Assembly (NCBI GenBank): GCA_025352265.1
Contig: JANXTS010000010.1
Coordinates: 1-64,000, forward strand
DNA: 64,000 bases
Source: Variovorax sp.
GTDB taxonomy: Bacteria > Pseudomonadota > Gammaproteobacteria > Burkholderiales > Burkholderiaceae_C
Direction: 5' to 3'
The notes beneath the pieces are model-generated. The model had not been told where the DNA came from and did no database searches. It saw only the letters and a program-made list of their open reading frames with translations. Positions 1-64,000 of the stretch are shown here, one piece after another. Numbering within the stretch: the first letter of the stretch is position 1; each line of letters starts with the position of its first letter. A program made the position numbers and the translations under genes.

Positions 1-617
1 CGCTCGGCGCGCATCACCTGCGGTGTGGCAGTCGGGAATACGAGCATTGGCAGGTAAGCAGCGGCATCGCACTGGATAAAGCGTGGTTCACTGGGCTCGC
101 CAGTAGAGCGGGCACCGAACTCCAGCATGACAGCCGGGGCAACGTAGCCTGTACCTGCGGTCAACGGAACGTAGTCGATAAAGACCTTGTCATTTTCGGC
201 GCGTACCGATGCGGGAAGAGACTGCCGCTCAAGGTCCTGTTTGAGCCTCGGCACAATTTCATTGGCAACCCAATCGGCCAAGCGCGCCCTAATCTCTTTG
301 CTCCACTTCTTTTCTTGACTCTTGCTGACTGGCAGAGGCGCATCGGCATCTCCCACCAGATCGCCTGCGATCGCGCGGATATCGTAGGTCAGGTCGACAT
401 CCTCCGAAAACCGGCGGATGACACCATAGGCCTTGGACAGAGATGTGCCACCTTTGAAGACCAGATGACCGGCGTGGGGGCCATCGAACAGGTGTCGCAA
501 CGACCAGACGACCCAGATATCTTTTTCAAGCAGATGAGGCAGACGGCCGGAACTGCTGGCAGCCGCGTTGAGCGCCTCCAGGCGCTCAACAGTGGAGAGT
601 TCGAAAAACTCAGCCAT
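1..617 (-). CDS. AbiEii/AbiGii-type nucleotidyltransferase toxin (C-terminus beyond the window)
   Basis: The reading frame opens at ATG 617 and runs off the left edge, so about 205 N-terminal residues are seen. It begins MAEFFELSTVERLEAL and then has LEKDIWVVWSLRHLF and VFKGGTSLSKAYG...FSEDVDLT. The GGTSLSK plus SEDVDL pair is the nucleotidyltransferase signature of the AbiEii toxin family, in which such proteins act as the toxin of type IV-like abortive-infection systems. The ATG overlaps the stop of the upstream partner gene by 8 bp, so the two are translationally coupled. The ORF track misses it because no stop lies in the window. The family call is firm; the target is not visible from sequence. 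Confidence 0.9.
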   Translation of the reverse strand, partial: MAEFFELSTVERLEALNAAASSSGRLPHLLEKDIWVVWSLRHLFDGPHAGHLVFKGGTSLSKAYGVIRRFSEDVDLTYDIRAIAGDLVGDADAPLPVSKSQEKKWSKEIRARLADWVANEIVPRLKQDLERQSLPASVRAENDKVFIDYVPLTAGTGYVAPAVMLEFGARSTGEPSEPRFIQCDAAAYLPMLVFPTATPQVMRAE

Positions 618-1206
618 GCGCCAGCAAAGCGCTAACTTCTTGCGCCATCCAGGTCGGCAGGCGCGCACGCGCCGATGCGACTTCTTCGAGTTCGGACGGT
701 TGCAGCTTGGACCGAAGCTTGCGCAGTGCTTCACCAGCCTTCTCAGGTCCCAACCAAGCGAGCGCCCGCACTACTTCTCCCGCTGGGCGGCCAGGAAAGA
801 TCAGTTGCCAGATGGGCGCGTGCCGGAACTCGACCGTTTGCGCGCCGACCTTCAGACGCCGATTGCGCCCGGATGTCAGATAGATGGCCTTCATTGGCAC
901 TTGAGTGGTGAGGCCAAGCGCATTGGCCGCGGCTGCCCCGTGGAGCACGATCGTTTCCCCACGCTGGCTAGCCAGTCCCTCGACCATTTTGCTGGTGGAA
1001 GGTGCATGCGTCCCGAAACGGCTCTCCACGGGCAAGACGTAAATACCTCGCCCAGCCCGCAGCAAAGAACCGCGCTTCACCAGGCGAGAGAGCACCTGAT
1101 CGACGGCAGCCCTGCCACCCAAATGCAGAAGCTCTTTCGCGACCAAAGGAGTACCTTCCGGCAACCCGGCTGCGTATTCCAGCACTTGCTTGGCAATGGT
1201 TTGCAT
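610..1206 (-). CDS. AbiEi/DUF6088-type antitoxin (transcriptional regulator)
   Basis: This 198-aa protein is the first gene of the toxin operon. The N-terminal half (about residues 8-60, AKELLHLGGRAAVDQVLSRL then LLRAGRGIYVLPV) looks like the winged helix of DUF6088/AbiEi proteins, which repress their own promoter. The C-terminal part (RPAGEVVRALAWLGPEK) resembles the neutralising half. ATG 1206 is preceded by AGGAG at about 9 nt and by a good sigma70 promoter. Its stop overlaps the toxin start. AbiEi antitoxins usually act without binding the toxin protein directly; that is family knowledge, not seen here. Confidence 0.85.
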   Translation of the reverse strand: MQTIAKQVLEYAAGLPEGTPLVAKELLHLGGRAAVDQVLSRLVKRGSLLRAGRGIYVLPVESRFGTHAPSTSKMVEGLASQRGETIVLHGAAAANALGLTTQVPMKAIYLTSGRNRRLKVGAQTVEFRHAPIWQLIFPGRPAGEVVRALAWLGPEKAGEALRKLRSKLQPSELEEVASARARLPTWMAQEVSALLAHG

Positions 1207-1230
1207 GACGAAACGCTCCTATTTGGTAGA

Positions 1231-1259
1231 ATTATGCAAAAACTTCTGACACTTATCAA
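1231..1259 (-). promoter_or_regulatory. Sigma70-type promoter of the abiE-like operon
   Basis: On the minus strand a TTGATA (-35, 1254-1259) and a CATAAT (-10, 1231-1236) are separated by exactly 17 bp, about 25 bp upstream of the antitoxin ATG. Both boxes match the consensus at five of six positions. No other promoter-like pair of this quality is seen between the antitoxin and the AlpA-like gene. Confidence 0.7.
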
Positions 1260-1401
1260 GTTGGCTGACGGATGACTTGGCAGCGCTCTGCCCAAGTACG
1301 CCCTAGCGAGTTGTCCATAAGACTGCGGATAGTCACCATTGCTCTACGTGACCAATTCCGAACGATGACTCATCAAGCATCGCCCCTTGGGGGAGCAAAA
1401 G

Positions 1402-1785
1402 ATGGATGACCAAGATTCCAGCCAACTTGACCGCCTCGACGTTCGCAGCACGTCGGCCGAACCGCCTCGTGGCGTGGGCGGGTACGAAGAACGCCCCCGA
1501 CTTGTCGTTGCGCACCCTCTTCCCTTCCGGCGCACCATCCGCCGACCCGAACTGCACCAGTTGGTCCCGCTTGCCGATACGACGATCTACGACATGGAGC
1601 GCCGTGGCGAATTTCCGAGGCGCTTCAATCTGACGCCGCGTTGCGTGGTGTGGGATCTTGCGGAGGTGGAAGCCTGGCTGGCGGCGCGTCGCCAAGCCTC
1701 GGATACGGACGCGCTGAAACGCGCCCCTTCACCGGATGTGCGCCAACGCAAGCGGCGCCCCGTCAAACAAGCGCCCGTAACGTAG
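1402..1785 (+). CDS. AlpA-family phage/island transcriptional regulator
   Basis: The protein (127 aa from ATG 1402) contains IRRPELHQLVPLADTTIYDM, RRGEFPRRFNLTPRCVVWDL and EVEAWLAAR. This is the helix-turn-helix and wing layout of AlpA proteins, which activate excision or integrase genes in P4-like satellites. The ORF track extends it to a TTG at 1387, but ATG 1402 has GGGGGAG about 7 nt upstream and is preferred. The N-terminal tail of about 40 residues is longer than in short AlpA proteins. Its 3' end overlaps the convergent integrase gene by 23 bp. Confidence 0.85.
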   Translation: MDDQDSSQLDRLDVRSTSAEPPRGVGGYEERPRLVVAHPLPFRRTIRRPELHQLVPLADTTIYDMERRGEFPRRFNLTPRCVVWDLAEVEAWLAARRQASDTDALKRAPSPDVRQRKRRPVKQAPVT

Positions 1786-3019
1786 GCACCGACAGCGACG
1801 CCGGAAGCAGCGTCGCCGTATAGGCACCGCCCTCCACCCAAGCATCGACCATATTCGCCCATTCCTGCAGCATGTGCCGGCGCTGCTCGGCATACTCAGC
1901 TTTGTTGTAGACCGCGCGCGAAGACCGACCGTCCTCGTGCGCCAGGCACTTTTCGATCCAATCCCCGTTGAAACCTACCTCATTGAGTAGCGTCGATCCG
2001 GTTCGCCTCAAGTCATGCACGGTGAACGGTTCCAATGGCAGGCGCGCAGCCTTTGCTCGCTCAGCCACTATCTGCGTGACACGGTTCAGGGTTGCCTGGG
2101 ACATGCACCGATCCGCGTCATAACGCGACGGCAGCACGTACTTGGAGCCGCCGGCGCAAGTGTGCAGCGCCACCATGATGTCGAGTGCTTGCCGAGACAG
2201 ATAGACGTTGTGCGGATTGCGGCCCTTCATGCGGGACTTCGGAATGGTCCATAGAGCCGCCTCGAAATCGACCTCATTCCAAGTCGCCTGGATCAACTCG
2301 CTCTTACGCACTAGGGTGAGGAGGATCATCCGCAGCGCCAGCCGGATGGTGGGGTATGTCGCCACTGACTCCATTTGGCGGTACATCAACCGGATTTCGG
2401 TTGGCGTAAGTGCCCGGTCCTTTGGAACAAACGTGGCAATAGATGCCGCCCCCACGTCGTCCGCAGGATTGGCGACCTTCTCACCGTGCAGGATCGCAAA
2501 GACGTAGATCTGCTTGACGATGTCGCGGACGTGAACGGCAGTGGCCGGCGCTCCCCGAGCCTTGACCTTCTGACAGAGCGCTCGCAGATCGTCGGCGCTG
2601 ATCTCGCCAAGCAGCCGATTTTTGAAAACTGGCGTGATGTCGCGGTCGATGATGCTCTTGCGCATGGAGCGCGTGCTCTCCGCCATCTTGGCACCCGCCA
2701 GCCACTTGACGGTAAATTCGCCGAAAGTCTTGGCCTCGGTCAGACGGCGTTTTTCGCGCTGCTTCTCCATGGCTGGGGACTTGCCGTTGCCGATTGCCCG
2801 CTTGGCATCCAATAGCTTTTCCCGGGCCATCGCCAGCGAGATGCCCGCCGGACCGTAACGGCCAATCGTCAGCGTCTCCCGGCGCCCGTTGAGACGGTAG
2901 TCGTAGCGGAAAGCGATCGTTCCCGCCGTTGATACCGTGACGTACATACCGTCACGGTCGGCGAGCTTGTACGGAGCCGCGCCAGGCTTGAGGTTTCGGA
3001 GTGCGGTGTCGGTAAGCAT
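1763..3019 (-). CDS. P4-type tyrosine integrase (DUF4102 N-terminal domain)
   Basis: This is a site-specific recombinase of genomic islands. From ATG 3019 (AGGAG about 9 nt upstream) it begins MLTDTALRNLKPGAAPYKLA, the DUF4102 arm-binding domain. It is followed by a SAM-like core-binding domain (TFGEFTVKWLAG) and the catalytic domain with LVRKSELI (Arg), HDLRRTG (His/Arg), CLAHED (His) and VYNKAEY (Tyr nucleophile). All catalytic boxes are present, so it is probably active. The track start at 3058 adds 13 unlikely residues. It sits next to the guaA 3' end, a known insertion hotspot for such islands. The last 20 or so residues (TLLPASLSVPTLRALV) look like non-conserved tail. Confidence 0.93.
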   Translation of the reverse strand: MLTDTALRNLKPGAAPYKLADRDGMYVTVSTAGTIAFRYDYRLNGRRETLTIGRYGPAGISLAMAREKLLDAKRAIGNGKSPAMEKQREKRRLTEAKTFGEFTVKWLAGAKMAESTRSMRKSIIDRDITPVFKNRLLGEISADDLRALCQKVKARGAPATAVHVRDIVKQIYVFAILHGEKVANPADDVGAASIATFVPKDRALTPTEIRLMYRQMESVATYPTIRLALRMILLTLVRKSELIQATWNEVDFEAALWTIPKSRMKGRNPHNVYLSRQALDIMVALHTCAGGSKYVLPSRYDADRCMSQATLNRVTQIVAERAKAARLPLEPFTVHDLRRTGSTLLNEVGFNGDWIEKCLAHEDGRSSRAVYNKAEYAEQRRHMLQEWANMVDAWVEGGAYTATLLPASLSVPTLRALV

Positions 3020-3045
3020 CTTGATTTTTCTCCTGTTCGAGACGG

Positions 3046-3203
3046 TTTTTACCGTCATGGGTCAGAAGACCTAAAGATGCCCGAAAACCCGCATGAAACC
3101 TAGGTTTCTGGGGTGATTTTTACCGTCAGGACCGAAATAGTCATAACGGTAAAAATCTGGGTCTGAATCCGAGGCCAAAATCTTACCGTCAGCTTTACCG
3201 GCA
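3046..3203. repeat. Cluster of TTTTTACCGTCA motifs upstream of the integrase
   Basis: TTTTTACCGTCA occurs at 3046-3057 and 3117-3128, an inverted near copy (AACGGTAAAAA) at 3145-3155, and degenerate copies CTTACCGTCA at 3182-3191 and CTTTACCGGCA at 3193-3203. They lie between the integrase start and the guaA end. The position and mixed orientation suit arm-type binding sites for the DUF4102 domain or operator sites for the island regulator. The function is inferred. Confidence 0.55.
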
Positions 3204-3318
3204 AGTTATTTTGCTTGGGGTCGATAGTCGCCGATAGCTGTCGCGACGTAAATTCTTATAGATCAACAACTTACGTCACTTTCTCAATAGCTACCGATAG
3301 ACCCCGAACAACCTCAAA

Positions 3319-3340
<22 letters not shown>
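3204..3340. other. Probable island attachment region at the guaA 3' end
   Basis: The integrase lies directly downstream of guaA with only about 260 bp between. The guaA terminal sequence (GAGTGGGAATGA on the minus strand) is a recognised integration hotspot for genomic islands. Short CGATAG-type repeats occur at 3221-3302. The other att copy would lie left of the window, so the exact core cannot be defined here. Confidence 0.45.
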
Positions 3341-4944
<1,604 letters not shown>

Positions 4945-4951
4945 GTGTCGG

Positions 4952-6421
4952 TCACTCGGCCCGGTAGTTGGGCGCTTCTTTGGTGATCTGCACGTCGTGC
5001 ACATGACTCTCGCGGATTCCGGCGGTCGTGATCTCCACGAACTCAGCCCGGTTTTGCATTTCTTCGATGGTTGCGCAGCCGCAGTAACCCATGCTGGCTC
5101 GCACGCCACCGGCCATCTGGTAGACGATCGAGACGATCGAGCCCTTGTACGGCACACGGCCTTCGATGCCCTCGGGCACCAGCTTGTCGGTGTTCGGATT
5201 GCCGGTGGTCGATTCCTGAAAGTAGCGATCCGCGCTGCCCTGTTGCATGGCGCCAATGCTGCCCATGCCGCGGTAGCTCTTGTAGCTGCGTCCCTGGTAC
5301 AGCACGATCTCGCCGGGCGCTTCTTCGGTGCCGGCGAACATCCCACCCATCATCACCGTGCCCGCGCCGGCCGCTATGGCCTTGGCGATGTCGCCGGAGT
5401 ACCTCACGCCGCCGTCCGAGATCAATGGAATGCCCGTGCCTTGCAAAGCGGTAGCAACACTGTCGACTGCCATGATCTGGGGCACGCCGACACCGGCAAC
5501 GATGCGGGTCGTGCAGATCGATCCCGGGCCGATACCGACCTTGACCGCATCGGCACCGGCATCTGCCAGCGCACGGGCCGCGTCGCCGGTGGCGATGTTG
5601 CCGCCGATGACGTCGACCTGCGGATAGTTACGCTTCACCCAGCGCACGCGCTCGATGACACCAGCGCTGTGGCCGTGCGCCGTGTCGACCACGATGACGT
5701 CGACACCGGCCTTGACCAGCGCCTCGACTCGTTCTTCAGTGCCTTCGCCCACCCCAACCGCTGCGCCAACGCGGAGCCGACCGCTAGGGTCGCGCGCTGC
5801 GTTCGGAAAGCTGGTCTGTTTGGTGATGTCCTTGACAGTGATCAGGCCCTTGAGTTCCCAATCGCTGTTGATGACCAGCAGGCGCTCGAGCTTGTACTTG
5901 TTAAGAAGCGCTTTGGCGTCCGCGAGCGTCGTACCGTCCGGGACGGTGATGAGCTTGTCGCGCTGCGTCATGATCTCGCTGACGGGCACGTCGTAGCGCG
6001 TCTCGAAGCGCAAGTCGCGGCCGGTCACGATGCCGACGACCCTGCCGCCATCAATCACCGGGAAGCCGGAAATCCCGAGTTGCTCCGACAGCGCCATCAC
6101 CTGCCGCACAGAGTGCGTCGGTGTGATCACTACCGGGTCTCGCAGCACGCCTGATTCGTAACGTTTGACCCTTGAGACCTCGGCCGCCTGCTGCTGGGCG
6201 GTCAGGTTCTTGTGCACGATGCCGATGCCACCTTCCTGCGCGATCGCGATGGCGAGCCGTGCTTCGGTCACGGTGTCCATCGCCGCCGAAACGAGCGGCA
6301 GGTTTAACGTGATGTTGCGGGAAAGTCGGGTGGCGAGGGAGGTGTCCTTGGGCAGGACCTGGGAGAACGCTGGCACCAACAACACATCGTCGAAGGTGAG
6401 CGCTTTGCCGAGAAGGCGCAT
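4952..6421 (-). CDS. guaB: IMP dehydrogenase
   Basis: It oxidises IMP to XMP with NAD+, the committed step towards GMP, and is co-transcribed with guaA. At 489 aa it has the usual length. Two CBS domains (about residues 95-210, e.g. [19 protein letters not shown]) interrupt the TIM barrel. The catalytic loop [11 protein letters not shown] carries the thioimidate-forming Cys, and [13 protein letters not shown] binds the phosphate. ATG 6421 starts the conserved [18 protein letters not shown]. About 180 bp separate it from the divergent DUF4124 gene, which must hold its promoter. Confidence 0.98.
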
Positions 6422-6603
6422 GAGGAAAGCTCCAAAAGACGGATTGTAACGATGGCTCCGTACTAACCCGGACCAAAGACTGGACCGAGAAAAATGCCCG
6501 GCGGCGATGCGTTAATGGCGAACTGTTGCTGATTGCCCGCGATCGCCTCAAATAAGCTAGGGCGAAACGTTGCAAAACGTAAGGCGGCGCTAAACTGCGC
6601 GCC

Positions 6604-7131
6604 ATGAAATTCGTGCATTTAAATTTGCTCGCCCTCGCTTTGGCCTGTGCCGTGCCGACGGTAGCCAGCGCGCAATGGCAATGGGTCGACAGCGCCGGCA
6701 AGAGAGTTTTCAGCGACCAATCGCCGCCGCCTGACATTCCAGAGAAGAGCATCCTGCAGCGGCCGTCCGCAGCAAATCCGCGCGTGAACTCCTCGCAAGG
6801 CAACCCTGCCGCCCCCGAAGCAACGGGCACGGCGCCAGCACCCGCCATTGCCGGCAGCGGCGCAAGGCCGTCTGGGGTCGACAAAGAACTCGAAGAAAAA
6901 ACCAAAAAGGCGGAAGAAGCCGAAAAAGCCAAGCGCGCAGCAGAGCTTCAAAAGGTCGCGCAGGCAAAAGCCGAAAACTGCAATCGCGCCAGACAGAGCA
7001 AGGCCACTTTCGACAGCGGCATTCGTGTAGCGCGCCTGAACGCACAAGGGGAACGCGAAATCATCGACGACAAGGGGCGGGCCGAAGAGCAGCAGCGCCT
7101 GCAGACGGTCATCGCCAGCGACTGCAAATAA
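6604..7131 (+). CDS. Secreted DUF4124-domain protein
   Basis: The protein has 175 aa. A signal peptide (about residues 1-23, ending VASAQ) is followed directly by the DUF4124 motif QWQWVDSAGKRVFSDQSPPP, in which a W-x-D-x-x-G-x-x-x-F-S-D strand pair is diagnostic. A Pro/Ala-rich linker and a charged, probably coiled-coil stretch of Lys/Glu/Ala follow, with two Cys later (ENCNRA and SDCK). DUF4124 proteins are periplasmic and of unknown role. It is divergent from guaBA and convergent with rnfH, a position often seen in Comamonadaceae. Confidence 0.85.
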   Translation: MKFVHLNLLALALACAVPTVASAQWQWVDSAGKRVFSDQSPPPDIPEKSILQRPSAANPRVNSSQGNPAAPEATGTAPAPAIAGSGARPSGVDKELEEKTKKAEEAEKAKRAAELQKVAQAKAENCNRARQSKATFDSGIRVARLNAQGEREIIDDKGRAEEQQRLQTVIASDCK

Positions 7132-7165
7132 GTTTGCAGCAGCCCTCTAGGTCGCCATTAAAGGG

Positions 7166-7495
7166 TCAGTAACCGTCTTTTCCGCCCGCACGGCGCTTGG
7201 CGAACAGCCCAGTCCCGCGCGCACCCTGGCGCTGGAATCGCTCGCGGCGCGCCACCTTGGGGTCGACCACCAGCGGCCGACACAGTTCGACTCGGTCATG
7301 GTCTGCCAAGAGCCGATCCCACCCGCATGCACGGCCCCAGACGCCGACTTCTAAAGCAGCCCAATCGAGTGCAGGAAACGAGGCGGGAAGTTGGCTGGCG
7401 ACAAGGGCATCTCTTGCTGTCGCACCTTTGCACAGCGTTACCGAGTCTTCAACGATCTCCCGCGGCGCTGGCGAATAGACCACAGTGACCTGCAT
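7166..7495 (-). CDS. rnfH: RnfH-family ubiquitin-like protein
   Basis: This 109-aa protein starts [21 protein letters not shown] and has the RnfH beta-grasp layout, including a central [26 protein letters not shown] segment and the RPL-DPK-x-x-R-x-x-R ending typical of the family. RnfH is conserved next to ratA in proteobacteria; its molecular role is unsettled. It begins 5 nt after the ratA stop, so they form one operon. The C-terminal tail RRAGGKDGY is variable. Confidence 0.9.
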
Positions 7496-7500
7496 GCGGG

Positions 7501-7947
7501 TCAGCTCTTACCGTAAACCTGTTCGGCGCGCTTGACGAAGGCTTCGACCAGACTCGATGCAATCTTGTCGAACACAGGTCCCACCAAAGCTTGCAGCGCG
7601 AAGTTGTTGAAACCGTAGTTCAGGTTCAACTCCACGCGACAGGCTCGCTGCCCAGTTTCACCCACAGGAGTGAACTTCCAGACACCGTCGAGGTTGGAAA
7701 ACGGCCCGCTGACGAGTTTGAGTTGCACCTCGCGGCCGGCGATCTGCGTGTTGCGCGTCGTAAAGCTCTGCCGGATGCCGCCGAATGCGAGCCCGACTTC
7801 GGCCGTCATGCCGGTGGCATCCTGATCGATCACACGGGCCTTGTCGCACCAGGGCAAAAACTCGGAGTACTTGGGGACATCGGTGACCAGGCCGTACATC
7901 TCCTCGGCGCTGTACCAGATGAGGACGGACTTTTGAACGGTTTTCAT
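7501..7947 (-). CDS. ratA: RatA-type START/coenzyme Q-binding family protein
   Basis: From ATG 7947 it has 148 aa and begins [20 protein letters not shown]. The helix-grip START fold is recognisable from [19 protein letters not shown] and the C-terminal [17 protein letters not shown] helix. E. coli RatA was described as blocking 70S ribosome assembly, while eukaryotic relatives (Coq10) bind ubiquinone. The gene order smpB / ratA / rnfH with ratA divergent from smpB is the classic one. The 176-aa track version starts 28 codons too early, in the smpB leader. Confidence 0.93.
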
Positions 7948-8010
7948 AGAATCGACGCTGCGTGCGCGACGGATTGTATTGAAGCCATGCCGACCCCACC
8001 TTTCAGATCC

Positions 8011-8490
8011 ATGGCAACCAAAAAGAAACAAGACCTCTCCTCCCGCATCGCCGACAACAAAAAGGCCGCCTACAACTACTTCTTCGAAGAGCGTTTCGAG
8101 GCAGGCATCGTGCTCGAAGGCTGGGAGGTGAAATCGCTGCGTGAAGGCAAGGTGCAGCTGACCGACGGCTATGTGGTGGTCCGAAACGGAGAACTCTTCG
8201 TCATTGGCCTGCAGATCAATCCGCTAAACAGCGCGTCCAGCCACATCACGCCAGATTCTGTACGTACCAAAAAGCTCTTGCTGCACAAGGAAGAGATACG
8301 CCGTTTGATCGGCAAGATCGAGCAGAAGGGCTACACCTTGGTTCCGCTCAATCTCCATTGGAAGGCAGGCAAGGTGAAGTGCGAGGTCGCGCTGGCCAAA
8401 GGCAAAGCCGAGCATGACAAGCGCGACACGATCAAGGATCGCGAAGGCAAGCGCGAAGTCGAACGCGCAATGAAGAAGTTCAGCAAATGA
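8011..8490 (+). CDS. smpB: SsrA-binding protein SmpB
   Basis: SmpB carries tmRNA to stalled ribosomes for trans-translation. The 159-aa protein has [23 protein letters not shown]-independent OB-fold strands ([20 protein letters not shown]), [20 protein letters not shown] and the basic C-terminal tail KKFSK. ATG 8011 gives the conserved [21 protein letters not shown] start; an in-frame ATG at 7987 would add eight residues and cannot be excluded because neither has a strong ribosome site. The 299-aa track ORF reads through the ratA antisense. No tmRNA gene is seen in the window. Confidence 0.97.
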
Positions 8491-8577
8491 GAACTTAGGA
8501 GTTATAGTCACAGAACGTAACAGCGTCGCGAGCGAATATCTGCGCTCGGACCACGCCGCCCACTATTACTCAAACAC

Positions 8578-9186
8578 ATGGCGCTTCAACCCCTCGACGC
8601 GAGTCAGGCCAATTCACGCAAGGGCGGACCGAGTTTCAGCCTCTCGAACCGCCTTTTTCGTGCCTTGTGGAACTTGACGTGGGCCTTGCTCGCCTCTTGG
8701 ACTCCGCCACCCTTCGGCGCATGGCGCCGCTTCTTACTAACGCTTTTCGGTGCACGCATGGGGGTGGCCTGCGATGTCCGGGGCAGCGCAAAAGTCTGGT
8801 ACCCACCTCACCTTCAGATGTCCGACCGCAGCCTCCTCGCGGAACGCGTCAACTGTTACAACATGGCGCCGATTTCGCTCGGCGAACGCGCCCTGGTCTC
8901 GCAAGGTGCACACCTTTGCGCCGGCAGCCATGACATCCGGACGCGCGACTTCCAGCTGATCGCCAAGCCGATCCAGATTGGAGCGGATGTCTGGATTGCT
9001 GCAGAAGCGTTTGTCGGGCCCGGAGTCGATATCGGTGAGGGATCAGTGCTGGGCGCACGCGCCGTCGCATTCAAATCGCTTGAACCTTGGGGCGTCTATG
9101 CAGGCAATCCGGCGCAGTTCGTCAAACACCGAATTATTGGCGGCACACTCGCGGACACGAGCGCACCCGGAGACGCAGGCCAGTGA
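8578..9186 (+). CDS. WcaF-like hexapeptide-repeat acetyltransferase
   Basis: The 202-aa protein has a hydrophobic/aromatic N-terminus (LFRALWNLTWALLASWTPPP) followed by left-handed beta-helix repeats (VWYPPHLQMSDRSLLAERVN, ISLGERALVSQGAHLCAGSH) and IGADVWIAAEAFVGPGVDIG. This matches the WcaF subgroup of colanic-acid-type O-acetyltransferases, which acetylate sugars of exopolysaccharides. Its stop overlaps the GTG start of the following glycosyltransferase (GTGA), so the pair is coupled. No polysaccharide polymerase or flippase lies nearby, so the glycan is unknown. Confidence 0.85.
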   Translation: MALQPLDASQANSRKGGPSFSLSNRLFRALWNLTWALLASWTPPPFGAWRRFLLTLFGARMGVACDVRGSAKVWYPPHLQMSDRSLLAERVNCYNMAPISLGERALVSQGAHLCAGSHDIRTRDFQLIAKPIQIGADVWIAAEAFVGPGVDIGEGSVLGARAVAFKSLEPWGVYAGNPAQFVKHRIIGGTLADTSAPGDAGQ

Positions 9187-10286
9187 AAGTCCTGAACATC
9201 ACGCCGACGTTCCATCCGAAGATCGGCGGGATCGAGGCAGTGGTGTTGAACCTCTCGGTGCACTGCCAGCGACTGGGTGTCGATGCGGAAGTGCTCGATG
9301 TTTCGCCCGATCACAAGCGGCTGCAGACGCGCATGGTCGAAGGCATCAAGGTCACCAACGTCCCGCTTATCGGTAGCAAACTGGTCGGCTACGCACCGCA
9401 ACTGAGGCAGGCGATTCAGGGCTTCGACCTTCTGCATGTCCACGATCCTCAATTGATGGCCTTGTCGATCGGTGTCATGCTGTCGGGCAGCCAACTTCCG
9501 CGGGTGCTCAGCACCCACGGCGGTTTTCATCACACGCGCCGTTTGGCGGGCGCCAAGCGATTGCATGAAGAATTTGCGCTACGCCGCATGCTCGACTCCT
9601 ACAAATTGGTGCTGGCGACCAGCGAAAACGACGCGACTTACTTCGGCCGATTCACCAACCGGATCAGGGTGACCGGCAACGGCATCGACGTGCAGCGCCA
9701 CCGGATTGCTGATCGCCCGCCGAGTAACGATTTGCGGCGATGGGTCTACTGGGGTCGCCTGTCCGAAAATAAGCGCGTCGATCGCCTGCTCGACTACGCA
9801 GTGCGACTGAAGGCCATGGGCTATCCGCTCGACCTGCTCATCACCGGAGCCGACGTCAGCGGATTAGCCTATAAATTTCAGGCGCGCATCGACAGCGCGG
9901 GATTGCAAGACAGCGTGCGGCTGGCGCCACCAATGAACGATGTCGATTTGAAAGCTGCTCTGCGCAATCGAACCGTGTTCGCGACCGCCAGCGAATATGA
10001 AGGCTTCGGCCTGACTTTGCTCGAGGCGATGGCGGCCGGGCTTCTCGTGGTGTGCCGTGACGTCGAACCAATGAACAAGTTTGTGCAAAACGGCCAAAAT
10101 GGCCTGTGCCTAGCGTTCGACGGCAGCGACGCCGACTTCGGGAAATTGGTCGAGTTCCTCTGTTTGGATCAGCCGCATCAGCAGTCGATGCGCAGTGCGA
10201 GCGTGGCGTTCGCAGATGCCTATGACTGGCCGCGAATCGCCCAGCGATTCATCTCGGCGTACAGCGAGGCGCTGAGCACTCCGTAG
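9183..10286 (+). CDS. Glycosyltransferase family 4
   Basis: The GTG start at 9183 gives 367 aa beginning VKVLNITPTFHPKIGGIEAV, the usual GT-B opening with the glycine loop. The C-terminal Rossmann half has a TGNGIDVQRH boundary motif, WVYWGRLSENKRVDRLLDYA and the E-x7-E donor-binding motif in EYEGFGLTLLEAMAAG. It transfers a nucleotide-activated sugar to an unknown acceptor, probably in the same pathway as the acetyltransferase. The 399-aa track version runs back into that gene in another frame. Confidence 0.9.
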   Translation: MKVLNITPTFHPKIGGIEAVVLNLSVHCQRLGVDAEVLDVSPDHKRLQTRMVEGIKVTNVPLIGSKLVGYAPQLRQAIQGFDLLHVHDPQLMALSIGVMLSGSQLPRVLSTHGGFHHTRRLAGAKRLHEEFALRRMLDSYKLVLATSENDATYFGRFTNRIRVTGNGIDVQRHRIADRPPSNDLRRWVYWGRLSENKRVDRLLDYAVRLKAMGYPLDLLITGADVSGLAYKFQARIDSAGLQDSVRLAPPMNDVDLKAALRNRTVFATASEYEGFGLTLLEAMAAGLLVVCRDVEPMNKFVQNGQNGLCLAFDGSDADFGKLVEFLCLDQPHQQSMRSASVAFADAYDWPRIAQRFISAYSEALSTP

Positions 10287-10353
10287 TTGTTTTTACAGGT
10301 CAGTGGAATAAAGCTATGGCTCCTGGCGTTCATGTACGAAAAGGAGCACTGCC

Positions 10354-10542
10354 TTGTCCCCCACACGCTTCCCCGCCATTGTCATCGTCGTTTACATCAC
10401 GCTTTTCAGTGCTTTTCTCGCGTTCTCCGCGTCGACAGATGTCGACGTCTCGGCTGACGCGAAGACGATGTGGCACGCGGCGGCGAGTGCCACTGCGCTG
10501 ATTGGCGCTGTGCTGCACGACGACAGTCTCGCCTCGTTCTGA
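10354..10542 (+). CDS. Small single-pass membrane protein, TTG start
   Basis: This 62-aa ORF starts with TTG at 10354 and has AAGGAG 7 nt upstream, a strong ribosome site that supports translation. Residues about 7-27 (FPAIVIVVYITLFSAFLAFS) form one transmembrane segment, and a shorter hydrophobic stretch (ATALIGAVL) follows. No family is recognised. It ends 32 bp before the ECF sigma gene on the same strand, so it could be the first gene of that operon. The first 22 bases after the glycosyltransferase show no clear terminator. Confidence 0.6.
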   Translation: MSPTRFPAIVIVVYITLFSAFLAFSASTDVDVSADAKTMWHAAASATALIGAVLHDDSLASF

Positions 10543-10574
10543 CTCGAAAAAGCAACGACGCGTTGAGCCACTGC

Positions 10575-11081
10575 ATGGATTCGCAACCGCTTGTCGAACA
10601 CATCCCCAGCTTGCGACGCTATGCGCGTGTGCTGACCGGCGACGCTTGGGCGGCCGACGATCTGGTGCAGGACACGCTGGAACGAGCCTGCAGCAAATTG
10701 CGACTGTGGACCGTCGGCAGCGATCTGCGCGCATGGCTTTTCACCATCATGCACAACCTTTTTGCCACCCAGATGCGCCGTACAAGGCCACGCGCAACAG
10801 TGCCGCTCGAAGACGTGTCGAATGAGCTTCGTGCTGTTGAGTCAGGGCGTGACCACGGTATCGATCTGCAGCGCTGCCTGCTTCAGCTGCCCGAAGAACA
10901 GCGCACCGTGCTCTTGCTGGTCACACTGGAAGACCTGTCTTATGCCGAAGTCGGAAAAGTGCTCGGCATCCCGGCCGGCACCGTCATGTCGCGGCTTTCG
11001 CGCGCCCGCGCACGATTGCACGAGTTAATGGAAGGCACCGCCATGACGCCGCGCCGAGCTGGCCTGCGCCGCCTCAAGTGA
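10575..11081 (+). CDS. ECF-type RNA polymerase sigma factor
   Basis: From ATG 10575 the protein has 168 aa with the two ECF domains. Region 2 has ADDLVQDTLERACSKLRLW and RAWLFTIMHNLF. Region 4 has LPEEQRTVLLLVTLEDLSYA followed by the helix-turn-helix VGKVLGIPAGTVMSRLSRAR. It would redirect RNA polymerase to a small stress regulon. The next gene, 7 bp downstream, encodes a membrane anti-sigma factor, so the pair forms a standard module. The track ORF starts 35 codons earlier without a ribosome site. Confidence 0.93.
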   Translation: MDSQPLVEHIPSLRRYARVLTGDAWAADDLVQDTLERACSKLRLWTVGSDLRAWLFTIMHNLFATQMRRTRPRATVPLEDVSNELRAVESGRDHGIDLQRCLLQLPEEQRTVLLLVTLEDLSYAEVGKVLGIPAGTVMSRLSRARARLHELMEGTAMTPRRAGLRRLK

Positions 11082-11088
11082 GCCGAAC

Positions 11089-11934
11089 ATGAATCCTTAT
11101 ATTTCCGCTGTGTCCGACGATGAACTGCATGCTTTTGTCGACGGCCAATTAGAGCTTGAACGTTGCGCCGTGATCGACGATTTACTGAAACGGGAGCCGG
11201 CTCTTGCGGCCCGCGTGACCGCGTGGAAAGTGCAGCGCGATGCGCTGCGTCAGTTGCATCTTGGCCTGCTCGACGAGCCCATGCCTGCACCGTTGCGAAG
11301 GGCGCTGGACATCCGATCGGCTCGCCAAGCAGACCGTACGGTGTGGATGCGCTGGGGTGGTATTGCTGCAGGATTTGCGATCGCCTTTGCCGCAGGCTGG
11401 CTAGTCAACGGACAGCGGGCGTTGTCGCACGGCACGTCCTTGGCAAAAGCGCCTCTGACCGGACCGGGGCCCGCGGGGGTGCTCGCGTCACGCGAATTCG
11501 TGCATGCGGCATCTGTGGCGCATGCGGTGTACGCCCCCGAAAAGCGCCATCCGGTCGAGGTCGTTGCCGCCGAGCAGCAGCATTTGGTGCTGTGGCTGTC
11601 GAAGCGGCTCGACCGTCCACTCAAGGTGCCCGATCTCTCGAGCGAAGGCTATTCGCTGGTCGGCGGTCGGTTGTTGCCAGGCGACAAAGGCGCACGCGCC
11701 CAATTCATGTTCGAGAGCGCCGCTGGCGAACGCGTGACCCTTTACATTGGTGCCCTGGAAGCTGCAGAAAGCGCTGGCACGCAACCCCGGGAAACGGCAT
11801 TTCGTTTCACATCCGATGGGCCGGTGCCCAACTTTTACTGGGTCGACCATGGTTTCGGCTATGCGGTCGCCGGCAAATTGCCGCGCGACGCCTTGATGAA
11901 ATTGGCGACGGCCACCTACCGTCAACTTTTTTAG
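11089..11934 (+). CDS. Transmembrane anti-sigma factor
   Basis: This 281-aa protein begins with a cytosolic anti-sigma domain (residues about 8-60: SDDELHAFVDGQLELERCAV). One transmembrane helix follows at about 86-104 (WGGIAAGFAIAFAAGWLV), then a periplasmic domain with KRLDRPLKVPDLSSEGYSLV and GRLLPGDKGARAQFMFES. The ZAS metal motif (H-x3-C-x2-C) is absent. The periplasmic part resembles the sensor half of FecR-unrelated anti-sigma factors that accompany short ECF sigmas in beta-proteobacteria. It presumably holds the upstream sigma at the membrane until a signal arrives. Confidence 0.85.
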   Translation: MNPYISAVSDDELHAFVDGQLELERCAVIDDLLKREPALAARVTAWKVQRDALRQLHLGLLDEPMPAPLRRALDIRSARQADRTVWMRWGGIAAGFAIAFAAGWLVNGQRALSHGTSLAKAPLTGPGPAGVLASREFVHAASVAHAVYAPEKRHPVEVVAAEQQHLVLWLSKRLDRPLKVPDLSSEGYSLVGGRLLPGDKGARAQFMFESAAGERVTLYIGALEAAESAGTQPRETAFRFTSDGPVPNFYWVDHGFGYAVAGKLPRDALMKLATATYRQLF

Positions 11935-12006
11935 GGCAATCTAGACTGGTCGCTGGCACAGCATCAATATGCCAGCGTTTTTTTGAAACCGAAGGAGAAA
12001 CTTGAT

Positions 12007-12390
12007 ATGAAACTGCTCAGCGCATCGATCCTCGCCGTCACCCTGCTTGCAGGCTGCGGAAGCATGTCCACCATGATGGCCGACACCCCGACAAAGACAT
12101 CCGACGGCGTGCTTGTCGGACCTGACGGCAAGTCGCTCTACACGTTCAATCGCGACACCGCCAACAGTGGCAAGTCAGTCTGCAATGCAGCTTGCGCCAA
12201 GCTCTGGCCGGCTCTGCCGGTGGCCGCGACGGCCAAGCCGATGGGTGGTTACACCATCGTCGTACGCGACGATGCCTCCCAGCAGTGGGCCTACAAGGGC
12301 TCGCCGCTCTACTACTACGCGAACGACGCCAAGGCGGGCGACCGCACTGGCGACAACTTCAACAATGCCTGGAAGCTCGCGCGTCCCTGA
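12007..12390 (+). CDS. COG4315-type secreted lipoprotein
   Basis: ATG 12007, with GAAGGAGAAA upstream, gives 127 aa. A lipobox (LLAGCGSM, Cys about residue 17) predicts a lipid-anchored protein. The mature part has two short repeats of the Lipoprotein_15/COG4315 family: LVGPDGKSLYTFNRDTANSG with CNAACAKLWPAL, and AYKGSPLYYYANDAKAGDRT. The family occurs widely next to ECF sigma genes but has no proven function. It follows the anti-sigma gene by 72 bp and could belong to the same regulon. Confidence 0.85.
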   Translation: MKLLSASILAVTLLAGCGSMSTMMADTPTKTSDGVLVGPDGKSLYTFNRDTANSGKSVCNAACAKLWPALPVAATAKPMGGYTIVVRDDASQQWAYKGSPLYYYANDAKAGDRTGDNFNNAWKLARP

Positions 12391-12411
12391 GCGCGTGCGC
12401 GTTTTGTCCGC

Positions 12412-12436
12412 AAGGCCGGCTTCGTGCCGGCTTTTT
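12412..12436 (+). terminator. Rho-independent terminator after the lipoprotein gene
   Basis: AAGGCCGGC-TTCGT-GCCGGCTTTTT forms a GC-rich stem with a 5-nt loop and a T tract, 20 bp after the lipoprotein stop. Confidence 0.8.
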
Positions 12437-12452
12437 CGCGACAGCCTTTTTG

Positions 12453-13310
12453 TCAACCTGCCGTGCCGCTGCGCATCGAAAGTCCGAGCCATTCGTTGCC
12501 GACCAACGCAGCGATGACGAGCATGCCGCCGGCAAGCACGCTGAAAGCGGGTTCTTCGCCAGCGCCCACCCAAGCCAATGCAATGCCGAAGATCACTTCG
12601 AGCAGTGCCAGCAGAGACAATTCCGGCGCCTTCAGCACGCGGGCGCACATTACCGAAAAAACGCAAGGGATGGCGAGCTGAACCAATCCCAGGAATGCCA
12701 GCAACCCAAGGTCGTGCGCGTTGACCTGAAAGGGCCATGCGAGCGGCAAAGTGACCAATGCGCACAGAACAGCGCCAATCAGCACCGCGGGCACCATGTC
12801 GACATCGTGCCCGGCAGCATGCGCATGCTGCGTGACGGTCCAGTTGCCGGCTGCGGCGAGAGGCACGCACAACGCGACCAGTGTGCCGAGCAGTTGTTCG
12901 CCAACGCCTGAAAACTCCGATCCGTACATCCAGCCGACGCCGATGCCGGCTACGACGATTGCGATCCAGGTGCGCATCGCAAGCCGATGCCCGATGAACA
13001 AACGAGCCGCGAGGGCGGTGAACAAAGGCGCCAGCGCCATCGTCACCAAGACGTTTGCGACGCTGGTCAACGTGAGCGCGACCATGTAAGCCGTGAACAT
13101 CACACTCCAGCAGATGCCCGAAATCCAGAGGGAACGGTCGCCTCGCCGAATCGTCGCGAACAGCGCCCGCCCTCGCCAGGTCGGCAAGATCACGAGCAAC
13201 GACAGCACGGTAAAAGACGCGCGCCAGAAAGTTACCTCGAAGCTGCGCGCATGCTCCAGGTGGCGCGTCACGACCCCTGCGCTGGCCCACATCAGCGTGA
13301 CGAGGACCAT
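12453..13310 (-). CDS. EamA/DMT-family transporter
   Basis: This 285-aa inner-membrane protein has about ten hydrophobic segments arranged as two EamA repeats, opening LMWASAGVVTRHLEHARSFE and with SLLALLEVIFGIALAWVGAG in the second repeat, where the LEPV/LE-x-x-FG motif is typical. Such proteins export metabolites or amino acids; the substrate cannot be read from sequence. ATG 13310 follows an open stretch without another good start. It is convergent with the lipoprotein gene, and typA ends 116 bp upstream. Confidence 0.85.
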   Translation of the reverse strand: MVLVTLMWASAGVVTRHLEHARSFEVTFWRASFTVLSLLVILPTWRGRALFATIRRGDRSLWISGICWSVMFTAYMVALTLTSVANVLVTMALAPLFTALAARLFIGHRLAMRTWIAIVVAGIGVGWMYGSEFSGVGEQLLGTLVALCVPLAAAGNWTVTQHAHAAGHDVDMVPAVLIGAVLCALVTLPLAWPFQVNAHDLGLLAFLGLVQLAIPCVFSVMCARVLKAPELSLLALLEVIFGIALAWVGAGEEPAFSVLAGGMLVIAALVGNEWLGLSMRSGTAG

Positions 13311-13425
13311 GAGCCAAACGGCGCGTACGCGGCTCAGGTGACCCGCGGTCGTCGCCCGCGCCTCATCACCCGTCCCTTAGTCGCCCGTCGACTCAAATTC
13401 ACGGTCGTCGAAAGCCAACGGCTTC

Positions 13426-15252
13426 TTAGTCGCGGCTTGCGCGCTTACGCTCGTGTTCCTTCAGGAACCGCTTGCGCAGCCGGACGCTTTTCGGAGTGAT
13501 TTCGACCAGCTCGTCGTCCTCGATGAACTCGACGCCGTATTCGAGCGTGAGTTCGATCGGCGGCGTGACCTTGATGGCATCTTCCTTGCCGGAGACGCGG
13601 AAGTTGGTGAGCTGCTTGGTACGGGTGGCGTTGACCACCAGATCGTTGTCGCGGCTGTGGATACCGACGATCATTCCTTCGTACACCGGATCATTGGCAC
13701 GCACGAACATGCGGCCACGGTCGTCCAGCTTGCCCAAGGCGTAGGTGAAGATTTCACCGTCGTCCATAGAAATCAGCACACCTTGTTTCCGGCCGCCGAT
13801 ATCGCCTTTGTGCGGTTCATAGCTATCGAAGATGTTGCTGATGAGGCCCGATCCTCGCGTCAAGTTCAGAAATTCGTTGGTAAAGCCGATGAGTCCGCGG
13901 GCCGGAATGCGGTACTCCAAACGAACACGGCCGCGGCCGTCCGATTCCATATTGGCGAGATCGCCCTTGCGTTCACCCATGGCTTGCATGACGCCACCCT
14001 GGTGCTGCTCTTCGACATCGATGGTCACCATTTCAATCGGCTCGTGACGTACGCCGTCGACATCCTTGAACACCACGCGCGGCTTCGAAACAGCAAGCTC
14101 GTAGCCTTCGCGGCGCATGTTCTCAAGCAGGATCGTCAGGTGCAATTCGCCGCGGCCCATGACTTCGAAAATGCCTTCTTCGCCTGTTTCGTTCACGCGC
14201 AACGCTACGTTGTGCTGCAGCTCCTTTTGCAGGCGATCCCAGATCTGGCGGCTGGTAATGTATTTGCCTTCACGGCCGGCGAGCGGGCTCGTGTTGACGC
14301 AGAAATTCATCGTCAGCGTCGGCTCGTCTACCTTGAGCATCGGCAACGGCGCCGGGCTGATCGCATCCGTCACTGTCACGCCAATGCCGATGTCGGTCAG
14401 GCCGTTGATCAGGACGATTTCGCCCGGGCCGGCTTCGGTCGCCTGCACGCGTTCGAGGCCCTGGAAAGTCAGAACCTGGTTGACACGACCCTTTACGACC
14501 TTGCCGTCGGGACCTTCCATGACCACCACGTCCATCATTGGGCGGACCGTGCCCTGACTGATGCGGCCCACGCCGATGCGACCCACGAAAGTGGAAAAGT
14601 CGAGCGCCGAAATTTGCAATTGCAGCGGTGCATCCGGATCGCCCTTTTGCGCCGGCACATGTTGTAGAACGGTGTTGAACAGGGCAGACATGTCTGGACC
14701 CCATTGCTCCCCCGCCTCGCCTTCTTCCATAGACGACCAGCCATTGATTCCCGAGGCGTACACCACGGGAAAATCAAGCTGCTCGTCGGTTGCGCCGAGT
14801 TTGTCGAAGAGATCGAAGGCAGCGTTGACCACGAAGTCAGGACGCGCGCCCGGCTTGTCTACCTTGTTCACCACGAGGATGGGCTTCAGGCCCAGGGCAA
14901 GCGCTTTCTTAGTGACGAAACGCGTTTGCGGCATCGGGCCCTCTTGGGCATCGATGAGCAGCACCACACCATCCACCATACTGAGCGCGCGTTCCACTTC
15001 GCCGCCAAAGTCGGCGTGGCCGGGAGTGTCGACGATGTTGATGTGCGTTCCCTCCCATGTCACTGCGCAATTTTTGGCCAAGATCGTGATGCCACGTTCT
15101 TTTTCGATGGCGTTGTTGTCCATCACCGTGTCGACCACCTTCTCGTGCTCGGCAAAGGTGCCGGACTGGCGCAGCAACTGGTCGACCATCGTGGTCTTGC
15201 CATGGTCAACGTGGGCGATGATGGCGATGTTGCGGATTTGCTTGATGCTCAT
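13426..15252 (-). CDS. typA: Translational GTPase TypA/BipA
   Basis: This 608-aa ribosome-associated GTPase is involved in 50S assembly and stress adaptation. The G1 box AHVDHGKTT starts near residue 13; also seen are KERGITI (switch), DTPGHADFGG (G3), NKVDKPGARPD (G4) and YASGINGW (G5). Domains resembling EF-G II and V and the BipA-specific C-terminal domain (DDELVEITPKSVRLRKRFL) follow. The start overlaps the truB stop by 4 bp, making it the last gene of the rimP-nusA-infB-rbfA-truB-typA operon. Confidence 0.98.
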   Translation of the reverse strand: MSIKQIRNIAIIAHVDHGKTTMVDQLLRQSGTFAEHEKVVDTVMDNNAIEKERGITILAKNCAVTWEGTHINIVDTPGHADFGGEVERALSMVDGVVLLIDAQEGPMPQTRFVTKKALALGLKPILVVNKVDKPGARPDFVVNAAFDLFDKLGATDEQLDFPVVYASGINGWSSMEEGEAGEQWGPDMSALFNTVLQHVPAQKGDPDAPLQLQISALDFSTFVGRIGVGRISQGTVRPMMDVVVMEGPDGKVVKGRVNQVLTFQGLERVQATEAGPGEIVLINGLTDIGIGVTVTDAISPAPLPMLKVDEPTLTMNFCVNTSPLAGREGKYITSRQIWDRLQKELQHNVALRVNETGEEGIFEVMGRGELHLTILLENMRREGYELAVSKPRVVFKDVDGVRHEPIEMVTIDVEEQHQGGVMQAMGERKGDLANMESDGRGRVRLEYRIPARGLIGFTNEFLNLTRGSGLISNIFDSYEPHKGDIGGRKQGVLISMDDGEIFTYALGKLDDRGRMFVRANDPVYEGMIVGIHSRDNDLVVNATRTKQLTNFRVSGKEDAIKVTPPIELTLEYGVEFIEDDELVEITPKSVRLRKRFLKEHERKRASRD

Positions 15253-16229
15253 GATGTCGTTTCGCAGAAAAAATGGGGAACGGGGGCGTTCGAAAGGATT
15301 TGCTGGATTTCGATGGGGTTCAGCAAACGCCCCGGAATCAATTCATTGGCCAGGATGTGGGCAGAGCCCAAAAAAGTCGATGGCTCGGGGCCGAACACGG
15401 CCACTTCGGCGGCATCGGCCCAAGTGCCGCGCCGGCGCAGGCCGGACAGGAACCGCGCTGCATCTTCGGCGCCCAACGTGACGCGGCTGTGGCCTGCGAC
15501 GAGAGACTCGGTCGGCAGCAACAGCGCGTTCCGTTCCTCCTCGACCATGGCTTCGAGCGTCTCGAGTGTCACGCATTGCGAAACGTCGAAATCACCAGTC
15601 GCAGTGCGGCGCAACGCGGTGAGATGCGCGCCGCAACCAAGTGCTTCGCCGATATCTTCACCGAGCGTGCGAATGTAGGTACCTTTGCTGACGGTCGCTG
15701 CGATTTTTAACGCTCGACCCGGTCCGACGTCGGACGTCTCTCTGATCGAAAGCTGGTGGATGACGATATCGCGCGGCGCGCGCTCGATCTCGATGCCTTC
15801 GCGTGCGTACTCGTACAAGGCTTTGCCATCCCGCTTCAACGCGCTGTACATCGGCGGAATCTGCTGGATCGACCCGGTGAACTGGGACTGAACGCGACAC
15901 AAGTCTTCGGCCGTGAACTGAACAACACGCTCAGAGACCACTGCTCCTTCGGCATCGCCGGTCGACGTCTTCACGCCAAGTCGGGCGGTCGCTTCATAGG
16001 TCTTGTCGGCCTCTAGGTGCAGTTGACTGAACTTTGTCGCCGCACCGAAGCACAACGGCAGTACACCAGTTGCCAGCGGGTCGAGCGTACCGGTGTGTCC
16101 GGCCTTTTCGGCGCGCAACAACCACTTTGCCCGCTGCAATGCTTGGTTGCTCGAAAGGCCGAAAGGTTTGTCGAGCAACAACACCCCATGCACGGGGCGC
16201 CGCTGCACCCTGGTGCGAGGGGCGTTCAT
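15249..16229 (-). CDS. truB: tRNA pseudouridine(55) synthase
   Basis: TruB makes pseudouridine 55 in the T loop of tRNAs. The 326-aa protein has GVLLLDKPFGLSSNQAL and the catalytic motif GHTGTLDPLATG with Asp50. YEATARLGVKTSTGDAEG and RTLGEDIGEALGCGAHLTAL are further family motifs, and a PUA-like C-terminal domain follows. It lies 2 bp after rbfA. Confidence 0.97.
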   Translation of the reverse strand: MNAPRTRVQRRPVHGVLLLDKPFGLSSNQALQRAKWLLRAEKAGHTGTLDPLATGVLPLCFGAATKFSQLHLEADKTYEATARLGVKTSTGDAEGAVVSERVVQFTAEDLCRVQSQFTGSIQQIPPMYSALKRDGKALYEYAREGIEIERAPRDIVIHQLSIRETSDVGPGRALKIAATVSKGTYIRTLGEDIGEALGCGAHLTALRRTATGDFDVSQCVTLETLEAMVEEERNALLLPTESLVAGHSRVTLGAEDAARFLSGLRRRGTWADAAEVAVFGPEPSTFLGSAHILANELIPGRLLNPIEIQQILSNAPVPHFFCETTS

Positions 16230-16231
16230 GG

Positions 16232-16603
16232 CTACTCGTCCTTGGAGCGCGAGGCAACGGCCTGTGCGATCAACGCATTCATGTCGGCTGCACGCTCAGT
16301 CGTGCGGTCGAACAGGAAGTGCAGCGTTGGCACGGTATGGATGTGGAGTCGCTTGAACAAACCATTCCGGAGGAAACCGGCTGCCTGGTTCAATGCCTCG
16401 GTGGTTTCGGGTATGTCGCCTGTGAGCACGCTGAAGAAAATCTTGGCGTGCGCATAGTCGGGCGTGACCTCGACTCCCTGAATCGTGACCATGCCCACGC
16501 GCGGGTCCTTCAAGTCGCGCGCGATCAGTTCCGTCAGATCGCGCTGGATCTGATCGGCAACCTTGAACGAACGGTTGGGGGCTGCAGCTTTTCTCTTGGG
16601 CAT
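16232..16603 (-). CDS. rbfA: Ribosome-binding factor A
   Basis: RbfA is a KH-fold factor that matures the 5' end of 16S rRNA in the 30S subunit. The 123-aa protein has [40 protein letters not shown] and [19 protein letters not shown], all typical. It sits 21 bp after infB in the operon. Confidence 0.96.
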
Positions 16604-16624
16604 GGCCAGATTCGCTTGAACGCT

Positions 16625-19522
16625 TTACAGCGTCCGGGCGATTTCCTTGATCTCGAAGAACTCCAGCTGATCACCTTCTTTGATGTCGTTGTAGTTCTTG
16701 AGCTTGATACCGCACTCGAAGCCTTCCTTGACTTCGCGCACATCGTCTTTCATGCGCTTGATCGAGTCGACTTCGCCGGTGTAGACCACAACGTTTTCGC
16801 GCAGGAGGCGGAAATGTGCGCTGCGGTTGACCGAACCCGAGGTGACCATACAGCCTGCGACCGTGCCGATCTTGGAGGCGACGAATACCGTACGGATCTC
16901 AGCCGAGCCGATGATCTCTTCGCGGCGTTCCGGCGCCAACATGCCGGACATCGCGACCTTGATCTCGTCCACAGCGTCGTAGATGATGCTGTAGTAGTTC
17001 AGCTGCACGCCATTGTTCTCGGCCAGCTTGCGCGCACCGGAGTCGGCCCGCACATTGAAGCCGATGACGACCGCCTTCGATGCGATGGCGAGGTTGATGT
17101 CGTTCTCGCTGATACCGCCGACACCGGCGTAGACGATCTGCACCTTGACTTCTTCGGTCGCCAGCTTGAGCAGCGATTGCGCCAAAGCTTCTTGGGAACC
17201 CTGAACGTCGGCCTTGATGATCAAGCGCAGTGTCTGCACCTCGCCTGCGGACAGGTCCGTGAACATGTTCTGCAAGTTTGAGGCCTGCAAGCGTGCCAGC
17301 TTGGTGTTGCGGAACTTGCCCGCACGGTAGGTTGCAATTTCACGCGCACGTCGCTCGTCGGCCATCACCATGAACTCGTCGCCCGCTTGCGGCACTTCGG
17401 TCAAGCCCTGGATCTCGACCGGAATCGATGGACCCGCGGTCTTGATCGTCTTGCCGTCTTCGTCAACCATGGCGCGCACGCGGCCATAGGTCGAGCCGGC
17501 TAGCACCACATCGCCAGTCTTCAGCGTACCGGATTGAACCAGCACCGTCGCGACAGGGCCACGGCCCTTGTCGAGGCGCGCTTCGATGACCAGACCCTTG
17601 GCCGCCGCATCGACGGGCGCCCTGAGTTCCAGCACTTCAGCCTGCAGCAGCACCTGTTCGAGCAATTCGTCCACGCCCTGCCCTGTCTTGGCCGAGACGG
17701 AGATGAAAGGCACTTCGCCGCCGTACTCTTCGGGCACGACTTCTTCGGCCACCAGTTCCTGCTTGACGCGGTCCAGGTTGGCATCGGACTTGTCGATCTT
17801 GTTGATCGCGACCACGATCGGAACACCGGCAGCTTTCGCATGCTTGATGGCTTCCTTGGTCTGCGGCATGACGCCGTCGTCCGCCGCCACCACGAGGATG
17901 ACGATGTCGGTGGCCTGTGCCCCACGGGCTCGCATGGCGGTGAACGCCTCGTGACCCGGGGTGTCAAGGAACGACACCATGCCGCGATCGGTTTGCACAT
18001 GGTAGGCCCCGATGTGCTGCGTGATACCGCCGGCTTCGCCTGCGGCGACCTTGGCACGGCGGATGTAGTCCAGCAGCGAGGTCTTGCCGTGGTCGACGTG
18101 ACCCATGACGGTCACTACCGGTGCGCGCGGCAACGATTCAGCGGTTTGTGCGGCTGCGTCGTCGTCGGTGAAGGCTTCCGGATCGTCCAGTGCCGCCACC
18201 ATCGCGTTGTGACCCATGTCTTCCACGATCACCATCGCGGTGTCCTGGTCGAGCGACTGGTTCATGGTCGCCATGATCCCGGCCTTCATCAACTGCTTGA
18301 TGACTTCCTGGGCCTTGACGGCCATCTTGTGCGCGAGCTCGGCTACCGTAATGGTTTCCGGTACGTGCACATCGAGCACGCGCGCCTCGACCGGTGCGGC
18401 CTGTTGCTGCTCTTCGTGGCCGCCACGGTCGTTGCTGCCACGGCGACCGCGCGGGCCTCCGCGCCAATTGCCGCGACCGACGCCACCGCTTGCATCGCCG
18501 CGGGTCTTGATTTCTTTCTTCTTGGCAGGATCGCCAGCCCAACTCGATGAGAGCTTGGCGGACTTGACGTCCTTGGTGGCGCCGGGCGCAGTGCTGCCGG
18601 GCGCTGCAGGCGCACCTGGGCGTGCCGCGGGCGTGGCCGGCTTGTGCAATGTGCCTTTAACGGCAGGCTTGATCTCTGGCGCCGGCTTTTCGGGCGCTTT
18701 GTGTGGCACGAGCACGCGAGCGGGTGCATTCATCATCGCGCGGATGGCTTCGGCTTCAGCCAGCGCCTTGCGGCGACGCTCGTCCAGATCCTTGGCGCGC
18801 GCGGATTCTTCGTCGGCACGGGCTTTCGAGTCGGCAGCAGCCTTGGCCTTGGCGTCTTCCTTGGCTTGCGCCAAGGTTGCGTCGGCTGCCGCCTTGGTGG
18901 CAGCAGCGCTCGTCGCTTCTTCGGTCACCGCAGTCTTGCTGGAAGCGCCTTCAGTCGCGACCGCTGGCACCGCAGCCGCCTTCTTTTCGGCAGCGCGAGC
19001 TTCCTGTTCGGCCTTTTCAGCCCGTTCAGCGTGTTCACGCTCGCGTGCTTCGCTTTCCTCACGAATGCGGCGCTTTTCGACCAGTTCTTCTTCCTGGCGA
19101 CGAATCAGCTCAGCCTGACGGCGCGCCTCTTCTTCGCGGCGAGCAAGTTCGGCTTCGTCGATACGTGGTGCGGCAGGGACCTCGGCCTCGTGCATCGGCT
19201 CGGACACCGCGGTCGGACCCTCATCGCGCTGGATGAAGGTGCGCTTCTTGCGTACTTCGACCTGGATCGTGCGGGCGCGCCCCATCGCGTCGGCCTGCTT
19301 GATTTCGCTGGTCGATTTCTTGGTGAGCGTAATTTTCTTGCGCTCGGGCTCGGCCGTGCCGTGGCTGGCCTTCAGGAAACCGAGCAAGCGCTGCTTGTCG
19401 GCCTCCGTGAGCGCATCGGTTGGCGCGGCTTTGGGCACGCCTGCGCTCTTGAGCTGGTCAAGCAAGGTTTCGGGAGTCTTCTTGAGCTCGTTCGCGAACT
19501 CGGCGACAGTGGTACTGGACAT
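16625..19522 (-). CDS. infB: Translation initiation factor IF-2
   Basis: IF-2 places initiator tRNA on the 30S subunit. At 965 aa it is a long form. The IF2_N domain ([20 protein letters not shown]) is followed by a long Ala/Glu/Lys coiled region (about residues 120-260). A second N-domain ([20 protein letters not shown]) precedes the GTPase domain, which has [14 protein letters not shown] near residue 470, [15 protein letters not shown] and NKIDKSDAN. The C-terminal domains end [17 protein letters not shown]. It lies 24 bp downstream of nusA. Confidence 0.98.
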
Positions 19523-19546
19523 ATTGGTTTCGTGCCTTCATGACCG

Positions 19547-21031
19547 TCACTCTTGGCCAGCGAACCAATGTTCGCGGGCTTTCAAGATGAGGGTCGTGGC
19601 GTCAGCGGCGCTGTGGCCGGTGATCTCGGTAAGTTCATCGACCGCAAGGTCGGCCAGGTCGTCACGGGTGTGGACACCCGCCTCGGCCAGTTTGGGAATC
19701 AGCTCAGGGTCCAGGCCTTCGAGGTCGCGCAAATTTTGCGATACGGTCTCGACGCCCTCTTCCTTGGCGATTTCCATGGTGAGTAGCGCGTCTTTGGCAC
19801 GCGTTCGCAACTCATTGATCGTGTCTTCGTCGAAGCTTTCGATCTCCAGCAATTCGGAGATCGGCACGTAGGCCACTTCTTCGAGACTGTTGAAGCCTTC
19901 AGAGATCAGGATGTCGGCCATTTCCTCGTCGACATCGAGCTTTTCCATGAAGAGCTTGCGGCTCGCATCGGTTTCGACGGCTTGCTTTTGAGCAGACTCG
20001 TTGGCGTCCATGATATTGATCTTCCAGCCGGTCAGGTCGGAAGCCAGGCGCACGTTTTGGCCACCACGGCCGATGGCGATCGCGAGGTTCTCTTCGTCGA
20101 CGACCACGTCCATCGCGTGCTTTTCTTCATCGACCACGATCGACGAGACATTCGCCGGAGCCAACGCACCGATCACGAACTGCGCTGGATCTTCGGACCA
20201 CAACACGATATCGACCCGCTCGCCAGCCAGCTCGTTGGTGACCGCGTTGACACGCGTGCCGCGCACGCCGACACAGGTGCCGATCGGGTCGACGCGCTTG
20301 TCATGCGAAAGCACCGCTATCTTGGCGCGCGAACCCGGATCACGGGCGCAACTCTTGATTTCAAGCAGACCTTGCTCGATCTCGGGCACTTCTTGGCGGA
20401 ACAGCTCGATCATGAATTCCGGCGCCGAACGCGACAGGATGATCGGCGCGCCGCGCAGCGTCAGGTCGACCTCCATGATCATGGCGCGCACACGGTCGCC
20501 ATTACGCAGGTTCTCCTTGGCGATCATTTCACTACGGCGCAGACGTCCTTCGACGCGCCCGGCCTCGACGATGATGTCGCCCTTGTCGAGCCGCTTGACC
20601 GTACCAACGAAAATCTTGTCGCCGCGCGACATGAAATCGTTGAGCAACATCTCACGCTCGGCGTCGCGGATCTTTTGCAGGATGACTTGTTTAGCCGCCA
20701 TCGCGCCGATCCGGCCGATCGGCACCGAATCCACCGTTTCTTCGATGTACTCGTCGACCTCGATGTCGGGCATCTCTTCCTTGGCTTCGAAAAGGAGGAT
20801 TTCCTGGTCGGGCAGCTGCAGGCCGGCTTCGTCCGGAACGACATGCCAGCGGCGGAAGGTTTCGTAGTCGCCGCTGTCGCGGTCAACGACCACGCGGATG
20901 TCCACATCACCCTGATGGAGCTTTTTGGTAGCCTGCGCCAGCGCAGACTCCACCGCGCCGAAGACGACGTCACGTTCAACGTTCTTCTCGCGCGAGATCG
21001 CATCTACCAACATCAACATTTCGCGATTCAT
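19547..21031 (-). CDS. nusA: Transcription termination/antitermination protein NusA
   Basis: NusA binds RNA polymerase and nascent RNA to modulate pausing and termination. The 494-aa protein has the N-terminal polymerase-binding domain ([20 protein letters not shown]), an S1 domain ([20 protein letters not shown]), KH domains ([38 protein letters not shown]) and two acidic C-terminal repeats ([19 protein letters not shown]). It overlaps the rimP stop by 4 bp. Confidence 0.98.
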
Positions 21032-21687
21032 GCCACTGCTCCTCGATCAATCCGGTCCATTGCCTGTGGCGGCTTTGACGGTTTGGTCTTGCGACCCTTG
21101 AAATCCACAATCGGCGCGAGCCGCGCGTCGCGTAGTTCGTCCAACTTGAAGCCGAGCGCCTGCAACGGGGCGAGTTCACGCTTCTTGCTCACTTTTTGTC
21201 CCGGCTTGGTCTTCGGCTCTTCGCTCCAGACGATTTGCCACCCTCTCGCGGGGTCGTTGCCCTCAGCTTCGTGCACACCCTCGACACGCTCCAGCGTGCC
21301 GCGAAACTTCTTGCGCGTGGGCGACACTTGGCCTGCTGCAGCCGCCCCCATGGGAGCCTTCAGCGTCAGGTCAATCACCTCGCCTACGAAACGCTCGAAA
21401 TCCTGTTCATTGCGCAACGGCCGATCGATACCCGGCGAGGAAACCTCTAGCCGCTTGTATTCAGCACCGTCGACTTCCAACGCGAACTGCAACTGCCGCG
21501 TAACCTTCTCGCAATCCTCAACCGTAACGGCGGGATCGGGCAATCCGGCAACAGCAGCCTCCGAAGTTGGGGCTTTCCACGGCAAATCAATTGTCACGCG
21601 CAGCAGCCCCCCGGCCGATTTTTCGATCTCGACGAGGTCGTAGCCGAGACCGGCGACGGTTTGTTCCACTGTCTGCTGCAATGCCAC
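21028..21687 (-). CDS. rimP: Ribosome maturation factor RimP
   Basis: RimP assists 30S assembly. The 219-aa protein has [39 protein letters not shown] and [20 protein letters not shown], which are the family signatures. It is the first gene of the operon; the promoter should lie in 21688-21738. The C-terminal extension rich in Lys/Arg is somewhat longer than in E. coli RimP (about 150 aa), as is common in Comamonadaceae. Confidence 0.96.
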
Positions 21688-21738
21688 GTGTTCGAAGATG
21701 CCCTATCAGGAATGCCGGAATGCCGGAAACGCACAGAC

Positions 21739-21772
21739 CAAAAAAAACGGGCGGTTGATACCCGCCCGTTTG
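21739..21772 (-). terminator. Terminator of the yej/MFS operon
   Basis: On the minus strand ACGGGCGG-GTATCAA-CCGCCCGT is followed by an eight-T run. It lies about 60 bp downstream of the MFS stop and just before rimP, separating the two minus-strand operons. Confidence 0.8.
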
Positions 21773-21828
21773 GTCGTGAGCCTCGAATTATATGCCATTC
21801 GGGTGACAGATATAGGCTTTCCCGGGGC

Positions 21829-23055
21829 TCAAAACGCTGCAACGCGACCTGAAGGACGCGATTTAGACCACACCCACGCGAACATGGCGCTGCCGCATCC
21901 CAATGCGGCAGCCGCGACCAGCAAGGGCACCCCGAAGGAACCCGTGCGCTGCGCCAGTGGCGCCGCAAAAAGCGGCCCCAGGATCTGGCCGACGCCGTAC
22001 GACGCCGTTGCATAGCCGATCAGCCCTGCCGCTGCGTTTCCACGGAGCCGCCGAGCCTCGCGCACAGCAAACAGCGTAATGACCGTAAAGGGCAGGCCGA
22101 GCAGCAAGCTGCCAAACGCGAAGCCGACGATCGTAGGCCAAACCACCGACAGCACGACACCTACGGCCTGCAATGCATAAGCAATGGCCATCAGCAGACG
22201 GTTGTCCCAATGCGTCGGAGCGCGGGCACCGATCAGCGCGCCGACGATCACCGCCAGCCCGAACAAGGGCCAGAACAGGTCTGGCCAGGAAGATCCGGGC
22301 AACGCCTGCCGGGCAATCACCGGCAAAAAGGTCGCGGTGATGATGTACCCGAAGCCGGCAATGCCGTACAGCGCAATCAACCAGCCCGCATCTCCGCGCA
22401 CCGCCGATGCCGCCGCAGCCGAAGCGGCAGCAGGAACAGCCGAAGCCGTCGGCGCCGTCCGGCCGGTCACAGCGGGTGCCGTCACTGCGCCATCGTCGAA
22501 CACGCGCCAGATCAGCGCAATCAGCACAAGCGCGACGATGCCGAAGCCGATCCACGCCGCATCTGAGCCCCAGCGCCCCACCAGGCCGCCAAGCAGGCCG
22601 GTCGCAACGATCCCGACGCCCGGCCCGGTAAAGATCACACCGCCCAGCATCGGTGCGTTCGTTTCCGCGAGCCGGCGCGCGCCCCAGCCCGAAGCGAAGA
22701 CGAACACCCATGCGCTCATCACGCCAGCCGCCGTCCGCAGCACGCCCCAGACGCTGAAGCCGTGTAGCAATCCCATTCCGACCAGCAACGCCGCGGTTGC
22801 AATCAGGCCGCCACGCACCATCGTCGCAGCCCTGACCCGGAGCGACGCACAGGTCACCGCGCCGACAAAATAGCCCAGGTAGTTGAGGGAGGCCAGCAAG
22901 CCGCCTGCCTGCAGATCGAGCTTGCCCTCGTGCAACATGACCGGCAGCATTGGCGTAAAGGCGAAGCGGCCCAGCCCCATGGCAACTGCCAGCGTCACCA
23001 TGCATGCGAATGCCGCGCGCCAAGCGCTGCGGCGATCCGATTGAAAGCCTGTCAT
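21829..23055 (-). CDS. YbfB/YjiJ-family MFS transporter
   Basis: This 408-aa protein has about twelve membrane segments. The opening AAFACMVTLAVAMGLGRFAF TPMLPVM pattern and the later GFGYIITATFLPVIAR are typical of YbfB-like major facilitator proteins, whose substrate is unknown. ATG 23055, with GAAGAA upstream, is preferred to the TTG at 23076 that overlaps the ABC ATPase gene. It is the last gene of a five-gene operon with the peptide importer. Confidence 0.82.
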   Translation of the reverse strand: MTGFQSDRRSAWRAAFACMVTLAVAMGLGRFAFTPMLPVMLHEGKLDLQAGGLLASLNYLGYFVGAVTCASLRVRAATMVRGGLIATAALLVGMGLLHGFSVWGVLRTAAGVMSAWVFVFASGWGARRLAETNAPMLGGVIFTGPGVGIVATGLLGGLVGRWGSDAAWIGFGIVALVLIALIWRVFDDGAVTAPAVTGRTAPTASAVPAAASAAAASAVRGDAGWLIALYGIAGFGYIITATFLPVIARQALPGSSWPDLFWPLFGLAVIVGALIGARAPTHWDNRLLMAIAYALQAVGVVLSVVWPTIVGFAFGSLLLGLPFTVITLFAVREARRLRGNAAAGLIGYATASYGVGQILGPLFAAPLAQRTGSFGVPLLVAAAALGCGSAMFAWVWSKSRPSGRVAAF

Positions 23056-23065
23056 TTCTTCGTTC

Positions 23066-24727
23066 TCAGGTGGCAAGTGCGGCCTTGACCAGCGCTTGCG
23101 TATAGGAATGCTCAGGCGAATCGAGAACTTGATCGACGCTGCCCCGCTCGAGAATGGCGCCGTCTTTCATGACGATCACCTGATGCGCCATGGCGCGGAT
23201 GACCTCGACATCGTGCGTGATGAGCAGGTAGCTCAGTCCCCGCTCGCGCTGCAGCTTTTGCAGAAGTCCGAGCACCTGTTTTTGCACCGTGACGTCGAGC
23301 GCGCTGGTGGGCTCGTCGAGCACCAGCAACTGAGGGTCGACGATCAGCGCACGCGCAATTGCCAGACGCTGCCGTTGTCCGCCCGAAAATTCATGAGGAT
23401 AACGGTCGAGCAGCGCCGGGAACTGAACCTCCGTCAAGCCGACGTCGGCCAGCGCCACCAGCACGCGTGCACGCCGTGCCGCAGTGCCGAGCGACGGCTC
23501 ATGAACCAGCAGCCCTTCACCGACGATCTGCTCGACGGTCATACGCGGCGAAAGCGACGAGAACGGGTCTTGAAAGACAACCTGCATGACGCGGCGCAAT
23601 GCCCGATCTGCGCTTTTGCCAGCGGCCCAGCGTTGCCCCGTCACTGCAAGCGTGCCGCCGTGCGGCAACAAGCCCAGCGCGGCCAGCGCCAAGGTCGACT
23701 TGCCCGACCCCGACTCTCCCACCACGCCTAGCGTCTCGCCCGCCACGATGCGGAAATCCGCGCCTTCGACCGCCACGAACGATCCCTTGCTGAACCATCC
23801 GGCGATCCCGGGCCGCGGTACCGGGTAGACCACTCGCAGCGCTTTGGCCTCGAGCACGGAAGATGCATGCGCAGGCTCCGGCGCCGGGCTCACGTCACGC
23901 ACCGGATGACTGTCGATCAGCCTGCGGGTGTAGGCGTGGCGCGGTGCGTCGAACACCGTCGACACATCACCTTGCTCCACGATGTCGCCGTTTTCCATCA
24001 CAGCCACGCGATCGGCAAACTTGCGGACCAGATTCAGGTCGTGCGTGATGAGCAGCACCGCCATGCCGTAGCGGCTCTGCAGGTCGCCCAGCAATTCGAG
24101 AATTTGCGCCCGCACGGTGACGTCCAGAGCCGTGGTCGGTTCATCGGCCAGCAGCAAGCGCGGCTTGCACGCCAATGCCATAGCGATCATTGCGCGCTGG
24201 CGCTGCCCACCCGACAGCTGGTGTGGAAACGCCCTCGCCCGACGTGCCGGCTCTGTGATGCCGGTGTCGGCCAGCAATTGCACGGCCGCTGCCTGGGCCG
24301 CGCCCGGCGACAAACCTTCGTGCAGCTCCAGCACTTCGGCGATCTGGTCGCCGACGCTGTAGAGCGCATTGAGCGCGGTCATCGGCTCCTGGAAGATCAT
24401 CGCGATCTCTTTGCCGCGGATGCCGCGCAGTTGCCGCTCCGGCAAAGACAGAAGATCGCGCGTGCCATGGACGCCACCAACGCCAACCGGTCCCGCCCGT
24501 ACGCCTTGCACCTCTTTTGCGTTTTGGAGCTCGGCGACCCCGGTCACCGTGGCATTCTGCGCAAGCCGCAACAGGGACAGGGCAGTCACCGTCTTGCCTG
24601 ACCCGGACTCCCCGACCAACGCCAATCTCTCGCCCGCACCAACGGTGAAGTCGACGCCGTGCACGACTTCCTTGCCGCCGAAGGCGACGCGCAGACTCTT
24701 GACCTCAAGCAGAGGCTCGAACTTCAT
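23066..24727 (-). CDS. yejF: YejF-like tandem ATPase of a peptide ABC importer
   Basis: The 553-aa protein contains two complete ABC ATPase domains. The first has GESGSGKTVTALSLLRL, LSGGQRQRAMIAMALA and LLLADEPTTALDV; the second has GESGSGKSTLALAALGL, FSGGQRQRLAIARAL and LVLDEPTSALDV. Fused ATPases of this kind serve YejABEF-type oligopeptide/microcin C importers. Start and stop overlap neighbours: the ATG overlaps the permease stop by 4 bp. All catalytic motifs are intact. Confidence 0.93.
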   Translation of the reverse strand: MKFEPLLEVKSLRVAFGGKEVVHGVDFTVGAGERLALVGESGSGKTVTALSLLRLAQNATVTGVAELQNAKEVQGVRAGPVGVGGVHGTRDLLSLPERQLRGIRGKEIAMIFQEPMTALNALYSVGDQIAEVLELHEGLSPGAAQAAAVQLLADTGITEPARRARAFPHQLSGGQRQRAMIAMALACKPRLLLADEPTTALDVTVRAQILELLGDLQSRYGMAVLLITHDLNLVRKFADRVAVMENGDIVEQGDVSTVFDAPRHAYTRRLIDSHPVRDVSPAPEPAHASSVLEAKALRVVYPVPRPGIAGWFSKGSFVAVEGADFRIVAGETLGVVGESGSGKSTLALAALGLLPHGGTLAVTGQRWAAGKSADRALRRVMQVVFQDPFSSLSPRMTVEQIVGEGLLVHEPSLGTAARRARVLVALADVGLTEVQFPALLDRYPHEFSGGQRQRLAIARALIVDPQLLVLDEPTSALDVTVQKQVLGLLQKLQRERGLSYLLITHDVEVIRAMAHQVIVMKDGAILERGSVDQVLDSPEHSYTQALVKAALAT

Positions 24728-25794
24728 TTTTCAGCCTTGCGCGGATCGAGCGCGTCGCGCAATGCATCGCCCATGAACGTGAGCAGCATGAGCGTGACGA
24801 CCAGTACCGCGAAGGTCGACAAGGATATCCACCAGGCATCGATGTTCGCCTTGCCCTGGCTCAACAGCTCGCCGAGAGATGGCGTACCCGGCGGAACACC
24901 GAGACCCAGAAAATCGAGAGACGTTAGCGCCAGGATCGCGGCGCTCATGCGAAACGGAAGAAAAGTGACGACAGGCGTCATGCTGTTGGGCAAGATGTGG
25001 CGCCACATGATCTGCATGTTGCCCACACCCAGCGCTCGTGCAGCGCGTACATAGTCCATCTGGCGATTGCGCAGGAATTCGGCACGCACGTAATCGGACA
25101 AACCCATCCAGCCGAACAGACTCAGCAAAATCAAAAGCAGTGCAATGCTCGGCGCAAAGATGGCGCTGAAGATGATGAGCAAATACAGCTCCGGCATCGA
25201 GCCCCATATCTCGATGAAACGCTGGAACGCGAGGTCGGTCTTGCCGCCGAAGAAGCCCTGGATTGCGCCGGTGATCACGCCCAGCAGCGTGCCGATAAAC
25301 GTTAGCGCCAACGCGAACAACACGCTCACCCGAAATCCGTAGATCAGTTGAGCAAGCAGGTCACGCCCCCGGTCGTCCGTGCCGAAAAGGTTATCGCGCG
25401 ACGGCGCCGAAGGATTGGGGAATTTCGCGAAATAGTTGAGCGTTTTCGGCCCGAAAGGGTTGGGCGCATAGAGCGCCCAGTTCGGCCCTTGCGTGATGCG
25501 CTCGCGGATGAACGGGTCGAGGTAGTCGGCCGGCGTCTCGAAGTCGCCACCGAAGGTTTTTTCAGCGTAGTCGAGGAGCACCGGAAAATAGGTCTGGCCT
25601 TCGTATCGAACCACCAGCGGCTTGTCGGTCGACAGCACTTCGGCGAACAGGCTGAGCACCACGAGGATGCTGAAAAGCACGAGGCTCCAGAACCCGAGAG
25701 GGTTGCGCCGAAAACGCCCCCAGGCGCGACGTCCCGGCGACAAGGAAGGAGCCGAACGCACGGGCGCTACGACCGTTTTCACGAACTCAGTCAA
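24724..25794 (-). CDS. yejE: YejE-like ABC permease
   Basis: This 356-aa inner-membrane permease has an N-terminal membrane segment (FWSLVLFSILVVLSLFAEVL), a periplasmic insert and the BPD_transp_1 domain with the EAA loop (VRAARALGVGNMQIMWRHIL). It resembles YejE, which pairs with YejB. It overlaps the yejB-like gene by 8 bp. Confidence 0.92.
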   Translation of the reverse strand: MTEFVKTVVAPVRSAPSLSPGRRAWGRFRRNPLGFWSLVLFSILVVLSLFAEVLSTDKPLVVRYEGQTYFPVLLDYAEKTFGGDFETPADYLDPFIRERITQGPNWALYAPNPFGPKTLNYFAKFPNPSAPSRDNLFGTDDRGRDLLAQLIYGFRVSVLFALALTFIGTLLGVITGAIQGFFGGKTDLAFQRFIEIWGSMPELYLLIIFSAIFAPSIALLLILLSLFGWMGLSDYVRAEFLRNRQMDYVRAARALGVGNMQIMWRHILPNSMTPVVTFLPFRMSAAILALTSLDFLGLGVPPGTPSLGELLSQGKANIDAWWISLSTFAVLVVTLMLLTFMGDALRDALDPRKAEK

Positions 25795-26821
25795 ACTTAA
25801 CCCTTGGATCGACCCACACGTAGCAAAGATCGCTGATGAGCTTGGTCACCAGGCCCATCAACGTGAACAGATAAAGAGTGCCGAGCACCACAGGGTAGTC
25901 GCGACGGATCACGCTTTCGTAGCTCAGCAGGCCCAGCCCGTCGAGCGAAAACAGCGTCTCGATGAGTAACGATCCGGTAAAGAACGCACCAATGAAAGCC
26001 GCGGGAAAGCCCGTGATGATGGGAATGAGCGCATTGCGAAAGACATGCTTCCACAGCACCTGCCGCTCCGACAAACCTTTGGCGCGCGCCGTCAGTACGT
26101 ATTGCTTTCGGATCTCTTCCAGGAACGAGTTCTTGGTGAGCATCGCAGTTACCGCAAAACTGCCGAGCACCATCGCGGTAATGGGCAGGGTGATGTGCCA
26201 AAGGTAGTCCACGATGCGCGCGCCCCAGCTCATGCTGTCCCAGTTCGACGAGGTAAGCCCGCGCAGCGGAAACCACTGCATTTGCCCGCCGAAGATCACC
26301 AGCAGCGCGACCCCGAGCACGAAGCCGGGAATCGCATAGCCGACCAGCACGATCAATGTCGTCAGAAAGTCGAAGCGTGAGCCGGCACGCACTGCCTTCG
26401 CGACGCCCAACGGCACTGCGATCAGGTAGCTGATGAAGAAGGTCCACAAACCGAGGCTGATCGACACCGGCAACTTTTCTTTCACCAGTTGCCAGACGTC
26501 TTTGCGCTGATAGAAGCTTTGCCCGAGGTCCAACCGCGCAAACGATTTCAGCATGCCCCAGAAGCGCTCTATCGGCGGCTTGTCGAAGCCATAGAGCTGC
26601 TTGATTTCTTCTATGCGCTTGGCATCGAGACCTTGCCGCCCCCGGTAGCCGGCCCCGCTCGACGCGGCACGCTCGCCACCCGAGTCACGGCCCTGCAGTT
26701 GCGAGACCATTTGCTCCACCGGGCCACCGGGCACGAACTGAATCACTACAAACGTCAGGATGAGGACGCCGAGCAGCGTCGGCACCATCAGCAGCAAGCG
26801 TTTGAGGATGTAGCTAGCCAT
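25787..26821 (-). CDS. yejB: YejB-like ABC permease
   Basis: The 344-aa permease begins MASYILKRLLLMVPTLLGVL, typical of DppB/YejB proteins. It has an insert rich in Gly/Arg near residue 50 and the EAA loop LTARAKGLSERQVLWKHVFR. It forms the translocation pore with the YejE-like protein and starts 12 bp after the binding-protein gene. Confidence 0.92.
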   Translation of the reverse strand: MASYILKRLLLMVPTLLGVLILTFVVIQFVPGGPVEQMVSQLQGRDSGGERAASSGAGYRGRQGLDAKRIEEIKQLYGFDKPPIERFWGMLKSFARLDLGQSFYQRKDVWQLVKEKLPVSISLGLWTFFISYLIAVPLGVAKAVRAGSRFDFLTTLIVLVGYAIPGFVLGVALLVIFGGQMQWFPLRGLTSSNWDSMSWGARIVDYLWHITLPITAMVLGSFAVTAMLTKNSFLEEIRKQYVLTARAKGLSERQVLWKHVFRNALIPIITGFPAAFIGAFFTGSLLIETLFSLDGLGLLSYESVIRRDYPVVLGTLYLFTLMGLVTKLISDLCYVWVDPRVKFD

Positions 26822-26833
26822 CGGTGTGTCGAT

Positions 26834-28630
26834 CTACTTGTTTGAGGGCGATGCCCACCAGGTCGCCATGGCCCACGCATCGGGTTGATAGAACGGCGGC
26901 ACTGTCGGCGGCAACACGAAGCCGGCTGGCCGATAGCCGACCAGGAATGCATCGCTGTACCACTGCGGGATCGAGTAGTAGCCATGCGACAGCACGAGGT
27001 CGAGCGAGCGCATCGCGGCCGTAAGCTCCGGGCGGGTAGTGGCCTGCACCACCTTTTGCAGCAGTGCGTCAACCGCAGGATCAGCGATACCCCAGATGTT
27101 CGACGAGCCGGGGTTGGCCGCAGCCTTCGAGCCGAAAAGCTCGAACATTTCGCCGCCCGGCGCATTGCTGCCAGGCAGTCTCACGGTGGTCATCTCGAAC
27201 TCGAAATTGTCCATGCGCTGCTGGTACAAGGAGCCATCGACCGTGCGCACCCGGAGGTCAATGCCCAGCTTGCGCAACGACGTTTGAAGTGGGGTGATGA
27301 GGCGAATCAATGACGGCTGGTTGTTGAGCAGTTCGATGTCGAACACCTCGTTCTTCGCATTGCGCAGCGCACCGTCGCGGTAGGTCCATCCGGCTTGTGC
27401 CAGCAGCTGTTGCGCTTGGCGCAGGTTGCCGCGCAGGCTCGCCGGTGGCAACGTGGTCGGTGACACGACCGCGGCCCCGAAAACATCAGCTCGCAGCTCC
27501 TTGCGCAAGGGCTCGAGCAAGACCAGCTCGTCCGGCGTCGGCAACCCCGACGCATGAAATTCGCTGTTGGGAAAGTAGCCCTCCACGCGTTTGTAGAGGC
27601 CGTAGAACAGTTGTCGGTTGAGCCATTCGAAGTCCATCGCCAGCCCAATCGCCTGTCGCACCCTAACGTCCTGAAACTTAGGGTTGCGCAGGTTGAACGC
27701 GTAGCCCTGGAAATCGCCAGGGTTGCGGTTTTCGAAAACCTTCTTTTTTACCTCGCCAGAATCGAACTGCTTTCCCTGGTACTGCCGTGCCCAGTTGCGT
27801 GAAATGAACTCGCGCATGAAGTCGAACTCACCGGCCTTCAGGCCTTCGAACCGCGCGGTCTCGTCCAGGTAAAGCTTGAACGTCAGTCTGTCGAAGTTGA
27901 ACTGCCCCTTGCGGACCGGCAGTTGCGCGCCCCAGTAGTTCGAATCGCGCAAGTAGGTGATGTCGCGCCCCAGCCGCGCGCTCGCCGGCTTGTACGGACC
28001 AGACGCGATCGGCACATCGCTGGTGATCTGGTCGAACGGCTTGCCGCCACCCCACGCGCGGCTGAACACCGCCATGCCACCGACCACCAGCGGCAATTCT
28101 CGATTGGGGTTGGCAAACTCGAATCGCACGGTGCGCTCGTCGACCGCTACCGCGCGCTTGACCTCGGCATAGATCGTTCGAAACTGGGGAGCAGCCAACT
28201 TGCCGGTAAGCGTGTCGAACGAATGCACCACGTCTGCCGCAAGCACCGGGGAGCCGTCGTTGAAGCGCGCCATTGGTCGTAGCCTGAACGTGGCGGACCG
28301 CATGTCGGGCGCGACCGTTACGTCTTCGGCGAGAAGGCCATACGCAGTCGTCGCTTCTTCCGAGTTGCCGGTCAGCAGGCTTTCAAACACCAGTTGCCCC
28401 AAACCGGCGGGCGCGGTGCCCTTGAGCGTGAACGGGTTGAACTTGTCGAAATTGGTAACTGCGATCGGCGGCACCATGCGAAGCTCCCCGCCTTTGGGTG
28501 CAACCGGGTTCACGTAATCAAAATGTGTGAATCCCTCGGGGTATTTGATATCGCCGAATTGTGCGTAGGCGTGGGCAGCCCAGGAGGGAACTGCCACGAG
28601 CATCCACAGACAGAGCAGCCAACATCGCAT
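26834..28630 (-). CDS. yejA: YejA-like periplasmic peptide-binding protein (SBP family 5)
   Basis: From ATG 28630 the protein has 598 aa with a signal peptide (about residues 1-23, LWMLVAVPSWAAHAYA). The SBP_bac_5 domain has GEFDFMREFISRNWARQY, YAFNLRNPKFQDVRVRQAIG and, near the N-terminus, GFTHFDYVNPVAPKGGELRM, which is typical of YejA. It captures peptides in the periplasm for the permeases encoded next. The track version starts 32 codons too early. Its start is only 37 bp from fabI on the other strand. Confidence 0.93.
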   Translation of the reverse strand: MRCWLLCLWMLVAVPSWAAHAYAQFGDIKYPEGFTHFDYVNPVAPKGGELRMVPPIAVTNFDKFNPFTLKGTAPAGLGQLVFESLLTGNSEEATTAYGLLAEDVTVAPDMRSATFRLRPMARFNDGSPVLAADVVHSFDTLTGKLAAPQFRTIYAEVKRAVAVDERTVRFEFANPNRELPLVVGGMAVFSRAWGGGKPFDQITSDVPIASGPYKPASARLGRDITYLRDSNYWGAQLPVRKGQFNFDRLTFKLYLDETARFEGLKAGEFDFMREFISRNWARQYQGKQFDSGEVKKKVFENRNPGDFQGYAFNLRNPKFQDVRVRQAIGLAMDFEWLNRQLFYGLYKRVEGYFPNSEFHASGLPTPDELVLLEPLRKELRADVFGAAVVSPTTLPPASLRGNLRQAQQLLAQAGWTYRDGALRNAKNEVFDIELLNNQPSLIRLITPLQTSLRKLGIDLRVRTVDGSLYQQRMDNFEFEMTTVRLPGSNAPGGEMFELFGSKAAANPGSSNIWGIADPAVDALLQKVVQATTRPELTAAMRSLDLVLSHGYYSIPQWYSDAFLVGYRPAGFVLPPTVPPFYQPDAWAMATWWASPSNK

Positions 28631-28667
28631 GCGAGAATTCTGCACAAGATTTAAGTGAGGCAAATTT

Positions 28668-29459
28668 ATGGGCTTTCTCTCGGGCAAGAAACTGTTGATT
28701 ACCGGCGTGCTGAGCAACCGCTCCATCGCCTATGGCATTGCCAGAGCATGCCATCAACAAGGAGCGGAACTCGCTTTCAGCTACGTCGGCGAGCGCTTCA
28801 AGGACCGCACCGCAGATTTTGCGAAGGAGTTCGGCTCGACGCTGATCTTTGACTGCGATGTGAGCGACGACGCGCAGATCGACAAGCTCTTTGCGGATCT
28901 CTCGCAAGCCTGGCCCAAGTTCGACGGCTTCGTTCATAGCATCGGCTTCGCGCCGCGCGAGGCCATCGCAGGTGACTTTCTCGAAGGCATCACGCGCGAA
29001 GGCTTTCGCATTGCGCACGACATCAGCGCCTACAGCTTCCCGGGCATGGCCAAGGCCGCGTTGCCATATCTCAACGACAAGTCGGCGTTGTTGACACTGA
29101 CCTACCTCGGTGCCATTCGCGCACTGCCCAACTACAACACGATGGGCTTGGCCAAGGCATCGCTCGAGGCCTCGGTGCGCTATCTCGCCGGCTCCCTCGG
29201 CCCCAAAGGCATGCGCGTGAATGGCATCAGTGCCGGCCCGATCAAGACATTGGCGGCAAGCGGCATCAAAGGATTCGGCAAGATTCTGTCGGCCGTCGCC
29301 GAGGTGTCACCACTGCGGCGCAACGTAACGATCGAAGATGTCGGTAATGTCGCCGCGTTTTTGCTGAGCGATCTTGCAAGCGGTGTGACAGCCGAAATCA
29401 CTTATGTCGACGGTGGCTTCAGCCAAGTGGTCGGCGGAATCGACGAACCGGCATCCTGA
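28668..29459 (+). CDS. fabI: Enoyl-[acyl-carrier-protein] reductase FabI
   Basis: FabI reduces enoyl-ACP with NADH in the last step of each fatty-acid elongation cycle. The 263-aa SDR-type protein has [20 protein letters not shown] (cofactor loop), [10 protein letters not shown] and the catalytic Tyr-x6-Lys in [31 protein letters not shown] is the substrate-loop region targeted by triclosan in relatives. GAGG lies about 8 nt before ATG 28668. The promoter must overlap the start of the divergent yejA-like gene. Confidence 0.97.
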
Positions 29460-29497
29460 TCGGTTCTTGTCGCGAAGGGAGTGCCTGGGAGGGCCAT

Positions 29498-30373
29498 ATG
29501 AAACGGCGCATTTTTTTATCGGCGGCATTCGTGGCTGCGATCACTGCAGCCACGACGGTCACATCACTCGCTCCCGCCGCGCTTGCGGGAGAGGCTCCAC
29601 CACCGCTCATGCTCGCCGAGGTGTATCGCCGCGGTGTGTCGCTCGACGGCTTTTGGGTCAGCGAGAAGTACGACGGCGTTCGCGGTTACTGGGACGGCAA
29701 GCAGCTCTGGACGCGGGGCGGAGAACACGTTGTAGCGCCCGCATGGTTCACCGCACCTTTGCCTCGCACAGCGCTCGATGGGGAATTGTGGGCAGGGCGT
29801 GGTCAGTTCGAGCGCGCGCTTTCGACCGTGCGCAGCCAGACTCCCAGCGACGCGGCATGGCGTGAGATGCGCTTCATGGTGTTCGACTTACCGGCGCAGC
29901 CCGGTATCTTCGATGCCCGTCTGGACGCACTGAAAAAGCTGTTGCCGATCCCCGGCGCGCCGTGGGTGGTGCCGGTGGCGCAAGAGCACGCGACCACGCA
30001 TGCCGACTTGCAGGCCCTGCTCGACAAGACGGTCAAGCTCGGCGGCGAAGGGCTGATGCTGCATCGCGGTGCTTCCCTCTATCGCGGCGAGCGCAACGGC
30101 GACTTGCTTAAGTTCAAACCGTACGACGATGCCGAGGCGCGGGTCATCGAGCGGCTTCCCGGCAAGGGCCGCCACACGGGCCGGCTCGGCGCCTTGCTGG
30201 TCGAGACACCTGAAGGTCGGCGCTTCAAGCTCGGAGGCGGCTTCACCGATGCGCAGCGCGACAACCCACCGGCATTGGGCGCTTGGGTGACCTACCGCTA
30301 CAACGGCGCGAACGTCAGCGGGCTGCCGCGTTTTGCGCGCTTTTTGCGCGTGCGACCAGAAGGCCCGAATTGA
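29498..30373 (+). CDS. ATP-dependent DNA ligase with signal peptide (Lig E-like)
   Basis: This 291-aa protein seals nicks using ATP. A signal peptide (about residues 1-30, ending LAPAALAG) precedes a minimal ligase. Motif I SEKYDGVRGYW carries the adenylated Lys57; DGELWAGRGQF (motif III area), KLGGEGLMLHRGA (motif IV) and LLKFKPYDDAEARV (motif V) are intact. The OB domain ends FARFLRVRP. No DNA-binding accessory domain is present. Small exported ligases of this type occur in many proteobacteria and are suspected to act on extracellular or incoming DNA. Confidence 0.92.
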   Translation: MKRRIFLSAAFVAAITAATTVTSLAPAALAGEAPPPLMLAEVYRRGVSLDGFWVSEKYDGVRGYWDGKQLWTRGGEHVVAPAWFTAPLPRTALDGELWAGRGQFERALSTVRSQTPSDAAWREMRFMVFDLPAQPGIFDARLDALKKLLPIPGAPWVVPVAQEHATTHADLQALLDKTVKLGGEGLMLHRGASLYRGERNGDLLKFKPYDDAEARVIERLPGKGRHTGRLGALLVETPEGRRFKLGGGFTDAQRDNPPALGAWVTYRYNGANVSGLPRFARFLRVRPEGPN

Positions 30374-30391
30374 CAGGTTTACGCCGCTTGA

Positions 30392-30662
30392 TCAGGGCGA
30401 GATGCCCTGCTTTGGCTTCGCTTCGATGTCTTCGATCACGGGCTGCAAGTCGGCCACGCTGTCGATCTTGCTTCGCTGCATCGAGTGCCCGCCACTCAGC
30501 CATCGACAGACCGATCGCGTTGCCAATGACAGACAGCCCTACCGGCCAAGTGCCTGCGTTGACGCCCTCCTCGATGCCGACACCGGTGTCGTCGACCTTG
30601 ACCACGCTCAACGGCGGCCACACGCCGATGTCGGCGAAGTCGGCGACAACTGCAGCGTTCAT
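30392..30662 (-). pseudogene. phnX: Remnant of phosphonoacetaldehyde hydrolase (phnX), deleted and frameshifted
   Basis: In one minus-strand frame VVKVDDTGVGIEEGVNAGTW and IGNAIGLSMAEWRALDAA match the C-terminal half of PhnX, the HAD enzyme that splits phosphonoacetaldehyde. Immediately after, the last residues appear in another frame as IDSVADLQPVIEDIEA... ending at TGA 30392. About 25 residues are missing between the two. The N-terminal half with the catalytic nucleophile and lysine is gone. The 185-aa ORF in the track that covers this stretch is not a gene. Confidence 0.8.
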
Positions 30663-30691
30663 CTGTGCGAAGAAGCTTTTTCGAATGCCCC

Positions 30692-30751
30692 TCAGCCGAC
30701 GGCGCACACCATACCGAACACTCCAACCATCAGGGACTTTGCCAACTTCAT
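30692..30751 (-). pseudogene. Signal-peptide stub of a probable phosphonate binding protein
   Basis: ATG 30751 opens a 19-residue ORF, MKLAKSLMVGVFGMVCAVG, then TGA. It reads as the first part of an export signal with no mature protein. In intact phosphonate loci a 2-aminoethylphosphonate binding protein often starts a divergent operon that ends in phnX. The stub beside the phnX tail suggests that most of that operon was deleted. The identity as a phosphonate binding protein is inferred from context. Confidence 0.5.
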
Positions 30752-30917
30752 TTGAGAGGCTCGTGGATCGAAAAGAAAATCGAAACCGGACTCTGCCGGA
30801 CCGCAACGACATATTCGCGACACGAAGACAAAACAAAATCGTGGCCCACTCAGAGACTTCATCTGCTGTCATTTGTAACTTGTAGACAGTCGCGAATGAC
30901 GGTCATACCAATCGGCC
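30752..30917. promoter_or_regulatory. Former divergent control region of the phosphonate locus
   Basis: These 166 bp separate the binding-protein stub from the GntR-type gene. The stretch is AT-richer than its surroundings and should contain the two divergent promoters. No clear consensus boxes could be assigned by eye. Confidence 0.35.
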
Positions 30918-31526
30918 ATGGTCAAGAAGATATCCAGCAGTCCCACCATCGCACAGCTTCAGGGGAATGCTCTGGCGAATCTGGTTCAGGTCGAAATCGA
31001 ACGCATGATTTTGGACGGCGCGCTGCCATCAGGCGCCAAACTCACTGAAACCACATTGGCCGAGCAACTCGGCGTTTCCCGGCCCGGTGGGCAAAGCTTT
31101 TCGCATGCTCGAAGAAGCGGAACTGGTTCGCACCAGCTCTCCGACGCGATGGACCAGACCGTAAAAGGCGACAACGCCCACGACTCTCACCGCTTCGAAC
31201 TGAAGTTTCATGATCGATTGCTAGAGCTGGCGGGCAACTCCAAGCTGACCGCGACCTACCGCAAGCTGGTCAATGAACTTTCGCTGTTTCGACGCCAGAA
31301 TCTCACTCACGAATCGATGACGGTCTACTCGCGGGAATATCGGCTGATCGTGAAGACCGTCGCCGCACGCGAGCCCGAAGCGGCCGGCCAGGCCATGTAC
31401 CAGCATGTGATGAACAGTCGCGAGCGCACCCTGCGCAATGACAAGGCCAAGCGTGCGGAGACATTGAAGGCGGCCGCGCTTGCCGCCGTCAATACGGTCC
31501 AATCGAACGCTGGCGTGGAGGCCTGA
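30918..31526 (+). pseudogene. Phosphonate-type GntR regulator with frameshift and internal deletion
   Basis: The N-terminus (SPTIAQLQGNALANLVQVEI, then LPSGAKLTETTLAEQLGVSR) and the C-terminus (FHDRLLELAGNSKLTATYRK, LVNELSLFRRQN) are those of the GntR regulator associated with phosphonate utilisation (FCD type). After GVSR the frame shifts: the expected GPVGKAFRMLEEAELVRT lies in another frame near 31084-31140. About 50 residues between LVRT and the DAMDQTVKGDNAHD segment are missing, which restores the frame. The 202-aa ORF therefore survives but lacks the recognition helix end, the wing and the start of the effector domain. It is probably non-functional. Confidence 0.82.
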
Positions 31527-31528
31527 CC

Positions 31529-32077
31529 ATGGCGCTGACTCTTGAAGACATCGAGACCTTGTTTGACCGCCACGGCGGCGCGCAATATAGCGGTGAGCCC
31601 GTGACGCAACTGGCGCACGCGCTGCAGAGCGCCTACCTTGCGGAGCAAGCCGGTGCCGACGACGAGTTGGTCACGGCGGCCTTGTTGCACGACCTCGGCC
31701 ACTTGCTCAACGACCAGGGCGAGACGCCGAGCCTGCGCGGTGTCGACGACCTGCACCAATACTTCGCACTGCCCTTTCTTCGCGGTGTCTTCGGTGAGCG
31801 CGTGCTGTGCGCGATCAAGTGGCATGTCGATGCCAAGCGTTACTTGTGCGCGACGCGACCCGCGTATTGGGGCAGCCTTTCGGACGACTCCAAGCGCAGC
31901 CTGGAGTTGCAGGGCGGCATCTTTTCGGCGGAGCAAGCTGCTCAGTTCATCGGGCAAGAGAACGCGGCCGAAGCGGTGCAGTTGCGACTCTGGGACGACC
32001 AGGCGAAATCTGCAGACATGGTCACGCCGCCGCTGGCGCATTACCTTGCACGCGCTCGTCGCTGCATGCCTCATTGA
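31529..32077 (+). CDS. PhnZ-like HD-domain oxygenase of phosphonate degradation
   Basis: This 182-aa protein belongs to the HDIG family found in phosphonate operons, whose characterised member PhnZ is a mixed-valent di-iron oxygenase cleaving 2-amino-1-hydroxyethylphosphonate. It keeps the iron ligands (H30, H54-D55 in LLHDLGH, H58, H76, H99, D157). It also keeps the Tyr20/Glu23 pair of QYSGEPVTQ that gates the iron site in PhnZ. It starts 2 nt after the broken GntR gene. No PhnY-type hydroxylase partner is in the window. It looks intact although its neighbours are decayed. Confidence 0.85.
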   Translation: MALTLEDIETLFDRHGGAQYSGEPVTQLAHALQSAYLAEQAGADDELVTAALLHDLGHLLNDQGETPSLRGVDDLHQYFALPFLRGVFGERVLCAIKWHVDAKRYLCATRPAYWGSLSDDSKRSLELQGGIFSAEQAAQFIGQENAAEAVQLRLWDDQAKSADMVTPPLAHYLARARRCMPH

Positions 32078-32112
32078 GCGCCATCTGCACCATGGTCGTA
32101 GAAGGCGGCGTG

Positions 32113-32145
32113 ATCGTGTTGCGCTTCGCTGAAGCGCAACACGAT
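32113..32145. other. Perfect 15-bp inverted repeat (hairpin)
   Basis: ATCGTGTTGCGCTTC, loop GCT, then GAAGCGCAACACGAT is an uninterrupted 15-bp stem. It lies between the convergent PhnZ-like and decarboxylase genes (36 bp after one stop, 15 bp before the other). No T tract follows on either strand, so it may end transcription in both directions weakly or protect mRNA 3' ends. Confidence 0.65.
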
Positions 32146-32159
32146 TGTCGAGCGTGCGG

Positions 32160-34490
32160 TCAGTCCGATGCTGTGATGGCAGCAACAGGTGCCGCGACGC
32201 AATCGGCGTAGTAGCGCTTCTTGCCCGTCTCGTCGACCTTAGCCACCAAGCCGTGGATATCGGTTTCGAAGCCTGGGCACTCGGTATTGAACTCGCGCGC
32301 GAAGCGCAGATAGTCGACGATCTTCTTGTTGAAGACCTCGCCCGGGATGAGCAATGGAATACCCGGTGGATACGGGGTGATCAGGCTCGTCGTGATACGA
32401 CCCTCGAGGAAGTCGATCTCGACGCGCTCTGTCTTGCGGTGCGCGATGTGCGCAAAGGCATCGCTCGGCTTCATGGCAGGCGTCAGGTCGCTCAGGTACA
32501 TCTCGGTGGTGAGCTTGGCTACGTCGAAGCGCGCATAAAGCTTGTGTATGTGCTGGCACAACTCGCGCAGGCCGAGCCGCTCATAGCCCGGATGACTTTG
32601 GCAGAACTCCGGAAGGATGCGCCACATCGGTTGATTGCGCGCGTAGTCGTCCTTGAACTGTTGCAGCGCCGTGAGCAGCGTGTTCCAGCGGCCCTTGGTG
32701 ATGCCAATGGTGAACATGATGAAGAAGCTGTAGAGCCCGGTCTTCTCGACGATCACGCCGTGCTCTGCCAAAAATTTGGTCAGCACGCTGGCTGGGATGC
32801 CGGTGTCCGCAAAGTTGCCTTCGAGGTCGAGGCCCGGCGTGACGATGGTCGACTTAATAGGGTCGAGCATATTGAAGCCGTCGGCCAAGTCACCGAAACC
32901 GTGCCAGTTGCGCGGCGACTTCTTGGTCTTGCCGCGCTTGGACGATGTGCCTTCCTTCTCGCCCTTCATGATCCAGTCTTCCGCACGACCGATACCTTCG
33001 TCGACAAGCTTCTCAGGGCCCCAAACCTTGAACCACCAGTCGTCCTTGCCGAACTCCTCTTCGACCTTGCGCATGGCGCGACGAAAGTCGAGCGCCTCGA
33101 GGATGCTTTCTTCGACCAGCGCAGTACCGCCGGGCGGCTCCATCATGGCGGCGGCCACGTCGCAGCTGGCGATGATCGCGTACTGCGGGCTGGTCGACGA
33201 GTGCATCAGATAGGCCTCGTTGAACAAGTCGCGGTCGAGCGCGCGGTTCTGCGAATCCTGCACCAGCACATGGCTGGCCTGGCTGATGCCGGCCAGTAGC
33301 TTGTGCGTCGATTGAGTCGCGAACACCAGCGAATCCTTCGGCCGCACGCGGCGCTTGCCCATCGCGTGGTACGCACCGTAGAACGGATGAAACGCCGCGT
33401 GCGGCAACCACGCTTCGTCAAAGTGCAGCGTGTCGACGTAGCCGTCGAGCATGTTCTTGATGGTCTCGGTGTTGTAGATCACACCGTCATAGGTCGACTG
33501 CGTGAGCGTCATCACGCGTGGCTTCACCGTCTCCGGATCGCGGTCTTTCAACAGTGGATTCGCCTTGATCTTCGCTTTGATGGCGCTCTTCTCGAATTCG
33601 CTCTTCGGGATCGGTCCGATGATGCCGAAGTGGTTGCGCGTGGGCTTCATGAAAACCGGGATCGCGCCCGTCATGATGATGGCGTGCAAGATCGATTTAT
33701 GGCAGTTGCGGTCGACCACCACCACGTCGTCAGGCGCGACGGTGTGGTGCCACACCATCTTGTTACTGGTGCTCGTACCGTTGGTGACGAAGAAGCAATG
33801 GTCGGCGTTGAAGATCCGCGCCGCATTGCGCTCGCTGGCCGCGACCGGGCCGGTGTGGTCGAGCAATTGACCCAATTCTTCGACCGCATTGCACACGTCG
33901 GCACGCAGCATGTTCTCGCCGAAGAACTGATGGAACATGCGTCCCACCGGGCTCTTCAAAAACGCCACGCCTCCGGAATGTCCCGGGCAATGCCAAGAGT
34001 AAGAACCGTCTTCGGCGTAGTCGATCAGCGCCTTGAAGAACGGCGGCTGCACGCCTTCGAGGTAGCTCTTGGCCTCACGGATGATGTGACGCGCCACGAA
34101 CTCCGGCGTGTCCTCGAACATGTGGATGAAGCCGTGCAACTCGCGCAGGATGTCGTTGGGGATGTGGCGCGCGGTCTTGGTCTCGCCATAGATGTAGATC
34201 GGCACGTCGGCGTTCTTGCGCCGCACTTCGCCGATGAAGGTGCGCAGGTTGAGCACGGCGGGATCCAGGTCTGGGCCGACCGTGAACTCCTCGTCATCGA
34301 TCGACAGGATGAAGGCGCTGGCGCGGCTTTGCTGCTGCGCGAACTGACTCAGGTCGCCATAGCTGGTCACGCCCAGTACCTCGAAGCCCTCGCCGACGAT
34401 CGCTTCGGCCAATGCGCGAATACCCAGGCCCGAGGTGTTTTCGGCGCGGTAGTCCTCGTCGATGATGACGATCGGAAAACGAAATTTCAT
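32160..34490 (-). CDS. Orn/Lys/Arg decarboxylase (PLP group III)
   Basis: From ATG 34490 the enzyme has 776 aa, normal for inducible basic amino-acid decarboxylases. It has an N-terminal response-regulator-like domain (residues about 1-130, FPIVIIDEDYRAENTSGLGI). The PLP fold follows with HCPGHSGGVAFLKSPVG, VTNGTSTSNKMVWH, HFDEAWLPHAAFHP and the Schiff-base lysine in FATQSTHKLLAGISQ. The C-terminal domain has PYPPGIPLLIPGEVF. The preferred substrate (arginine, lysine or ornithine) is not decided by motifs seen here; arginine is plausible. No adiC/cadB-type antiporter is adjacent. Confidence 0.93.
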   Translation of the reverse strand: MKFRFPIVIIDEDYRAENTSGLGIRALAEAIVGEGFEVLGVTSYGDLSQFAQQQSRASAFILSIDDEEFTVGPDLDPAVLNLRTFIGEVRRKNADVPIYIYGETKTARHIPNDILRELHGFIHMFEDTPEFVARHIIREAKSYLEGVQPPFFKALIDYAEDGSYSWHCPGHSGGVAFLKSPVGRMFHQFFGENMLRADVCNAVEELGQLLDHTGPVAASERNAARIFNADHCFFVTNGTSTSNKMVWHHTVAPDDVVVVDRNCHKSILHAIIMTGAIPVFMKPTRNHFGIIGPIPKSEFEKSAIKAKIKANPLLKDRDPETVKPRVMTLTQSTYDGVIYNTETIKNMLDGYVDTLHFDEAWLPHAAFHPFYGAYHAMGKRRVRPKDSLVFATQSTHKLLAGISQASHVLVQDSQNRALDRDLFNEAYLMHSSTSPQYAIIASCDVAAAMMEPPGGTALVEESILEALDFRRAMRKVEEEFGKDDWWFKVWGPEKLVDEGIGRAEDWIMKGEKEGTSSKRGKTKKSPRNWHGFGDLADGFNMLDPIKSTIVTPGLDLEGNFADTGIPASVLTKFLAEHGVIVEKTGLYSFFIMFTIGITKGRWNTLLTALQQFKDDYARNQPMWRILPEFCQSHPGYERLGLRELCQHIHKLYARFDVAKLTTEMYLSDLTPAMKPSDAFAHIAHRKTERVEIDFLEGRITTSLITPYPPGIPLLIPGEVFNKKIVDYLRFAREFNTECPGFETDIHGLVAKVDETGKKRYYADCVAAPVAAITASD

Positions 34491-34596
34491 GTGCGGAGTC
34501 CGGCAGGGAAAAGAGCCGCGAAGTGTAAGGAATTCACGTGACGCCTGCCGGACCATCTATCCGACAATGCGGGCTGGCAACAACAAGGAGGCTTCA

Positions 34597-35022
34597 ATGG
34601 CGAATTCAACGGTCTGGTGGCTCATCGCTGGCGCAGCCATCGTGCTCGAGTTGCTGTCGGGCACCGTTTACCTTTTGCTGCTGAGCGCGGGCTTTGCTTC
34701 GGCTGCCGTCGCGGCGCATCTGGGCTTGGGCCTCCCCACCCAAATCATCGTCGCGGCAATCGTCGGTGTCGGCGCCGTGCTCAGCTGGCATCTGATTCGC
34801 CGTGGCCGCCCTGCCCCGCTGGACAGCGCGTCGAACCCCGACGTGAACATGGACATTGGCGAGAAGGTCCATGTCGACGCGTGGAATCCCGACGGTACGG
34901 CAACGGTCCGCTACCGCGGCACGCAATGGACCGTGGTGCCCCGCGCCGGTCATACACCAGAGCCAGGGGAGCATCGCGTGACCGAAGTCATCGGCAGCCG
35001 GCTCGTTGTCGACAAGATCTGA
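34597..35022 (+). CDS. NfeD-family membrane protein
   Basis: ATG 34597 has AAGGAG 6 nt upstream and gives 141 aa. Two or three membrane segments (VWWLIAGAAIVLELLSGTVY, QIIVAAIVGVGAVLSWHLI) precede an OB-fold domain (GEKVHVDAWNPDGTATVRYR) ending IGSRLVVDKI. Short NfeD proteins pair with SPFH/stomatin proteins in membrane microdomains; the partner is the next gene, 51 bp downstream. Confidence 0.92.
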   Translation: MANSTVWWLIAGAAIVLELLSGTVYLLLLSAGFASAAVAAHLGLGLPTQIIVAAIVGVGAVLSWHLIRRGRPAPLDSASNPDVNMDIGEKVHVDAWNPDGTATVRYRGTQWTVVPRAGHTPEPGEHRVTEVIGSRLVVDKI

Positions 35023-35073
35023 AAAACTCAAGCCGAACAAGCAACCGAAGAAATAACCGAAGGAACCCAACAC

Positions 35074-36006
35074 ATGGAATACGCAGTCCCCTTAGTCATT
35101 TTGATCATCGCGGTGATCTTCATCAGCCAGTCGGTCAAGTTCGTCCCGCAGCAAAACGCATGGGTGCGTGAGCGCCTCGGCAAATACCACAGCACGATGA
35201 CGCCTGGCGCCAACTTCCTTATTCCGTTCATCGACAAGGTCGCCTACAACCACAGCCTGAAGGAGATACCACTCGATGTGCCGAGCCAGATTTGCATCAC
35301 GCGCGACAACACGCAGTTGCAGGTCGACGGCATCCTGTACTTTCAGGTGACCGACCCGATGCGCGCGAGTTACGGTTCGTCGAACTACATCATGGCCGTC
35401 ACCCAACTGGCGCAGACCTCTCTGCGCAGCGTGATCGGCAAACTGGAGCTCGACAAGACCTTCGAGGAGCGCGACATCATCAACGCGCAAGTGGTGCAAG
35501 CCATCGACGAGGCCGCGCTCAACTGGGGCGTGAAGGTGCTGCGCTACGAGATCAAGGACCTGACGCCGCCGAAGGAAATCCTGCTGGCCATGCAGGCGCA
35601 AATCACTGCCGAGCGCGGCAAGCGCGCGCTTATCGCCGCATCCGAAGGCCGCCGCCAGGAGCAGATCAACATCGCGACCGGCGAGCGCGAAGCTTTCATC
35701 GCGCGCTCCGAAGGCGAGAAGCAGGCGCAGATCAATAACGCCCAGGGCGAGGCTGCCGCCATCACCGCAGTCGCAGATGCAACGGCTTTTGCCATCGAGC
35801 GTGTCGCCGCTGCGATTCGCCAGCCGGGCGGTGAACAAGCTGTGCAGCTGAAGGTCGCCGAGCGCGCAATCGATGCCTACAGCAAGGTCGCAGCCGATTC
35901 GAAGACCACGCTGATCGTGCCCAGCAACATGACCGAGACCTCGGCGCTCATCGCATCGGCGATGCGAATGGTGCAAGCCGCAAAAACCAGTCCCGGAGCC
36001 GGTTAG
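35074..36006 (+). CDS. SPFH/stomatin-family protein (paraslipin, QmcA-like)
   Basis: This 310-aa protein has an N-terminal membrane anchor (VPLVILIIAVIFISQSVKFV) and a band-7 domain (QNAWVRERLGKYHSTMTPGA, LDVPSQICITRDNTQLQVDG). A long Ala/Glu/Arg coiled coil follows (AERGKRALIAASEGRRQEQI, GEKQAQINNAQGEAAAITA). It assembles as membrane-associated oligomers with NfeD. The gene ends 14 bp before tRNA-Ser. Confidence 0.94.
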   Translation: MEYAVPLVILIIAVIFISQSVKFVPQQNAWVRERLGKYHSTMTPGANFLIPFIDKVAYNHSLKEIPLDVPSQICITRDNTQLQVDGILYFQVTDPMRASYGSSNYIMAVTQLAQTSLRSVIGKLELDKTFEERDIINAQVVQAIDEAALNWGVKVLRYEIKDLTPPKEILLAMQAQITAERGKRALIAASEGRRQEQINIATGEREAFIARSEGEKQAQINNAQGEAAAITAVADATAFAIERVAAAIRQPGGEQAVQLKVAERAIDAYSKVAADSKTTLIVPSNMTETSALIASAMRMVQAAKTSPGAG

Positions 36007-36020
36007 AATCTGGGGCTGCT

Positions 36021-36110
36021 GGAGCGGTGGATGAGCGGTTTAAGTCGCACGCCTGGAAAGCGTGTGAGGGTTAATACCCTCCGCGGGTTCGAATCCCGCC
36101 TGCTCCGCCA
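36021..36110 (+). tRNA. tRNA-Ser (anticodon GGA)
   Basis: The 90-nt sequence folds as a class II tRNA: acceptor GGAGCGG/CTGCTCC-type pairing, a D arm, the anticodon arm CACGCCTGGAAAGCGTG with GGA, a long variable arm (AGGGTTAATACCCTC) and GGGTTCGAATCCC as T arm, with CCA encoded. It reads UCC and UCU serine codons. Its 3' end borders a prophage remnant, a usual insertion position. Confidence 0.97.
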
Positions 36111-36123
36111 GATGACTAGTAAC

Positions 36124-36146
36124 GACGCCCCTTTCGGGGCGTTTTT
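36124..36146 (+). terminator. Terminator after tRNA-Ser
   Basis: ACGCCCC-TTT-CGGGGCGT followed by TTTTTG lies 14 bp after the tRNA. Confidence 0.85.
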
Positions 36147-36177
36147 GCTTTTCTACCCCCCTTGTTACCCTCCTTAG

Positions 36178-36642
36178 TTAAAAGAGGCGCTGCCGCTCAA
36201 ATTCGACGTCGCTCACGTCTTGTAGCGCCTGCGTGATCTCGCCAGAGTTTTGCGCCAAGGCCACGAGGCCTGCGTAGTAACCAAGCGAACGCCACGCACG
36301 CAGCGTGGTGCTGTCGACTGGCTCCAACGAAACCGCATCAACGGCACGCTGTTCCGCCACCGCAATCTCGCCAGCGCGGATCATTGCTGCCTCATGCGCC
36401 GCGGCTTTGGTCACATCCGCGAACTGTTGGCTTGATCCATCATCTTCGTCGTCCTCACTCGGCCCGATGATTCGCACGCCGAAGCGCGCCACCATCTCAT
36501 GCGCCGGGGCGCCTCCCTCGCGAACCGCCGGCCAGACGATCGCGCTGAAATACACATGCCCCATGCGGCTGATCACCTCCCACTCGAGGAGCAGCGGCTG
36601 CAGCCCGTACTTCGAAACGTGCAGTATTTGAATTGTTGGCAT
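36178..36642 (-). CDS. Hypothetical protein of the prophage remnant
   Basis: ATG 36642 gives 154 aa beginning MPTIQILHVSKYGLQPLLLE; the track start at 36654 adds four residues and neither has a clear ribosome site. There are no membrane segments or signal peptide. An acidic stretch (PSEDDEDDGSS) divides two parts. No family is recognised. It is the most tRNA-proximal gene of the remnant, on the minus strand like the rest. Confidence 0.6.
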   Translation of the reverse strand: MPTIQILHVSKYGLQPLLLEWEVISRMGHVYFSAIVWPAVREGGAPAHEMVARFGVRIIGPSEDDEDDGSSQQFADVTKAAAHEAAMIRAGEIAVAEQRAVDAVSLEPVDSTTLRAWRSLGYYAGLVALAQNSGEITQALQDVSDVEFERQRLF

Positions 36643-36654
36643 AACAAAATCCAA

Positions 36655-36690
36655 TTAAAAAAAAAGCCCGGCCGGTGTGCCGGGCTGTGA
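36655..36690 (-). terminator. Terminator downstream of the 50-aa gene
   Basis: On the minus strand AGCCCGGC-ACACC-GGCCGGGCT is followed by a run of ten T residues. The 36178-36642 gene begins almost directly after it. Confidence 0.85.
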
Positions 36691-36705
36691 GTTGCTATCG
36701 ATCGA

Positions 36706-36858
36706 TCAGCGCTTACCGGTCGACTTGACCTTCTGCGTCAGCACACTGGCGGCGACCGTGCGCACTGGCTTCGGTGTCGACGGATTGCTTAGCAACTTGC
36801 TGGCGATGGTGGCCACGCGCGCTGACGTGGTTTCGTTGGGTTTCTCAGCGGAAGACAT
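36706..36858 (-). CDS. Small (50-aa) hypothetical protein, too short for the track
   Basis: ATG 36858 opens MSSAEKPNETTSARVATIAS and ends TQKVKSTGKR with TGA at 36706. The core KLLSNPSTPKPVRTVAASVL reads as one helix pair, and the VATIASKLLSN / VRTVAASVLTQ halves look like a duplicated short unit. A strong terminator follows directly. Small proteins with this pattern occur in prophages; the function is unknown. Confidence 0.6.
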   Translation of the reverse strand: MSSAEKPNETTSARVATIASKLLSNPSTPKPVRTVAASVLTQKVKSTGKR

Positions 36859-37020
36859 ATAATTGAGGGCTGGTAAAAGATGGAAGGGGTATTAGCCCCA
36901 TCCCGGTTTCACACCGCTCCGGCCCTCACGCAGTTCGCCCGTCGAAAAGATGGACTGTCGAGGGTCTTTTTCATTTGGGGCAGGCGCCGGCGGCGGTGGC
37001 AACCTGTCCGCTGATTCATC

Positions 37021-37590
37021 TCATGATGACGGGCTCTCGGCAGTTGACGCATGCTCGACGTCGATGCTCGGAAAGTCGAGCGACTCCATACTCCATCCCT
37101 TGGAGCGACTGGCCATGATCTTGGGTGCGGCCGACAGGATCTGCACGAGACGGTGCGTCGGGTTCCTGACGCCAGTGAAGTCGACGGCCTGCGCCGTGAG
37201 TTCAGCAAAAATTTCGATTGTCGACATGTAGCGCCCGTCGCGAAGCAGCCGGTAGACACGCTGTTGTATGTCGGCTCGCCACTCGCGCCGCGTCGGGGCT
37301 TCCGAAGTAAAGGTCATGACCTGAGTGGCAGGAAGCGCCATCTGAGCCGAGAAGATTTCGGCGGTCAGATCGTCCGGCGTCGCTGCGTGTGCGAGCGCGG
37401 CGAGCTCCATCTCCACCATGGCCAGTTTGCTCTTGACCGCGTCGCGCATCCCATTAACTTCGTCTCGCAAGGCTTCTACACGCACGCATTCGTGTTCCAC
37501 ACGGGCAAGCTCTCGATGCATGTTAGCGGCGAGCAGAAGCAGGGCTTCGCGGTAAAGGGTCGGGTTTGTCACAGAGCAAATGTAACTCAT
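37021..37590 (-). CDS. Hypothetical prophage protein with coiled-coil N-terminus
   Basis: From ATG 37590 the protein has 189 aa. Residues about 15-70 (ELARVEHECVRVEALRDEVN) are heptad-like. The C-terminal part (RVYRLLRDGRYMSTIEIFAE then FTGVRNPTHRLVQILSAAPK) looks like a small winged helix, so a DNA-binding regulator is possible. An upstream ATG at 37629 is an alternative start. No family name can be given. Confidence 0.55.
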   Translation of the reverse strand: MSYICSVTNPTLYREALLLLAANMHRELARVEHECVRVEALRDEVNGMRDAVKSKLAMVEMELAALAHAATPDDLTAEIFSAQMALPATQVMTFTSEAPTRREWRADIQQRVYRLLRDGRYMSTIEIFAELTAQAVDFTGVRNPTHRLVQILSAAPKIMASRSKGWSMESLDFPSIDVEHASTAESPSS

Positions 37591-37641
37591 ATTTGTCCCG
37601 GAGACGAGAGAGATATTCCCTCTTTGCATTTTCCCGCAGAT

Positions 37642-37878
37642 TTATTGCTGTGCGCCCGTACAGATGTGTCTAGTTTCAGGGAAGGTCCGCAACACGCTGG
37701 CCGGCACCGGCACAAGGTGATGCCCGAAAACGAACTCGCCAACCAGCGGGCGGCTCGCATCCTTGAAGCGCCACGCCAGCCCATCGGGCTCGGTCACCGT
37801 CAGGTACGCGCCGATGTTGGCTTCGCAGCCCTTGACCTCGCCAACGACGATGCAGATGTCGCCTGATTTGATTGACAT
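37642..37878 (-). CDS. Small hypothetical prophage protein (beta-rich)
   Basis: ATG 37878 with GGAG upstream gives 78 aa beginning MSIKSGDICIVVGEVKGCEA. The pattern of short strands with LTVTEPDGLAWRFKDASRPL and VPVPASVLRTFP is typical of small SH3-like barrel proteins in Burkholderiales prophages. The track version starts 17 codons earlier. No function is known. Confidence 0.6.
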   Translation of the reverse strand: MSIKSGDICIVVGEVKGCEANIGAYLTVTEPDGLAWRFKDASRPLVGEFVFGHHLVPVPASVLRTFPETRHICTGAQQ

Positions 37879-37968
37879 GGTGTGCTCCGGAAAAAGTGGT
37901 TTAAGAGCACGCAGTTTCTGCGTCGACACGCACTGAACAGGCAGTACCCGACTCGCGTGAGGTTACGT

Positions 37969-38046
37969 TTCTGCGCAAGGTTTTGCGCGTCTGCGCAAGG
38001 CGATGTCCAGCGCTCAGCGACGATCGCTTGCGCGTTTGCGCAAGGC
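37969..38046. repeat. Repeated TGCGCAAGG motifs, probable operator region
   Basis: CTGCGCAAGG occurs at 37971-37980 and 37991-38000, exactly 20 bp apart, and TTGCGCAAGG at 38036-38045. CGCTTGCGC at 38026-38034 is an inverted partial copy. The core TTGCGCAA is palindromic. The cluster sits in the 213-bp gap between two minus-strand prophage genes and looks like repressor operators. Confidence 0.55.
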
Positions 38047-38091
38047 GGTCGCGAAACTATTCTTCTTGACTATCGACGTGCCGGCGGCTAG

Positions 38092-38313
38092 CTATCTGGT
38101 CGCCGCCCACTCAGGCAGCTCATCAGCTTTCGCACTGGCTGAAGCGCGTCGTGCTGGCCGATCGCTGCGGCGGGCATCTTTGATGCCGTCTCGCACGCCC
38201 CACCGAATCACGAGATACAGGACGTATAGGCCGATCAACGTGCCGATGACAGATAGCACCATGCCTGCGAAAAATAGCTTCGTCATCTCGATCTGGAAAT
38301 CGTGCACGCTCAT
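38092..38313 (-). CDS. Small membrane protein of the prophage remnant
   Basis: This 73-aa protein has one clear membrane helix (FFAGMVLSVIGTLIGLYVLY, about residues 14-34) and a basic cytosolic tail (GIKDARRSDRPARRA). Small proteins of this type precede or follow tail genes in Burkholderiales prophages. The function is unknown. Confidence 0.65.
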   Translation of the reverse strand: MSVHDFQIEMTKLFFAGMVLSVIGTLIGLYVLYLVIRWGVRDGIKDARRSDRPARRASASAKADELPEWAATR

Positions 38314-38370
38314 GGCCTACCTTTCAGCACCGTTGATTGGATTGAGCGAGATTTTGAGCCAACGCGGCTC

Positions 38371-39258
38371 TCATTGCGCAGTCGCTGCTCCGGCTTCAAG
38401 CTGGCGAAATATCCCAGTCAGTGCATCGCGGTCGCCACCACTCGCGAGATTGACGGCCGTCTGCCTACCGCCGATGTTGATAGTCAACGTCTTGTTGTCC
38501 GATGGGCCGGCCTTCTGCCCATCCGCTCGTCGCTTGTCACCGGCTGCAACGCGTCGCGCTTGATCGAGTGCGTTAGTCGTCGCAGCAAGCATGCCCTGCG
38601 TGTCGCGGATGGCCTCAGGTGACACCAAGCCCGCGGTGCCTGCGCTGGTGGCGCTGATGAACTGTGCCGCGTCGCGCGCTTGCTTGTGCGCCTCTTCGAG
38701 CATGGGGATGTCGGCGGCCGTGTACTTGGTCTTGTCAACGCCGTTGGCTACCGCCTTCGCCTTGTCGAGCGGTACGGTGTTCGTGAACGTGCCCACCGGC
38801 GCGCCGCTGTTGCGCGTTCGCTCGACGCCGAAGCTATCGAGGAACGTGCTGCCGCTGCGGTCGCTCGGTCCGTCGGGTCGATCGTTGCCATCCTCGCCAC
38901 GCTTGCCGCTGTACTTCGGCCCGTTCGAATCGCCCGGCGATGACACGTTGCCGTTGTAGTTGTTGCCATCGAGGCCAGGCTGCGGCTTCACGTTGCGAAG
39001 CGAATCGAGCAGCTTGTCGACGCCGTCTTTGCCAACACCCATCGATGTAGCGATCGAAGTGCCCGTGGCCTGCCCGATGATCTGCATACGCACCATCTCG
39101 CGTTGCACTGCGATCTCCGATGTCTCGACGCCGTGGTTTGATTCGGTGGCTGCCTGCGAATAGGCTTGGAACGCCTTGACCTTGTCGGCCAGGCTGGTCG
39201 TCGTGCTGTCGCGGATCAGATCCCACGATGCCGCGAAGCGCGTTGCGGTGGCCTGCAT
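38371..39258 (-). pseudogene. Phage tail tape-measure protein, C-terminal fragment
   Basis: The 295-aa ORF lacks the long coiled coil and membrane segments expected of a tape-measure protein (usually over 700 aa). It contains KVKAFQAYSQAATESNHGVE, a low-complexity Gly/Asn/Asp linker (NYNGNVSSPGDSNGPKYSGK) and the end KTLTINIGGRQTAVNLASGG, which matches tape-measure C-termini. An in-frame TGA lies four codons before the ATG, and chromosomal sequence follows at about 39268. The gene is therefore cut at its 5' end. Confidence 0.75.
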
Positions 39259-39286
39259 CTCTTCAGGTCATTCCAAAAACCTGCTG

Positions 39287-39311
39287 AAAGCCCCGTTCGC
39301 GGGGCTTTTTT
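39287..39311. terminator. Hairpin at the remnant / chromosome junction
   Basis: AAAGCCCCG-TTCG-CGGGGCTTTTTT forms a stem with A and T tracts. It lies 21 bp after the stop of the minus-strand cytochrome gene and can serve in either direction, though the longer T tract is on the plus strand. Confidence 0.7.
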
Positions 39312-39331
39312 GCGTCTGGGCTCCGAGGACG

Positions 39332-39955
39332 CTAGTGGTATTGCGCCATGAAATTTGCCAACGCGCGCAGTTGGTCGTCCGCCAGCGGATACACCACATC
39401 GGCCATGGCGGCCACACCGCCGCCGGTCCTCTTGCCCGCCTTGAAGTCGCGCAGCGCTTTGAGCAAATAGTCTTCGCGCTGATTGGCCGTTCGCGGCGCT
39501 GCCTGAGCGCCCGAGTAGTCTTCCTTGTGACACGAGGCGCAACGATTTTGCTGCGCAAGCTTCAGGCCGACTGTGTACATCGCCTGGTCTCCCGAGGCGG
39601 TGGCGCGGGGCGGTGGCACCATCGATGCGAAGTGCTTCGACAAAACTCGTACGTCGTCGTCGGTCAGGCTTGCCGCCAGCGGTTGCATCACCGCGGACTT
39701 GCGTGTGCCGCTCCTGAAGTAAACGAGCTGCCACTGCAGAAAACTCTCCGGCTGACCCGCGAGCGACGGCGTTTCCGGCATCTGCGAAACGCCCGTCGCG
39801 CCGTGGCAAGCGATGCATGTTTCCGCCTTGGCCAACGCGGCAGGCAAGTCAGCGGCTTGGGCCATGCCGCTCGAAATGCCCGTGGCCAGACTTGCAAGTC
39901 CAAGCACCATCCGCCAGCGCGTAGCCCACAACCGCATCCGCGCAATCACACCCAT
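39332..39955 (-). CDS. Di-haem cytochrome c
   Basis: This 207-aa periplasmic protein has a signal peptide (about residues 1-34, LASLATGISSGMAQAA). Two haem-binding motifs are present: CIACH near residue 47 and CASCH near residue 139, each followed by the methionine region of cytochrome c4-like folds. It starts 32 bp after the sugar dehydrogenase gene on the same strand and could accept its electrons. Confidence 0.9.
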   Translation of the reverse strand: MGVIARMRLWATRWRMVLGLASLATGISSGMAQAADLPAALAKAETCIACHGATGVSQMPETPSLAGQPESFLQWQLVYFRSGTRKSAVMQPLAASLTDDDVRVLSKHFASMVPPPRATASGDQAMYTVGLKLAQQNRCASCHKEDYSGAQAAPRTANQREDYLLKALRDFKAGKRTGGGVAAMADVVYPLADDQLRALANFMAQYH

Positions 39956-39987
39956 CGCGTCACTCCAGCCATTGAACGAGCCTTTCG

Positions 39988-41265
39988 TTATTTGCCGTAG
40001 CTGATGCGGTACACCGCGCCAGCCCAGTCGTCCGCGACCAGCAGAGACCCGTCGGCCGCCACCACCACGTCGGCCGGCCTGCCGCTGTAGGCCTGGTCAC
40101 CCGTGATCCAGCCGGTGGCAAAAGTCTGCTGCTTGATCTTCTTTCCTTGCGGATCGGTCGTGACGCGCACGATTTCGCCGCCCCTGTACTTGTGACGGTT
40201 CCACGAGCCGTGGTTAGCGATGAAGATGTTATTGGCGTACTCGGTCGGGAACTGCTTACCTGTGTAGAACTTCATTCCCAAAGGCGCGACGTGCGCGCCG
40301 AGCTTCAGGGCCGGCGGAGTGAACTCGGAGCACTTGTGGCCCATCGCGTACTTTGGGTCGGGCATGTCGCCCTGATGGCAATACGGGTAGCCGTAGTGCG
40401 CGCCGATCTGCTTCACATGGTTGAGTTTGTCGCTGGGCATGTCGTCGCTGACCCAGTCGCGCGCATTTTCGGTAAACCAGTAGTCACCGGTGCGAGGATC
40501 GATGTCGCCGCCCACACTGTTGCGCACGCCGATGGCGACCATTTCCGCCTCGCCCGTTGCCGGGTTGATACGCCGCACCTGCGACAGGCTCGTCGGCGGC
40601 AAGCACACGTTGCACGGTGGGCCGAAGGGCACATAGAGCCAGCCCTGCTTGTCGAAGGTCAGGTACTTCCAGCCATGAGCCGCATAGGCCGGCATGTCGT
40701 TGTAGACGACCTTGCCTTCAGGCATCTTGTCGAGGTTGGCCTCGGCGTTTTCGTACTTCAGGATCTTGTCGATATCGACCACGTAAAGGGAGCCATCCCG
40801 AAAGGCGACGCCCGTCGGCATCTTCAGGCCAGTAATGATCGGCTTCACGGTCTTGCCGTTGTCCGTGATCGCATAAACAGTGCCCACGCCGAACGAGCCG
40901 ACGAAAAGCGTGCCCTTGTCGCCCCACGCCATCTGGCGCGCGCTGTTCACGCCGGCTGCATACACGTTGATCTTGAAACCCTTCGGCAACTTGATTGCCT
41001 TCAGGTTCTTTTCGAGGTCGGCCATCGATGCCGGCAAGGCCGGACCGGATGGCGGCGCAAGGCCCTTTTGGGATTGGGTTTCGTCGCCTAGGAATCAGTC
41101 GGCGGGTGGGTGTTCCCAAAAGTCTTTCTTGGTGGAGTCGTAGCTCTTGACCGCTTGAGCCTGGGCGGCCGGCAGCATGAAAAGCGCGGCACACGCGCTC
41201 GCCACACTGACTATGGCACCCAGCCTTAGCGGCCGAGCGACGACACCCGTCACTGATTTGCGCAT
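39988..41265 (-). pseudogene. PQQ-dependent sugar (sorbosone-type) dehydrogenase, split by an in-frame TGA
   Basis: ATG 41265 with AGGAG upstream opens a signal peptide (VASACAALFMLPAAQAQA) and SYDSTKKDFWEHPPAD, then TGA at 41095-41097. In the same frame translation would continue FLGDETQSQKGLAPPSGPAL into the 349-residue domain of the track. That domain has beta-propeller motifs such as RQMAWGDKGTLFVGSFGVGT and HGWKYLTFDKQGWLYVPFGP. One base change of TGA to TGG (Trp) would restore a 425-aa protein. Without it the catalytic domain is made, if at all, without an export signal. The family oxidises sugars in the periplasm with PQQ. Confidence 0.8.
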
Positions 41266-41349
41266 TTTTGTCTCCTGCTTGTTGTTTAAATCGCAGATCG
41301 ATAAAAACACGCTGGCTCCTTCAACGCATCTGTCGTTTTCCCTAACGGG

Positions 41350-41408
41350 AAAAGAGGTCGAAAGACCTCTTTTCATTGGACAAAAAAAAGAGGCCCGAAG
41401 GCCCCTTT
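41350..41408 (-). terminator. Two stacked hairpins after the Liv-type gene
   Basis: Reading the minus strand, GGGGCC-TTCG-GGCCTC with a run of eight T (41382-41408) comes 18 bp after the stop of the binding-protein gene. AAAAGAGGTC-TTTC-GACCTCTTTT (41350-41373) follows. Confidence 0.75.
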
Positions 41409-41425
41409 TATGATTACCGCGAAGC

Positions 41426-42640
41426 TCAGCGAACGACAGCGATCTGTTCGCGCTTGCCGGCCTTGTATGTGTACAGGGTCAGTGCGCCGTTCTTGATGTC
41501 GCCCTTTTCGTCGAAAGCGATCGGGCCGGTCACGCCCTTGTAGTTGGTCTTGCCAACTTCAGGGAGGTACTTTTCCGGGTCCGCCGAACCGGCACGAACC
41601 ATGGCGTCGGCCAGAATTTCGACGGCGTCGTAGACGTACGGTGCATAGATCTGCACTTCGACGCCGTTCTTGGCCTTGAAGTCGGCCTTGAACTTTTCCA
41701 GAGGCGCCTTGAAGTCGCCGTCCACACCACCGGCTTCAGCGCAAACCACCATGTCTTCACCAATGGCATCGCCGGCCAACTTGGCCAGTTCGCCGGTGCA
41801 CAGGCCGTCACCGCCCATGAACTTGACGGTCATGCCAAGCTGCTTGACCTGCTTGAGCATCGGGCCGGCAACCGCATCCATGCCACCGAAGAACAACACG
41901 TCGGGCTTGGTGCCCTTGAGCTTAGTCAGGATGGCGTTGAAGTCGGTGGACTTGTCGGTTGTGAACTCATGACCGACGATGGTGCCGCCTGCGGCCTTTG
42001 CTGCCTTCTCGAACTCTTCAGCGACGCCCTGGCCGTATGCGGTGCGGTCGTCGATCACGGCAATGCTCTTGCCCTTCAGCGTTTCGACTGCGTACTTGCC
42101 AAGCGTGCCGCCGAGTTGCGTGTCGTCAGCCACCACGCGGAACGTGGTCTTGAAGCCTTGACGCGTGTACTTGGGGTTGGTTGCCGATGGCGAGATTTGC
42201 GGAATGCCAGCGTCGCTGTACAGCTTCGAAGCCGGGATGGTGGTGCCCGAATTCAAGTGACCAACGATGCCGTTAACCTTGGCGTCGACCAGCTTTTGCG
42301 CCACTGCGGTGCCTTGCTTCGGATCGCCAGCGTCGTCTTCTGCGAGCAGTTCGAATTTGGCAACCTTGTCGCCGATCTTCAGATTGCGCGAGTTCAAATC
42401 TTCGATGGCCATCTTGGCGCCGAACTCGTTGTCCTTGCCCAAGTGAGCGATCGGGCCGCTGGTCGGGCCGACGTGACCGATCTTGACGATCAGAGCGTCG
42501 GCAGGAGGTGCTGCAGCAGGCGCGGCGGCGGTGGTGGCCGCCGGTGCAGCGGCGGGGGCGGCAGCTTCTTCCTTTTTGCCGCAAGCCACTAGCGTCAGCG
42601 CAGCCATCGCGACCGCAGTCACAGTCCATTTCAATTGCAT
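41426..42640 (-). CDS. Branched-chain amino-acid ABC transporter binding lipoprotein (Leu/Ile/Val type)
   Basis: From ATG 42640 (GGAGG upstream) the protein has 404 aa. A lipobox (LTLVACGKK) predicts a lipid anchor, followed by an Ala/Pro-rich linker. The Peripla_BP_6 domain has KIGHVGPTSGPIAHLGKDNE, GHLNSGTTIPASKLYSDAGI and QISPSATNPKYTRQG, typical of LivJ/LivK. No permease or ATPase genes are adjacent, so it serves a transporter encoded elsewhere. The track start is six codons too far upstream. Confidence 0.92.
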   Translation of the reverse strand: MQLKWTVTAVAMAALTLVACGKKEEAAAPAAAPAATTAAAPAAAPPADALIVKIGHVGPTSGPIAHLGKDNEFGAKMAIEDLNSRNLKIGDKVAKFELLAEDDAGDPKQGTAVAQKLVDAKVNGIVGHLNSGTTIPASKLYSDAGIPQISPSATNPKYTRQGFKTTFRVVADDTQLGGTLGKYAVETLKGKSIAVIDDRTAYGQGVAEEFEKAAKAAGGTIVGHEFTTDKSTDFNAILTKLKGTKPDVLFFGGMDAVAGPMLKQVKQLGMTVKFMGGDGLCTGELAKLAGDAIGEDMVVCAEAGGVDGDFKAPLEKFKADFKAKNGVEVQIYAPYVYDAVEILADAMVRAGSADPEKYLPEVGKTNYKGVTGPIAFDEKGDIKNGALTLYTYKAGKREQIAVVR

Positions 42641-42777
42641 GGGAAACCTCCAGAACATTGATGAAGAATTAAGTAAAAACCGGTCTTTCGATCCGGGCGG
42701 AAATTCCGAACAATTTGTTCAGCAAGTTTCGCGCCGCAGACCGGGGACGCCCCTGCGCCAGCCGACCCGGCGGCAGT

Positions 42778-43377
42778 TTAGCCGACGGATTGCGGGCTGG
42801 ACGCTGGCACAGACCCTGTGTTGTCGGAAAGCTCTTTCGATAACGCTTCAACCACCAGCGAACGCAGCACGCCTTCAATTTCGCTGCGCAAACGCGGCAC
42901 CATTGCGTCGAGTTGTTGCTGAACTGCAGCTGACACCGCATCGGTCAAACGCTCTTCCAATGACAAGTCAATGCGCTGCAATACCCGGTGCATCAGTTGC
43001 TCTTCTAGACCGAACGCATCGGCGTCCGACAAGGCATGGACATCGATGGCGATCCGGTTTTCCGGCGGCGCGCTTGCCGACACACCCGATGCAATGCGCG
43101 CGGTCGGCGCGGCTGTTGCCTTGCCGGCCGGTGCTGCTGGCTCTGGCGCTCCTATGTAGGCCTTATCCGCTGTCTGCGCCATGTCGGCGGCAATGCCCAC
43201 CATCGCCGTTGCAATCGCGGCCTGGCGTGCCGCCGCCGACGGCGTGTGCAGTGCCTGTTCTTCGGGCATCAGTGGCAGCGGAAGTGGCGACGGCCGCGCG
43301 AGCGGCTCGCCTGACGTATCGAGCACCGTGGTCAACGTCGGCACGAAGCGTGGCGGTGTGCGCTGGTTGCTAGCCAT
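42778..43377 (-). CDS. Hypothetical protein encoded after holC
   Basis: ATG 43377 overlaps the last base of holC and gives 199 aa. The N-terminal half is Pro/Ala-rich and low in complexity. The C-terminal 90 residues form amphipathic helices (EEQLMHRVLQRIDLSLEERL, AAVQQQLDAMVPRLRSEIEG). No membrane segment or enzyme motif is seen. The position directly behind holC recurs in Comamonadaceae, but no role in the polymerase is proven. The 297-aa track ORF starts in the holC antisense. Confidence 0.7.
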   Translation of the reverse strand: MASNQRTPPRFVPTLTTVLDTSGEPLARPSPLPLPLMPEEQALHTPSAAARQAAIATAMVGIAADMAQTADKAYIGAPEPAAPAGKATAAPTARIASGVSASAPPENRIAIDVHALSDADAFGLEEQLMHRVLQRIDLSLEERLTDAVSAAVQQQLDAMVPRLRSEIEGVLRSLVVEALSKELSDNTGSVPASSPQSVG

Positions 43378-43814
43378 CAGGCGGTCGCCTCCCCGAAGTC
43401 GTGTCGTTTGATCGCATAGCCACGGTCGGCGTAATGACGCCAGCGCGCGCGCGCCAGCTGCCGGTCTTCTGAATCGCTGCTTACGATATCGATCAGCCGA
43501 TCGAAACGCTCGAAGCCGACCGGCAATGCGTTTCCCAAATTGACCAGCACTTGCCGATGGGGCGGCGTCCCCATGTCGGCGCCCATGAGCACCACGGGTG
43601 AGCGCGCCAACACATGGGGTGCACTGTCTGCCCGGCAATGCGGCACGAAGTCGACTGCCGAAAAATCCCACAGCGCGGCATCTATCGCGTCGAGCGTTGT
43701 CGCATCGGCTACGACGACGAGCCGCACATCATGCTTGCCGACGGCCTTGCGCAGCAGCCGGCAGGCGTGATGCACCTTGTCTGGCGCGTTGAAATGAAAG
43801 TCGATTTCGGTCAC
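43377..43814 (-). CDS. holC: DNA polymerase III subunit chi
   Basis: The GTG start at 43814 gives 145 aa beginning VTEIDFHFNAPDKVHHACRL. The chi fold is recognisable by RKAVGKHDVRLVVVADATTL, FVPHCRADSAPHVLARSPVV and RFDRLIDIVSSDSEDRQLAR, with the final RARWRHYADRGY. Chi links the clamp loader to SSB. It follows pepA by 28 bp, the usual order. Confidence 0.92.
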   Translation of the reverse strand: MTEIDFHFNAPDKVHHACRLLRKAVGKHDVRLVVVADATTLDAIDAALWDFSAVDFVPHCRADSAPHVLARSPVVLMGADMGTPPHRQVLVNLGNALPVGFERFDRLIDIVSSDSEDRQLARARWRHYADRGYAIKRHDFGEATA

Positions 43815-43842
43815 TCGGCGATCGTTCGATAGATCAAATGAA

Positions 43843-45348
43843 TCAGGCGCCGGAGCGGACCTTGCGAACAGCCTTGCGCGGCGCTGCCGTCGGCGTGCCC
43901 ACGGTCGCCTTGCCGACACGGCCGACCAGATAAGACACCAGCAAGCCGACTGGCCGACCCGTCGAGCCCTTGGCCGCGCCGCTCTTCCATGCGGAGCCGG
44001 CGATGTCCAGGTGCGCCCACGGGAACCCGTCGACGAAGCGCTGCAGGAACTTGGCCGCCGTCACCGCGCCGCCGGCACGGCCCGCGATGTTGGCGACGTC
44101 CGCGAAGTGAGTCTTCAGGCCCTCGGCGTACTCGTCGTCGAGCGGCATGCGCCAGCAGCGGTCGAGCGATTGCTCGCCCGCTGTTTCGAGCGCCTTCGCC
44201 AACACGTCGTCCGGCGAAAACAAGCCGCTGCGCACGCCACCCAGCGCGACCACGCAGGCGCCCGTCAAGGTCGCGATGTCGATGACGGCGGCCGGATTGA
44301 AGCGCTTGGCATACGTCAGCGCGTCGCACAGAATGAGGCGCCCTTCTGCATCGGTGTTCAGCACCTCGATGGTCTGGCCGCTCATGCTGGTCACGACGTC
44401 GCCCGGCTTTAACGCCTTGCCATCGTTCATGTTTTCGCACGACGGGATCAGTCCGACCACGTTGATGGCCGGCTTGAGTTCGCCGAGGGTGCGAAACACG
44501 CCGAGCACGCTCGCTGCACCGCACATGTCGAACTTCATCTCGTCCATTTCGGCCGCCGGCTTGAGCGAAACGCCGCCGGTATCGAAGGTGATGCCCTTGC
44601 CGACCAGCACGACGGGCGCCTCGTCTTTCGCGCCGCCGCTGTAATGCAACACAATGAAGCGCAGCGGCTCCGACGAGCCCTGCGCCACGGCTGCGAAAGA
44701 GCCCATGCCAAGCTTGGCAACTTCTTTCGGGCCGAGCACCTCGCACTTGATGCGCGGCAAATCAGCCAGCTCTTTGGCGGCGTCCGCCAACATCGTAGGG
44801 GTGCAATAGTTGGCCGGGCGGTTGCCCCATTCCTTGGCCAGTTCGATACCCGACACCGTCGCCTTCGCTTCGGCGAAGGCGCCAGCCAGCGACGCGGCGT
44901 CCGGCACGCCGAGCGTTACATGGCGCAGCGTGCGCGGCTCGGGCTTTGACTTGCTGGTCGTATAAACATAGCTGGCATCGGCCGCCGCCAGCATGGCACT
45001 GTGCAGCGCACCGGCTTCAGGGGCCTTGGCGAACACCATGACGAGGCGTTTGGTGCCGACACCTTTTGCAGCGTTGATCGCGGCGATAACCGCGCTGCGC
45101 ACCTGCGCGGGCTGGCCGTTGCCAATCGACGCGAGCAACACGCGCGGCGCGGCGATGCCGATCGGGCAATACAGGCTCAGCAGCTTGCCGGCCTTGTCGG
45201 GGAAGTCTCCGGCAAGTCGCGCGGCGGCCGCGATTACCGACAAAGCATCGGTGTCCAAAATGGCGCCCTCAGGTACGAGGAAGACAAGCGCGTCGGCTTT
45301 TTCGGATGCAGCGAGGCTGCTGGTGAGGGTCTTGAGTTGGAAGTCCAT
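43843..45348 (-). CDS. pepA: Leucyl aminopeptidase (M17)
   Basis: This 501-aa cytosolic two-metal peptidase removes N-terminal residues. The catalytic region has VLVGKGITFDTGGVSLKPAA (Lys and Asp ligands), MKFDMCGAASVLG and NTDAEGRLILCDALTYA, the M17 signature. The hexamer-forming N-terminal domain is intact. Its start is 21 bp from lptF on the other strand. Confidence 0.97.
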   Translation of the reverse strand: MDFQLKTLTSSLAASEKADALVFLVPEGAILDTDALSVIAAAARLAGDFPDKAGKLLSLYCPIGIAAPRVLLASIGNGQPAQVRSAVIAAINAAKGVGTKRLVMVFAKAPEAGALHSAMLAAADASYVYTTSKSKPEPRTLRHVTLGVPDAASLAGAFAEAKATVSGIELAKEWGNRPANYCTPTMLADAAKELADLPRIKCEVLGPKEVAKLGMGSFAAVAQGSSEPLRFIVLHYSGGAKDEAPVVLVGKGITFDTGGVSLKPAAEMDEMKFDMCGAASVLGVFRTLGELKPAINVVGLIPSCENMNDGKALKPGDVVTSMSGQTIEVLNTDAEGRLILCDALTYAKRFNPAAVIDIATLTGACVVALGGVRSGLFSPDDVLAKALETAGEQSLDRCWRMPLDDEYAEGLKTHFADVANIAGRAGGAVTAAKFLQRFVDGFPWAHLDIAGSAWKSGAAKGSTGRPVGLLVSYLVGRVGKATVGTPTAAPRKAVRKVRSGA

Positions 45349-45369
45349 AATCCTTTTTTTCCCTCGACG

Positions 45370-46491
45370 ATGTTATTCCATTCCTCCCTTCGTAGAGAGC
45401 TGTCGCGCAGCTTCGGCGCGACACTCGTCGTGCTGGTCACGATCGTGATGACCATGATGTTGATCCGTACGCTCGGATTGGCCGCCAAGGGCAGTGTCAA
45501 TCCGTCCGAGGTGTTCCTCGTAATGAGCTACACCGTGCTCGGCTACCTGCCGACCATCCTGAGTCTCAGCCTTTTCGTGTCGATCGTCGGCACCTTGTCG
45601 CGCATGTACCGCGACAGCGAAATGGTGATCTGGTTTTCAAGTGGCCGCGGCTTGGCAGATTTCGTCAAGCCGATCTTCAGATTCGCCTGGCCGGTGCTGC
45701 TGCTCATTTTGGCGCTCGCACTCGTCGGCTGGCCTTGGGCCAATTCGCAAACGCAGGGAATGCGCGACCAGTACGAGCGCCGTGGCGATATCGAGCGGGT
45801 TTCGCCCGGCGAGTTCGTCGAATCGTCGGGTCGCATGCGAGTGTTCTTTGTCGACAAGGACACGCCCAACGCCAACACTGCATCGAACGTGTTCATTTCA
45901 TCGATCGAGCGCAACCGGCAGATCGTCACCTCGGCGCGCAGCGGTCATATGGAAGATATCGACAAGGCGCGCTATCTCGTTCTTGAAAACGGCCAACGTG
46001 TCGAGCGCCCTCTCGACAAGTCGGGCCTGAAGATCAGCGAATTCAAAACATACGGCGCCAAAACCGGCGTCAACGCCTCCGACTCGGCCGACGACACACC
46101 AGCGCGTTCGCGCCCCACCCTGGTGCTGCTTGCGCGACCGACTCTCGAAAACATGGGCGAACTTGGCTGGCGTGTAGGCATGCTGCTGGCCGGCATTAAT
46201 TTCGTGCTGTTGGCGCTAACGCTTTCCAGCGTGAATCCGCGGGTGGGCCGCAGCGGTAACCTGCTCTTCGCGCTGTTCGCCTTCGTTGTGTACTACAACC
46301 TCATCAACCTTGGCCAGGGCTGGGTGACGTCTGGGCGGTACAGCTTTGCCGGGTTCATGGTGGCGCTGCATGGCGGCGTGCTGGCGATCGGCCTGCTGTG
46401 GCTTTCAGCACGCCACCAAAACTGGAGCCTGCGAGCGCTGTTCTCTCGTACACCCGCGCTTTCGCATTCTTCTGCGTCATCGTCTCAGTGA
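45370..46491 (+). CDS. lptF: LPS export permease LptF
   Basis: ATG 45370 gives 373 aa beginning MLFHSSLRRELSRSFGATLV. Six membrane segments flank a periplasmic beta-jellyroll (about residues 120-270). GYLPTILSLSLFVSIVGTLS and the RMYRDSEMVIWFSSG coupling loop are typical. LptF and LptG form the inner-membrane channel of the Lpt complex that extracts LPS. The track ORF begins 123 codons too early, in the pepA antisense. Confidence 0.96.
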   Translation: MLFHSSLRRELSRSFGATLVVLVTIVMTMMLIRTLGLAAKGSVNPSEVFLVMSYTVLGYLPTILSLSLFVSIVGTLSRMYRDSEMVIWFSSGRGLADFVKPIFRFAWPVLLLILALALVGWPWANSQTQGMRDQYERRGDIERVSPGEFVESSGRMRVFFVDKDTPNANTASNVFISSIERNRQIVTSARSGHMEDIDKARYLVLENGQRVERPLDKSGLKISEFKTYGAKTGVNASDSADDTPARSRPTLVLLARPTLENMGELGWRVGMLLAGINFVLLALTLSSVNPRVGRSGNLLFALFAFVVYYNLINLGQGWVTSGRYSFAGFMVALHGGVLAIGLLWLSARHQNWSLRALFSRTPALSHSSASSSQ

Positions 46492-47594
46492 AAACAATTC
46501 GTCGTTTGATCTACATCGAGGTGCTGAAGGCTGTTGCTTTTGTCACCCTTGGCTTCTTGAGCCTGTTCTTTTTCTTCGACTTTGTCGACGAGCTTTCCGG
46601 TCTCGGTAAAACCGGCCTTGGCTATGGGCTGCCGCAGGCACTTCTTTTTGTGACTCTGCAAATCCCCGGACACCTGTACGAGCTGCTGCCGATCTCGGTA
46701 TTGATCGGTACTATTTTCGTCATGGCGCGGCTCGCGCAGAGTTCGGAGTACACGATCCTCCGGACCAGCGGACTCGGCCCCTGGCGCGCCTTGCGCACGT
46801 TGCTCGTTCTTGGCCTGGGGTTCGTCGTGCTTACCTTCGCCGTCGGGGACTACGTCGCTCCTTTCTCAGGCAGCACGGCACAACTCCTGAAGGCACGCTT
46901 TCAGGGCTACATCGCGACCGCTGGGATCACGGGCGCATGGCTCAAAGAGCGACGCAACGACAAGTCGTACGCCGTCAACGTAGCTTCGATTCGGCGGGAC
47001 GGCACCTTGACCAACCTCCATATTTTCGAGTTCGATGCGGATGGCTTTATCGCCAAACAAATATCGGCAGCCTCTGCGCGCGTCGTCGGCAAAGAGTGGG
47101 TTCTGACCAACGTCGAGCAACAAGATTACGACACGCGAAACAGCGCCGATAAGGGCCGAATCAGCACGGTACAAATGCCCGAACTGCACTGGCCCACGAC
47201 TCTCACCACCGAGATGGCGTCGGTCGCGTTGCTCAAGCCAGAGCGCATGGCGACCATCGACCTATTCGAGTACGTCAGGCATCTCGATGCCAACGGGCAG
47301 ACCGCACAGCGCTATGAAATCGAGTTCTGGCGCAAGGTGTTCTATCCACTTTCGTGCCTGGTGATGGTAGTGCTGGCGTTGCCCTTCGCCTATCTTCACT
47401 TTCGGCAAGCTGGCATCACCAGCTATGTGTTCGGCGGCGTGATGATCGGGATCAGTTTTTTTATGTTGAACAATGTTTTCGGCTATCTCGGCAACCTGAG
47501 CAATTGGTGGCCGTGGATCACTGCAGCTGCGCCGGGTCTTATCTATTCCGTAATGTCACTGGCGGCGTTCACCTGGCTGGTGCTGAGGCGTTAG
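46488..47594 (+). CDS. lptG: LPS export permease LptG
   Basis: The GTG start at 46488 overlaps the lptF stop (GTGA). The 368-aa protein begins VKTIRRLIYIEVLKAVAFVT and has six membrane segments. LYELLPISVLIGTIFVMARL with QSSEYTILRTSGL is the coupling loop. It pairs with LptF in LPS transport. Confidence 0.96.
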   Translation: MKTIRRLIYIEVLKAVAFVTLGFLSLFFFFDFVDELSGLGKTGLGYGLPQALLFVTLQIPGHLYELLPISVLIGTIFVMARLAQSSEYTILRTSGLGPWRALRTLLVLGLGFVVLTFAVGDYVAPFSGSTAQLLKARFQGYIATAGITGAWLKERRNDKSYAVNVASIRRDGTLTNLHIFEFDADGFIAKQISAASARVVGKEWVLTNVEQQDYDTRNSADKGRISTVQMPELHWPTTLTTEMASVALLKPERMATIDLFEYVRHLDANGQTAQRYEIEFWRKVFYPLSCLVMVVLALPFAYLHFRQAGITSYVFGGVMIGISFFMLNNVFGYLGNLSNWWPWITAAAPGLIYSVMSLAAFTWLVLRR

Positions 47595-47596
47595 CA

Positions 47597-47983
47597 ATGC
47601 AATCAATACCCAATATCAGCATAAGTGCAGGCATCGTATTGTTCGCGCACGGCTCGCGTGACGCGCGATGGCGCGAGCCGGTCGAAGCCGTGGCGCGGCG
47701 CGCGGCCGAACTCTCTCCAGACGCCAAGGTTGTTTGCGCATACCTCGAACTGATGAAACCCGATTTGACGACGGCTGCCGCAGGTCTGATCGAACAGGGA
47801 GCTCTGTCCGTGCGCATCGTCCCGCTGTTTTTGGGCATAGGCAAGCATGTGCGCGAAGATTTACCCGGGCTCATCGACGGATTGCGCGCCGCGCATCCCA
47901 GCATCGCTTTTTCCTTGCAGACAGCGGTCGGTGAAGACACCCGGGTAATCGAGCTACTGGCGCAGATAGCCTTGCACGGCTGA
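47597..47983 (+). CDS. cbiX: CbiX-type sirohydrochlorin chelatase
   Basis: This 128-aa protein is the short, single-domain CbiX form that dimerises. IVLFAHGSRDARWREPVEAV carries the metal-binding His18 and the later FLGIGKHVREDLPGL the second His. It inserts Co2+ or Fe2+ into sirohydrochlorin, so it may supply sirohaem for sulfite reductase; the cysB gene 64 bp downstream fits this. It starts 2 bp after lptG. Confidence 0.9.
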   Translation: MQSIPNISISAGIVLFAHGSRDARWREPVEAVARRAAELSPDAKVVCAYLELMKPDLTTAAAGLIEQGALSVRIVPLFLGIGKHVREDLPGLIDGLRAAHPSIAFSLQTAVGEDTRVIELLAQIALHG

Positions 47984-48047
47984 CCTTGCACCGCGCCCCA
48001 TAGATTGCAGAAGGCATAATAAATCCGACAATAAGACGGAATTTGTT

Positions 48048-48989
48048 ATGAATCTCCACCAGTTCAAGTTCGTACAGGAAGCCGTGCGGCGCAATCTGAA
48101 CCTGACCGAGGCCGCCAAGGCGCTTCACACCTCGCAGCCCGGTGTCTCCAAAGCCATCATCGAGCTCGAAGAAGAGCTCGGCGTCGAGATCTTCGCCCGC
48201 CACGGCAAACGCCTCAAGCGCGTGACGGAACCGGGCCAGCACGTGCTTGCCAGCATCGAATTGATCATGCGCGAGGTAGGCAACCTGAAGCGCATCGGCG
48301 AGCAGTTCAGTGCTGAAGATAGCGGCACGCTGTCGATCGCGACCACGCACACCCAGGCGCGCTACGTGCTGCCCGTGCCAGTCGCCAAGCTGCGCGAGGC
48401 TTATCCCAAGGTAAACGTGAGCCTGCATCAAGGCTCGCCCGATCAGGTGGCGCGCATGGTCATCGACGAGATCGCCGAGATCGGCATCGCGACCGAATCG
48501 CTTTCGGATTACACCGAACTCGTGACGCTGCCCTGCTACGAATGGCAGCACGTGTTGGTGCTGCCGAAGGACCATCCGCTGGCCAACAAGGAGCGCGTAT
48601 CGCTGGAAGACTTGGCGACCGAGCCGCTTATCACATACCACCCGTCTTTCACCGGCCGCACGCGCATCGATGCGGCCTTCGCGCAGAAGAAGTTGACCCC
48701 GCGCATCGCGCTTGAAGCCATCGACTCCGATGTCATCAAGACCTATGTGCGACTTGGCTTGGGTGTCGGTATCGTGGCCGAGATGGCCGTGCGCGACGAC
48801 ACCAATGCCGACCTCGTCGTCAAGCCGATGGGTCATATTTTCGGCACCAACATCGCGCGAGTGGCCTTCAAGCGCAGCGCCTACATGCGCAACTTCGTCT
48901 TCAAATTTGCCGAGTTGCTAAGCGACCGGCTCGACCGCAACCTCATCGCCAAGGCCCTGTCGGGCCACAAGCAAGACTACGAACTATGA
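48048..48989 (+). CDS. cysB: CysB-family LysR regulator
   Basis: The 313-aa protein has the LysR winged helix (LTEAAKALHTSQPGVSKAI, residues 19-37) and a CysB-type effector domain (TTHTQARYVLPVPVAKLREA, HQGSPDQVARMVIDEIAEIG, ITYHPSFTGRTRIDAAF). CysB activates sulfur assimilation genes in response to N-acetylserine. Its stop overlaps the aminotransferase start by 4 bp. Thr100/Thr102-type residues of the inducer pocket (TTHT) are present. Confidence 0.93.
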   Translation: MNLHQFKFVQEAVRRNLNLTEAAKALHTSQPGVSKAIIELEEELGVEIFARHGKRLKRVTEPGQHVLASIELIMREVGNLKRIGEQFSAEDSGTLSIATTHTQARYVLPVPVAKLREAYPKVNVSLHQGSPDQVARMVIDEIAEIGIATESLSDYTELVTLPCYEWQHVLVLPKDHPLANKERVSLEDLATEPLITYHPSFTGRTRIDAAFAQKKLTPRIALEAIDSDVIKTYVRLGLGVGIVAEMAVRDDTNADLVVKPMGHIFGTNIARVAFKRSAYMRNFVFKFAELLSDRLDRNLIAKALSGHKQDYEL

Positions 48990-50149
48990 GCACTGTTCCT
49001 CGAACGCCTGAAGTCGGCACCAAGCTGCCGGCCGTCGGCACCACGATCTTCACGGTGATGTCGGCACTCGCCGCCGAAAAAGGTGCGGTCAATCTTGGCC
49101 AGGGCTTTCCGGATTTCAACTGCGATCCGAAGCTGATCGAAGACGTGACCGCGGCCATGGTGGCCGGCCACAACCAGTACCCTCCAATGCCGGGCATCGC
49201 AGCGTTGCGCGAAGCGATCGCTGCCAAGGTCATGGCGCTGTACGGCCGCAGCTACAACGCCGCGAGCGAGATCACCGTCACCGCGGGTGCCACGCAGGCG
49301 ATCATCACCGCGGTGCTGGCCGTCGTACGGCCGGGCGATGAAGTCATCGTGTTGGAGCCTTGCTACGACAGCTACGTGCCCAACATAGAACTCGCCGGCG
49401 GTACGGTGGTGCGTGTGCCACTCACACCCGGCACGTTCAGGCCCGACTTCGCAAAGATCTCCATGGCGATGACACCGCGCACGCGCGCGATCATCGTCAA
49501 CTCGCCGCACAACCCGAGCGCCACCGTGTGGACCGAAGCCGAGATGCGGCAGCTCGACGCGCTACTCGCTCCGACCGAAGTCTTGCTCATCAGTGACGAG
49601 GTCTACGAGCACATGGTTTACGACGGCGCGCTGCACCAAAGCGCCGCGCGTTTTTCAGGACTCGCGGCGCGCGCTTTCATCGTGAGCAGCTTCGGCAAGA
49701 CCTATCACGTGACCGGCTGGAAGGTCGGCTACGTCGCAGCACCAGCCGTGCTCACGACTGAATTCCGCAAGGTGCATCAGTTCAACGTGTTCACGGTCAA
49801 CACACCGATGCAACACGCGCTGGCCCATTTCATGGGTGATGCGGCGCCCTACCTCGAACTGCCGGCGTTCTATGCGCACAAACGCGATCTGTTCGCTGCC
49901 GGCCTCGCGAAGACCCGCTTCAAGTTGCTGCCGAGCGCCGGCACCTACTTCCAGTGCGTCGACATCGGCGAAGTCAGCGACCTGGGCGAAGCGGACTTCT
50001 GCCAATGGCTCACCAGCGAAATCGGCGTCGCGGCGATTCCGTTGTCTGCCTTCTATGGCGACGGATTCGACCAGCGCGTAGTGCGCTTCTGCTTTGCCAA
50101 AAAAGACGAGACGCTGCGAACCGCGCTCGATCGGCTCGCCAAGCTCTGA
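48986..50149 (+). CDS. Methionine-type PLP aminotransferase (YbdL-like)
   Basis: This 387-aa fold-type I aminotransferase has NLGQGFPDFNCDPKLIEDVT, NQYPPMPGIAALREAIA, NSPHNPSATVWTEAE and the PLP lysine in SSFGKTYHVTGWKVGY. These match the methionine aminotransferase YbdL, which uses methionine and aromatic amino acids. Coupling to cysB by a 4-bp overlap supports a place in sulfur amino-acid metabolism. Confidence 0.9.
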   Translation: MSTVPRTPEVGTKLPAVGTTIFTVMSALAAEKGAVNLGQGFPDFNCDPKLIEDVTAAMVAGHNQYPPMPGIAALREAIAAKVMALYGRSYNAASEITVTAGATQAIITAVLAVVRPGDEVIVLEPCYDSYVPNIELAGGTVVRVPLTPGTFRPDFAKISMAMTPRTRAIIVNSPHNPSATVWTEAEMRQLDALLAPTEVLLISDEVYEHMVYDGALHQSAARFSGLAARAFIVSSFGKTYHVTGWKVGYVAAPAVLTTEFRKVHQFNVFTVNTPMQHALAHFMGDAAPYLELPAFYAHKRDLFAAGLAKTRFKLLPSAGTYFQCVDIGEVSDLGEADFCQWLTSEIGVAAIPLSAFYGDGFDQRVVRFCFAKKDETLRTALDRLAKL

Positions 50150-50256
50150 CACGTTTCGTAGGTGTCCCCTGACTGCCGAAGGGGCTTCATTCCCTAGGCC
50201 GAGAAAGGTCTGGGGCAGATGATGGCAGCTCTTTTCAAAGGCTCCTGGAGAACCCC

Positions 50257-50415
50257 ATGTCTGTATCGCTCATCGTGCTCGTTATCGTCATCCTGCTTTT
50301 GGTGGGCGCCCTACCCACCTGGGGACACAGCCGCAGTTGGGGCTACGGCCCAAGCGGCGGCCTGGGCCTGGTGCTGATCGTCGTCATCGTGTTGTTGCTG
50401 ATGGGCCGCATATGA
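50257..50415 (+). CDS. DUF3309 small membrane protein, too short for the track
   Basis: ATG 50257 after CTGGAG gives 52 aa. Two hydrophobic segments (LIVLVIVILLLVGALPTW and GLGLVLIVVIVLLLMG) flank WGHSRSWGYGPSGG, the DUF3309 signature. These proteins are widespread in proteobacteria and often stress-induced; the function is unknown. A terminator follows. Confidence 0.88.
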   Translation: MSVSLIVLVIVILLLVGALPTWGHSRSWGYGPSGGLGLVLIVVIVLLLMGRI

Positions 50416-50437
50416 CAACCGCTCGCTGAGCAAAGGA

Positions 50438-50463
50438 AAAGCCCGCTTCCGCGGGCTTTTTTT
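50438..50463 (+). terminator. Terminator after the DUF3309 gene
   Basis: AAAGCCCGC-TTCC-GCGGGCTTTTTTT lies about 22 bp after the stop. Confidence 0.85.
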
Positions 50464-50494
50464 CGCATCACACATGATCGCGTGGGCCAAGGGA

Positions 50495-53400
50495 TCACGT
50501 GTGTAACTGCGACCACGCTTTGTCGAGCCGCTTGATGCTCACCGGCTGCGGCGTGCGCAGCTCCTGTGCGAAGAAGCTGACGCGCAGCTCTTCGAGCAAC
50601 CACCGAAACTCGCTCATGCGCTCATCCGTCACCCCCTTGCGCTCGACAACCAAGCGCCAGTAACGATGCTCTTGCAACCGCAGTTCGGCCAGCTTGGCGG
50701 CATCGCGCGCTGGGTCGGCGCGCAGCTTGTCGAGCCGCAAGGTGATGGCCTTGAGGTAGCGCGCGAAGTGCTGCAGCTGTGGCCACGGCGTGTCGACTAA
50801 AAATCGCTTGCCGACGAGCCGCTGCAGTTGCTGCGCGGCATCCGCGGTGCTGTCGAGCTGCACCTTGGTGTCCTTGATCTTGCGCACCGCCGCGGCATAG
50901 TCGACGAGGATGGCGCCGGTCAGCCGTGCCACTTCATTGGCTATCAACGTCAAGCGGCCACGGCCCTCTTCGATGCGCCGCTTGAAAGCGAACTCGTCAG
51001 CCGGCAGCGGCTCCGGCAAGAACGCCCGATCAAGCGCAACTTCGATGATTTGCGCGCGCAATTCATCGGCCGTACCGAGCGGCATGTACGCAACCGCCAT
51101 TTTCTGCAGATCGGGAATGTTCTTTTCAAGGTACTTGAGCGCATCCTTGAGCTGCAGCGCGACAAGCCGGCGCAGGCCTGCGCGGTGCTTCGCCGCTGCG
51201 ACGGCAGGTTCGTCGAAGACCTCTATGGTCACCGCATCGCCAGCATCGAGCAGTGCCGGAAAACCGATCAGCGACTGCGAGCCGCGACGAACTTCCATTA
51301 GCTCCGGCAGCTCGCCGAAAGTCCATCCGGTGTAGCGCTGGCCTGCGGGCAGCGAGGGCGTTGGAGTCGCATTGCTGCGCGCGCCCGGCTCGACCTTGCC
51401 CATTGGCTTGTTACCGCCGGTGGCTTCGGCATCCGAAGCGTCAGACGCCGTCCTCACCTTCACATTGAGCCCCGCCAGCGCTTGAAACGCGCCACGCGCT
51501 TGCGCCCCCAGCTCGGCCTTCAGCGCGCCGAGGTTGCGCCCCATGCCGAGCTGTCGCCCATGTTCGTCCACGACCCGCAAATTCATGAACAGATGCGGCG
51601 GCAGCATGTCGGGCTTGAAGTCGGCCCGCATCACGTCGATGCTCGTCATGTCGCGCACCCGCTTGAGCAACACGTCGGTCAAGGAGCCGGCGCCGAACGA
51701 CTCGGGCACGGACAACGCCGCGAGCAGCTTTTCTGCTGTGGCGGGCAGCGGTACCAAACGCGAACGCGGACGCTGCGGCAGACTTTTCAGCAGCGCCTGA
51801 ATCTTGTCTTTCAGCATGCCGGTAACCAGCCATTCGCAGCGCTCTTCGCTCACCTGGTTGAGCACGAAGAGCGGCACGCTGACGGTGAGCCCGTCTTTCG
51901 CATCGCCGGGTTCGTGCAGATAGGTGGCGGCGCAATCGACACCACCAAGCCGCACGGTAGGCGGGAACGATTGCGTCGTGATACCGGCGGCGGTGTGCCG
52001 CATCAGCTCGTCGCGCGTCAGGTACAAGAGGCGTGGTTGATCGTGCGACGCGTGCCGGTACCAATTCTCGAACGTGATGCCGCTCGCCACGTCGGCCGGC
52101 AACTGGGCGTCGTAGTACGCGTAGATCAGTTCGTCGTCGACCAGCACGTCTTGCCGACGCGCCTTGTGCTCGAGTCCTTCGACCTCACGCACCAGCTTGC
52201 GGTTGGCGACGAGAAAAGGAAACCTGCTTTCCCATTGGCCAGCAACCAGCGCTTCTCGAATGAAGATCTCGCGTGCCGCCACCGGGTCGACCTTGGTGAA
52301 ATCGACGCGCCGCCCGCTGTAGACCACCAGGCCGTACAAAGTCGCGCGCTCGAGGGCGGACACTTGCGCGCCCTTCTTTTCCCAGTGCGGATCCAGCAAC
52401 TGCTTTTTCAGCAGATGCCCACCGACCTCTTCCAGCCATTGCGGCTCGATGTTGGCGATGCCACGCCCGAAGAGCCGCGTCGTTTCGACCAACTCCGCGG
52501 CGACGATCCAGCGACCTGGTTTCTTGCGCAGATGCGCACCCGGATGCGGATAGAACTTGATGCCGCGCGCGCCCAGGTACTCGCCTGATGGCCCCGAGCC
52601 GGTCGATGGGCGCGGTCCTGCGCTCGTCGAAGGATCTTCCATCTTCCAGCCGACGTTGCCGAGCAAGCCGGCCAGCATCGACAGATGCAACGCGTCGTAG
52701 CTCGCAGGCTGTGGGTTCAGCGGCCACTTGTGCTCTGTGACGACGGTCAGCAGCTGCGAATGCGTGTCGCGCCATTCGCGAACGCGCCGGATGTTGACGA
52801 AGTTCTGGCGCAGCAACTGCTCGTACTGGCGGTTGCTGAGCTTGTGCGTTGGGGCAAAGGCACCCTCACTCCCGCCCTGCCCCGCTTGCGAAAGAGGGGG
52901 TGCCATGCGCTGCGCGATCGGCAGCACAGCGGCGCTGGGTCGCTTCGGCTCACCGCCGTGCATCTGGCGCCGGGTCGTCGGTGCACTACCGCCACGTGCA
53001 TCGCCAAGCCATTTCCACAGGGTCAGGTAGCCGCTGAACTCGCTCTTCTCGTCGTCGAACTTGGCGTGCGCCTGATCCGCCTGCTGCTGCGCCTCCATTG
53101 GCCTGTCACGCACGTCTTGCACGCTGAGGGCCGAGGCGATGACCAGCACCTCTTCCAGCGCCCCGCGCGACCGCGCTTCCAGGATCATTCGACCCACGCG
53201 CGGGTCGAGCGGCAGGCGCGCCAGCTCGGCACCGGTCGCGGTCAGCTCGTTGTTGTCGTCGACCGCGCCCAGCTCGTTAAGCAACTGGTAGCCATCGGAG
53301 ATGGCACGCGATGACGGCGCTTCGAGAAACGGGAACTCCGAAACGTCGCGCAGCCGCAGCGCCTTCATCCGCAAGATGACGCCGGCCAATGACGAGCGCA

Positions 53401-54541
53401 GGATTTCCGGATCGGTAAAGCGTGGTCGGCCTTCGAAGTCCTTCTCGTCGTAAAGACGTATGCAAATGCCGTCGGCCACGCGTCCGCAACGACCAGCGCG
53501 CTGGTTGGCGGCAGCCTGGCTAATGGGCTCGACCAGCAGCTGCTCTACCTTGCTTCGGAAGCTGTACCGCTTGACGCGCGCCGTGCCGACGTCGATCACG
53601 TAACGCGTGCCCGGCACGGTCAGCGAAGTCTCCGCCACGTTGGTTGCGAGCACGATGCGCCGCCCGGTGTGGCCGTCGAAGATGCGGTCCTGCTCGGCCG
53701 GCGACAGGCGCGCAAAGAGCGGCAGCACTTCGGCGTTGCGCATCAGCGGACTGTGGCTCAGATGGCCGCGCAGATAGTCTGCCGCCTCGCGGATCTCGCG
53801 CTCGCCCGGCAGGAAGACCAGGATGTCCCCGACGTGGTGTGGGTCGCGCCAGAGCTCGTCGACTCCATCTGCGATGGCGTTGTTCAGGTCGTAATCGCGC
53901 GACTCTTCGAAGGGCCGGTAGCGCTGCTCGACCGGGAAGGTGCGGCCCGAGACGTAGATGATCGGCGCCGGACCGTTCCTCGACGCGAAGTGCGTCGCAA
54001 AGCGATCGGCGTCGATGGTCGCCGAGGTCACGATGATTTTGAGGTCGGGCCGCCGCGGCAGGATCTCGCGCAGATAGCCCAGCAAGAAGTCGATGTTCAA
54101 AGAGCGCTCGTGTGCCTCGTCGATGATGATCGTGTCGTAGGCCTTCAGCAACGGATCGGTCTGCGTTTCGGCCAGCAAGATGCCGTCGGTCATCAGCTTG
54201 ACCGAGGCGTCGCGACTCAATCGATCCTGAAAACGCACCTTGAAGCCGACCACGTCACCGAGTGGCGTCTTCAGTTCCTCCGCGATGCGCTTGGCCACCG
54301 AACTGGCGGCGATGCGCCGCGGCTGCGTGTGGCCGATCAGCTTGCCTTGCCCCGGGGGCTTGTTCAGCTTGCCGCGGCCGAGCAGCAAGGCAATCTTCGG
54401 CAACTGCGTGGTTTTGCCCGAACCGGTCTCTCCGCAAACGATGACGACCTGATTTGCCTCGATGGCGGCGGCAATTTCGTCGCGCCGGGCAGACACCGGC
54501 AGCGATTCGGGGAACTCGATCTTTAAAAGGGTCAACGACAA
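50495..54541 (-). CDS. hrpA: ATP-dependent RNA helicase HrpA
   Basis: This 1348-aa DEAH-box helicase has GETGSGKTTQ (residues 37-46), DEAH at 141-144, TSATI, and motif VI QRAGRCGR. HA2 and OB domains and the long DUF3418 C-terminus (WRLVVERKGVTDERMSEFRW) follow. HrpA resolves stalled ribosomes and acts in mRNA processing. A low-complexity insertion (about residues 510-560 and 650-665) rich in Pro/Gly/Ser is unusual relative to E. coli. Its start is 78 bp from argA on the other strand. Confidence 0.97.
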   Translation of the reverse strand: MSLTLLKIEFPESLPVSARRDEIAAAIEANQVVIVCGETGSGKTTQLPKIALLLGRGKLNKPPGQGKLIGHTQPRRIAASSVAKRIAEELKTPLGDVVGFKVRFQDRLSRDASVKLMTDGILLAETQTDPLLKAYDTIIIDEAHERSLNIDFLLGYLREILPRRPDLKIIVTSATIDADRFATHFASRNGPAPIIYVSGRTFPVEQRYRPFEESRDYDLNNAIADGVDELWRDPHHVGDILVFLPGEREIREAADYLRGHLSHSPLMRNAEVLPLFARLSPAEQDRIFDGHTGRRIVLATNVAETSLTVPGTRYVIDVGTARVKRYSFRSKVEQLLVEPISQAAANQRAGRCGRVADGICIRLYDEKDFEGRPRFTDPEILRSSLAGVILRMKALRLRDVSEFPFLEAPSSRAISDGYQLLNELGAVDDNNELTATGAELARLPLDPRVGRMILEARSRGALEEVLVIASALSVQDVRDRPMEAQQQADQAHAKFDDEKSEFSGYLTLWKWLGDARGGSAPTTRRQMHGGEPKRPSAAVLPIAQRMAPPLSQAGQGGSEGAFAPTHKLSNRQYEQLLRQNFVNIRRVREWRDTHSQLLTVVTEHKWPLNPQPASYDALHLSMLAGLLGNVGWKMEDPSTSAGPRPSTGSGPSGEYLGARGIKFYPHPGAHLRKKPGRWIVAAELVETTRLFGRGIANIEPQWLEEVGGHLLKKQLLDPHWEKKGAQVSALERATLYGLVVYSGRRVDFTKVDPVAAREIFIREALVAGQWESRFPFLVANRKLVREVEGLEHKARRQDVLVDDELIYAYYDAQLPADVASGITFENWYRHASHDQPRLLYLTRDELMRHTAAGITTQSFPPTVRLGGVDCAATYLHEPGDAKDGLTVSVPLFVLNQVSEERCEWLVTGMLKDKIQALLKSLPQRPRSRLVPLPATAEKLLAALSVPESFGAGSLTDVLLKRVRDMTSIDVMRADFKPDMLPPHLFMNLRVVDEHGRQLGMGRNLGALKAELGAQARGAFQALAGLNVKVRTASDASDAEATGGNKPMGKVEPGARSNATPTPSLPAGQRYTGWTFGELPELMEVRRGSQSLIGFPALLDAGDAVTIEVFDEPAVAAAKHRAGLRRLVALQLKDALKYLEKNIPDLQKMAVAYMPLGTADELRAQIIEVALDRAFLPEPLPADEFAFKRRIEEGRGRLTLIANEVARLTGAILVDYAAAVRKIKDTKVQLDSTADAAQQLQRLVGKRFLVDTPWPQLQHFARYLKAITLRLDKLRADPARDAAKLAELRLQEHRYWRLVVERKGVTDERMSEFRWLLEELRVSFFAQELRTPQPVSIKRLDKAWSQLHT

Positions 54542-54619
54542 GGCGGGCAGTTCGGGGAAAATCGCCGATTATCTTGCGCCCGGCCAAATCGGCATCAGCT
54601 CTGCATTACCCACCCTTCA

Positions 54620-55966
54620 ATGTCCACTGTCTTCAATTTCACCTTCGTGCCCTGGTTCCGCTCGGTGGCGCCCTACATCCACACGCACCGGGGCAAGACC
54701 TTCGTGGTGGCGCTGGCAGGTGAGGCGATCGCCGCCGGCAAGCTGCAGAACATCGCGCAAGACCTGGCGCTGATCCAGTCGATGGGCGTCAAGGTCGTGC
54801 TGGTGCACGGCTTTCGGCCGCAGGTCAACGAGCAGCTTCGCGCCAAGGGCCATGAGGCCAAGTATTCGCATGGCATGCGCATCACCGACGAGGTGGCGCT
54901 CGATTCGGCGCAAGAAGCCGCCGGCCAGTTGCGCTACGAAATCGAAGCCGCATTCAGCCAGGGCCTGCCAAATACGCCGATGGCCGGCTCCACGGTGCGC
55001 GTGATCTCAGGCAACTTCATCACCGCACGCCCGGTGGGCGTCGTCGACGGCGTCGACTTCAAGCATTCGGGGTTGGTGCGCAAGGTCGATGCAGTGGGTA
55101 TCCGCCGAACACTGGAGTTCGGCGCGATGGTGCTGATGTCGCCCTTCGGGTTCTCACCCACTGGCGAGGCCTTCAACCTCACGATGGAAGAGGTCGCGAC
55201 CAGCGTGGCGATCTCGATCCAGGCCGACAAGCTCATCTTTTTGACCGAAGTGCCGGGCATTCGCATGGACAGCGAACTGCCCGAGAGCGAAGACAACCCC
55301 ATCGACACCGAACTGCCGCTCGCCGCCGCTGAAAAGCTGCTGGCCTCGCTGCCGCCGCCGCAGCGTCCGACGGACACGGCGTTTTATTTGCAGCACTGCG
55401 TGAAGGCGTGCAAGGCCGGCGTCGAGCGCAACCACATCCTGCCCTTCGCGCTCGACGGCGCGCTGCTGCTCGAGGTGTATGTGCACGACGGCGTCGGCAC
55501 GATGGTGATCGATGAAAAGCTGGAGTCTTTGCGCGAAGCGACAGCAGACGACATCGGCGGCATCCTGCAACTGATCGAGCCGTTCGAGCGCGACGGCACG
55601 CTGGTAAAACGCGACCGCACGGAGATTGAGCGTGACGTCGGTCAATACACCGTCATCGAGCACGACGGCGTGATCTTCGGCTGCGCTGCGCTCTACCCGT
55701 ACCCAGAGGCTCGCACTGCCGAGATGGCCGCGCTGACGGTGTCGCCCAACGTGCAATCGCAAGGCGACGGCGAGCGCATCCTGAAACGCGTGGAGCAACG
55801 CGCCAAGGCGATGGGGCTGGAAAGCATCTTCGTCTTGACCACGCGCACCATGCACTGGTTCATCAAGCGGGGCTTCGAGCAGGTCAACCCGGAGTGGCTG
55901 CCTGATGCGCGCAAGCGCAAGTACAACTGGGATCGCAAGAGCCTTGTGTTGGTCAAGAAGCTCTGA
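54620..55966 (+). CDS. argA: Amino-acid N-acetyltransferase (N-acetylglutamate synthase)
   Basis: This enzyme makes N-acetylglutamate, the first step of arginine synthesis. The 448-aa protein has an amino-acid kinase-like domain (residues about 20-290, FVVALAGEAIAAGKLQNIAQ, VLVHGFRPQVNEQL) that binds arginine, and a C-terminal GNAT domain (IFGCAALYPYPEARTAEMAA, QGDGERILKRVEQRAKAMG). The length and order match proteobacterial ArgA. Accessory DNA begins right after its stop. Confidence 0.96.
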   Translation: MSTVFNFTFVPWFRSVAPYIHTHRGKTFVVALAGEAIAAGKLQNIAQDLALIQSMGVKVVLVHGFRPQVNEQLRAKGHEAKYSHGMRITDEVALDSAQEAAGQLRYEIEAAFSQGLPNTPMAGSTVRVISGNFITARPVGVVDGVDFKHSGLVRKVDAVGIRRTLEFGAMVLMSPFGFSPTGEAFNLTMEEVATSVAISIQADKLIFLTEVPGIRMDSELPESEDNPIDTELPLAAAEKLLASLPPPQRPTDTAFYLQHCVKACKAGVERNHILPFALDGALLLEVYVHDGVGTMVIDEKLESLREATADDIGGILQLIEPFERDGTLVKRDRTEIERDVGQYTVIEHDGVIFGCAALYPYPEARTAEMAALTVSPNVQSQGDGERILKRVEQRAKAMGLESIFVLTTRTMHWFIKRGFEQVNPEWLPDARKRKYNWDRKSLVLVKKL

Positions 55967-56170
55967 CCATCACAGCGTCGGCTTCCACCCCTGGCTCACG
56001 ATTCAATTGGCGCGGTGGCTCACTTCTACTTCGGCGCGGACAAAGATCCTGATCTTCATCCTCATCGATGGTTGGAGCTTGCTGCTGGAGGGGCTGGTGG
56101 GCAGTTTCCATTGAGCGTCGGGTCGGCAAGGCCAGACTAAACGAGTCGACCCTGCGTCCGATGAACTGCA
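55967..56170. other. 204-bp non-coding left flank of a transposase gene
   Basis: This stretch after argA holds no convincing ORF. It probably contains the left end of the element carrying the next gene. No inverted repeat matching the right flank was recognised by eye. Confidence 0.35.
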
Positions 56171-57127
56171 ATGCTGATCCTTCTTGCATCCTGTCTGGCG
56201 CTGGCGTCCATCGATGCCGCGTGGACCTGCGCCTGTTGGTTCCACTGCGCATACCGCCGCCGCGCCCGTAAGCCAAGGCGTCATCATCCCCGCAGGGCAG
56301 CGATCCTTGCCAGCGACAGTCCCGGCAAGACGCCGTCGCGCTTCGCACATTGGCGCAGCAAGCCAGAGTGGGCATGCAGGGAGGTGATCTACCTTGCAGC
56401 ACACGGTCGGAGTTGCCGCGAAATCGAGGCTCTATTCAACCGGAAACATGGCGTCTATATGACGGTCGGCCACAGCTGGGTGGCCGAATACATCAAGGGC
56501 CATGCCGCGGAGATCGCCGAGCGCCGACACGCCATGCGGCGCAACCCGCCCGCCTTCTTCGCAGTCAATCACACCTGGGCGCTGGACCTGACCTTCCTGA
56601 TCAACGACCAGGGCTTCGCCTTCACCATGCTCGGCATCATCGACCACGGCTCGCGCCGGCTCCTGTGCCTGAAGCAGTTGCCGCGCAAGTGCACGCTGAC
56701 CTTGCTGGGCCACCTGTTCTTGACCATGGCACGTTGCGGCGTACCGGCCACGATCCGCACCGACAACGAATCCATGTTTGTGAGCGCGTTGTGGAACGCG
56801 GTGTTTGCGGCGCTGGGCATTTGCCACCGACGCAGCCGGCCGGCTTGCCCATGGCAGAACGGAAGAATCGAACGCCTGTTCGGCACGCTCAAGCCGCTGC
56901 TCAAATCGATCAGGCCGAACACCGTCAAGGCCCTTCGCCAAACGCTTGCCGAGTTCACCTGGTTCTACAACCACATGCAGGTCCATCAGAACCTCAGGGG
57001 GCTCACGCCGGTGGAAGTGTGGAACGGCAAGACGCTGGCCGATGTACAGCAAGCCCACATGCGTAGCAATGGACGATGGGTGCAGGCACACGATGGTCGG
57101 CTGACCGGCTATCACGCTCGATGTTGA
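56171..57127 (+). CDS. DDE (rve-type) transposase with hydrophobic N-terminus
   Basis: The 318-aa protein starts with a hydrophobic segment (MLILLASCLALASIDAAWTC). A helix-turn-helix-like region follows (AAHGRSCREIEALFNRKHG) and then the integrase core with Asp139 (WALDLTF), Asp198 (RTDNES) and Glu234 (GRIERLFG), spaced D-58-D-35-E. The catalytic triad is complete. The C-terminus has YNHMQVHQNLRGLTPVEVW, typical of IS3/IS481-like enzymes. It has no upstream orfA, so it belongs to a single-ORF transposase group. It marks the start of the accessory region. Confidence 0.85.
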   Translation: MLILLASCLALASIDAAWTCACWFHCAYRRRARKPRRHHPRRAAILASDSPGKTPSRFAHWRSKPEWACREVIYLAAHGRSCREIEALFNRKHGVYMTVGHSWVAEYIKGHAAEIAERRHAMRRNPPAFFAVNHTWALDLTFLINDQGFAFTMLGIIDHGSRRLLCLKQLPRKCTLTLLGHLFLTMARCGVPATIRTDNESMFVSALWNAVFAALGICHRRSRPACPWQNGRIERLFGTLKPLLKSIRPNTVKALRQTLAEFTWFYNHMQVHQNLRGLTPVEVWNGKTLADVQQAHMRSNGRWVQAHDGRLTGYHARC

Positions 57128-57429
57128 TGAACTGCGACGAACAAGGCAGTAGCCAAGCAGTGATTCAGTTTGTGTGCGCAAGGCACGGGAATCAACTCGG
57201 CTTGATGACGAAAACCTGGCAACAAAGTGGCAAATCACAACGTGCCGAACATACGCCGAGTTACCAGAATGACGGACTCACTGCGATCCGGCATGGTCTG
57301 ACAGTTTGAAAAGCGGCACCACGCAGATGGCAGAGGTCACGAATTCATGTGGACAGGACAATTAACACAGCAACGACTGCGCGCACGAGGCCCTGCAGTC
57401 GTTCACTTCCATCAAGAGGCAAGAAGACC
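57128..57429. other. 302-bp non-coding stretch with a 9-bp inverted repeat
   Basis: No gene is seen between the transposase and the exonuclease. AACGACTGC (57372-57380) and its complement GCAGTCGTT (57395-57403) form a perfect hairpin with a 14-nt loop, ending 26 bp before the exonuclease ATG. It may be an operator, an attenuator or an element end. Confidence 0.5.
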
Positions 57430-58008
57430 ATGAGCAAGCCAGAGATCTACATCAGCACCGATGTCGAAGCCGATGGGCCAATCCCAGGACCGCACTCGAT
57501 GCTCAGTTTCGGGTCAGCTGCCTACCTTGCTGACAAGACCTTGGTCGCCACCTTCACGGCCAATCTGGACACGCTGCCGGATGCCAACGGGCATCCCGAC
57601 ACGATGGTCTGGTGGGCGCAGAACCCAACCGCGTGGGACGCTTGCCGAGTAGATTGCCAAGCACCGGCGATGGCCATGCGCAACTACGTGGCCTGGCTCA
57701 AGGCACTGCCAGGCAAGCCGGTGTTCGTGGGCTACCCGGCCGCCTACGACTTCATGTTTGTTTATTGGTACCTGATGCGCTTCGCGGGCGAGAGCCCGTT
57801 TTCTCATTCGGCGCTGGACATGAAGACCTTTGCGATGGCGCTGCTCAAGACGAACTATCGCGATGCGACCAAGCGCAACATGCCCAAGCACTGGTTCGAT
57901 GATCTGCCGCACACCCATGTCGCACTCGACGATGCAGTTGAGCAAGGCGCACTGTTTTGCAACATGCTGAACTCAATCGCATCGCCACAGAACATATCAA
58001 GGGCTTAG
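57430..58008 (+). CDS. DEDDh-type 3'-5' exonuclease/exoribonuclease
   Basis: From ATG 57430 (AAGAGGCAAGAAG upstream) the protein has 192 aa. [20 protein letters not shown] holds the first Asp/Glu pair, [15 protein letters not shown] the second Asp, and [13 protein letters not shown] the His and final Asp, so the RNase H-like DEDDh site is complete. Stand-alone enzymes of this type trim RNA or DNA 3' ends; the substrate is not known. Its 3' end overlaps the convergent small gene by 4 bp. The track version begins 27 codons earlier. Confidence 0.8.
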
Positions 58009-58316
58009 TCGACGCCCATCACTTCGACGACCACCCCCATAGAAGGAAGTAGGTCTTGCAGCAATCGGTCCATCAGTGCTTTGTTTGACGACACCGAAGA
58101 AGTTGCTTGAACAAACGAGACGGTGACATCGATCGGCTGCTCTCCGAGCCACCACATCATCTGAACAGAATCCTCGTTCAAACCTGAGACATAAGGGCCT
58201 TGCATATCGCTGTCACCCTGCCGCCATTTGAAGTTTGGAAGTGCGTCATCGAGTCGATCGAGCAGTGCGGAAGCCTCAAGCTCCCCTGTCATGCGGACGT
58301 GAATAAAATCCTTCAA
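58005..58316 (-). CDS. Candidate immunity protein for the upstream toxin tip
   Basis: The gene starts with TTG at 58316 behind TAGGAGAGG, and the TTG overlaps the toxin stop (TTGA), so translation is coupled. The 103-aa product ([20 protein letters not shown]...) is acidic, has no signal peptide or membrane segment and has [19 protein letters not shown] in the middle. No family is recognised. Position, size and coupling fit an immunity protein. Confidence 0.65.
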
Positions 58317-59644
58317 TTTCCTCTCCTAAGGACATACTCGGTGAGGTCTCGTGGTTGAGGTGCTGGATACCCCACAAAGTTGACGTCACGTCCGAGGGTC
58401 ACGGACCATTTTTGACGGAACTCATTAAGTGCACCAAACGATCCTTGCATGTCGGCTGTCTTGAATACACCGTATTTTTCGCTAGGCGAGATGCCCGCGC
58501 TTGTCAGTGCATCCACCATTTTCGAGCTGGTGCCGTTCAGGTCATAGTCGCCAAGCGCCGCTGGATTTGCATCCCAGTGGTGGCCCAGATTCTTGCTGGG
58601 ATTTTCAGAATAGAAGGTGGTCGATGTCCCCTTCAACCCAACTTCTGCATCTGGCAATCCAGCCTTGTTCAGGGCTCTATCGAGTTCAGATTTGAATTGG
58701 GCAACCTGCTGTTCACTTTTGAAGCCTAGCGGCACCTTGCCTTGGGACATCAATTCAATTTGTCCGCGCGTAACGCCGAACTTTGCCATGTCCTCTGCAA
58801 AGGTGGCGCTTGCTCTGAGTTCCGCATTCGCAAGTTGCCGGAGCTCAATAGCCGTCAATCCGCGCGCAGCACCCACGCTACCCATCCCGATCGGCAGCGT
58901 TGCCGCATTGATGAAGGTATCGATGCGTGCATCGCGTTGCTGCACCGGATTGAGGTACTTTCCGGTTGCAAAGTTATAGCCATCTGATCGGAAACCAGCG
59001 ACCCCTGAGCCCACAAGATTCATCACGCCACCGACCACCTTGCCCGTGATGCTGTTGCTCATAACGTGCTGGACGTCTGACGACAAGTACGTTCGCTCCC
59101 AGACAGTGAGCGGCAGATTGGTGATGGTGCCTGTGGCGGCACTGTCTGGCCAATGTCCTCGAACAAGATCTCCATCGACCATCTCGTTTGTTACCCACCG
59201 GTACGGAGACGGCGACAACGACGTGCCGATTGCACTGCCTTGATTAATCGATCCTTCCGTCGCGCTCCTGACTTCCTCGATGAAGCCGCGTCCGTCATCG
59301 CTGCGGGGGCCGACCTCATCCATCGGGAAGACGCCAAACTGCACGCGCGGAACGCCACCGCCACCCGACTCGGGCCTGTTGGCCAGATCGAGCATGTGAG
59401 CGATGTTCTGGTCATAGTCGGTGCCACCCAAGCCCATGCCGCTGTAGCCAGGGCCTGCCGCGAGTTGCACGCCGGCGTACTGATTGCCACTCGGTTGGCT
59501 GAACGCCCCCACGATCTGGTCATAGGCCGCAGCCCGCGTGTCCCACGACTGCTGGTTCTGGCCGATGAAGTCCCCCAGCGGGTCGGCACGTTGTCCGTTC
59601 GCTGCAGCAATGCTGTCCCCCAGTGCATTGCCAAACGCATTGGG
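58313..59644 (-). pseudogene. C-terminal tip of a polymorphic toxin, N-terminus missing
   Basis: The open frame reads from about NAFGNALGDSIAAANGQRAD to [10 protein letters not shown] (443 residues) with no believable start; the rest of the 627-aa track ORF is antisense to the antitoxin/PIN genes. The first part resembles linker regions of large exported toxins (QSWDTRAAAYDQIVGAF, GFRSDGYNFATGKYLNPVQQ). The last 110 residues have LKGTSTTFYSENP and, further on, ALGDYDLNGTSSKMVDAL. The GTS...DYDL pattern resembles a nucleotidyltransferase-like toxin domain. It may be an orphan tip awaiting recombination or a dead remnant. Confidence 0.65.
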
Positions 59645-59817
59645 TCTGACGCACCGTCGTAGCCGAAGCGCCCCGCACGCCAGCACTGGCGCGGGTTTTC
59701 GGGGCATGAGGTGGGCGTGCACGGGCGCGATTGTCGCCCCGAGCGCGCACGCGATAGCGGTTTTAGCGGCTAAGGAAGGAAGGCTTGGCCGCCTCGTCAA
59801 GGCGTTTGCGCTACAGG

Positions 59818-59850
59818 GTTGTGCAGGTTTGGCTGAACCTGCGGTACAAC
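59818..59850. promoter_or_regulatory. Palindromic candidate operator before the antitoxin gene
   Basis: GTTGTGCAGGTTTGGCTGAACCTGCGGTACAAC is an interrupted palindrome (GCAGGTT/AACCTGC core with GTTGT/ACAAC outer arms), 43 bp upstream of the antitoxin ATG. It could be the autoregulatory site of the pair. Confidence 0.5.
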
Positions 59851-59893
59851 CGAAGAACCAACCCACGCATACCCCGAGCGAGGAACCCACACC

Positions 59894-60163
59894 ATGACCA
59901 TTCTGCAAATCACCTTGCCCGACGCACTGGCCCAGCGCGCCCGCAGCGAAGGCTTTCTTACCGACGACGCCATCCAGCGGCTGCTGGAAGAAGCCATGCG
60001 CCGCCAGGCTGGACGCCGACTCATGCAAGTGGCCGAACGCCTGCACGCCGCCCACATCGAGCCGATGACCGAAGAAGAGATCAACGCCGAGGTCCAGGCC
60101 TCGCGCGCCGAGCGCCGCGCCCGTCAGGGCGAGCAACCCAAGCCGCCGCACGGCACCCAGTGA
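59894..60163 (+). CDS. Antitoxin of a PIN-domain toxin pair
   Basis: This 89-aa protein begins MTILQITLPDALAQRARSEG, a strand-helix start as in ribbon-helix-helix antitoxins. LLEEAMRRQAGRRLMQVAER then PMTEEEINAEVQASRAERRA form the helical toxin-binding part. It ends 1 bp before the GTG of the toxin gene. Such antitoxins bind and silence the PIN nuclease and repress the operon. Confidence 0.82.
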   Translation: MTILQITLPDALAQRARSEGFLTDDAIQRLLEEAMRRQAGRRLMQVAERLHAAHIEPMTEEEINAEVQASRAERRARQGEQPKPPHGTQ

Positions 60164-60164
60164 C

Positions 60165-60617
60165 GTGAAGCTCGTCCTGGACACCAACATCGTCATCTCC
60201 GCGCTGATCTGGGGCGGCGAGCCTTACAAGCTGATCCGCGCCGCCACCGAAGGCGACATCGAGCTGTACACCTCTCCCGCGCTGCTGACCGAACTGCAGG
60301 GCGTGCTCGGGCGCGAACACCTGGCCTCACGCCTGGCCGCGCAGCGCTCGTCCGTCGAGCAAGCCATCACGCACTACGGCGAGTTGGCCATCAGCGTCAC
60401 GCCACTGGCCACGCCGCGCGTGGTACCCAACGACCCCGATGACGATCACGTCATCGCTGCCGCCGTGACCGCCCAGGCCGAACTCATCGTCACCGGCGAC
60501 CGCCACCTGCTGAGCCTGCTCGACCACCGCGGCATCGACATCGTGCGGGTGGGCGAAGCGCTGGCACGCATCGCCCACGCGCAGCCCGCAGGAGACTCGC
60601 GTCAGCGCGGCGCGTAG
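60165..60617 (+). CDS. PIN-domain toxin (COG1569-type, VapC-like)
   Basis: The GTG-started 150-aa protein has the PIN nuclease layout: VLDTNIVISALIWGG (first Asp), ALLTELQGVLGREHL (Glu), PNDPDDDHVIAAAVTAQAEL (Asp pair) and IVTGDRHLLSL (final Asp). It is a single-strand RNA nuclease of the VapC superfamily, usually cutting tRNA or rRNA. All acidic residues are present. The pair lies on the plus strand between two minus-strand toxin fragments. Confidence 0.87.
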   Translation: MKLVLDTNIVISALIWGGEPYKLIRAATEGDIELYTSPALLTELQGVLGREHLASRLAAQRSSVEQAITHYGELAISVTPLATPRVVPNDPDDDHVIAAAVTAQAELIVTGDRHLLSLLDHRGIDIVRVGEALARIAHAQPAGDSRQRGA

Positions 60618-60690
60618 CCCAACTCGGCCAGGTCACGCCGCACGCAGCCGATGGCATCGCGCATCAGATAGGCCTCATCGTCATCGACGG
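60602..60690 (-). pseudogene. Short C-terminal remnant of an unknown gene
   Basis: One frame reads ALAVDDDEAYLMRDAIGCVR then DLAELGYAPR and a TGA at 60602. No start codon or upstream extension exists because a stop lies about ten codons before. It overlaps the end of the PIN gene. No family is recognised. Confidence 0.35.
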
Positions 60691-60744
60691 CCAGGGCGCC
60701 TGGTTGAAGACTTGGTTTTCAGACCGCGTGAGGCCCGCACCCAT

Positions 60745-61955
60745 TTAGGCTGCGCCACCCGCAATATCGATCCCGGTGGTCAGGCAATTGGTTGCGTTCG
60801 CTCCAATCAGTGGCGTCAATCCTTGCGTGAGTAAAGTCTGCTCACCACGCAACTCCCCGTTGCCGAAGAACCGGATGTAGTCAGTCGCCAGCGCGTCGCT
60901 TTGCTGCACCGCCAAGGCACCGAAGGCCAACGTACCGATGCCGGTCATGCTGGTGGCACCTGCCAGATCGGCTGCGGCAAAGGCTCCCAAAGCATGGCCA
61001 ACGCCGCTCAACAGGTCACGCCCGCCGCCGCTCCACGCCGCGCCGACCGCTTGGCCCAAACTGACATCGCTGCGGTTTAAATAGGCCCCTGCGGCACCCG
61101 TGATGTTGTCCCACCCGGACTGTGACGGCCGGATCGAATCAGTGCGAACGGCTGCGCTTGCATCCGCCATCTGCCGCACCACCATCGACTGATAGCTGAA
61201 GTTGTTGAGCAGGTCGCGTGCATCCATGTCGGGATAGGCGCCGGTGTTGCAGCGGTCGCCGCCTGCGCAGCCTGCGCCGTCGCCTGTGCCCTCTGAAACG
61301 CAATCTGATCGGTCACACGCTGGTCATTGGCCAGCAGCCGCCCGCCCGCCGCCAGTACGCCCGACAGCGTGTCATCGCTCACGTCCGCCAGATACGGCAC
61401 GTTCAACGTGGCGCCCGTCTGCAAGCCATGGATGTTCGCGTAAGTGGGCGACACGCCACCGGCCTGCATCAGTGCGCCGGCCATGCGTTCGTCCCCGTAG
61501 TAGCCGCGCGCAATGCTGGCGTAGCTGTCGCCCCGGGCCACTTGGTACGTGTCCATGGTGCTGGCAGCGGCCACATTGCCCGGCCAGTTCGTGATGCCGT
61601 TGGGCGTTTCGCCCAACCCATAGCCGCCGGTCGACTGCCACGGGCGATCCCCGAGCGTCGAGATGCCTTGTGTGGACGGTCCATCGACAGAGACCCTCGA
61701 GAAGTTGTCGCTCTGAATGTCCGAGCCATTGCTGAAGCCCCGATCCGCCCGCAACGCGCTGCTGCTGTCGCCAGCCCGCCGGCGAAGCCCGAAACCGTGC
61801 CGATGGCAAGGCCCTGCCCGAATTGCCCGAGACCCGAGAACGCATTGGCACTGCCCAAGGCGCCACCGACCGCTGAGCCGACCCCGGCCCCGATGGCGCT
61901 CGCCGCGACACCGCTCCAGCTGAAAATGGAGAAATCATCGAGGCGCAACCTCCGG
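60745..61955 (-). pseudogene. LysM-containing polymorphic-toxin fragment with two frameshifts
   Basis: Three consecutive minus-strand frames give one protein. DDFSIFSWSGVAASAIGAGV...GGLATAAA (about 61950-61765) is followed by RADRGFSNGSDIQSDNFSRV with a LysM domain (DTYQVARGDSYASIARGYYG, 61754-61230). Then MDARDLLNNFSYQSMVVRQM... runs to DIAGGAA and TAA at 60745. The frame changes near 61762 and 61230. The FSW-GVAASAI and Gly-rich helical pieces are typical of the C-terminal half of large exported toxins. No N-terminal secretion domain is in the window. It is a dead fragment. Confidence 0.7.
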
Positions 61956-62360
61956 CGCGCATTGTGTCGTGACATCAAACCCAGTGTGCTCACCCCGCTT
62001 GAGCAATTCCTCCTGGTCGAGGTGCGGGTGCTCAAGGTCGGTGCGCACCGTTCCATACGGCTTCATCAACGCAGCCAATTCCAGTTGGAAGCGCTCGTAG
62101 TCTTGCGGCTGCTGGAAGCCATAAATGACAAGATCAAACATCACCGCACGCCCATCTCTTGCTGTTACGCCCCCGCCCGTGTACTGCTTGCCGCAGTAAA
62201 TCTGGATTTGCCAATCTTGGCCGTTGCTGGAAACCGCTCCAAGGGCGTTCATGCCATAGCGTCGCGCCAAATCCATGAAGGCTTGGTACAGGTCTTTGGT
62301 CGAACGCCCCTCTGGTGATACATACAGAGAACCAGTGAAGGTCGATGGAATCTGATTCAA
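61935..62360 (-). CDS. Hypothetical protein, possible immunity gene
   Basis: This 141-aa protein begins MNQIPSTFTGSLYVSPEGRS and continues DLARRYGMNALGAVSSNGQD and GRAVMFDLVIYGFQQPQDYE. It has no signal peptide or membrane segment. It lies in the same orientation directly before the LysM toxin fragment, where immunity genes of a lost upstream tip would sit. No family is recognised. The sequence is uninterrupted, unlike its neighbours. Confidence 0.55.
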   Translation of the reverse strand: MNQIPSTFTGSLYVSPEGRSTKDLYQAFMDLARRYGMNALGAVSSNGQDWQIQIYCGKQYTGGGVTARDGRAVMFDLVIYGFQQPQDYERFQLELAALMKPYGTVRTDLEHPHLDQEELLKRGEHTGFDVTTQCAPEVAPR

Positions 62361-62568
62361 ACTCCCTTCCGGGCGCGGTCAGCAAGCTACCAGGAAAGCC
62401 AGCAAGCACGCCGGCCACGGCCTTACGCGAAAGATGGCGTTAGCGTTCATTGCTGGGCGTCTGAAATTGGCGCAATAGCATGACGTTGTACTTGACGCCG
62501 GCCTGCCAAGAGAGCTGGCCCCATTCGTCTGAACAGATTCCGAATCTTTTTAAGTGGATCCTGCGGGG

Positions 62569-63373
62569 TCAGGCTGCCTCGGCCGAAGGCCGTGGCAGCG
62601 AGTCGAAGTACACCACATCGGGTGTGCGCGCCTGCAGGCTCGAGTGCGGCCTGCGGGCGATGTGGAACTCGATGTATCGTCCGATTCCGGTTCGCGCCTG
62701 ACTCACGCTCTCGTAGGCATGCAGGTACACCTCCTCGTACTTGATCGATCGCCACAGCCGCTCGATGAACACGTTGTCGCGCCAGCAGCCTTTGCCGTCC
62801 ATTGAGATGCGGATGCCGTGGTCGGTGAGCAAGCCGGTGAAGGCCGCACTCGTAAATTGGCTGCCCTGGTCGGTGTTGAAGATCTCGGGCGTGCCGTATC
62901 GGGTGATCGCCCCCTCGACAGCGTCCGTGCAGAACTCGGTATCCATCGAAATCGACAACCGCCAGGCCAGCACCCGGCGGCTGTACCAGTCGATCACCGC
63001 CGCCAGGTAGACGAATCCTCTGGCCATCGGGATATAGCTAATGTCCATCGCCCAGACCTGATTGGCGCGGGTAGATCGTGCGCCCGGGTGTCTTCTTGCT
63101 GGTGTTGGGCTTCCTGTAGAGCGCAGTGATTCCCATGCGCCGCATCAGCGTGCTCATGCGCTTGCGGCCCGCAGCGATGCCTTCTCCTCCCAGCAGATCG
63201 CGCAGCATGCGCGCGCCGGCGAACGGCAACTCCAAGTGCAACTCGTCAATGCGGCGCATCAGCTTCAGGTCTTCATCGCTCACGGGCTTGGCCGTGTAGT
63301 AGGCCGATCCGCGGCTGATGTTCACCAATGCGGCTTGGCGCCGGATCGGTAGATCGTGGCCTCGGTCGATCAT
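62569..63373 (-). pseudogene. IS3-family transposase orfB, frameshifted
   Basis: The first part (63373-63038) has AALVNISRGSAYYTAKPVSD and LRDLLGGEGIAAGRKRMSTL and runs to GRTIYPRQSGLGDGH. The second (62569-63048) begins MDISYIPMARGFVYLAAVID and carries the integrase core: the first Asp in MDISYI, the second in NTDQGSQF, and the Glu in ERLWRSIKYEEV. One missing base near 63045 (YPR-ANQVWAMDI expected) splits them. The DDE residues are present but the protein is broken. Confidence 0.82.
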
Positions 63374-63676
63374 CGCTTTGCGCTCAGCATGCCGGCCTTG
63401 ATGAGCGCGCCTTCCAAAAAATCATTCTCCAGCGCCAATTGGCCGATGTTCGCGTGCAGGGCCTTCAGGTCGATCGCCGGCTCTGCTGCCGATGGCTCGC
63501 CGCCGAATACGTCGGCCGCTCGCGTGAGCAACTGGTTCTTCCAGTCGGTGATCTGGTTGGGATGCACGTCATGCTGATGCGCCAATTCGGCCAGCGTCTT
63601 GTCGCCTCGAACAGCGGCTAACGCCACCAACGCCCAAGAATGCCGCTGAGTGCGTGCGGCGGGGTCTTCTGCTCAT
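63370..63676 (-). pseudogene. IS3-family transposase orfA, frameshifted near the start
   Basis: ATG 63676 opens MSRRPRRTHSAAF and then leaves the frame. The remainder, WALVALAAVRGDKTLAELAH QHDVHPNQITDWKNQ in the 63630 frame, is a normal orfA helix-turn-helix plus leucine zipper. The shift lies near 63638. The stop overlaps the orfB start by 4 bp, the usual place for programmed frameshifting. Confidence 0.7.
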
Positions 63677-63775
63677 CTTTGCTCCAATCTTCACAGGCGA
63701 GGCCCTCGCCTTCAGGAGCAGTTTCCACACTTATTGGATTGTTCAGATTTCCGGGGCCAGCTCTCTAAGGGTGAG

Positions 63776-64000
63776 CTATTTGTGCACACGCCAAAGATAG
63801 GTGGCTGCAACCTGCAGACCAACGCCGAACAGCACGACGCCTGCAAAGGGCAGATCAACAGCCGCAAACGATCTCTGATCGTAAAACGGCGGGAAGATCA
63901 GACCAACAAGGGCGATGAGGGCAACCAGCAATGGAGAAGGGAAGCACGCCCACAAAGCAACGATAGCAAGGATGCAGGCCACGTTGCAGAGTCGCAGTAA
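63776..64000 (-). CDS. Membrane protein, 5' end beyond the window
   Basis: The frame is open from the right edge (LLRLCNVACILAIVALWACF) to the stop at 63776. Three hydrophobic segments are visible: ILAIVALWACFPS, LLVALIALVGLIFPPF and FAGVVLFGVGLQVAATYLW. The track starts it at a GTG (63982), but the open frame continues leftward of that codon, so it is probably longer. No family is recognised. It lies just outside the insertion sequence. Confidence 0.5.
   Translation of the reverse strand, partial: LLRLCNVACILAIVALWACFPSPLLVALIALVGLIFPPFYDQRSFAAVDLPFAGVVLFGVGLQVAATYLWRVHK

Follow-up and report, generated by a model that had tools for sequence, protein, structure and literature searches.

A recently collapsed PbfD-PhnX aminophosphonate cluster in Variovorax with an intact Phn-HD oxygenase as its survivor

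The described enzymes closest to the one discussed here are PhnZ, the (R)-1-hydroxy-2-aminoethylphosphonate (R-HAEP) dioxygenase (PDB 4mlm/4n6w), and TmpB (PDB 6npa). PhnZ converts R-HAEP into glycine and phosphate, and phnZ homologues recur in hydrolytic phosphonate clusters; R-HAEP itself is poorly processed by PhnW-PhnX, and an inhibitory effect of racemic HAEP on the growth of E. coli has been reported (PMC8154272). PhnHD genes also accompany PbfD(HpnW)-PhnX clusters, as in Achromobacter (PMC11203657) and in the pbfD-phnX cluster of Rhodoferax koreense (PMC10590968). The PbfD group, to which family TIGR03364 corresponds, oxidises N-methyl-AEP, and in the case of PbfD1 and PbfD2 also AEP, to phosphonoacetaldehyde, which is then hydrolysed by PhnX (PMC10590968). 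The role of Phn-HD in PbfD-PhnX clusters has been described as not fully understood, and for the PhnHD of Achromobacter phosphonatase clusters a modelling study predicted activity on HAEP (PMC11203657). Here, we analyse a 64,000-nucleotide stretch of a Variovorax genome (the window), where all other genes of such a cluster have been deleted or broken and Phn-HD has been kept. This genome is a natural experiment on the role of Phn-HD, and the survivor makes a modest question, that of Phn-HD function, directly testable.

The host genome is a 4.53-Mb draft (98.9% complete, 108 contigs, with the window on contig C60), and the named taxa nearest to it are Variovorax and Xenophilus. In the closest relative found, G026 (4.7 Mb, one contig), the oxygenase is 91% identical to the window protein; the MAG Variovorax RYN_564 (L001) comes second with 90%. 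In both the window and G026, a DNA-ligase gene borders the locus on one side and a gene of the ornithine-decarboxylase type on the other, and the window flanks are collinear on both sides with the G026 locus (L073), so that the neighbours are ancestral and no new gene context is present. Nine intact genes fill this slot in G026. On the minus strand lie phnX (TIGR01422, 338 bits), a PbfD-type FAD oxidoreductase gene (TIGR03364, 429 bits), a HAD-IB phosphatase gene (L073 5047-5778), phnU2 (TIGR03262), phnT2 (TIGR03265) and phnS2 (TIGR03261, 474.6 bits), whose intact product of 345 aa starts with MKFAKSLIVGLLGLACAAG; on the plus strand lie phnR (TIGR03338), Phn-HD (TIGR03276) and a gene for a phn_DUF6 protein (TIGR03340, score under the cut-off). 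The order of phnX, PbfD, transporter, phnR and Phn-HD is conserved in several other relatives, in the same slot. The pathway of the relatives is PbfD-PhnX and not PhnW-PhnX. Their ancestral cluster resembles the described PbfD-PhnX clusters in having phnX, a TIGR03364 FAD oxidase, an AEP-type ABC transporter, a regulator and Phn-HD, although the regulator is of the GntR type in relatives of the window and of the LysR type in Achromobacter. In the window, by contrast, all of these but Phn-HD are deleted or broken.

The lesions were mapped base by base by aligning the window to L073. Only a C-terminal part is left of phnX, the phosphonoacetaldehyde hydrolase gene (30392..30680, minus strand); it is recognised by TIGR01422 at profile positions 162-230 (E 1.9e-16, 60 bits, cut-off 220) and by alignment to G026 phnX, in comparison to which imperfect 12-bp repeats bound an in-frame loss of ~207 bp, while a second internal loss, of net 56 bp, shifts the frame. 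The alignment places the junction of a ~6-kb deletion at 30675..30695 (window 30627-30673 aligns with L073 3572-3618, and window 30687 onward with L073 9673 onward). This deletion took the 5' part of phnX, the PbfD-type FAD oxidase, the HAD gene, phnU2, phnT2 and most of phnS2, of which a signal-peptide stub of 19 codons followed by a stop is left (30692..30751, minus strand); its translation, MKLAKSLMVGVFGMVCAVG, aligns with the start of the intact PhnS2 at the same place in G026. The phnR gene (GntR/FCD, phnR_burk) is a pseudogene at 30918..31526 (plus strand), identified by alignment to G026 and by a partial match to TIGR03338 (135 bits, cut-off 271.5). It has lost 2 bp near 31077 and 142 bp at ~31130, i.e., net 48 codons with the frame restored, and a 202-codon ORF is still open; however, the frameshift falls in its recognition helix and both wing and linker have been deleted, so that the DNA-binding core is destroyed and the FCD domain is left. 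Directly after the oxygenase stop codon begins an 844-bp deletion bounded by imperfect 14-bp repeats, which removed phn_DUF6 (TIGR03340) up to its last ~17 codons (ICTMVVEGGVIVLRFA). The scar is found at 32078..32136 (plus strand), as judged from the L073 alignment and the identity of the G026 gene, and window 32078-32091 can be aligned with both L073 11206-11219 and L073 12050-12063. Most of the deletions have short direct repeats at their ends.

The cluster collapsed through several separate deletions and frameshifts, by which uptake (phnSTU), deamination (PbfD), hydrolysis (phnX), regulation (phnR) and phn_DUF6 were lost and Phn-HD alone was left coding. The original prediction of a decaying locus, with a signal-peptide stub, a phnX tail carrying a deletion and a frameshift, and a phosphonate-type GntR regulator short of about 50 residues around an intact PhnZ-like di-iron oxygenase, was borne out in each of these items, and the stub and phnX matches hold in both profile and synteny tests. 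The collapse is larger than had been claimed, since the FAD oxidase, the HAD gene, an ABC permease and ATPase, most of phnS2 and phn_DUF6 are gone as well. The collapsed short arrangement occurs in 1 of 102 genomes of the genus, the host itself, and in none of the 101 others searched; the sister lineages carry full-length genes, which supports the reading as decay and rules out a short architecture common to relatives. We conclude that a PbfD-PhnX aminophosphonate cluster has recently collapsed at this locus, an ordinary decay of a known kind with an interesting survivor. It gives a picture of a phosphonate cluster collapsing by several separate deletions, with C-P lyase remaining as the general route. 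None of the tandem repeats and RNA families checked accounts for the region; a tRNA gene (Rfam RF00005) is located downstream of the phosphonate locus, at 36021-36107.

Some variation is also seen among the relatives. The HAD-IB gene, which is histidinol-phosphatase-like and lies between PbfD and phnU2 in G026, is adjacent to the cluster in only one other examined locus (L014). Two loci, L074 (G024) and L075 (G023), are compact variants with PbfD, phnX, Phn-HD and phn_DUF6 and without the phnSTU transporter, and the L074 cluster has no phnR match. As in the window, phn_DUF6 is absent after Phn-HD in L004 (10541-10616) and L013. Since the other tested cluster genes are present there, this membrane protein seems to have been lost independently and may be dispensable.

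The rest of the host genome was searched for what the locus has lost. A profile search of the genome found no second phnX, PbfD or PhnW above the family cut-offs, which rules out another copy of the pathway for these genes; with phnX broken, the genome lacks the hydrolytic AEP route, which requires an intact phnX along with PhnW or PbfD. The search for phnY that the original prediction had proposed alongside phnW found no PhnY* or TmpA partner alpha-hydroxylase in this genome. The one protein of the PhyH family that it encodes has its nearest counterparts among leucine and ectoine hydroxylases and not in PhnY*, so that a complete PhnY*/PhnZ pathway is ruled out, and the only GBBH_N match lies in a 166-codon frame, too short for TmpA. 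One other HD match exists, which is weak and short. The C-P lyase operon is retained (PhnC, D, E, F, G, K, L, M and PhnJ).

The survivor is an intact Phn-HD protein of 182 aa, a mixed-valent di-iron oxygenase of the PhnZ/TmpB type (31529..32077, plus strand). It matches TIGR03276 over essentially its full length (positions 2-178 of 179) with 239.3 bits, above the cut-off of 214.6, and groups with this family, far under the TmpB and PhnZ1 equivalog cut-offs. By sequence, PhnZ and TmpB belong to the same HD di-iron oxygenase family (E 3e-34 and 4e-36) and have the H...HD...H...H...D ligands and the Y20/E23 pair in common with it; the window oxygenase differs from them in that no partner enzyme was found in the genome. 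In an alignment of 71 sequences, the ligand set and the clade's extra invariant histidine are all present (H30, H54, D55, H58, H76, H99 and D156), and Y20, E23 and K103 are likewise conserved. The metal-ligand positions were transferred from PhnZ on the basis of the alignment and of the PhnZ structure. The protein keeps 42 of 42 near-invariant family residues (columns from 70 relatives), and its sole departure from the consensus of at least 80% is E144, which it has in common with the sister genome. Location in a phosphonate cluster, usual though not required for TIGR03276, was present ancestrally, and only remnants of that cluster are left now.

We assessed selection on the window branch with a branch codon model written for this analysis. 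The oxygenase has a branch omega (dN/dS) of 0.050 and neutrality is rejected (p=1e-11). However, the remnants also gave low values (phnR 0.092, phnX 0.153; background 0.067 to 0.079) which individually do not differ from the background (p=0.19 to 0.35). dN/dS alone was thus rejected as proof of sparing; low omega in broken genes says only that the collapse is recent and that there has been little time for the sequence to discriminate. For this reason we compared individual columns, using the sister genome as a control, in a test that was chosen after seeing the data and deals with small numbers. At columns invariant in the other taxa, the oxygenase changed at 0 of 96 and the pooled remnants at 9 of 127 (phnR 6/81, phnX 3/46; p=0.011), while residues never seen in relatives number 4 of 181 in the oxygenase and 29 of 253 in the phnR and phnX remnants (p=0.0002). 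The sister genome, where all genes are intact, shows no contrast between the oxygenase and its neighbours (p=1.0 and 0.37), and the contrast in the window persists when the sets of taxa are matched (p=0.0014 to 0.008). Selection therefore held the oxygenase at least longer than its decaying neighbours, and it carries fewer damaging changes than the remnants do. In the original prediction the oxygenase had been called spared or recruited to another use; the column constraint and the branch dN/dS speak for the former, and the latter is neither needed nor shown.

The native control of the oxygenase is, judging from the sequence, broken. Between phnS2 and phnR, the relatives have a palindrome-like motif, ATTGTCT...AGACAATC, which we regard as the candidate PhnR operator and promoter for phnR_burk regulators. 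The alignment of 22 relatives places this divergent region, with the predicted operator and the -35/-10-like hexamers, at 30865..30911 (plus strand). The half-site GACAATC is identical in the 22 relatives; it is GACAGTC in the window, where the other arm is changed too (GCTGTCA...AGACAGTC). The palindrome overlaps a -35-like TAGACA (30883-30888), followed by a 17-bp spacer and a -10-like TACCAA (30906-30911), which has lost the final T of the relatives' TANNNT. The DNA-binding part of PhnR is gone as well, and a search near the oxygenase found no other strong promoter, so that expression of the oxygenase is uncertain; it may be constitutive, driven from elsewhere, or silent. In the window palindrome, one T-to-C and one A-to-G change occupy symmetrical positions in the two arms. 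The phnR remnant, in the frame restored by both of its lesions, can be read up to a stop located 2 bp before the oxygenase start, which could reflect preserved translational coupling or a one-in-three chance.

We consider it probable that, in this recently collapsed cluster, the oxygenase still works as a stand-alone R-HAEP-type enzyme. It would oxidatively cleave an alpha-hydroxyphosphonate, most likely R-HAEP, into phosphate and glycine, and R-HAEP might be taken up by PhnCDE, the transporter encoded in the C-P lyase operon that the genome retains. Such an enzyme would never have needed the products of PbfD or PhnX, as its substrate would be external, and so it could stay useful after the loss of the cluster. 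Moreover, R-HAEP is mishandled by the hydrolytic pathway and is a reported growth inhibitor on uptake, thus the oxygenase can outlive the cluster. If it is active, the lost pathway cannot be the source of its substrate, and R-HAEP or a comparable alpha-hydroxyphosphonate from outside is then indicated; the retention of every near-invariant family residue favours the ancestral chemistry. More tentatively, the enzyme may constitute a self-sufficient one-enzyme phosphonate route or a detoxifier, turning R-HAEP supplied by the C-P lyase transporter into glycine and phosphate, with Phn-HD being a functionally separate module of PbfD-PhnX clusters, able to live alone as in Caballeronia.

A less likely explanation, though one to be taken seriously, is that the cluster as a whole no longer has any use and that the oxygenase, itself unused and bound to be lost, is just the one gene that has so far escaped damage. 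The recent collapse with still low omega in the remnants, the invariant bases missing from the native -10 and the predicted operator, and the disappearance of the co-transcribed regulator and of the downstream gene would all fit such a course. However, the remnants significantly exceed the oxygenase both in changes at invariant columns and in never-seen residues, with no such contrast in the sister genome, the catalytic residues are all intact, and free-standing copies exist elsewhere. We consider it very unlikely that the oxygenase has come under a new promoter and been co-opted for another substrate or function beyond phosphonate metabolism: the loss of cluster and regulator around a constrained oxygenase is compatible with it, but no residue is unusual for the family (E144 being common to the sister genome), accelerated evolution is not seen, and the neighbours are the ancestral flanks. 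Finally, the draft state of the assembly might suggest an assembly or sequencing artefact, but this can be dismissed as highly improbable given several independent lesions, with short repeats where the deletions end, the absence of the missing genes tested (phnX, PbfD) from the rest of a nearly complete genome, the collinearity of both flanks with G026 and a raised replacement load in the remnants that is not expected from assembly error.

For the reading as a working stand-alone enzyme, it is relevant that free-standing Phn-HD genes are found in two Caballeronia species, thus such an arrangement exists. In C. calidae and C. pedi (L027, L029), as in the window, a Phn-HD-like gene stands alone in the sense that none of the neighbours tested was recognised as a phosphonate gene. 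The Caballeronia proteins are 62-64% identical to the window protein and, unlike in the window, no remnant cluster was seen alongside. Their Phn-HD genes, around 10001-10550 of L027 and L029, lie in similar contexts, with glyoxalase-family and DnaJ-domain genes nearby.

Follow-up and report, generated by a model that had tools for sequence, protein, structure and literature searches.

A gene for an exported sugar-dehydrogenase-like protein is interrupted in the window, a 64,000-nucleotide stretch of a Variovorax sp. genome, by one in-frame TGA at the conserved residue Trp57; the stop is probably the result of a single TGG-to-TGA mutation that occurred very recently. In the nearest relative, a genome of the same genus (G026), the full-length and intact orthologue carries a sense codon, TGG, at this site, which supports the nonsense reading. 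Everything in the gene but the TGA looks like a working gene, as it also would if the stop were a sequence error.

The interrupted reading frame

The frame runs on the minus strand from an ATG at 41265 to a TAA at 39990..39988 and comprises 425 codons plus the TAA (MRKSV...FWEHPPAD*FLGDETQSQKG...RISYGK*; Table 1). The TGA at 41097..41095 is the sole interruption of this otherwise open frame (41265..39991), and the frame is open on either side of it; the stop is thus in frame with both flanks, as the initial annotation had stated. Chance does not explain the frame, since both flanks align over their full length with the orthologue in G026 (97% protein identity, on one contig, no internal stop) and 79% of the nucleotide differences between the two lie at third codon positions. 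Judged by eye from the translation, the signal peptide ends at about residue 36–38 with an AQA motif. The annotation had the TGA separating this signal peptide from the dehydrogenase domain, which needs one correction: some 19 residues of the mature N-terminal tail precede the TGA, and the model has its first propeller strand only at about residue 97.

Table 1. Features of the interrupted gene and its cytochrome neighbour (window coordinates)
Feature	Coordinates	Strand	Evidence
Interrupted frame, GSDH/sorbosone-dehydrogenase-like beta-propeller protein	39988..41265	-	Translation; Pfam GSDH PF07995; full-length G026 orthologue
Signal peptide, codons ~1–38, AQA motif at end	41152..41265	-	Translation, by eye
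In-frame TGA, codon 57; Trp (TGG) in 80/81 orthologues	41095..41097	-	Translation; orthologue alignment
Open frame 3' of the TGA: mature N-terminal tail and complete beta-propeller, constrained	39991..41094	-	dN/dS against G026; AlphaFold; Foldseek
First in-frame ATG past the TGA, codon 81	41023..41025	-	Sequence
In-frame TTG past the TGA, codon 77	41037..41035	-	Sequence
Next gene downstream, intact, encoding a diheme c-type cytochrome (likely electron acceptor)	39332..39955	-	Pfam Cytochrom_C and Cytochrome_CBB3

The Pfam profile GSDH (PF07995) matches the translation through its C-terminal part (4.9e-13; 49.5 bits, where the family cut-off is 25). An AlphaFold model, built by reading through the stop, is a beta-propeller (pLDDT 83.7, pTM 0.84), and its best Foldseek matches are AA12, pyranose dehydrogenase, and sGDH structures, with E values down to 5e-21 and TM scores of 0.59–0.68 by query length. 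The fold is shared with the PQQ domain of AA12/pyranose dehydrogenase (6h7t, 6jt5) and with soluble PQQ glucose dehydrogenase (1qbi, 1cq1), and an HGSWNR motif is common to 6jt5 and the product of the interrupted gene; identity, however, is only about 15–21%. From the fold and the weak family similarity we infer that PQQ would be the cofactor. What also sets the gene apart from the GSDH/sorbosone dehydrogenase family (PF07995) and its solved members is its pairing with a diheme cytochrome c encoded by a gene of its own. In all 23 loci checked, the orthologue is followed by a frame with two CxxCH motifs. The two proteins likely act together in the periplasm, where a sugar or a related compound would be oxidized and the electrons passed to the cytochrome. 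The window genome also holds a paralogue at 45% identity on contig C3, in addition to more distant ones.

Translation from 41265 would normally end at the TGA and yield a 56-residue peptide, made up of the signal peptide and some 19 further residues, while the propeller domain would not be made, or would be made at a low level from weak internal starts. Inspection of the sequence upstream of the TTG at 41037 and the ATG at 41025 revealed no recognizable ribosome-binding site before either. A product of an internal start would lack the signal peptide and would stay in the cytoplasm, apart from its periplasmic cytochrome partner. Because the internal starts have no clear ribosome-binding site and their product no signal peptide, periplasmic loss of function is likely; both the export and the activity of the enzyme would presumably be lost, a reasonable expectation that the initial annotation had already voiced.

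Codon 57 in relatives

In a survey of 102 genomes of the genus, the orthologue was found in two, the window genome and G026. A scan of species genomes added 80 further orthologues, from Rhizobacter, Ramlibacter, other Burkholderiales MAGs, Bradyrhizobium, Rhodopseudomonas, Tardiphaga, and Acetobacteraceae, bringing the set above 60% identity, with G026, to 81; a plasmid search returned only distant relatives below 60% identity. The codon equivalent to codon 57 is TGG in 80 of these 81 orthologues and TGT (Cys) in the remaining one, the surrounding DWFLGDE motif is nearly invariant, and among the matches listed by the genome searches no orthologue other than that of the window has an internal stop. 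The initial annotation had proposed a single TGG-to-TGA change and suggested comparing the Trp position in homologues; both G026 and the wider set bear the proposal out. It had also named a condition under which the reading would fall, namely that homologues naturally start at the downstream methionine, which is not the case: the relatives carry an N-terminal tail that runs through the Trp. A natural downstream start is thereby ruled out and the TGG-to-TGA change becomes the plain reading; on these alignments, it is the right reading of the stop.

The orthologue with TGT belongs to a Rhizobacter MAG (L042, 3113-3115; L174 is the same stretch). It and the window gene are the only two without Trp at this near-invariant site; they are independent departures at one codon, probably by coincidence.

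Selection past the stop and the reality of the base

Comparison of the whole gene with that of G026 gave a dS of 0.447, a dN of 0.015, and a dN/dS of 0.033, in line with the flanking genes (dN/dS 0.013–0.104). The segments past the TGA have dN/dS values of 0–0.03 (about 0.02) and no frameshift. When outgroups are used to place the amino-acid changes past the TGA, the window lineage receives about 4 (alignment columns 163, 289, 290, and 345) and the G026 lineage 2 (columns 159 and 376). If this part of the gene had been unconstrained since the split with G026, about 190 nonsynonymous changes would be expected, as obtained from about 842 nonsynonymous sites past the TGA and a synonymous divergence of about 0.22 per lineage, equal rates being assumed. 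By this estimate, the gene would have been free of selection for at most roughly 5% of the time since the split, or the TGA is not real. Strong purifying selection past the TGA, without a frameshift, thus means that the stop is either very recent or an assembly error.

Under the latter reading, the draft assembly has one wrong base, or its consensus took up a minority variant, and the gene is intact in the organism; this is the less likely of the two. It would account for the undiminished selection past the TGA and for a single isolated base in a gene without any other lesion, and the assembly is indeed a draft of 108 contigs; on the other hand, the compared genes are not riddled with stops or frameshifts and base quality seems good. 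Substitution errors in a well-covered consensus are, moreover, rare. When 204 genes from three stretches were compared with G026 and the flags inspected by eye, the codon-57 TGA alone proved to be a clean stop in the interior of a conserved frame; the many other flags were antisense frames, over-long N-terminal extensions, or positions near the C-terminus. With a single clean interior stop in 204 genes, the assembly is not generally poor and there is no general gene decay in the three stretches. The TGA base is probably real.

Strong constraint past the TGA is also what one would see if the stop were leaky or translation restarted downstream, so that a useful full-length or cytoplasmic protein was kept, and the in-frame ATG and TTG both precede the first propeller strand. 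Yet neither candidate start has a clear ribosome-binding site, a cytoplasmic product would miss its periplasmic partner, no relative shares the stop, and its recency explains the constraint equally well; we regard such a retained function as improbable. A very recent nonsense mutation remains the preferred reading. The gene resembles bacterial single-stop nonsense pseudogenes in having one in-frame stop, an otherwise intact and conserved frame, and full-length orthologues in relatives; nothing distinguishes it from them, and it is so young that further decay is not visible. Most likely, an accessory gene has been hit by a single nonsense mutation of an ordinary sort. The gene is rare, being present in 2/102 genomes of the genus, and with its probably very young stop it illustrates early gene loss and nothing more. 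Annotations should flag the gene as interrupted, and until the base has been checked it should not be claimed that the strain has this periplasmic oxidation step.

Alignment columns 39–64 around the TGA are unusually divergent from G026, at third positions only, and the TGA is one such change. Positions 41076-41152 are rich in third-position differences, in contrast to about 100 nearly identical bases at 40970-41075; this is possibly a recombination boundary.

Selenocysteine, suppression, and the genetic code

The window genome encodes selenocysteine machinery, so that a selenocysteine reading of the UGA needed testing. It has selB (460 bits), tRNA-Sec (80 bits), and fdhA with an in-frame TGA; these lie in a cluster on contig C31 at 11015-20504 (L170, L186), where the tRNA-Sec gene (C31:11015-11106) adjoins selB and the formate dehydrogenase alpha gene with the internal TGA is nearby. 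Despite this machinery and the Cys codon (TGT) at the codon-57 site of one orthologue, it is very improbable that the UGA is read as selenocysteine to give a new selenoprotein. In bacterial SECIS elements the apical loop is small and contains a conserved G, and a survey of them demanded Cys in more than half of the homologues (PMC1088965). The RNA 3' of the window UGA can form a hairpin with a 10-nt apical loop, AAUCCCAAAA, which contains no G, whereas the fdhA RNA 3' of its UGA has a GUC apical loop; the RNA of the TGG orthologue adopts the same hairpin fold as the window RNA, and over a longer piece of the latter the folding is no better than in shuffled sequences (z -0.59). No SECIS-like small loop with the conserved G is thus found 3' of the window TGA. 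The homologues have Trp rather than Cys (80/81 against 1/81), and residue 57 lies in the N-terminal tail, outside the propeller. The interrupted gene resembles fdhA of the same genome in having an in-frame TGA where selenocysteine machinery is present, but it differs from FdhA and other bacterial selenoproteins in its lack of a G-containing small apical loop and in its Trp-bearing homologues.

Typing of the 41 tRNA loci found showed that the only TCA anticodon is that of tRNA-Sec and that the only tRNA-Trp has the anticodon CCA; a suppressor tRNA is absent from this set. A changed genetic code is ruled out, since TGA serves as the normal stop of neighbouring genes (such as that at 41426..42658) and the other nine Trp codons of the interrupted frame are all TGG. 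There is also a slim chance, about as small as that of a new selenoprotein, that the new UGA is decoded now and then in this host with its SelB and tRNA-Sec, either as selenocysteine or by near-cognate Trp readthrough, so that some enzyme is kept; if true, the site would have begun to change from a Trp codon into a recoded one.

Locus differences from the nearest relative

A segment of about 3.1 kb at 36111-39263, whose open reading frames have no Pfam match, is present in the window and absent in G026. It lies directly 3' of tRNA-Ser(GGA) (36021-36110), ends just before the cytochrome gene, and may reflect either an insertion here, associated with the tRNA gene, or a loss from G026. Synteny with G026 is also broken at 30639-32091, where G026 has about 6 kb of extra DNA.
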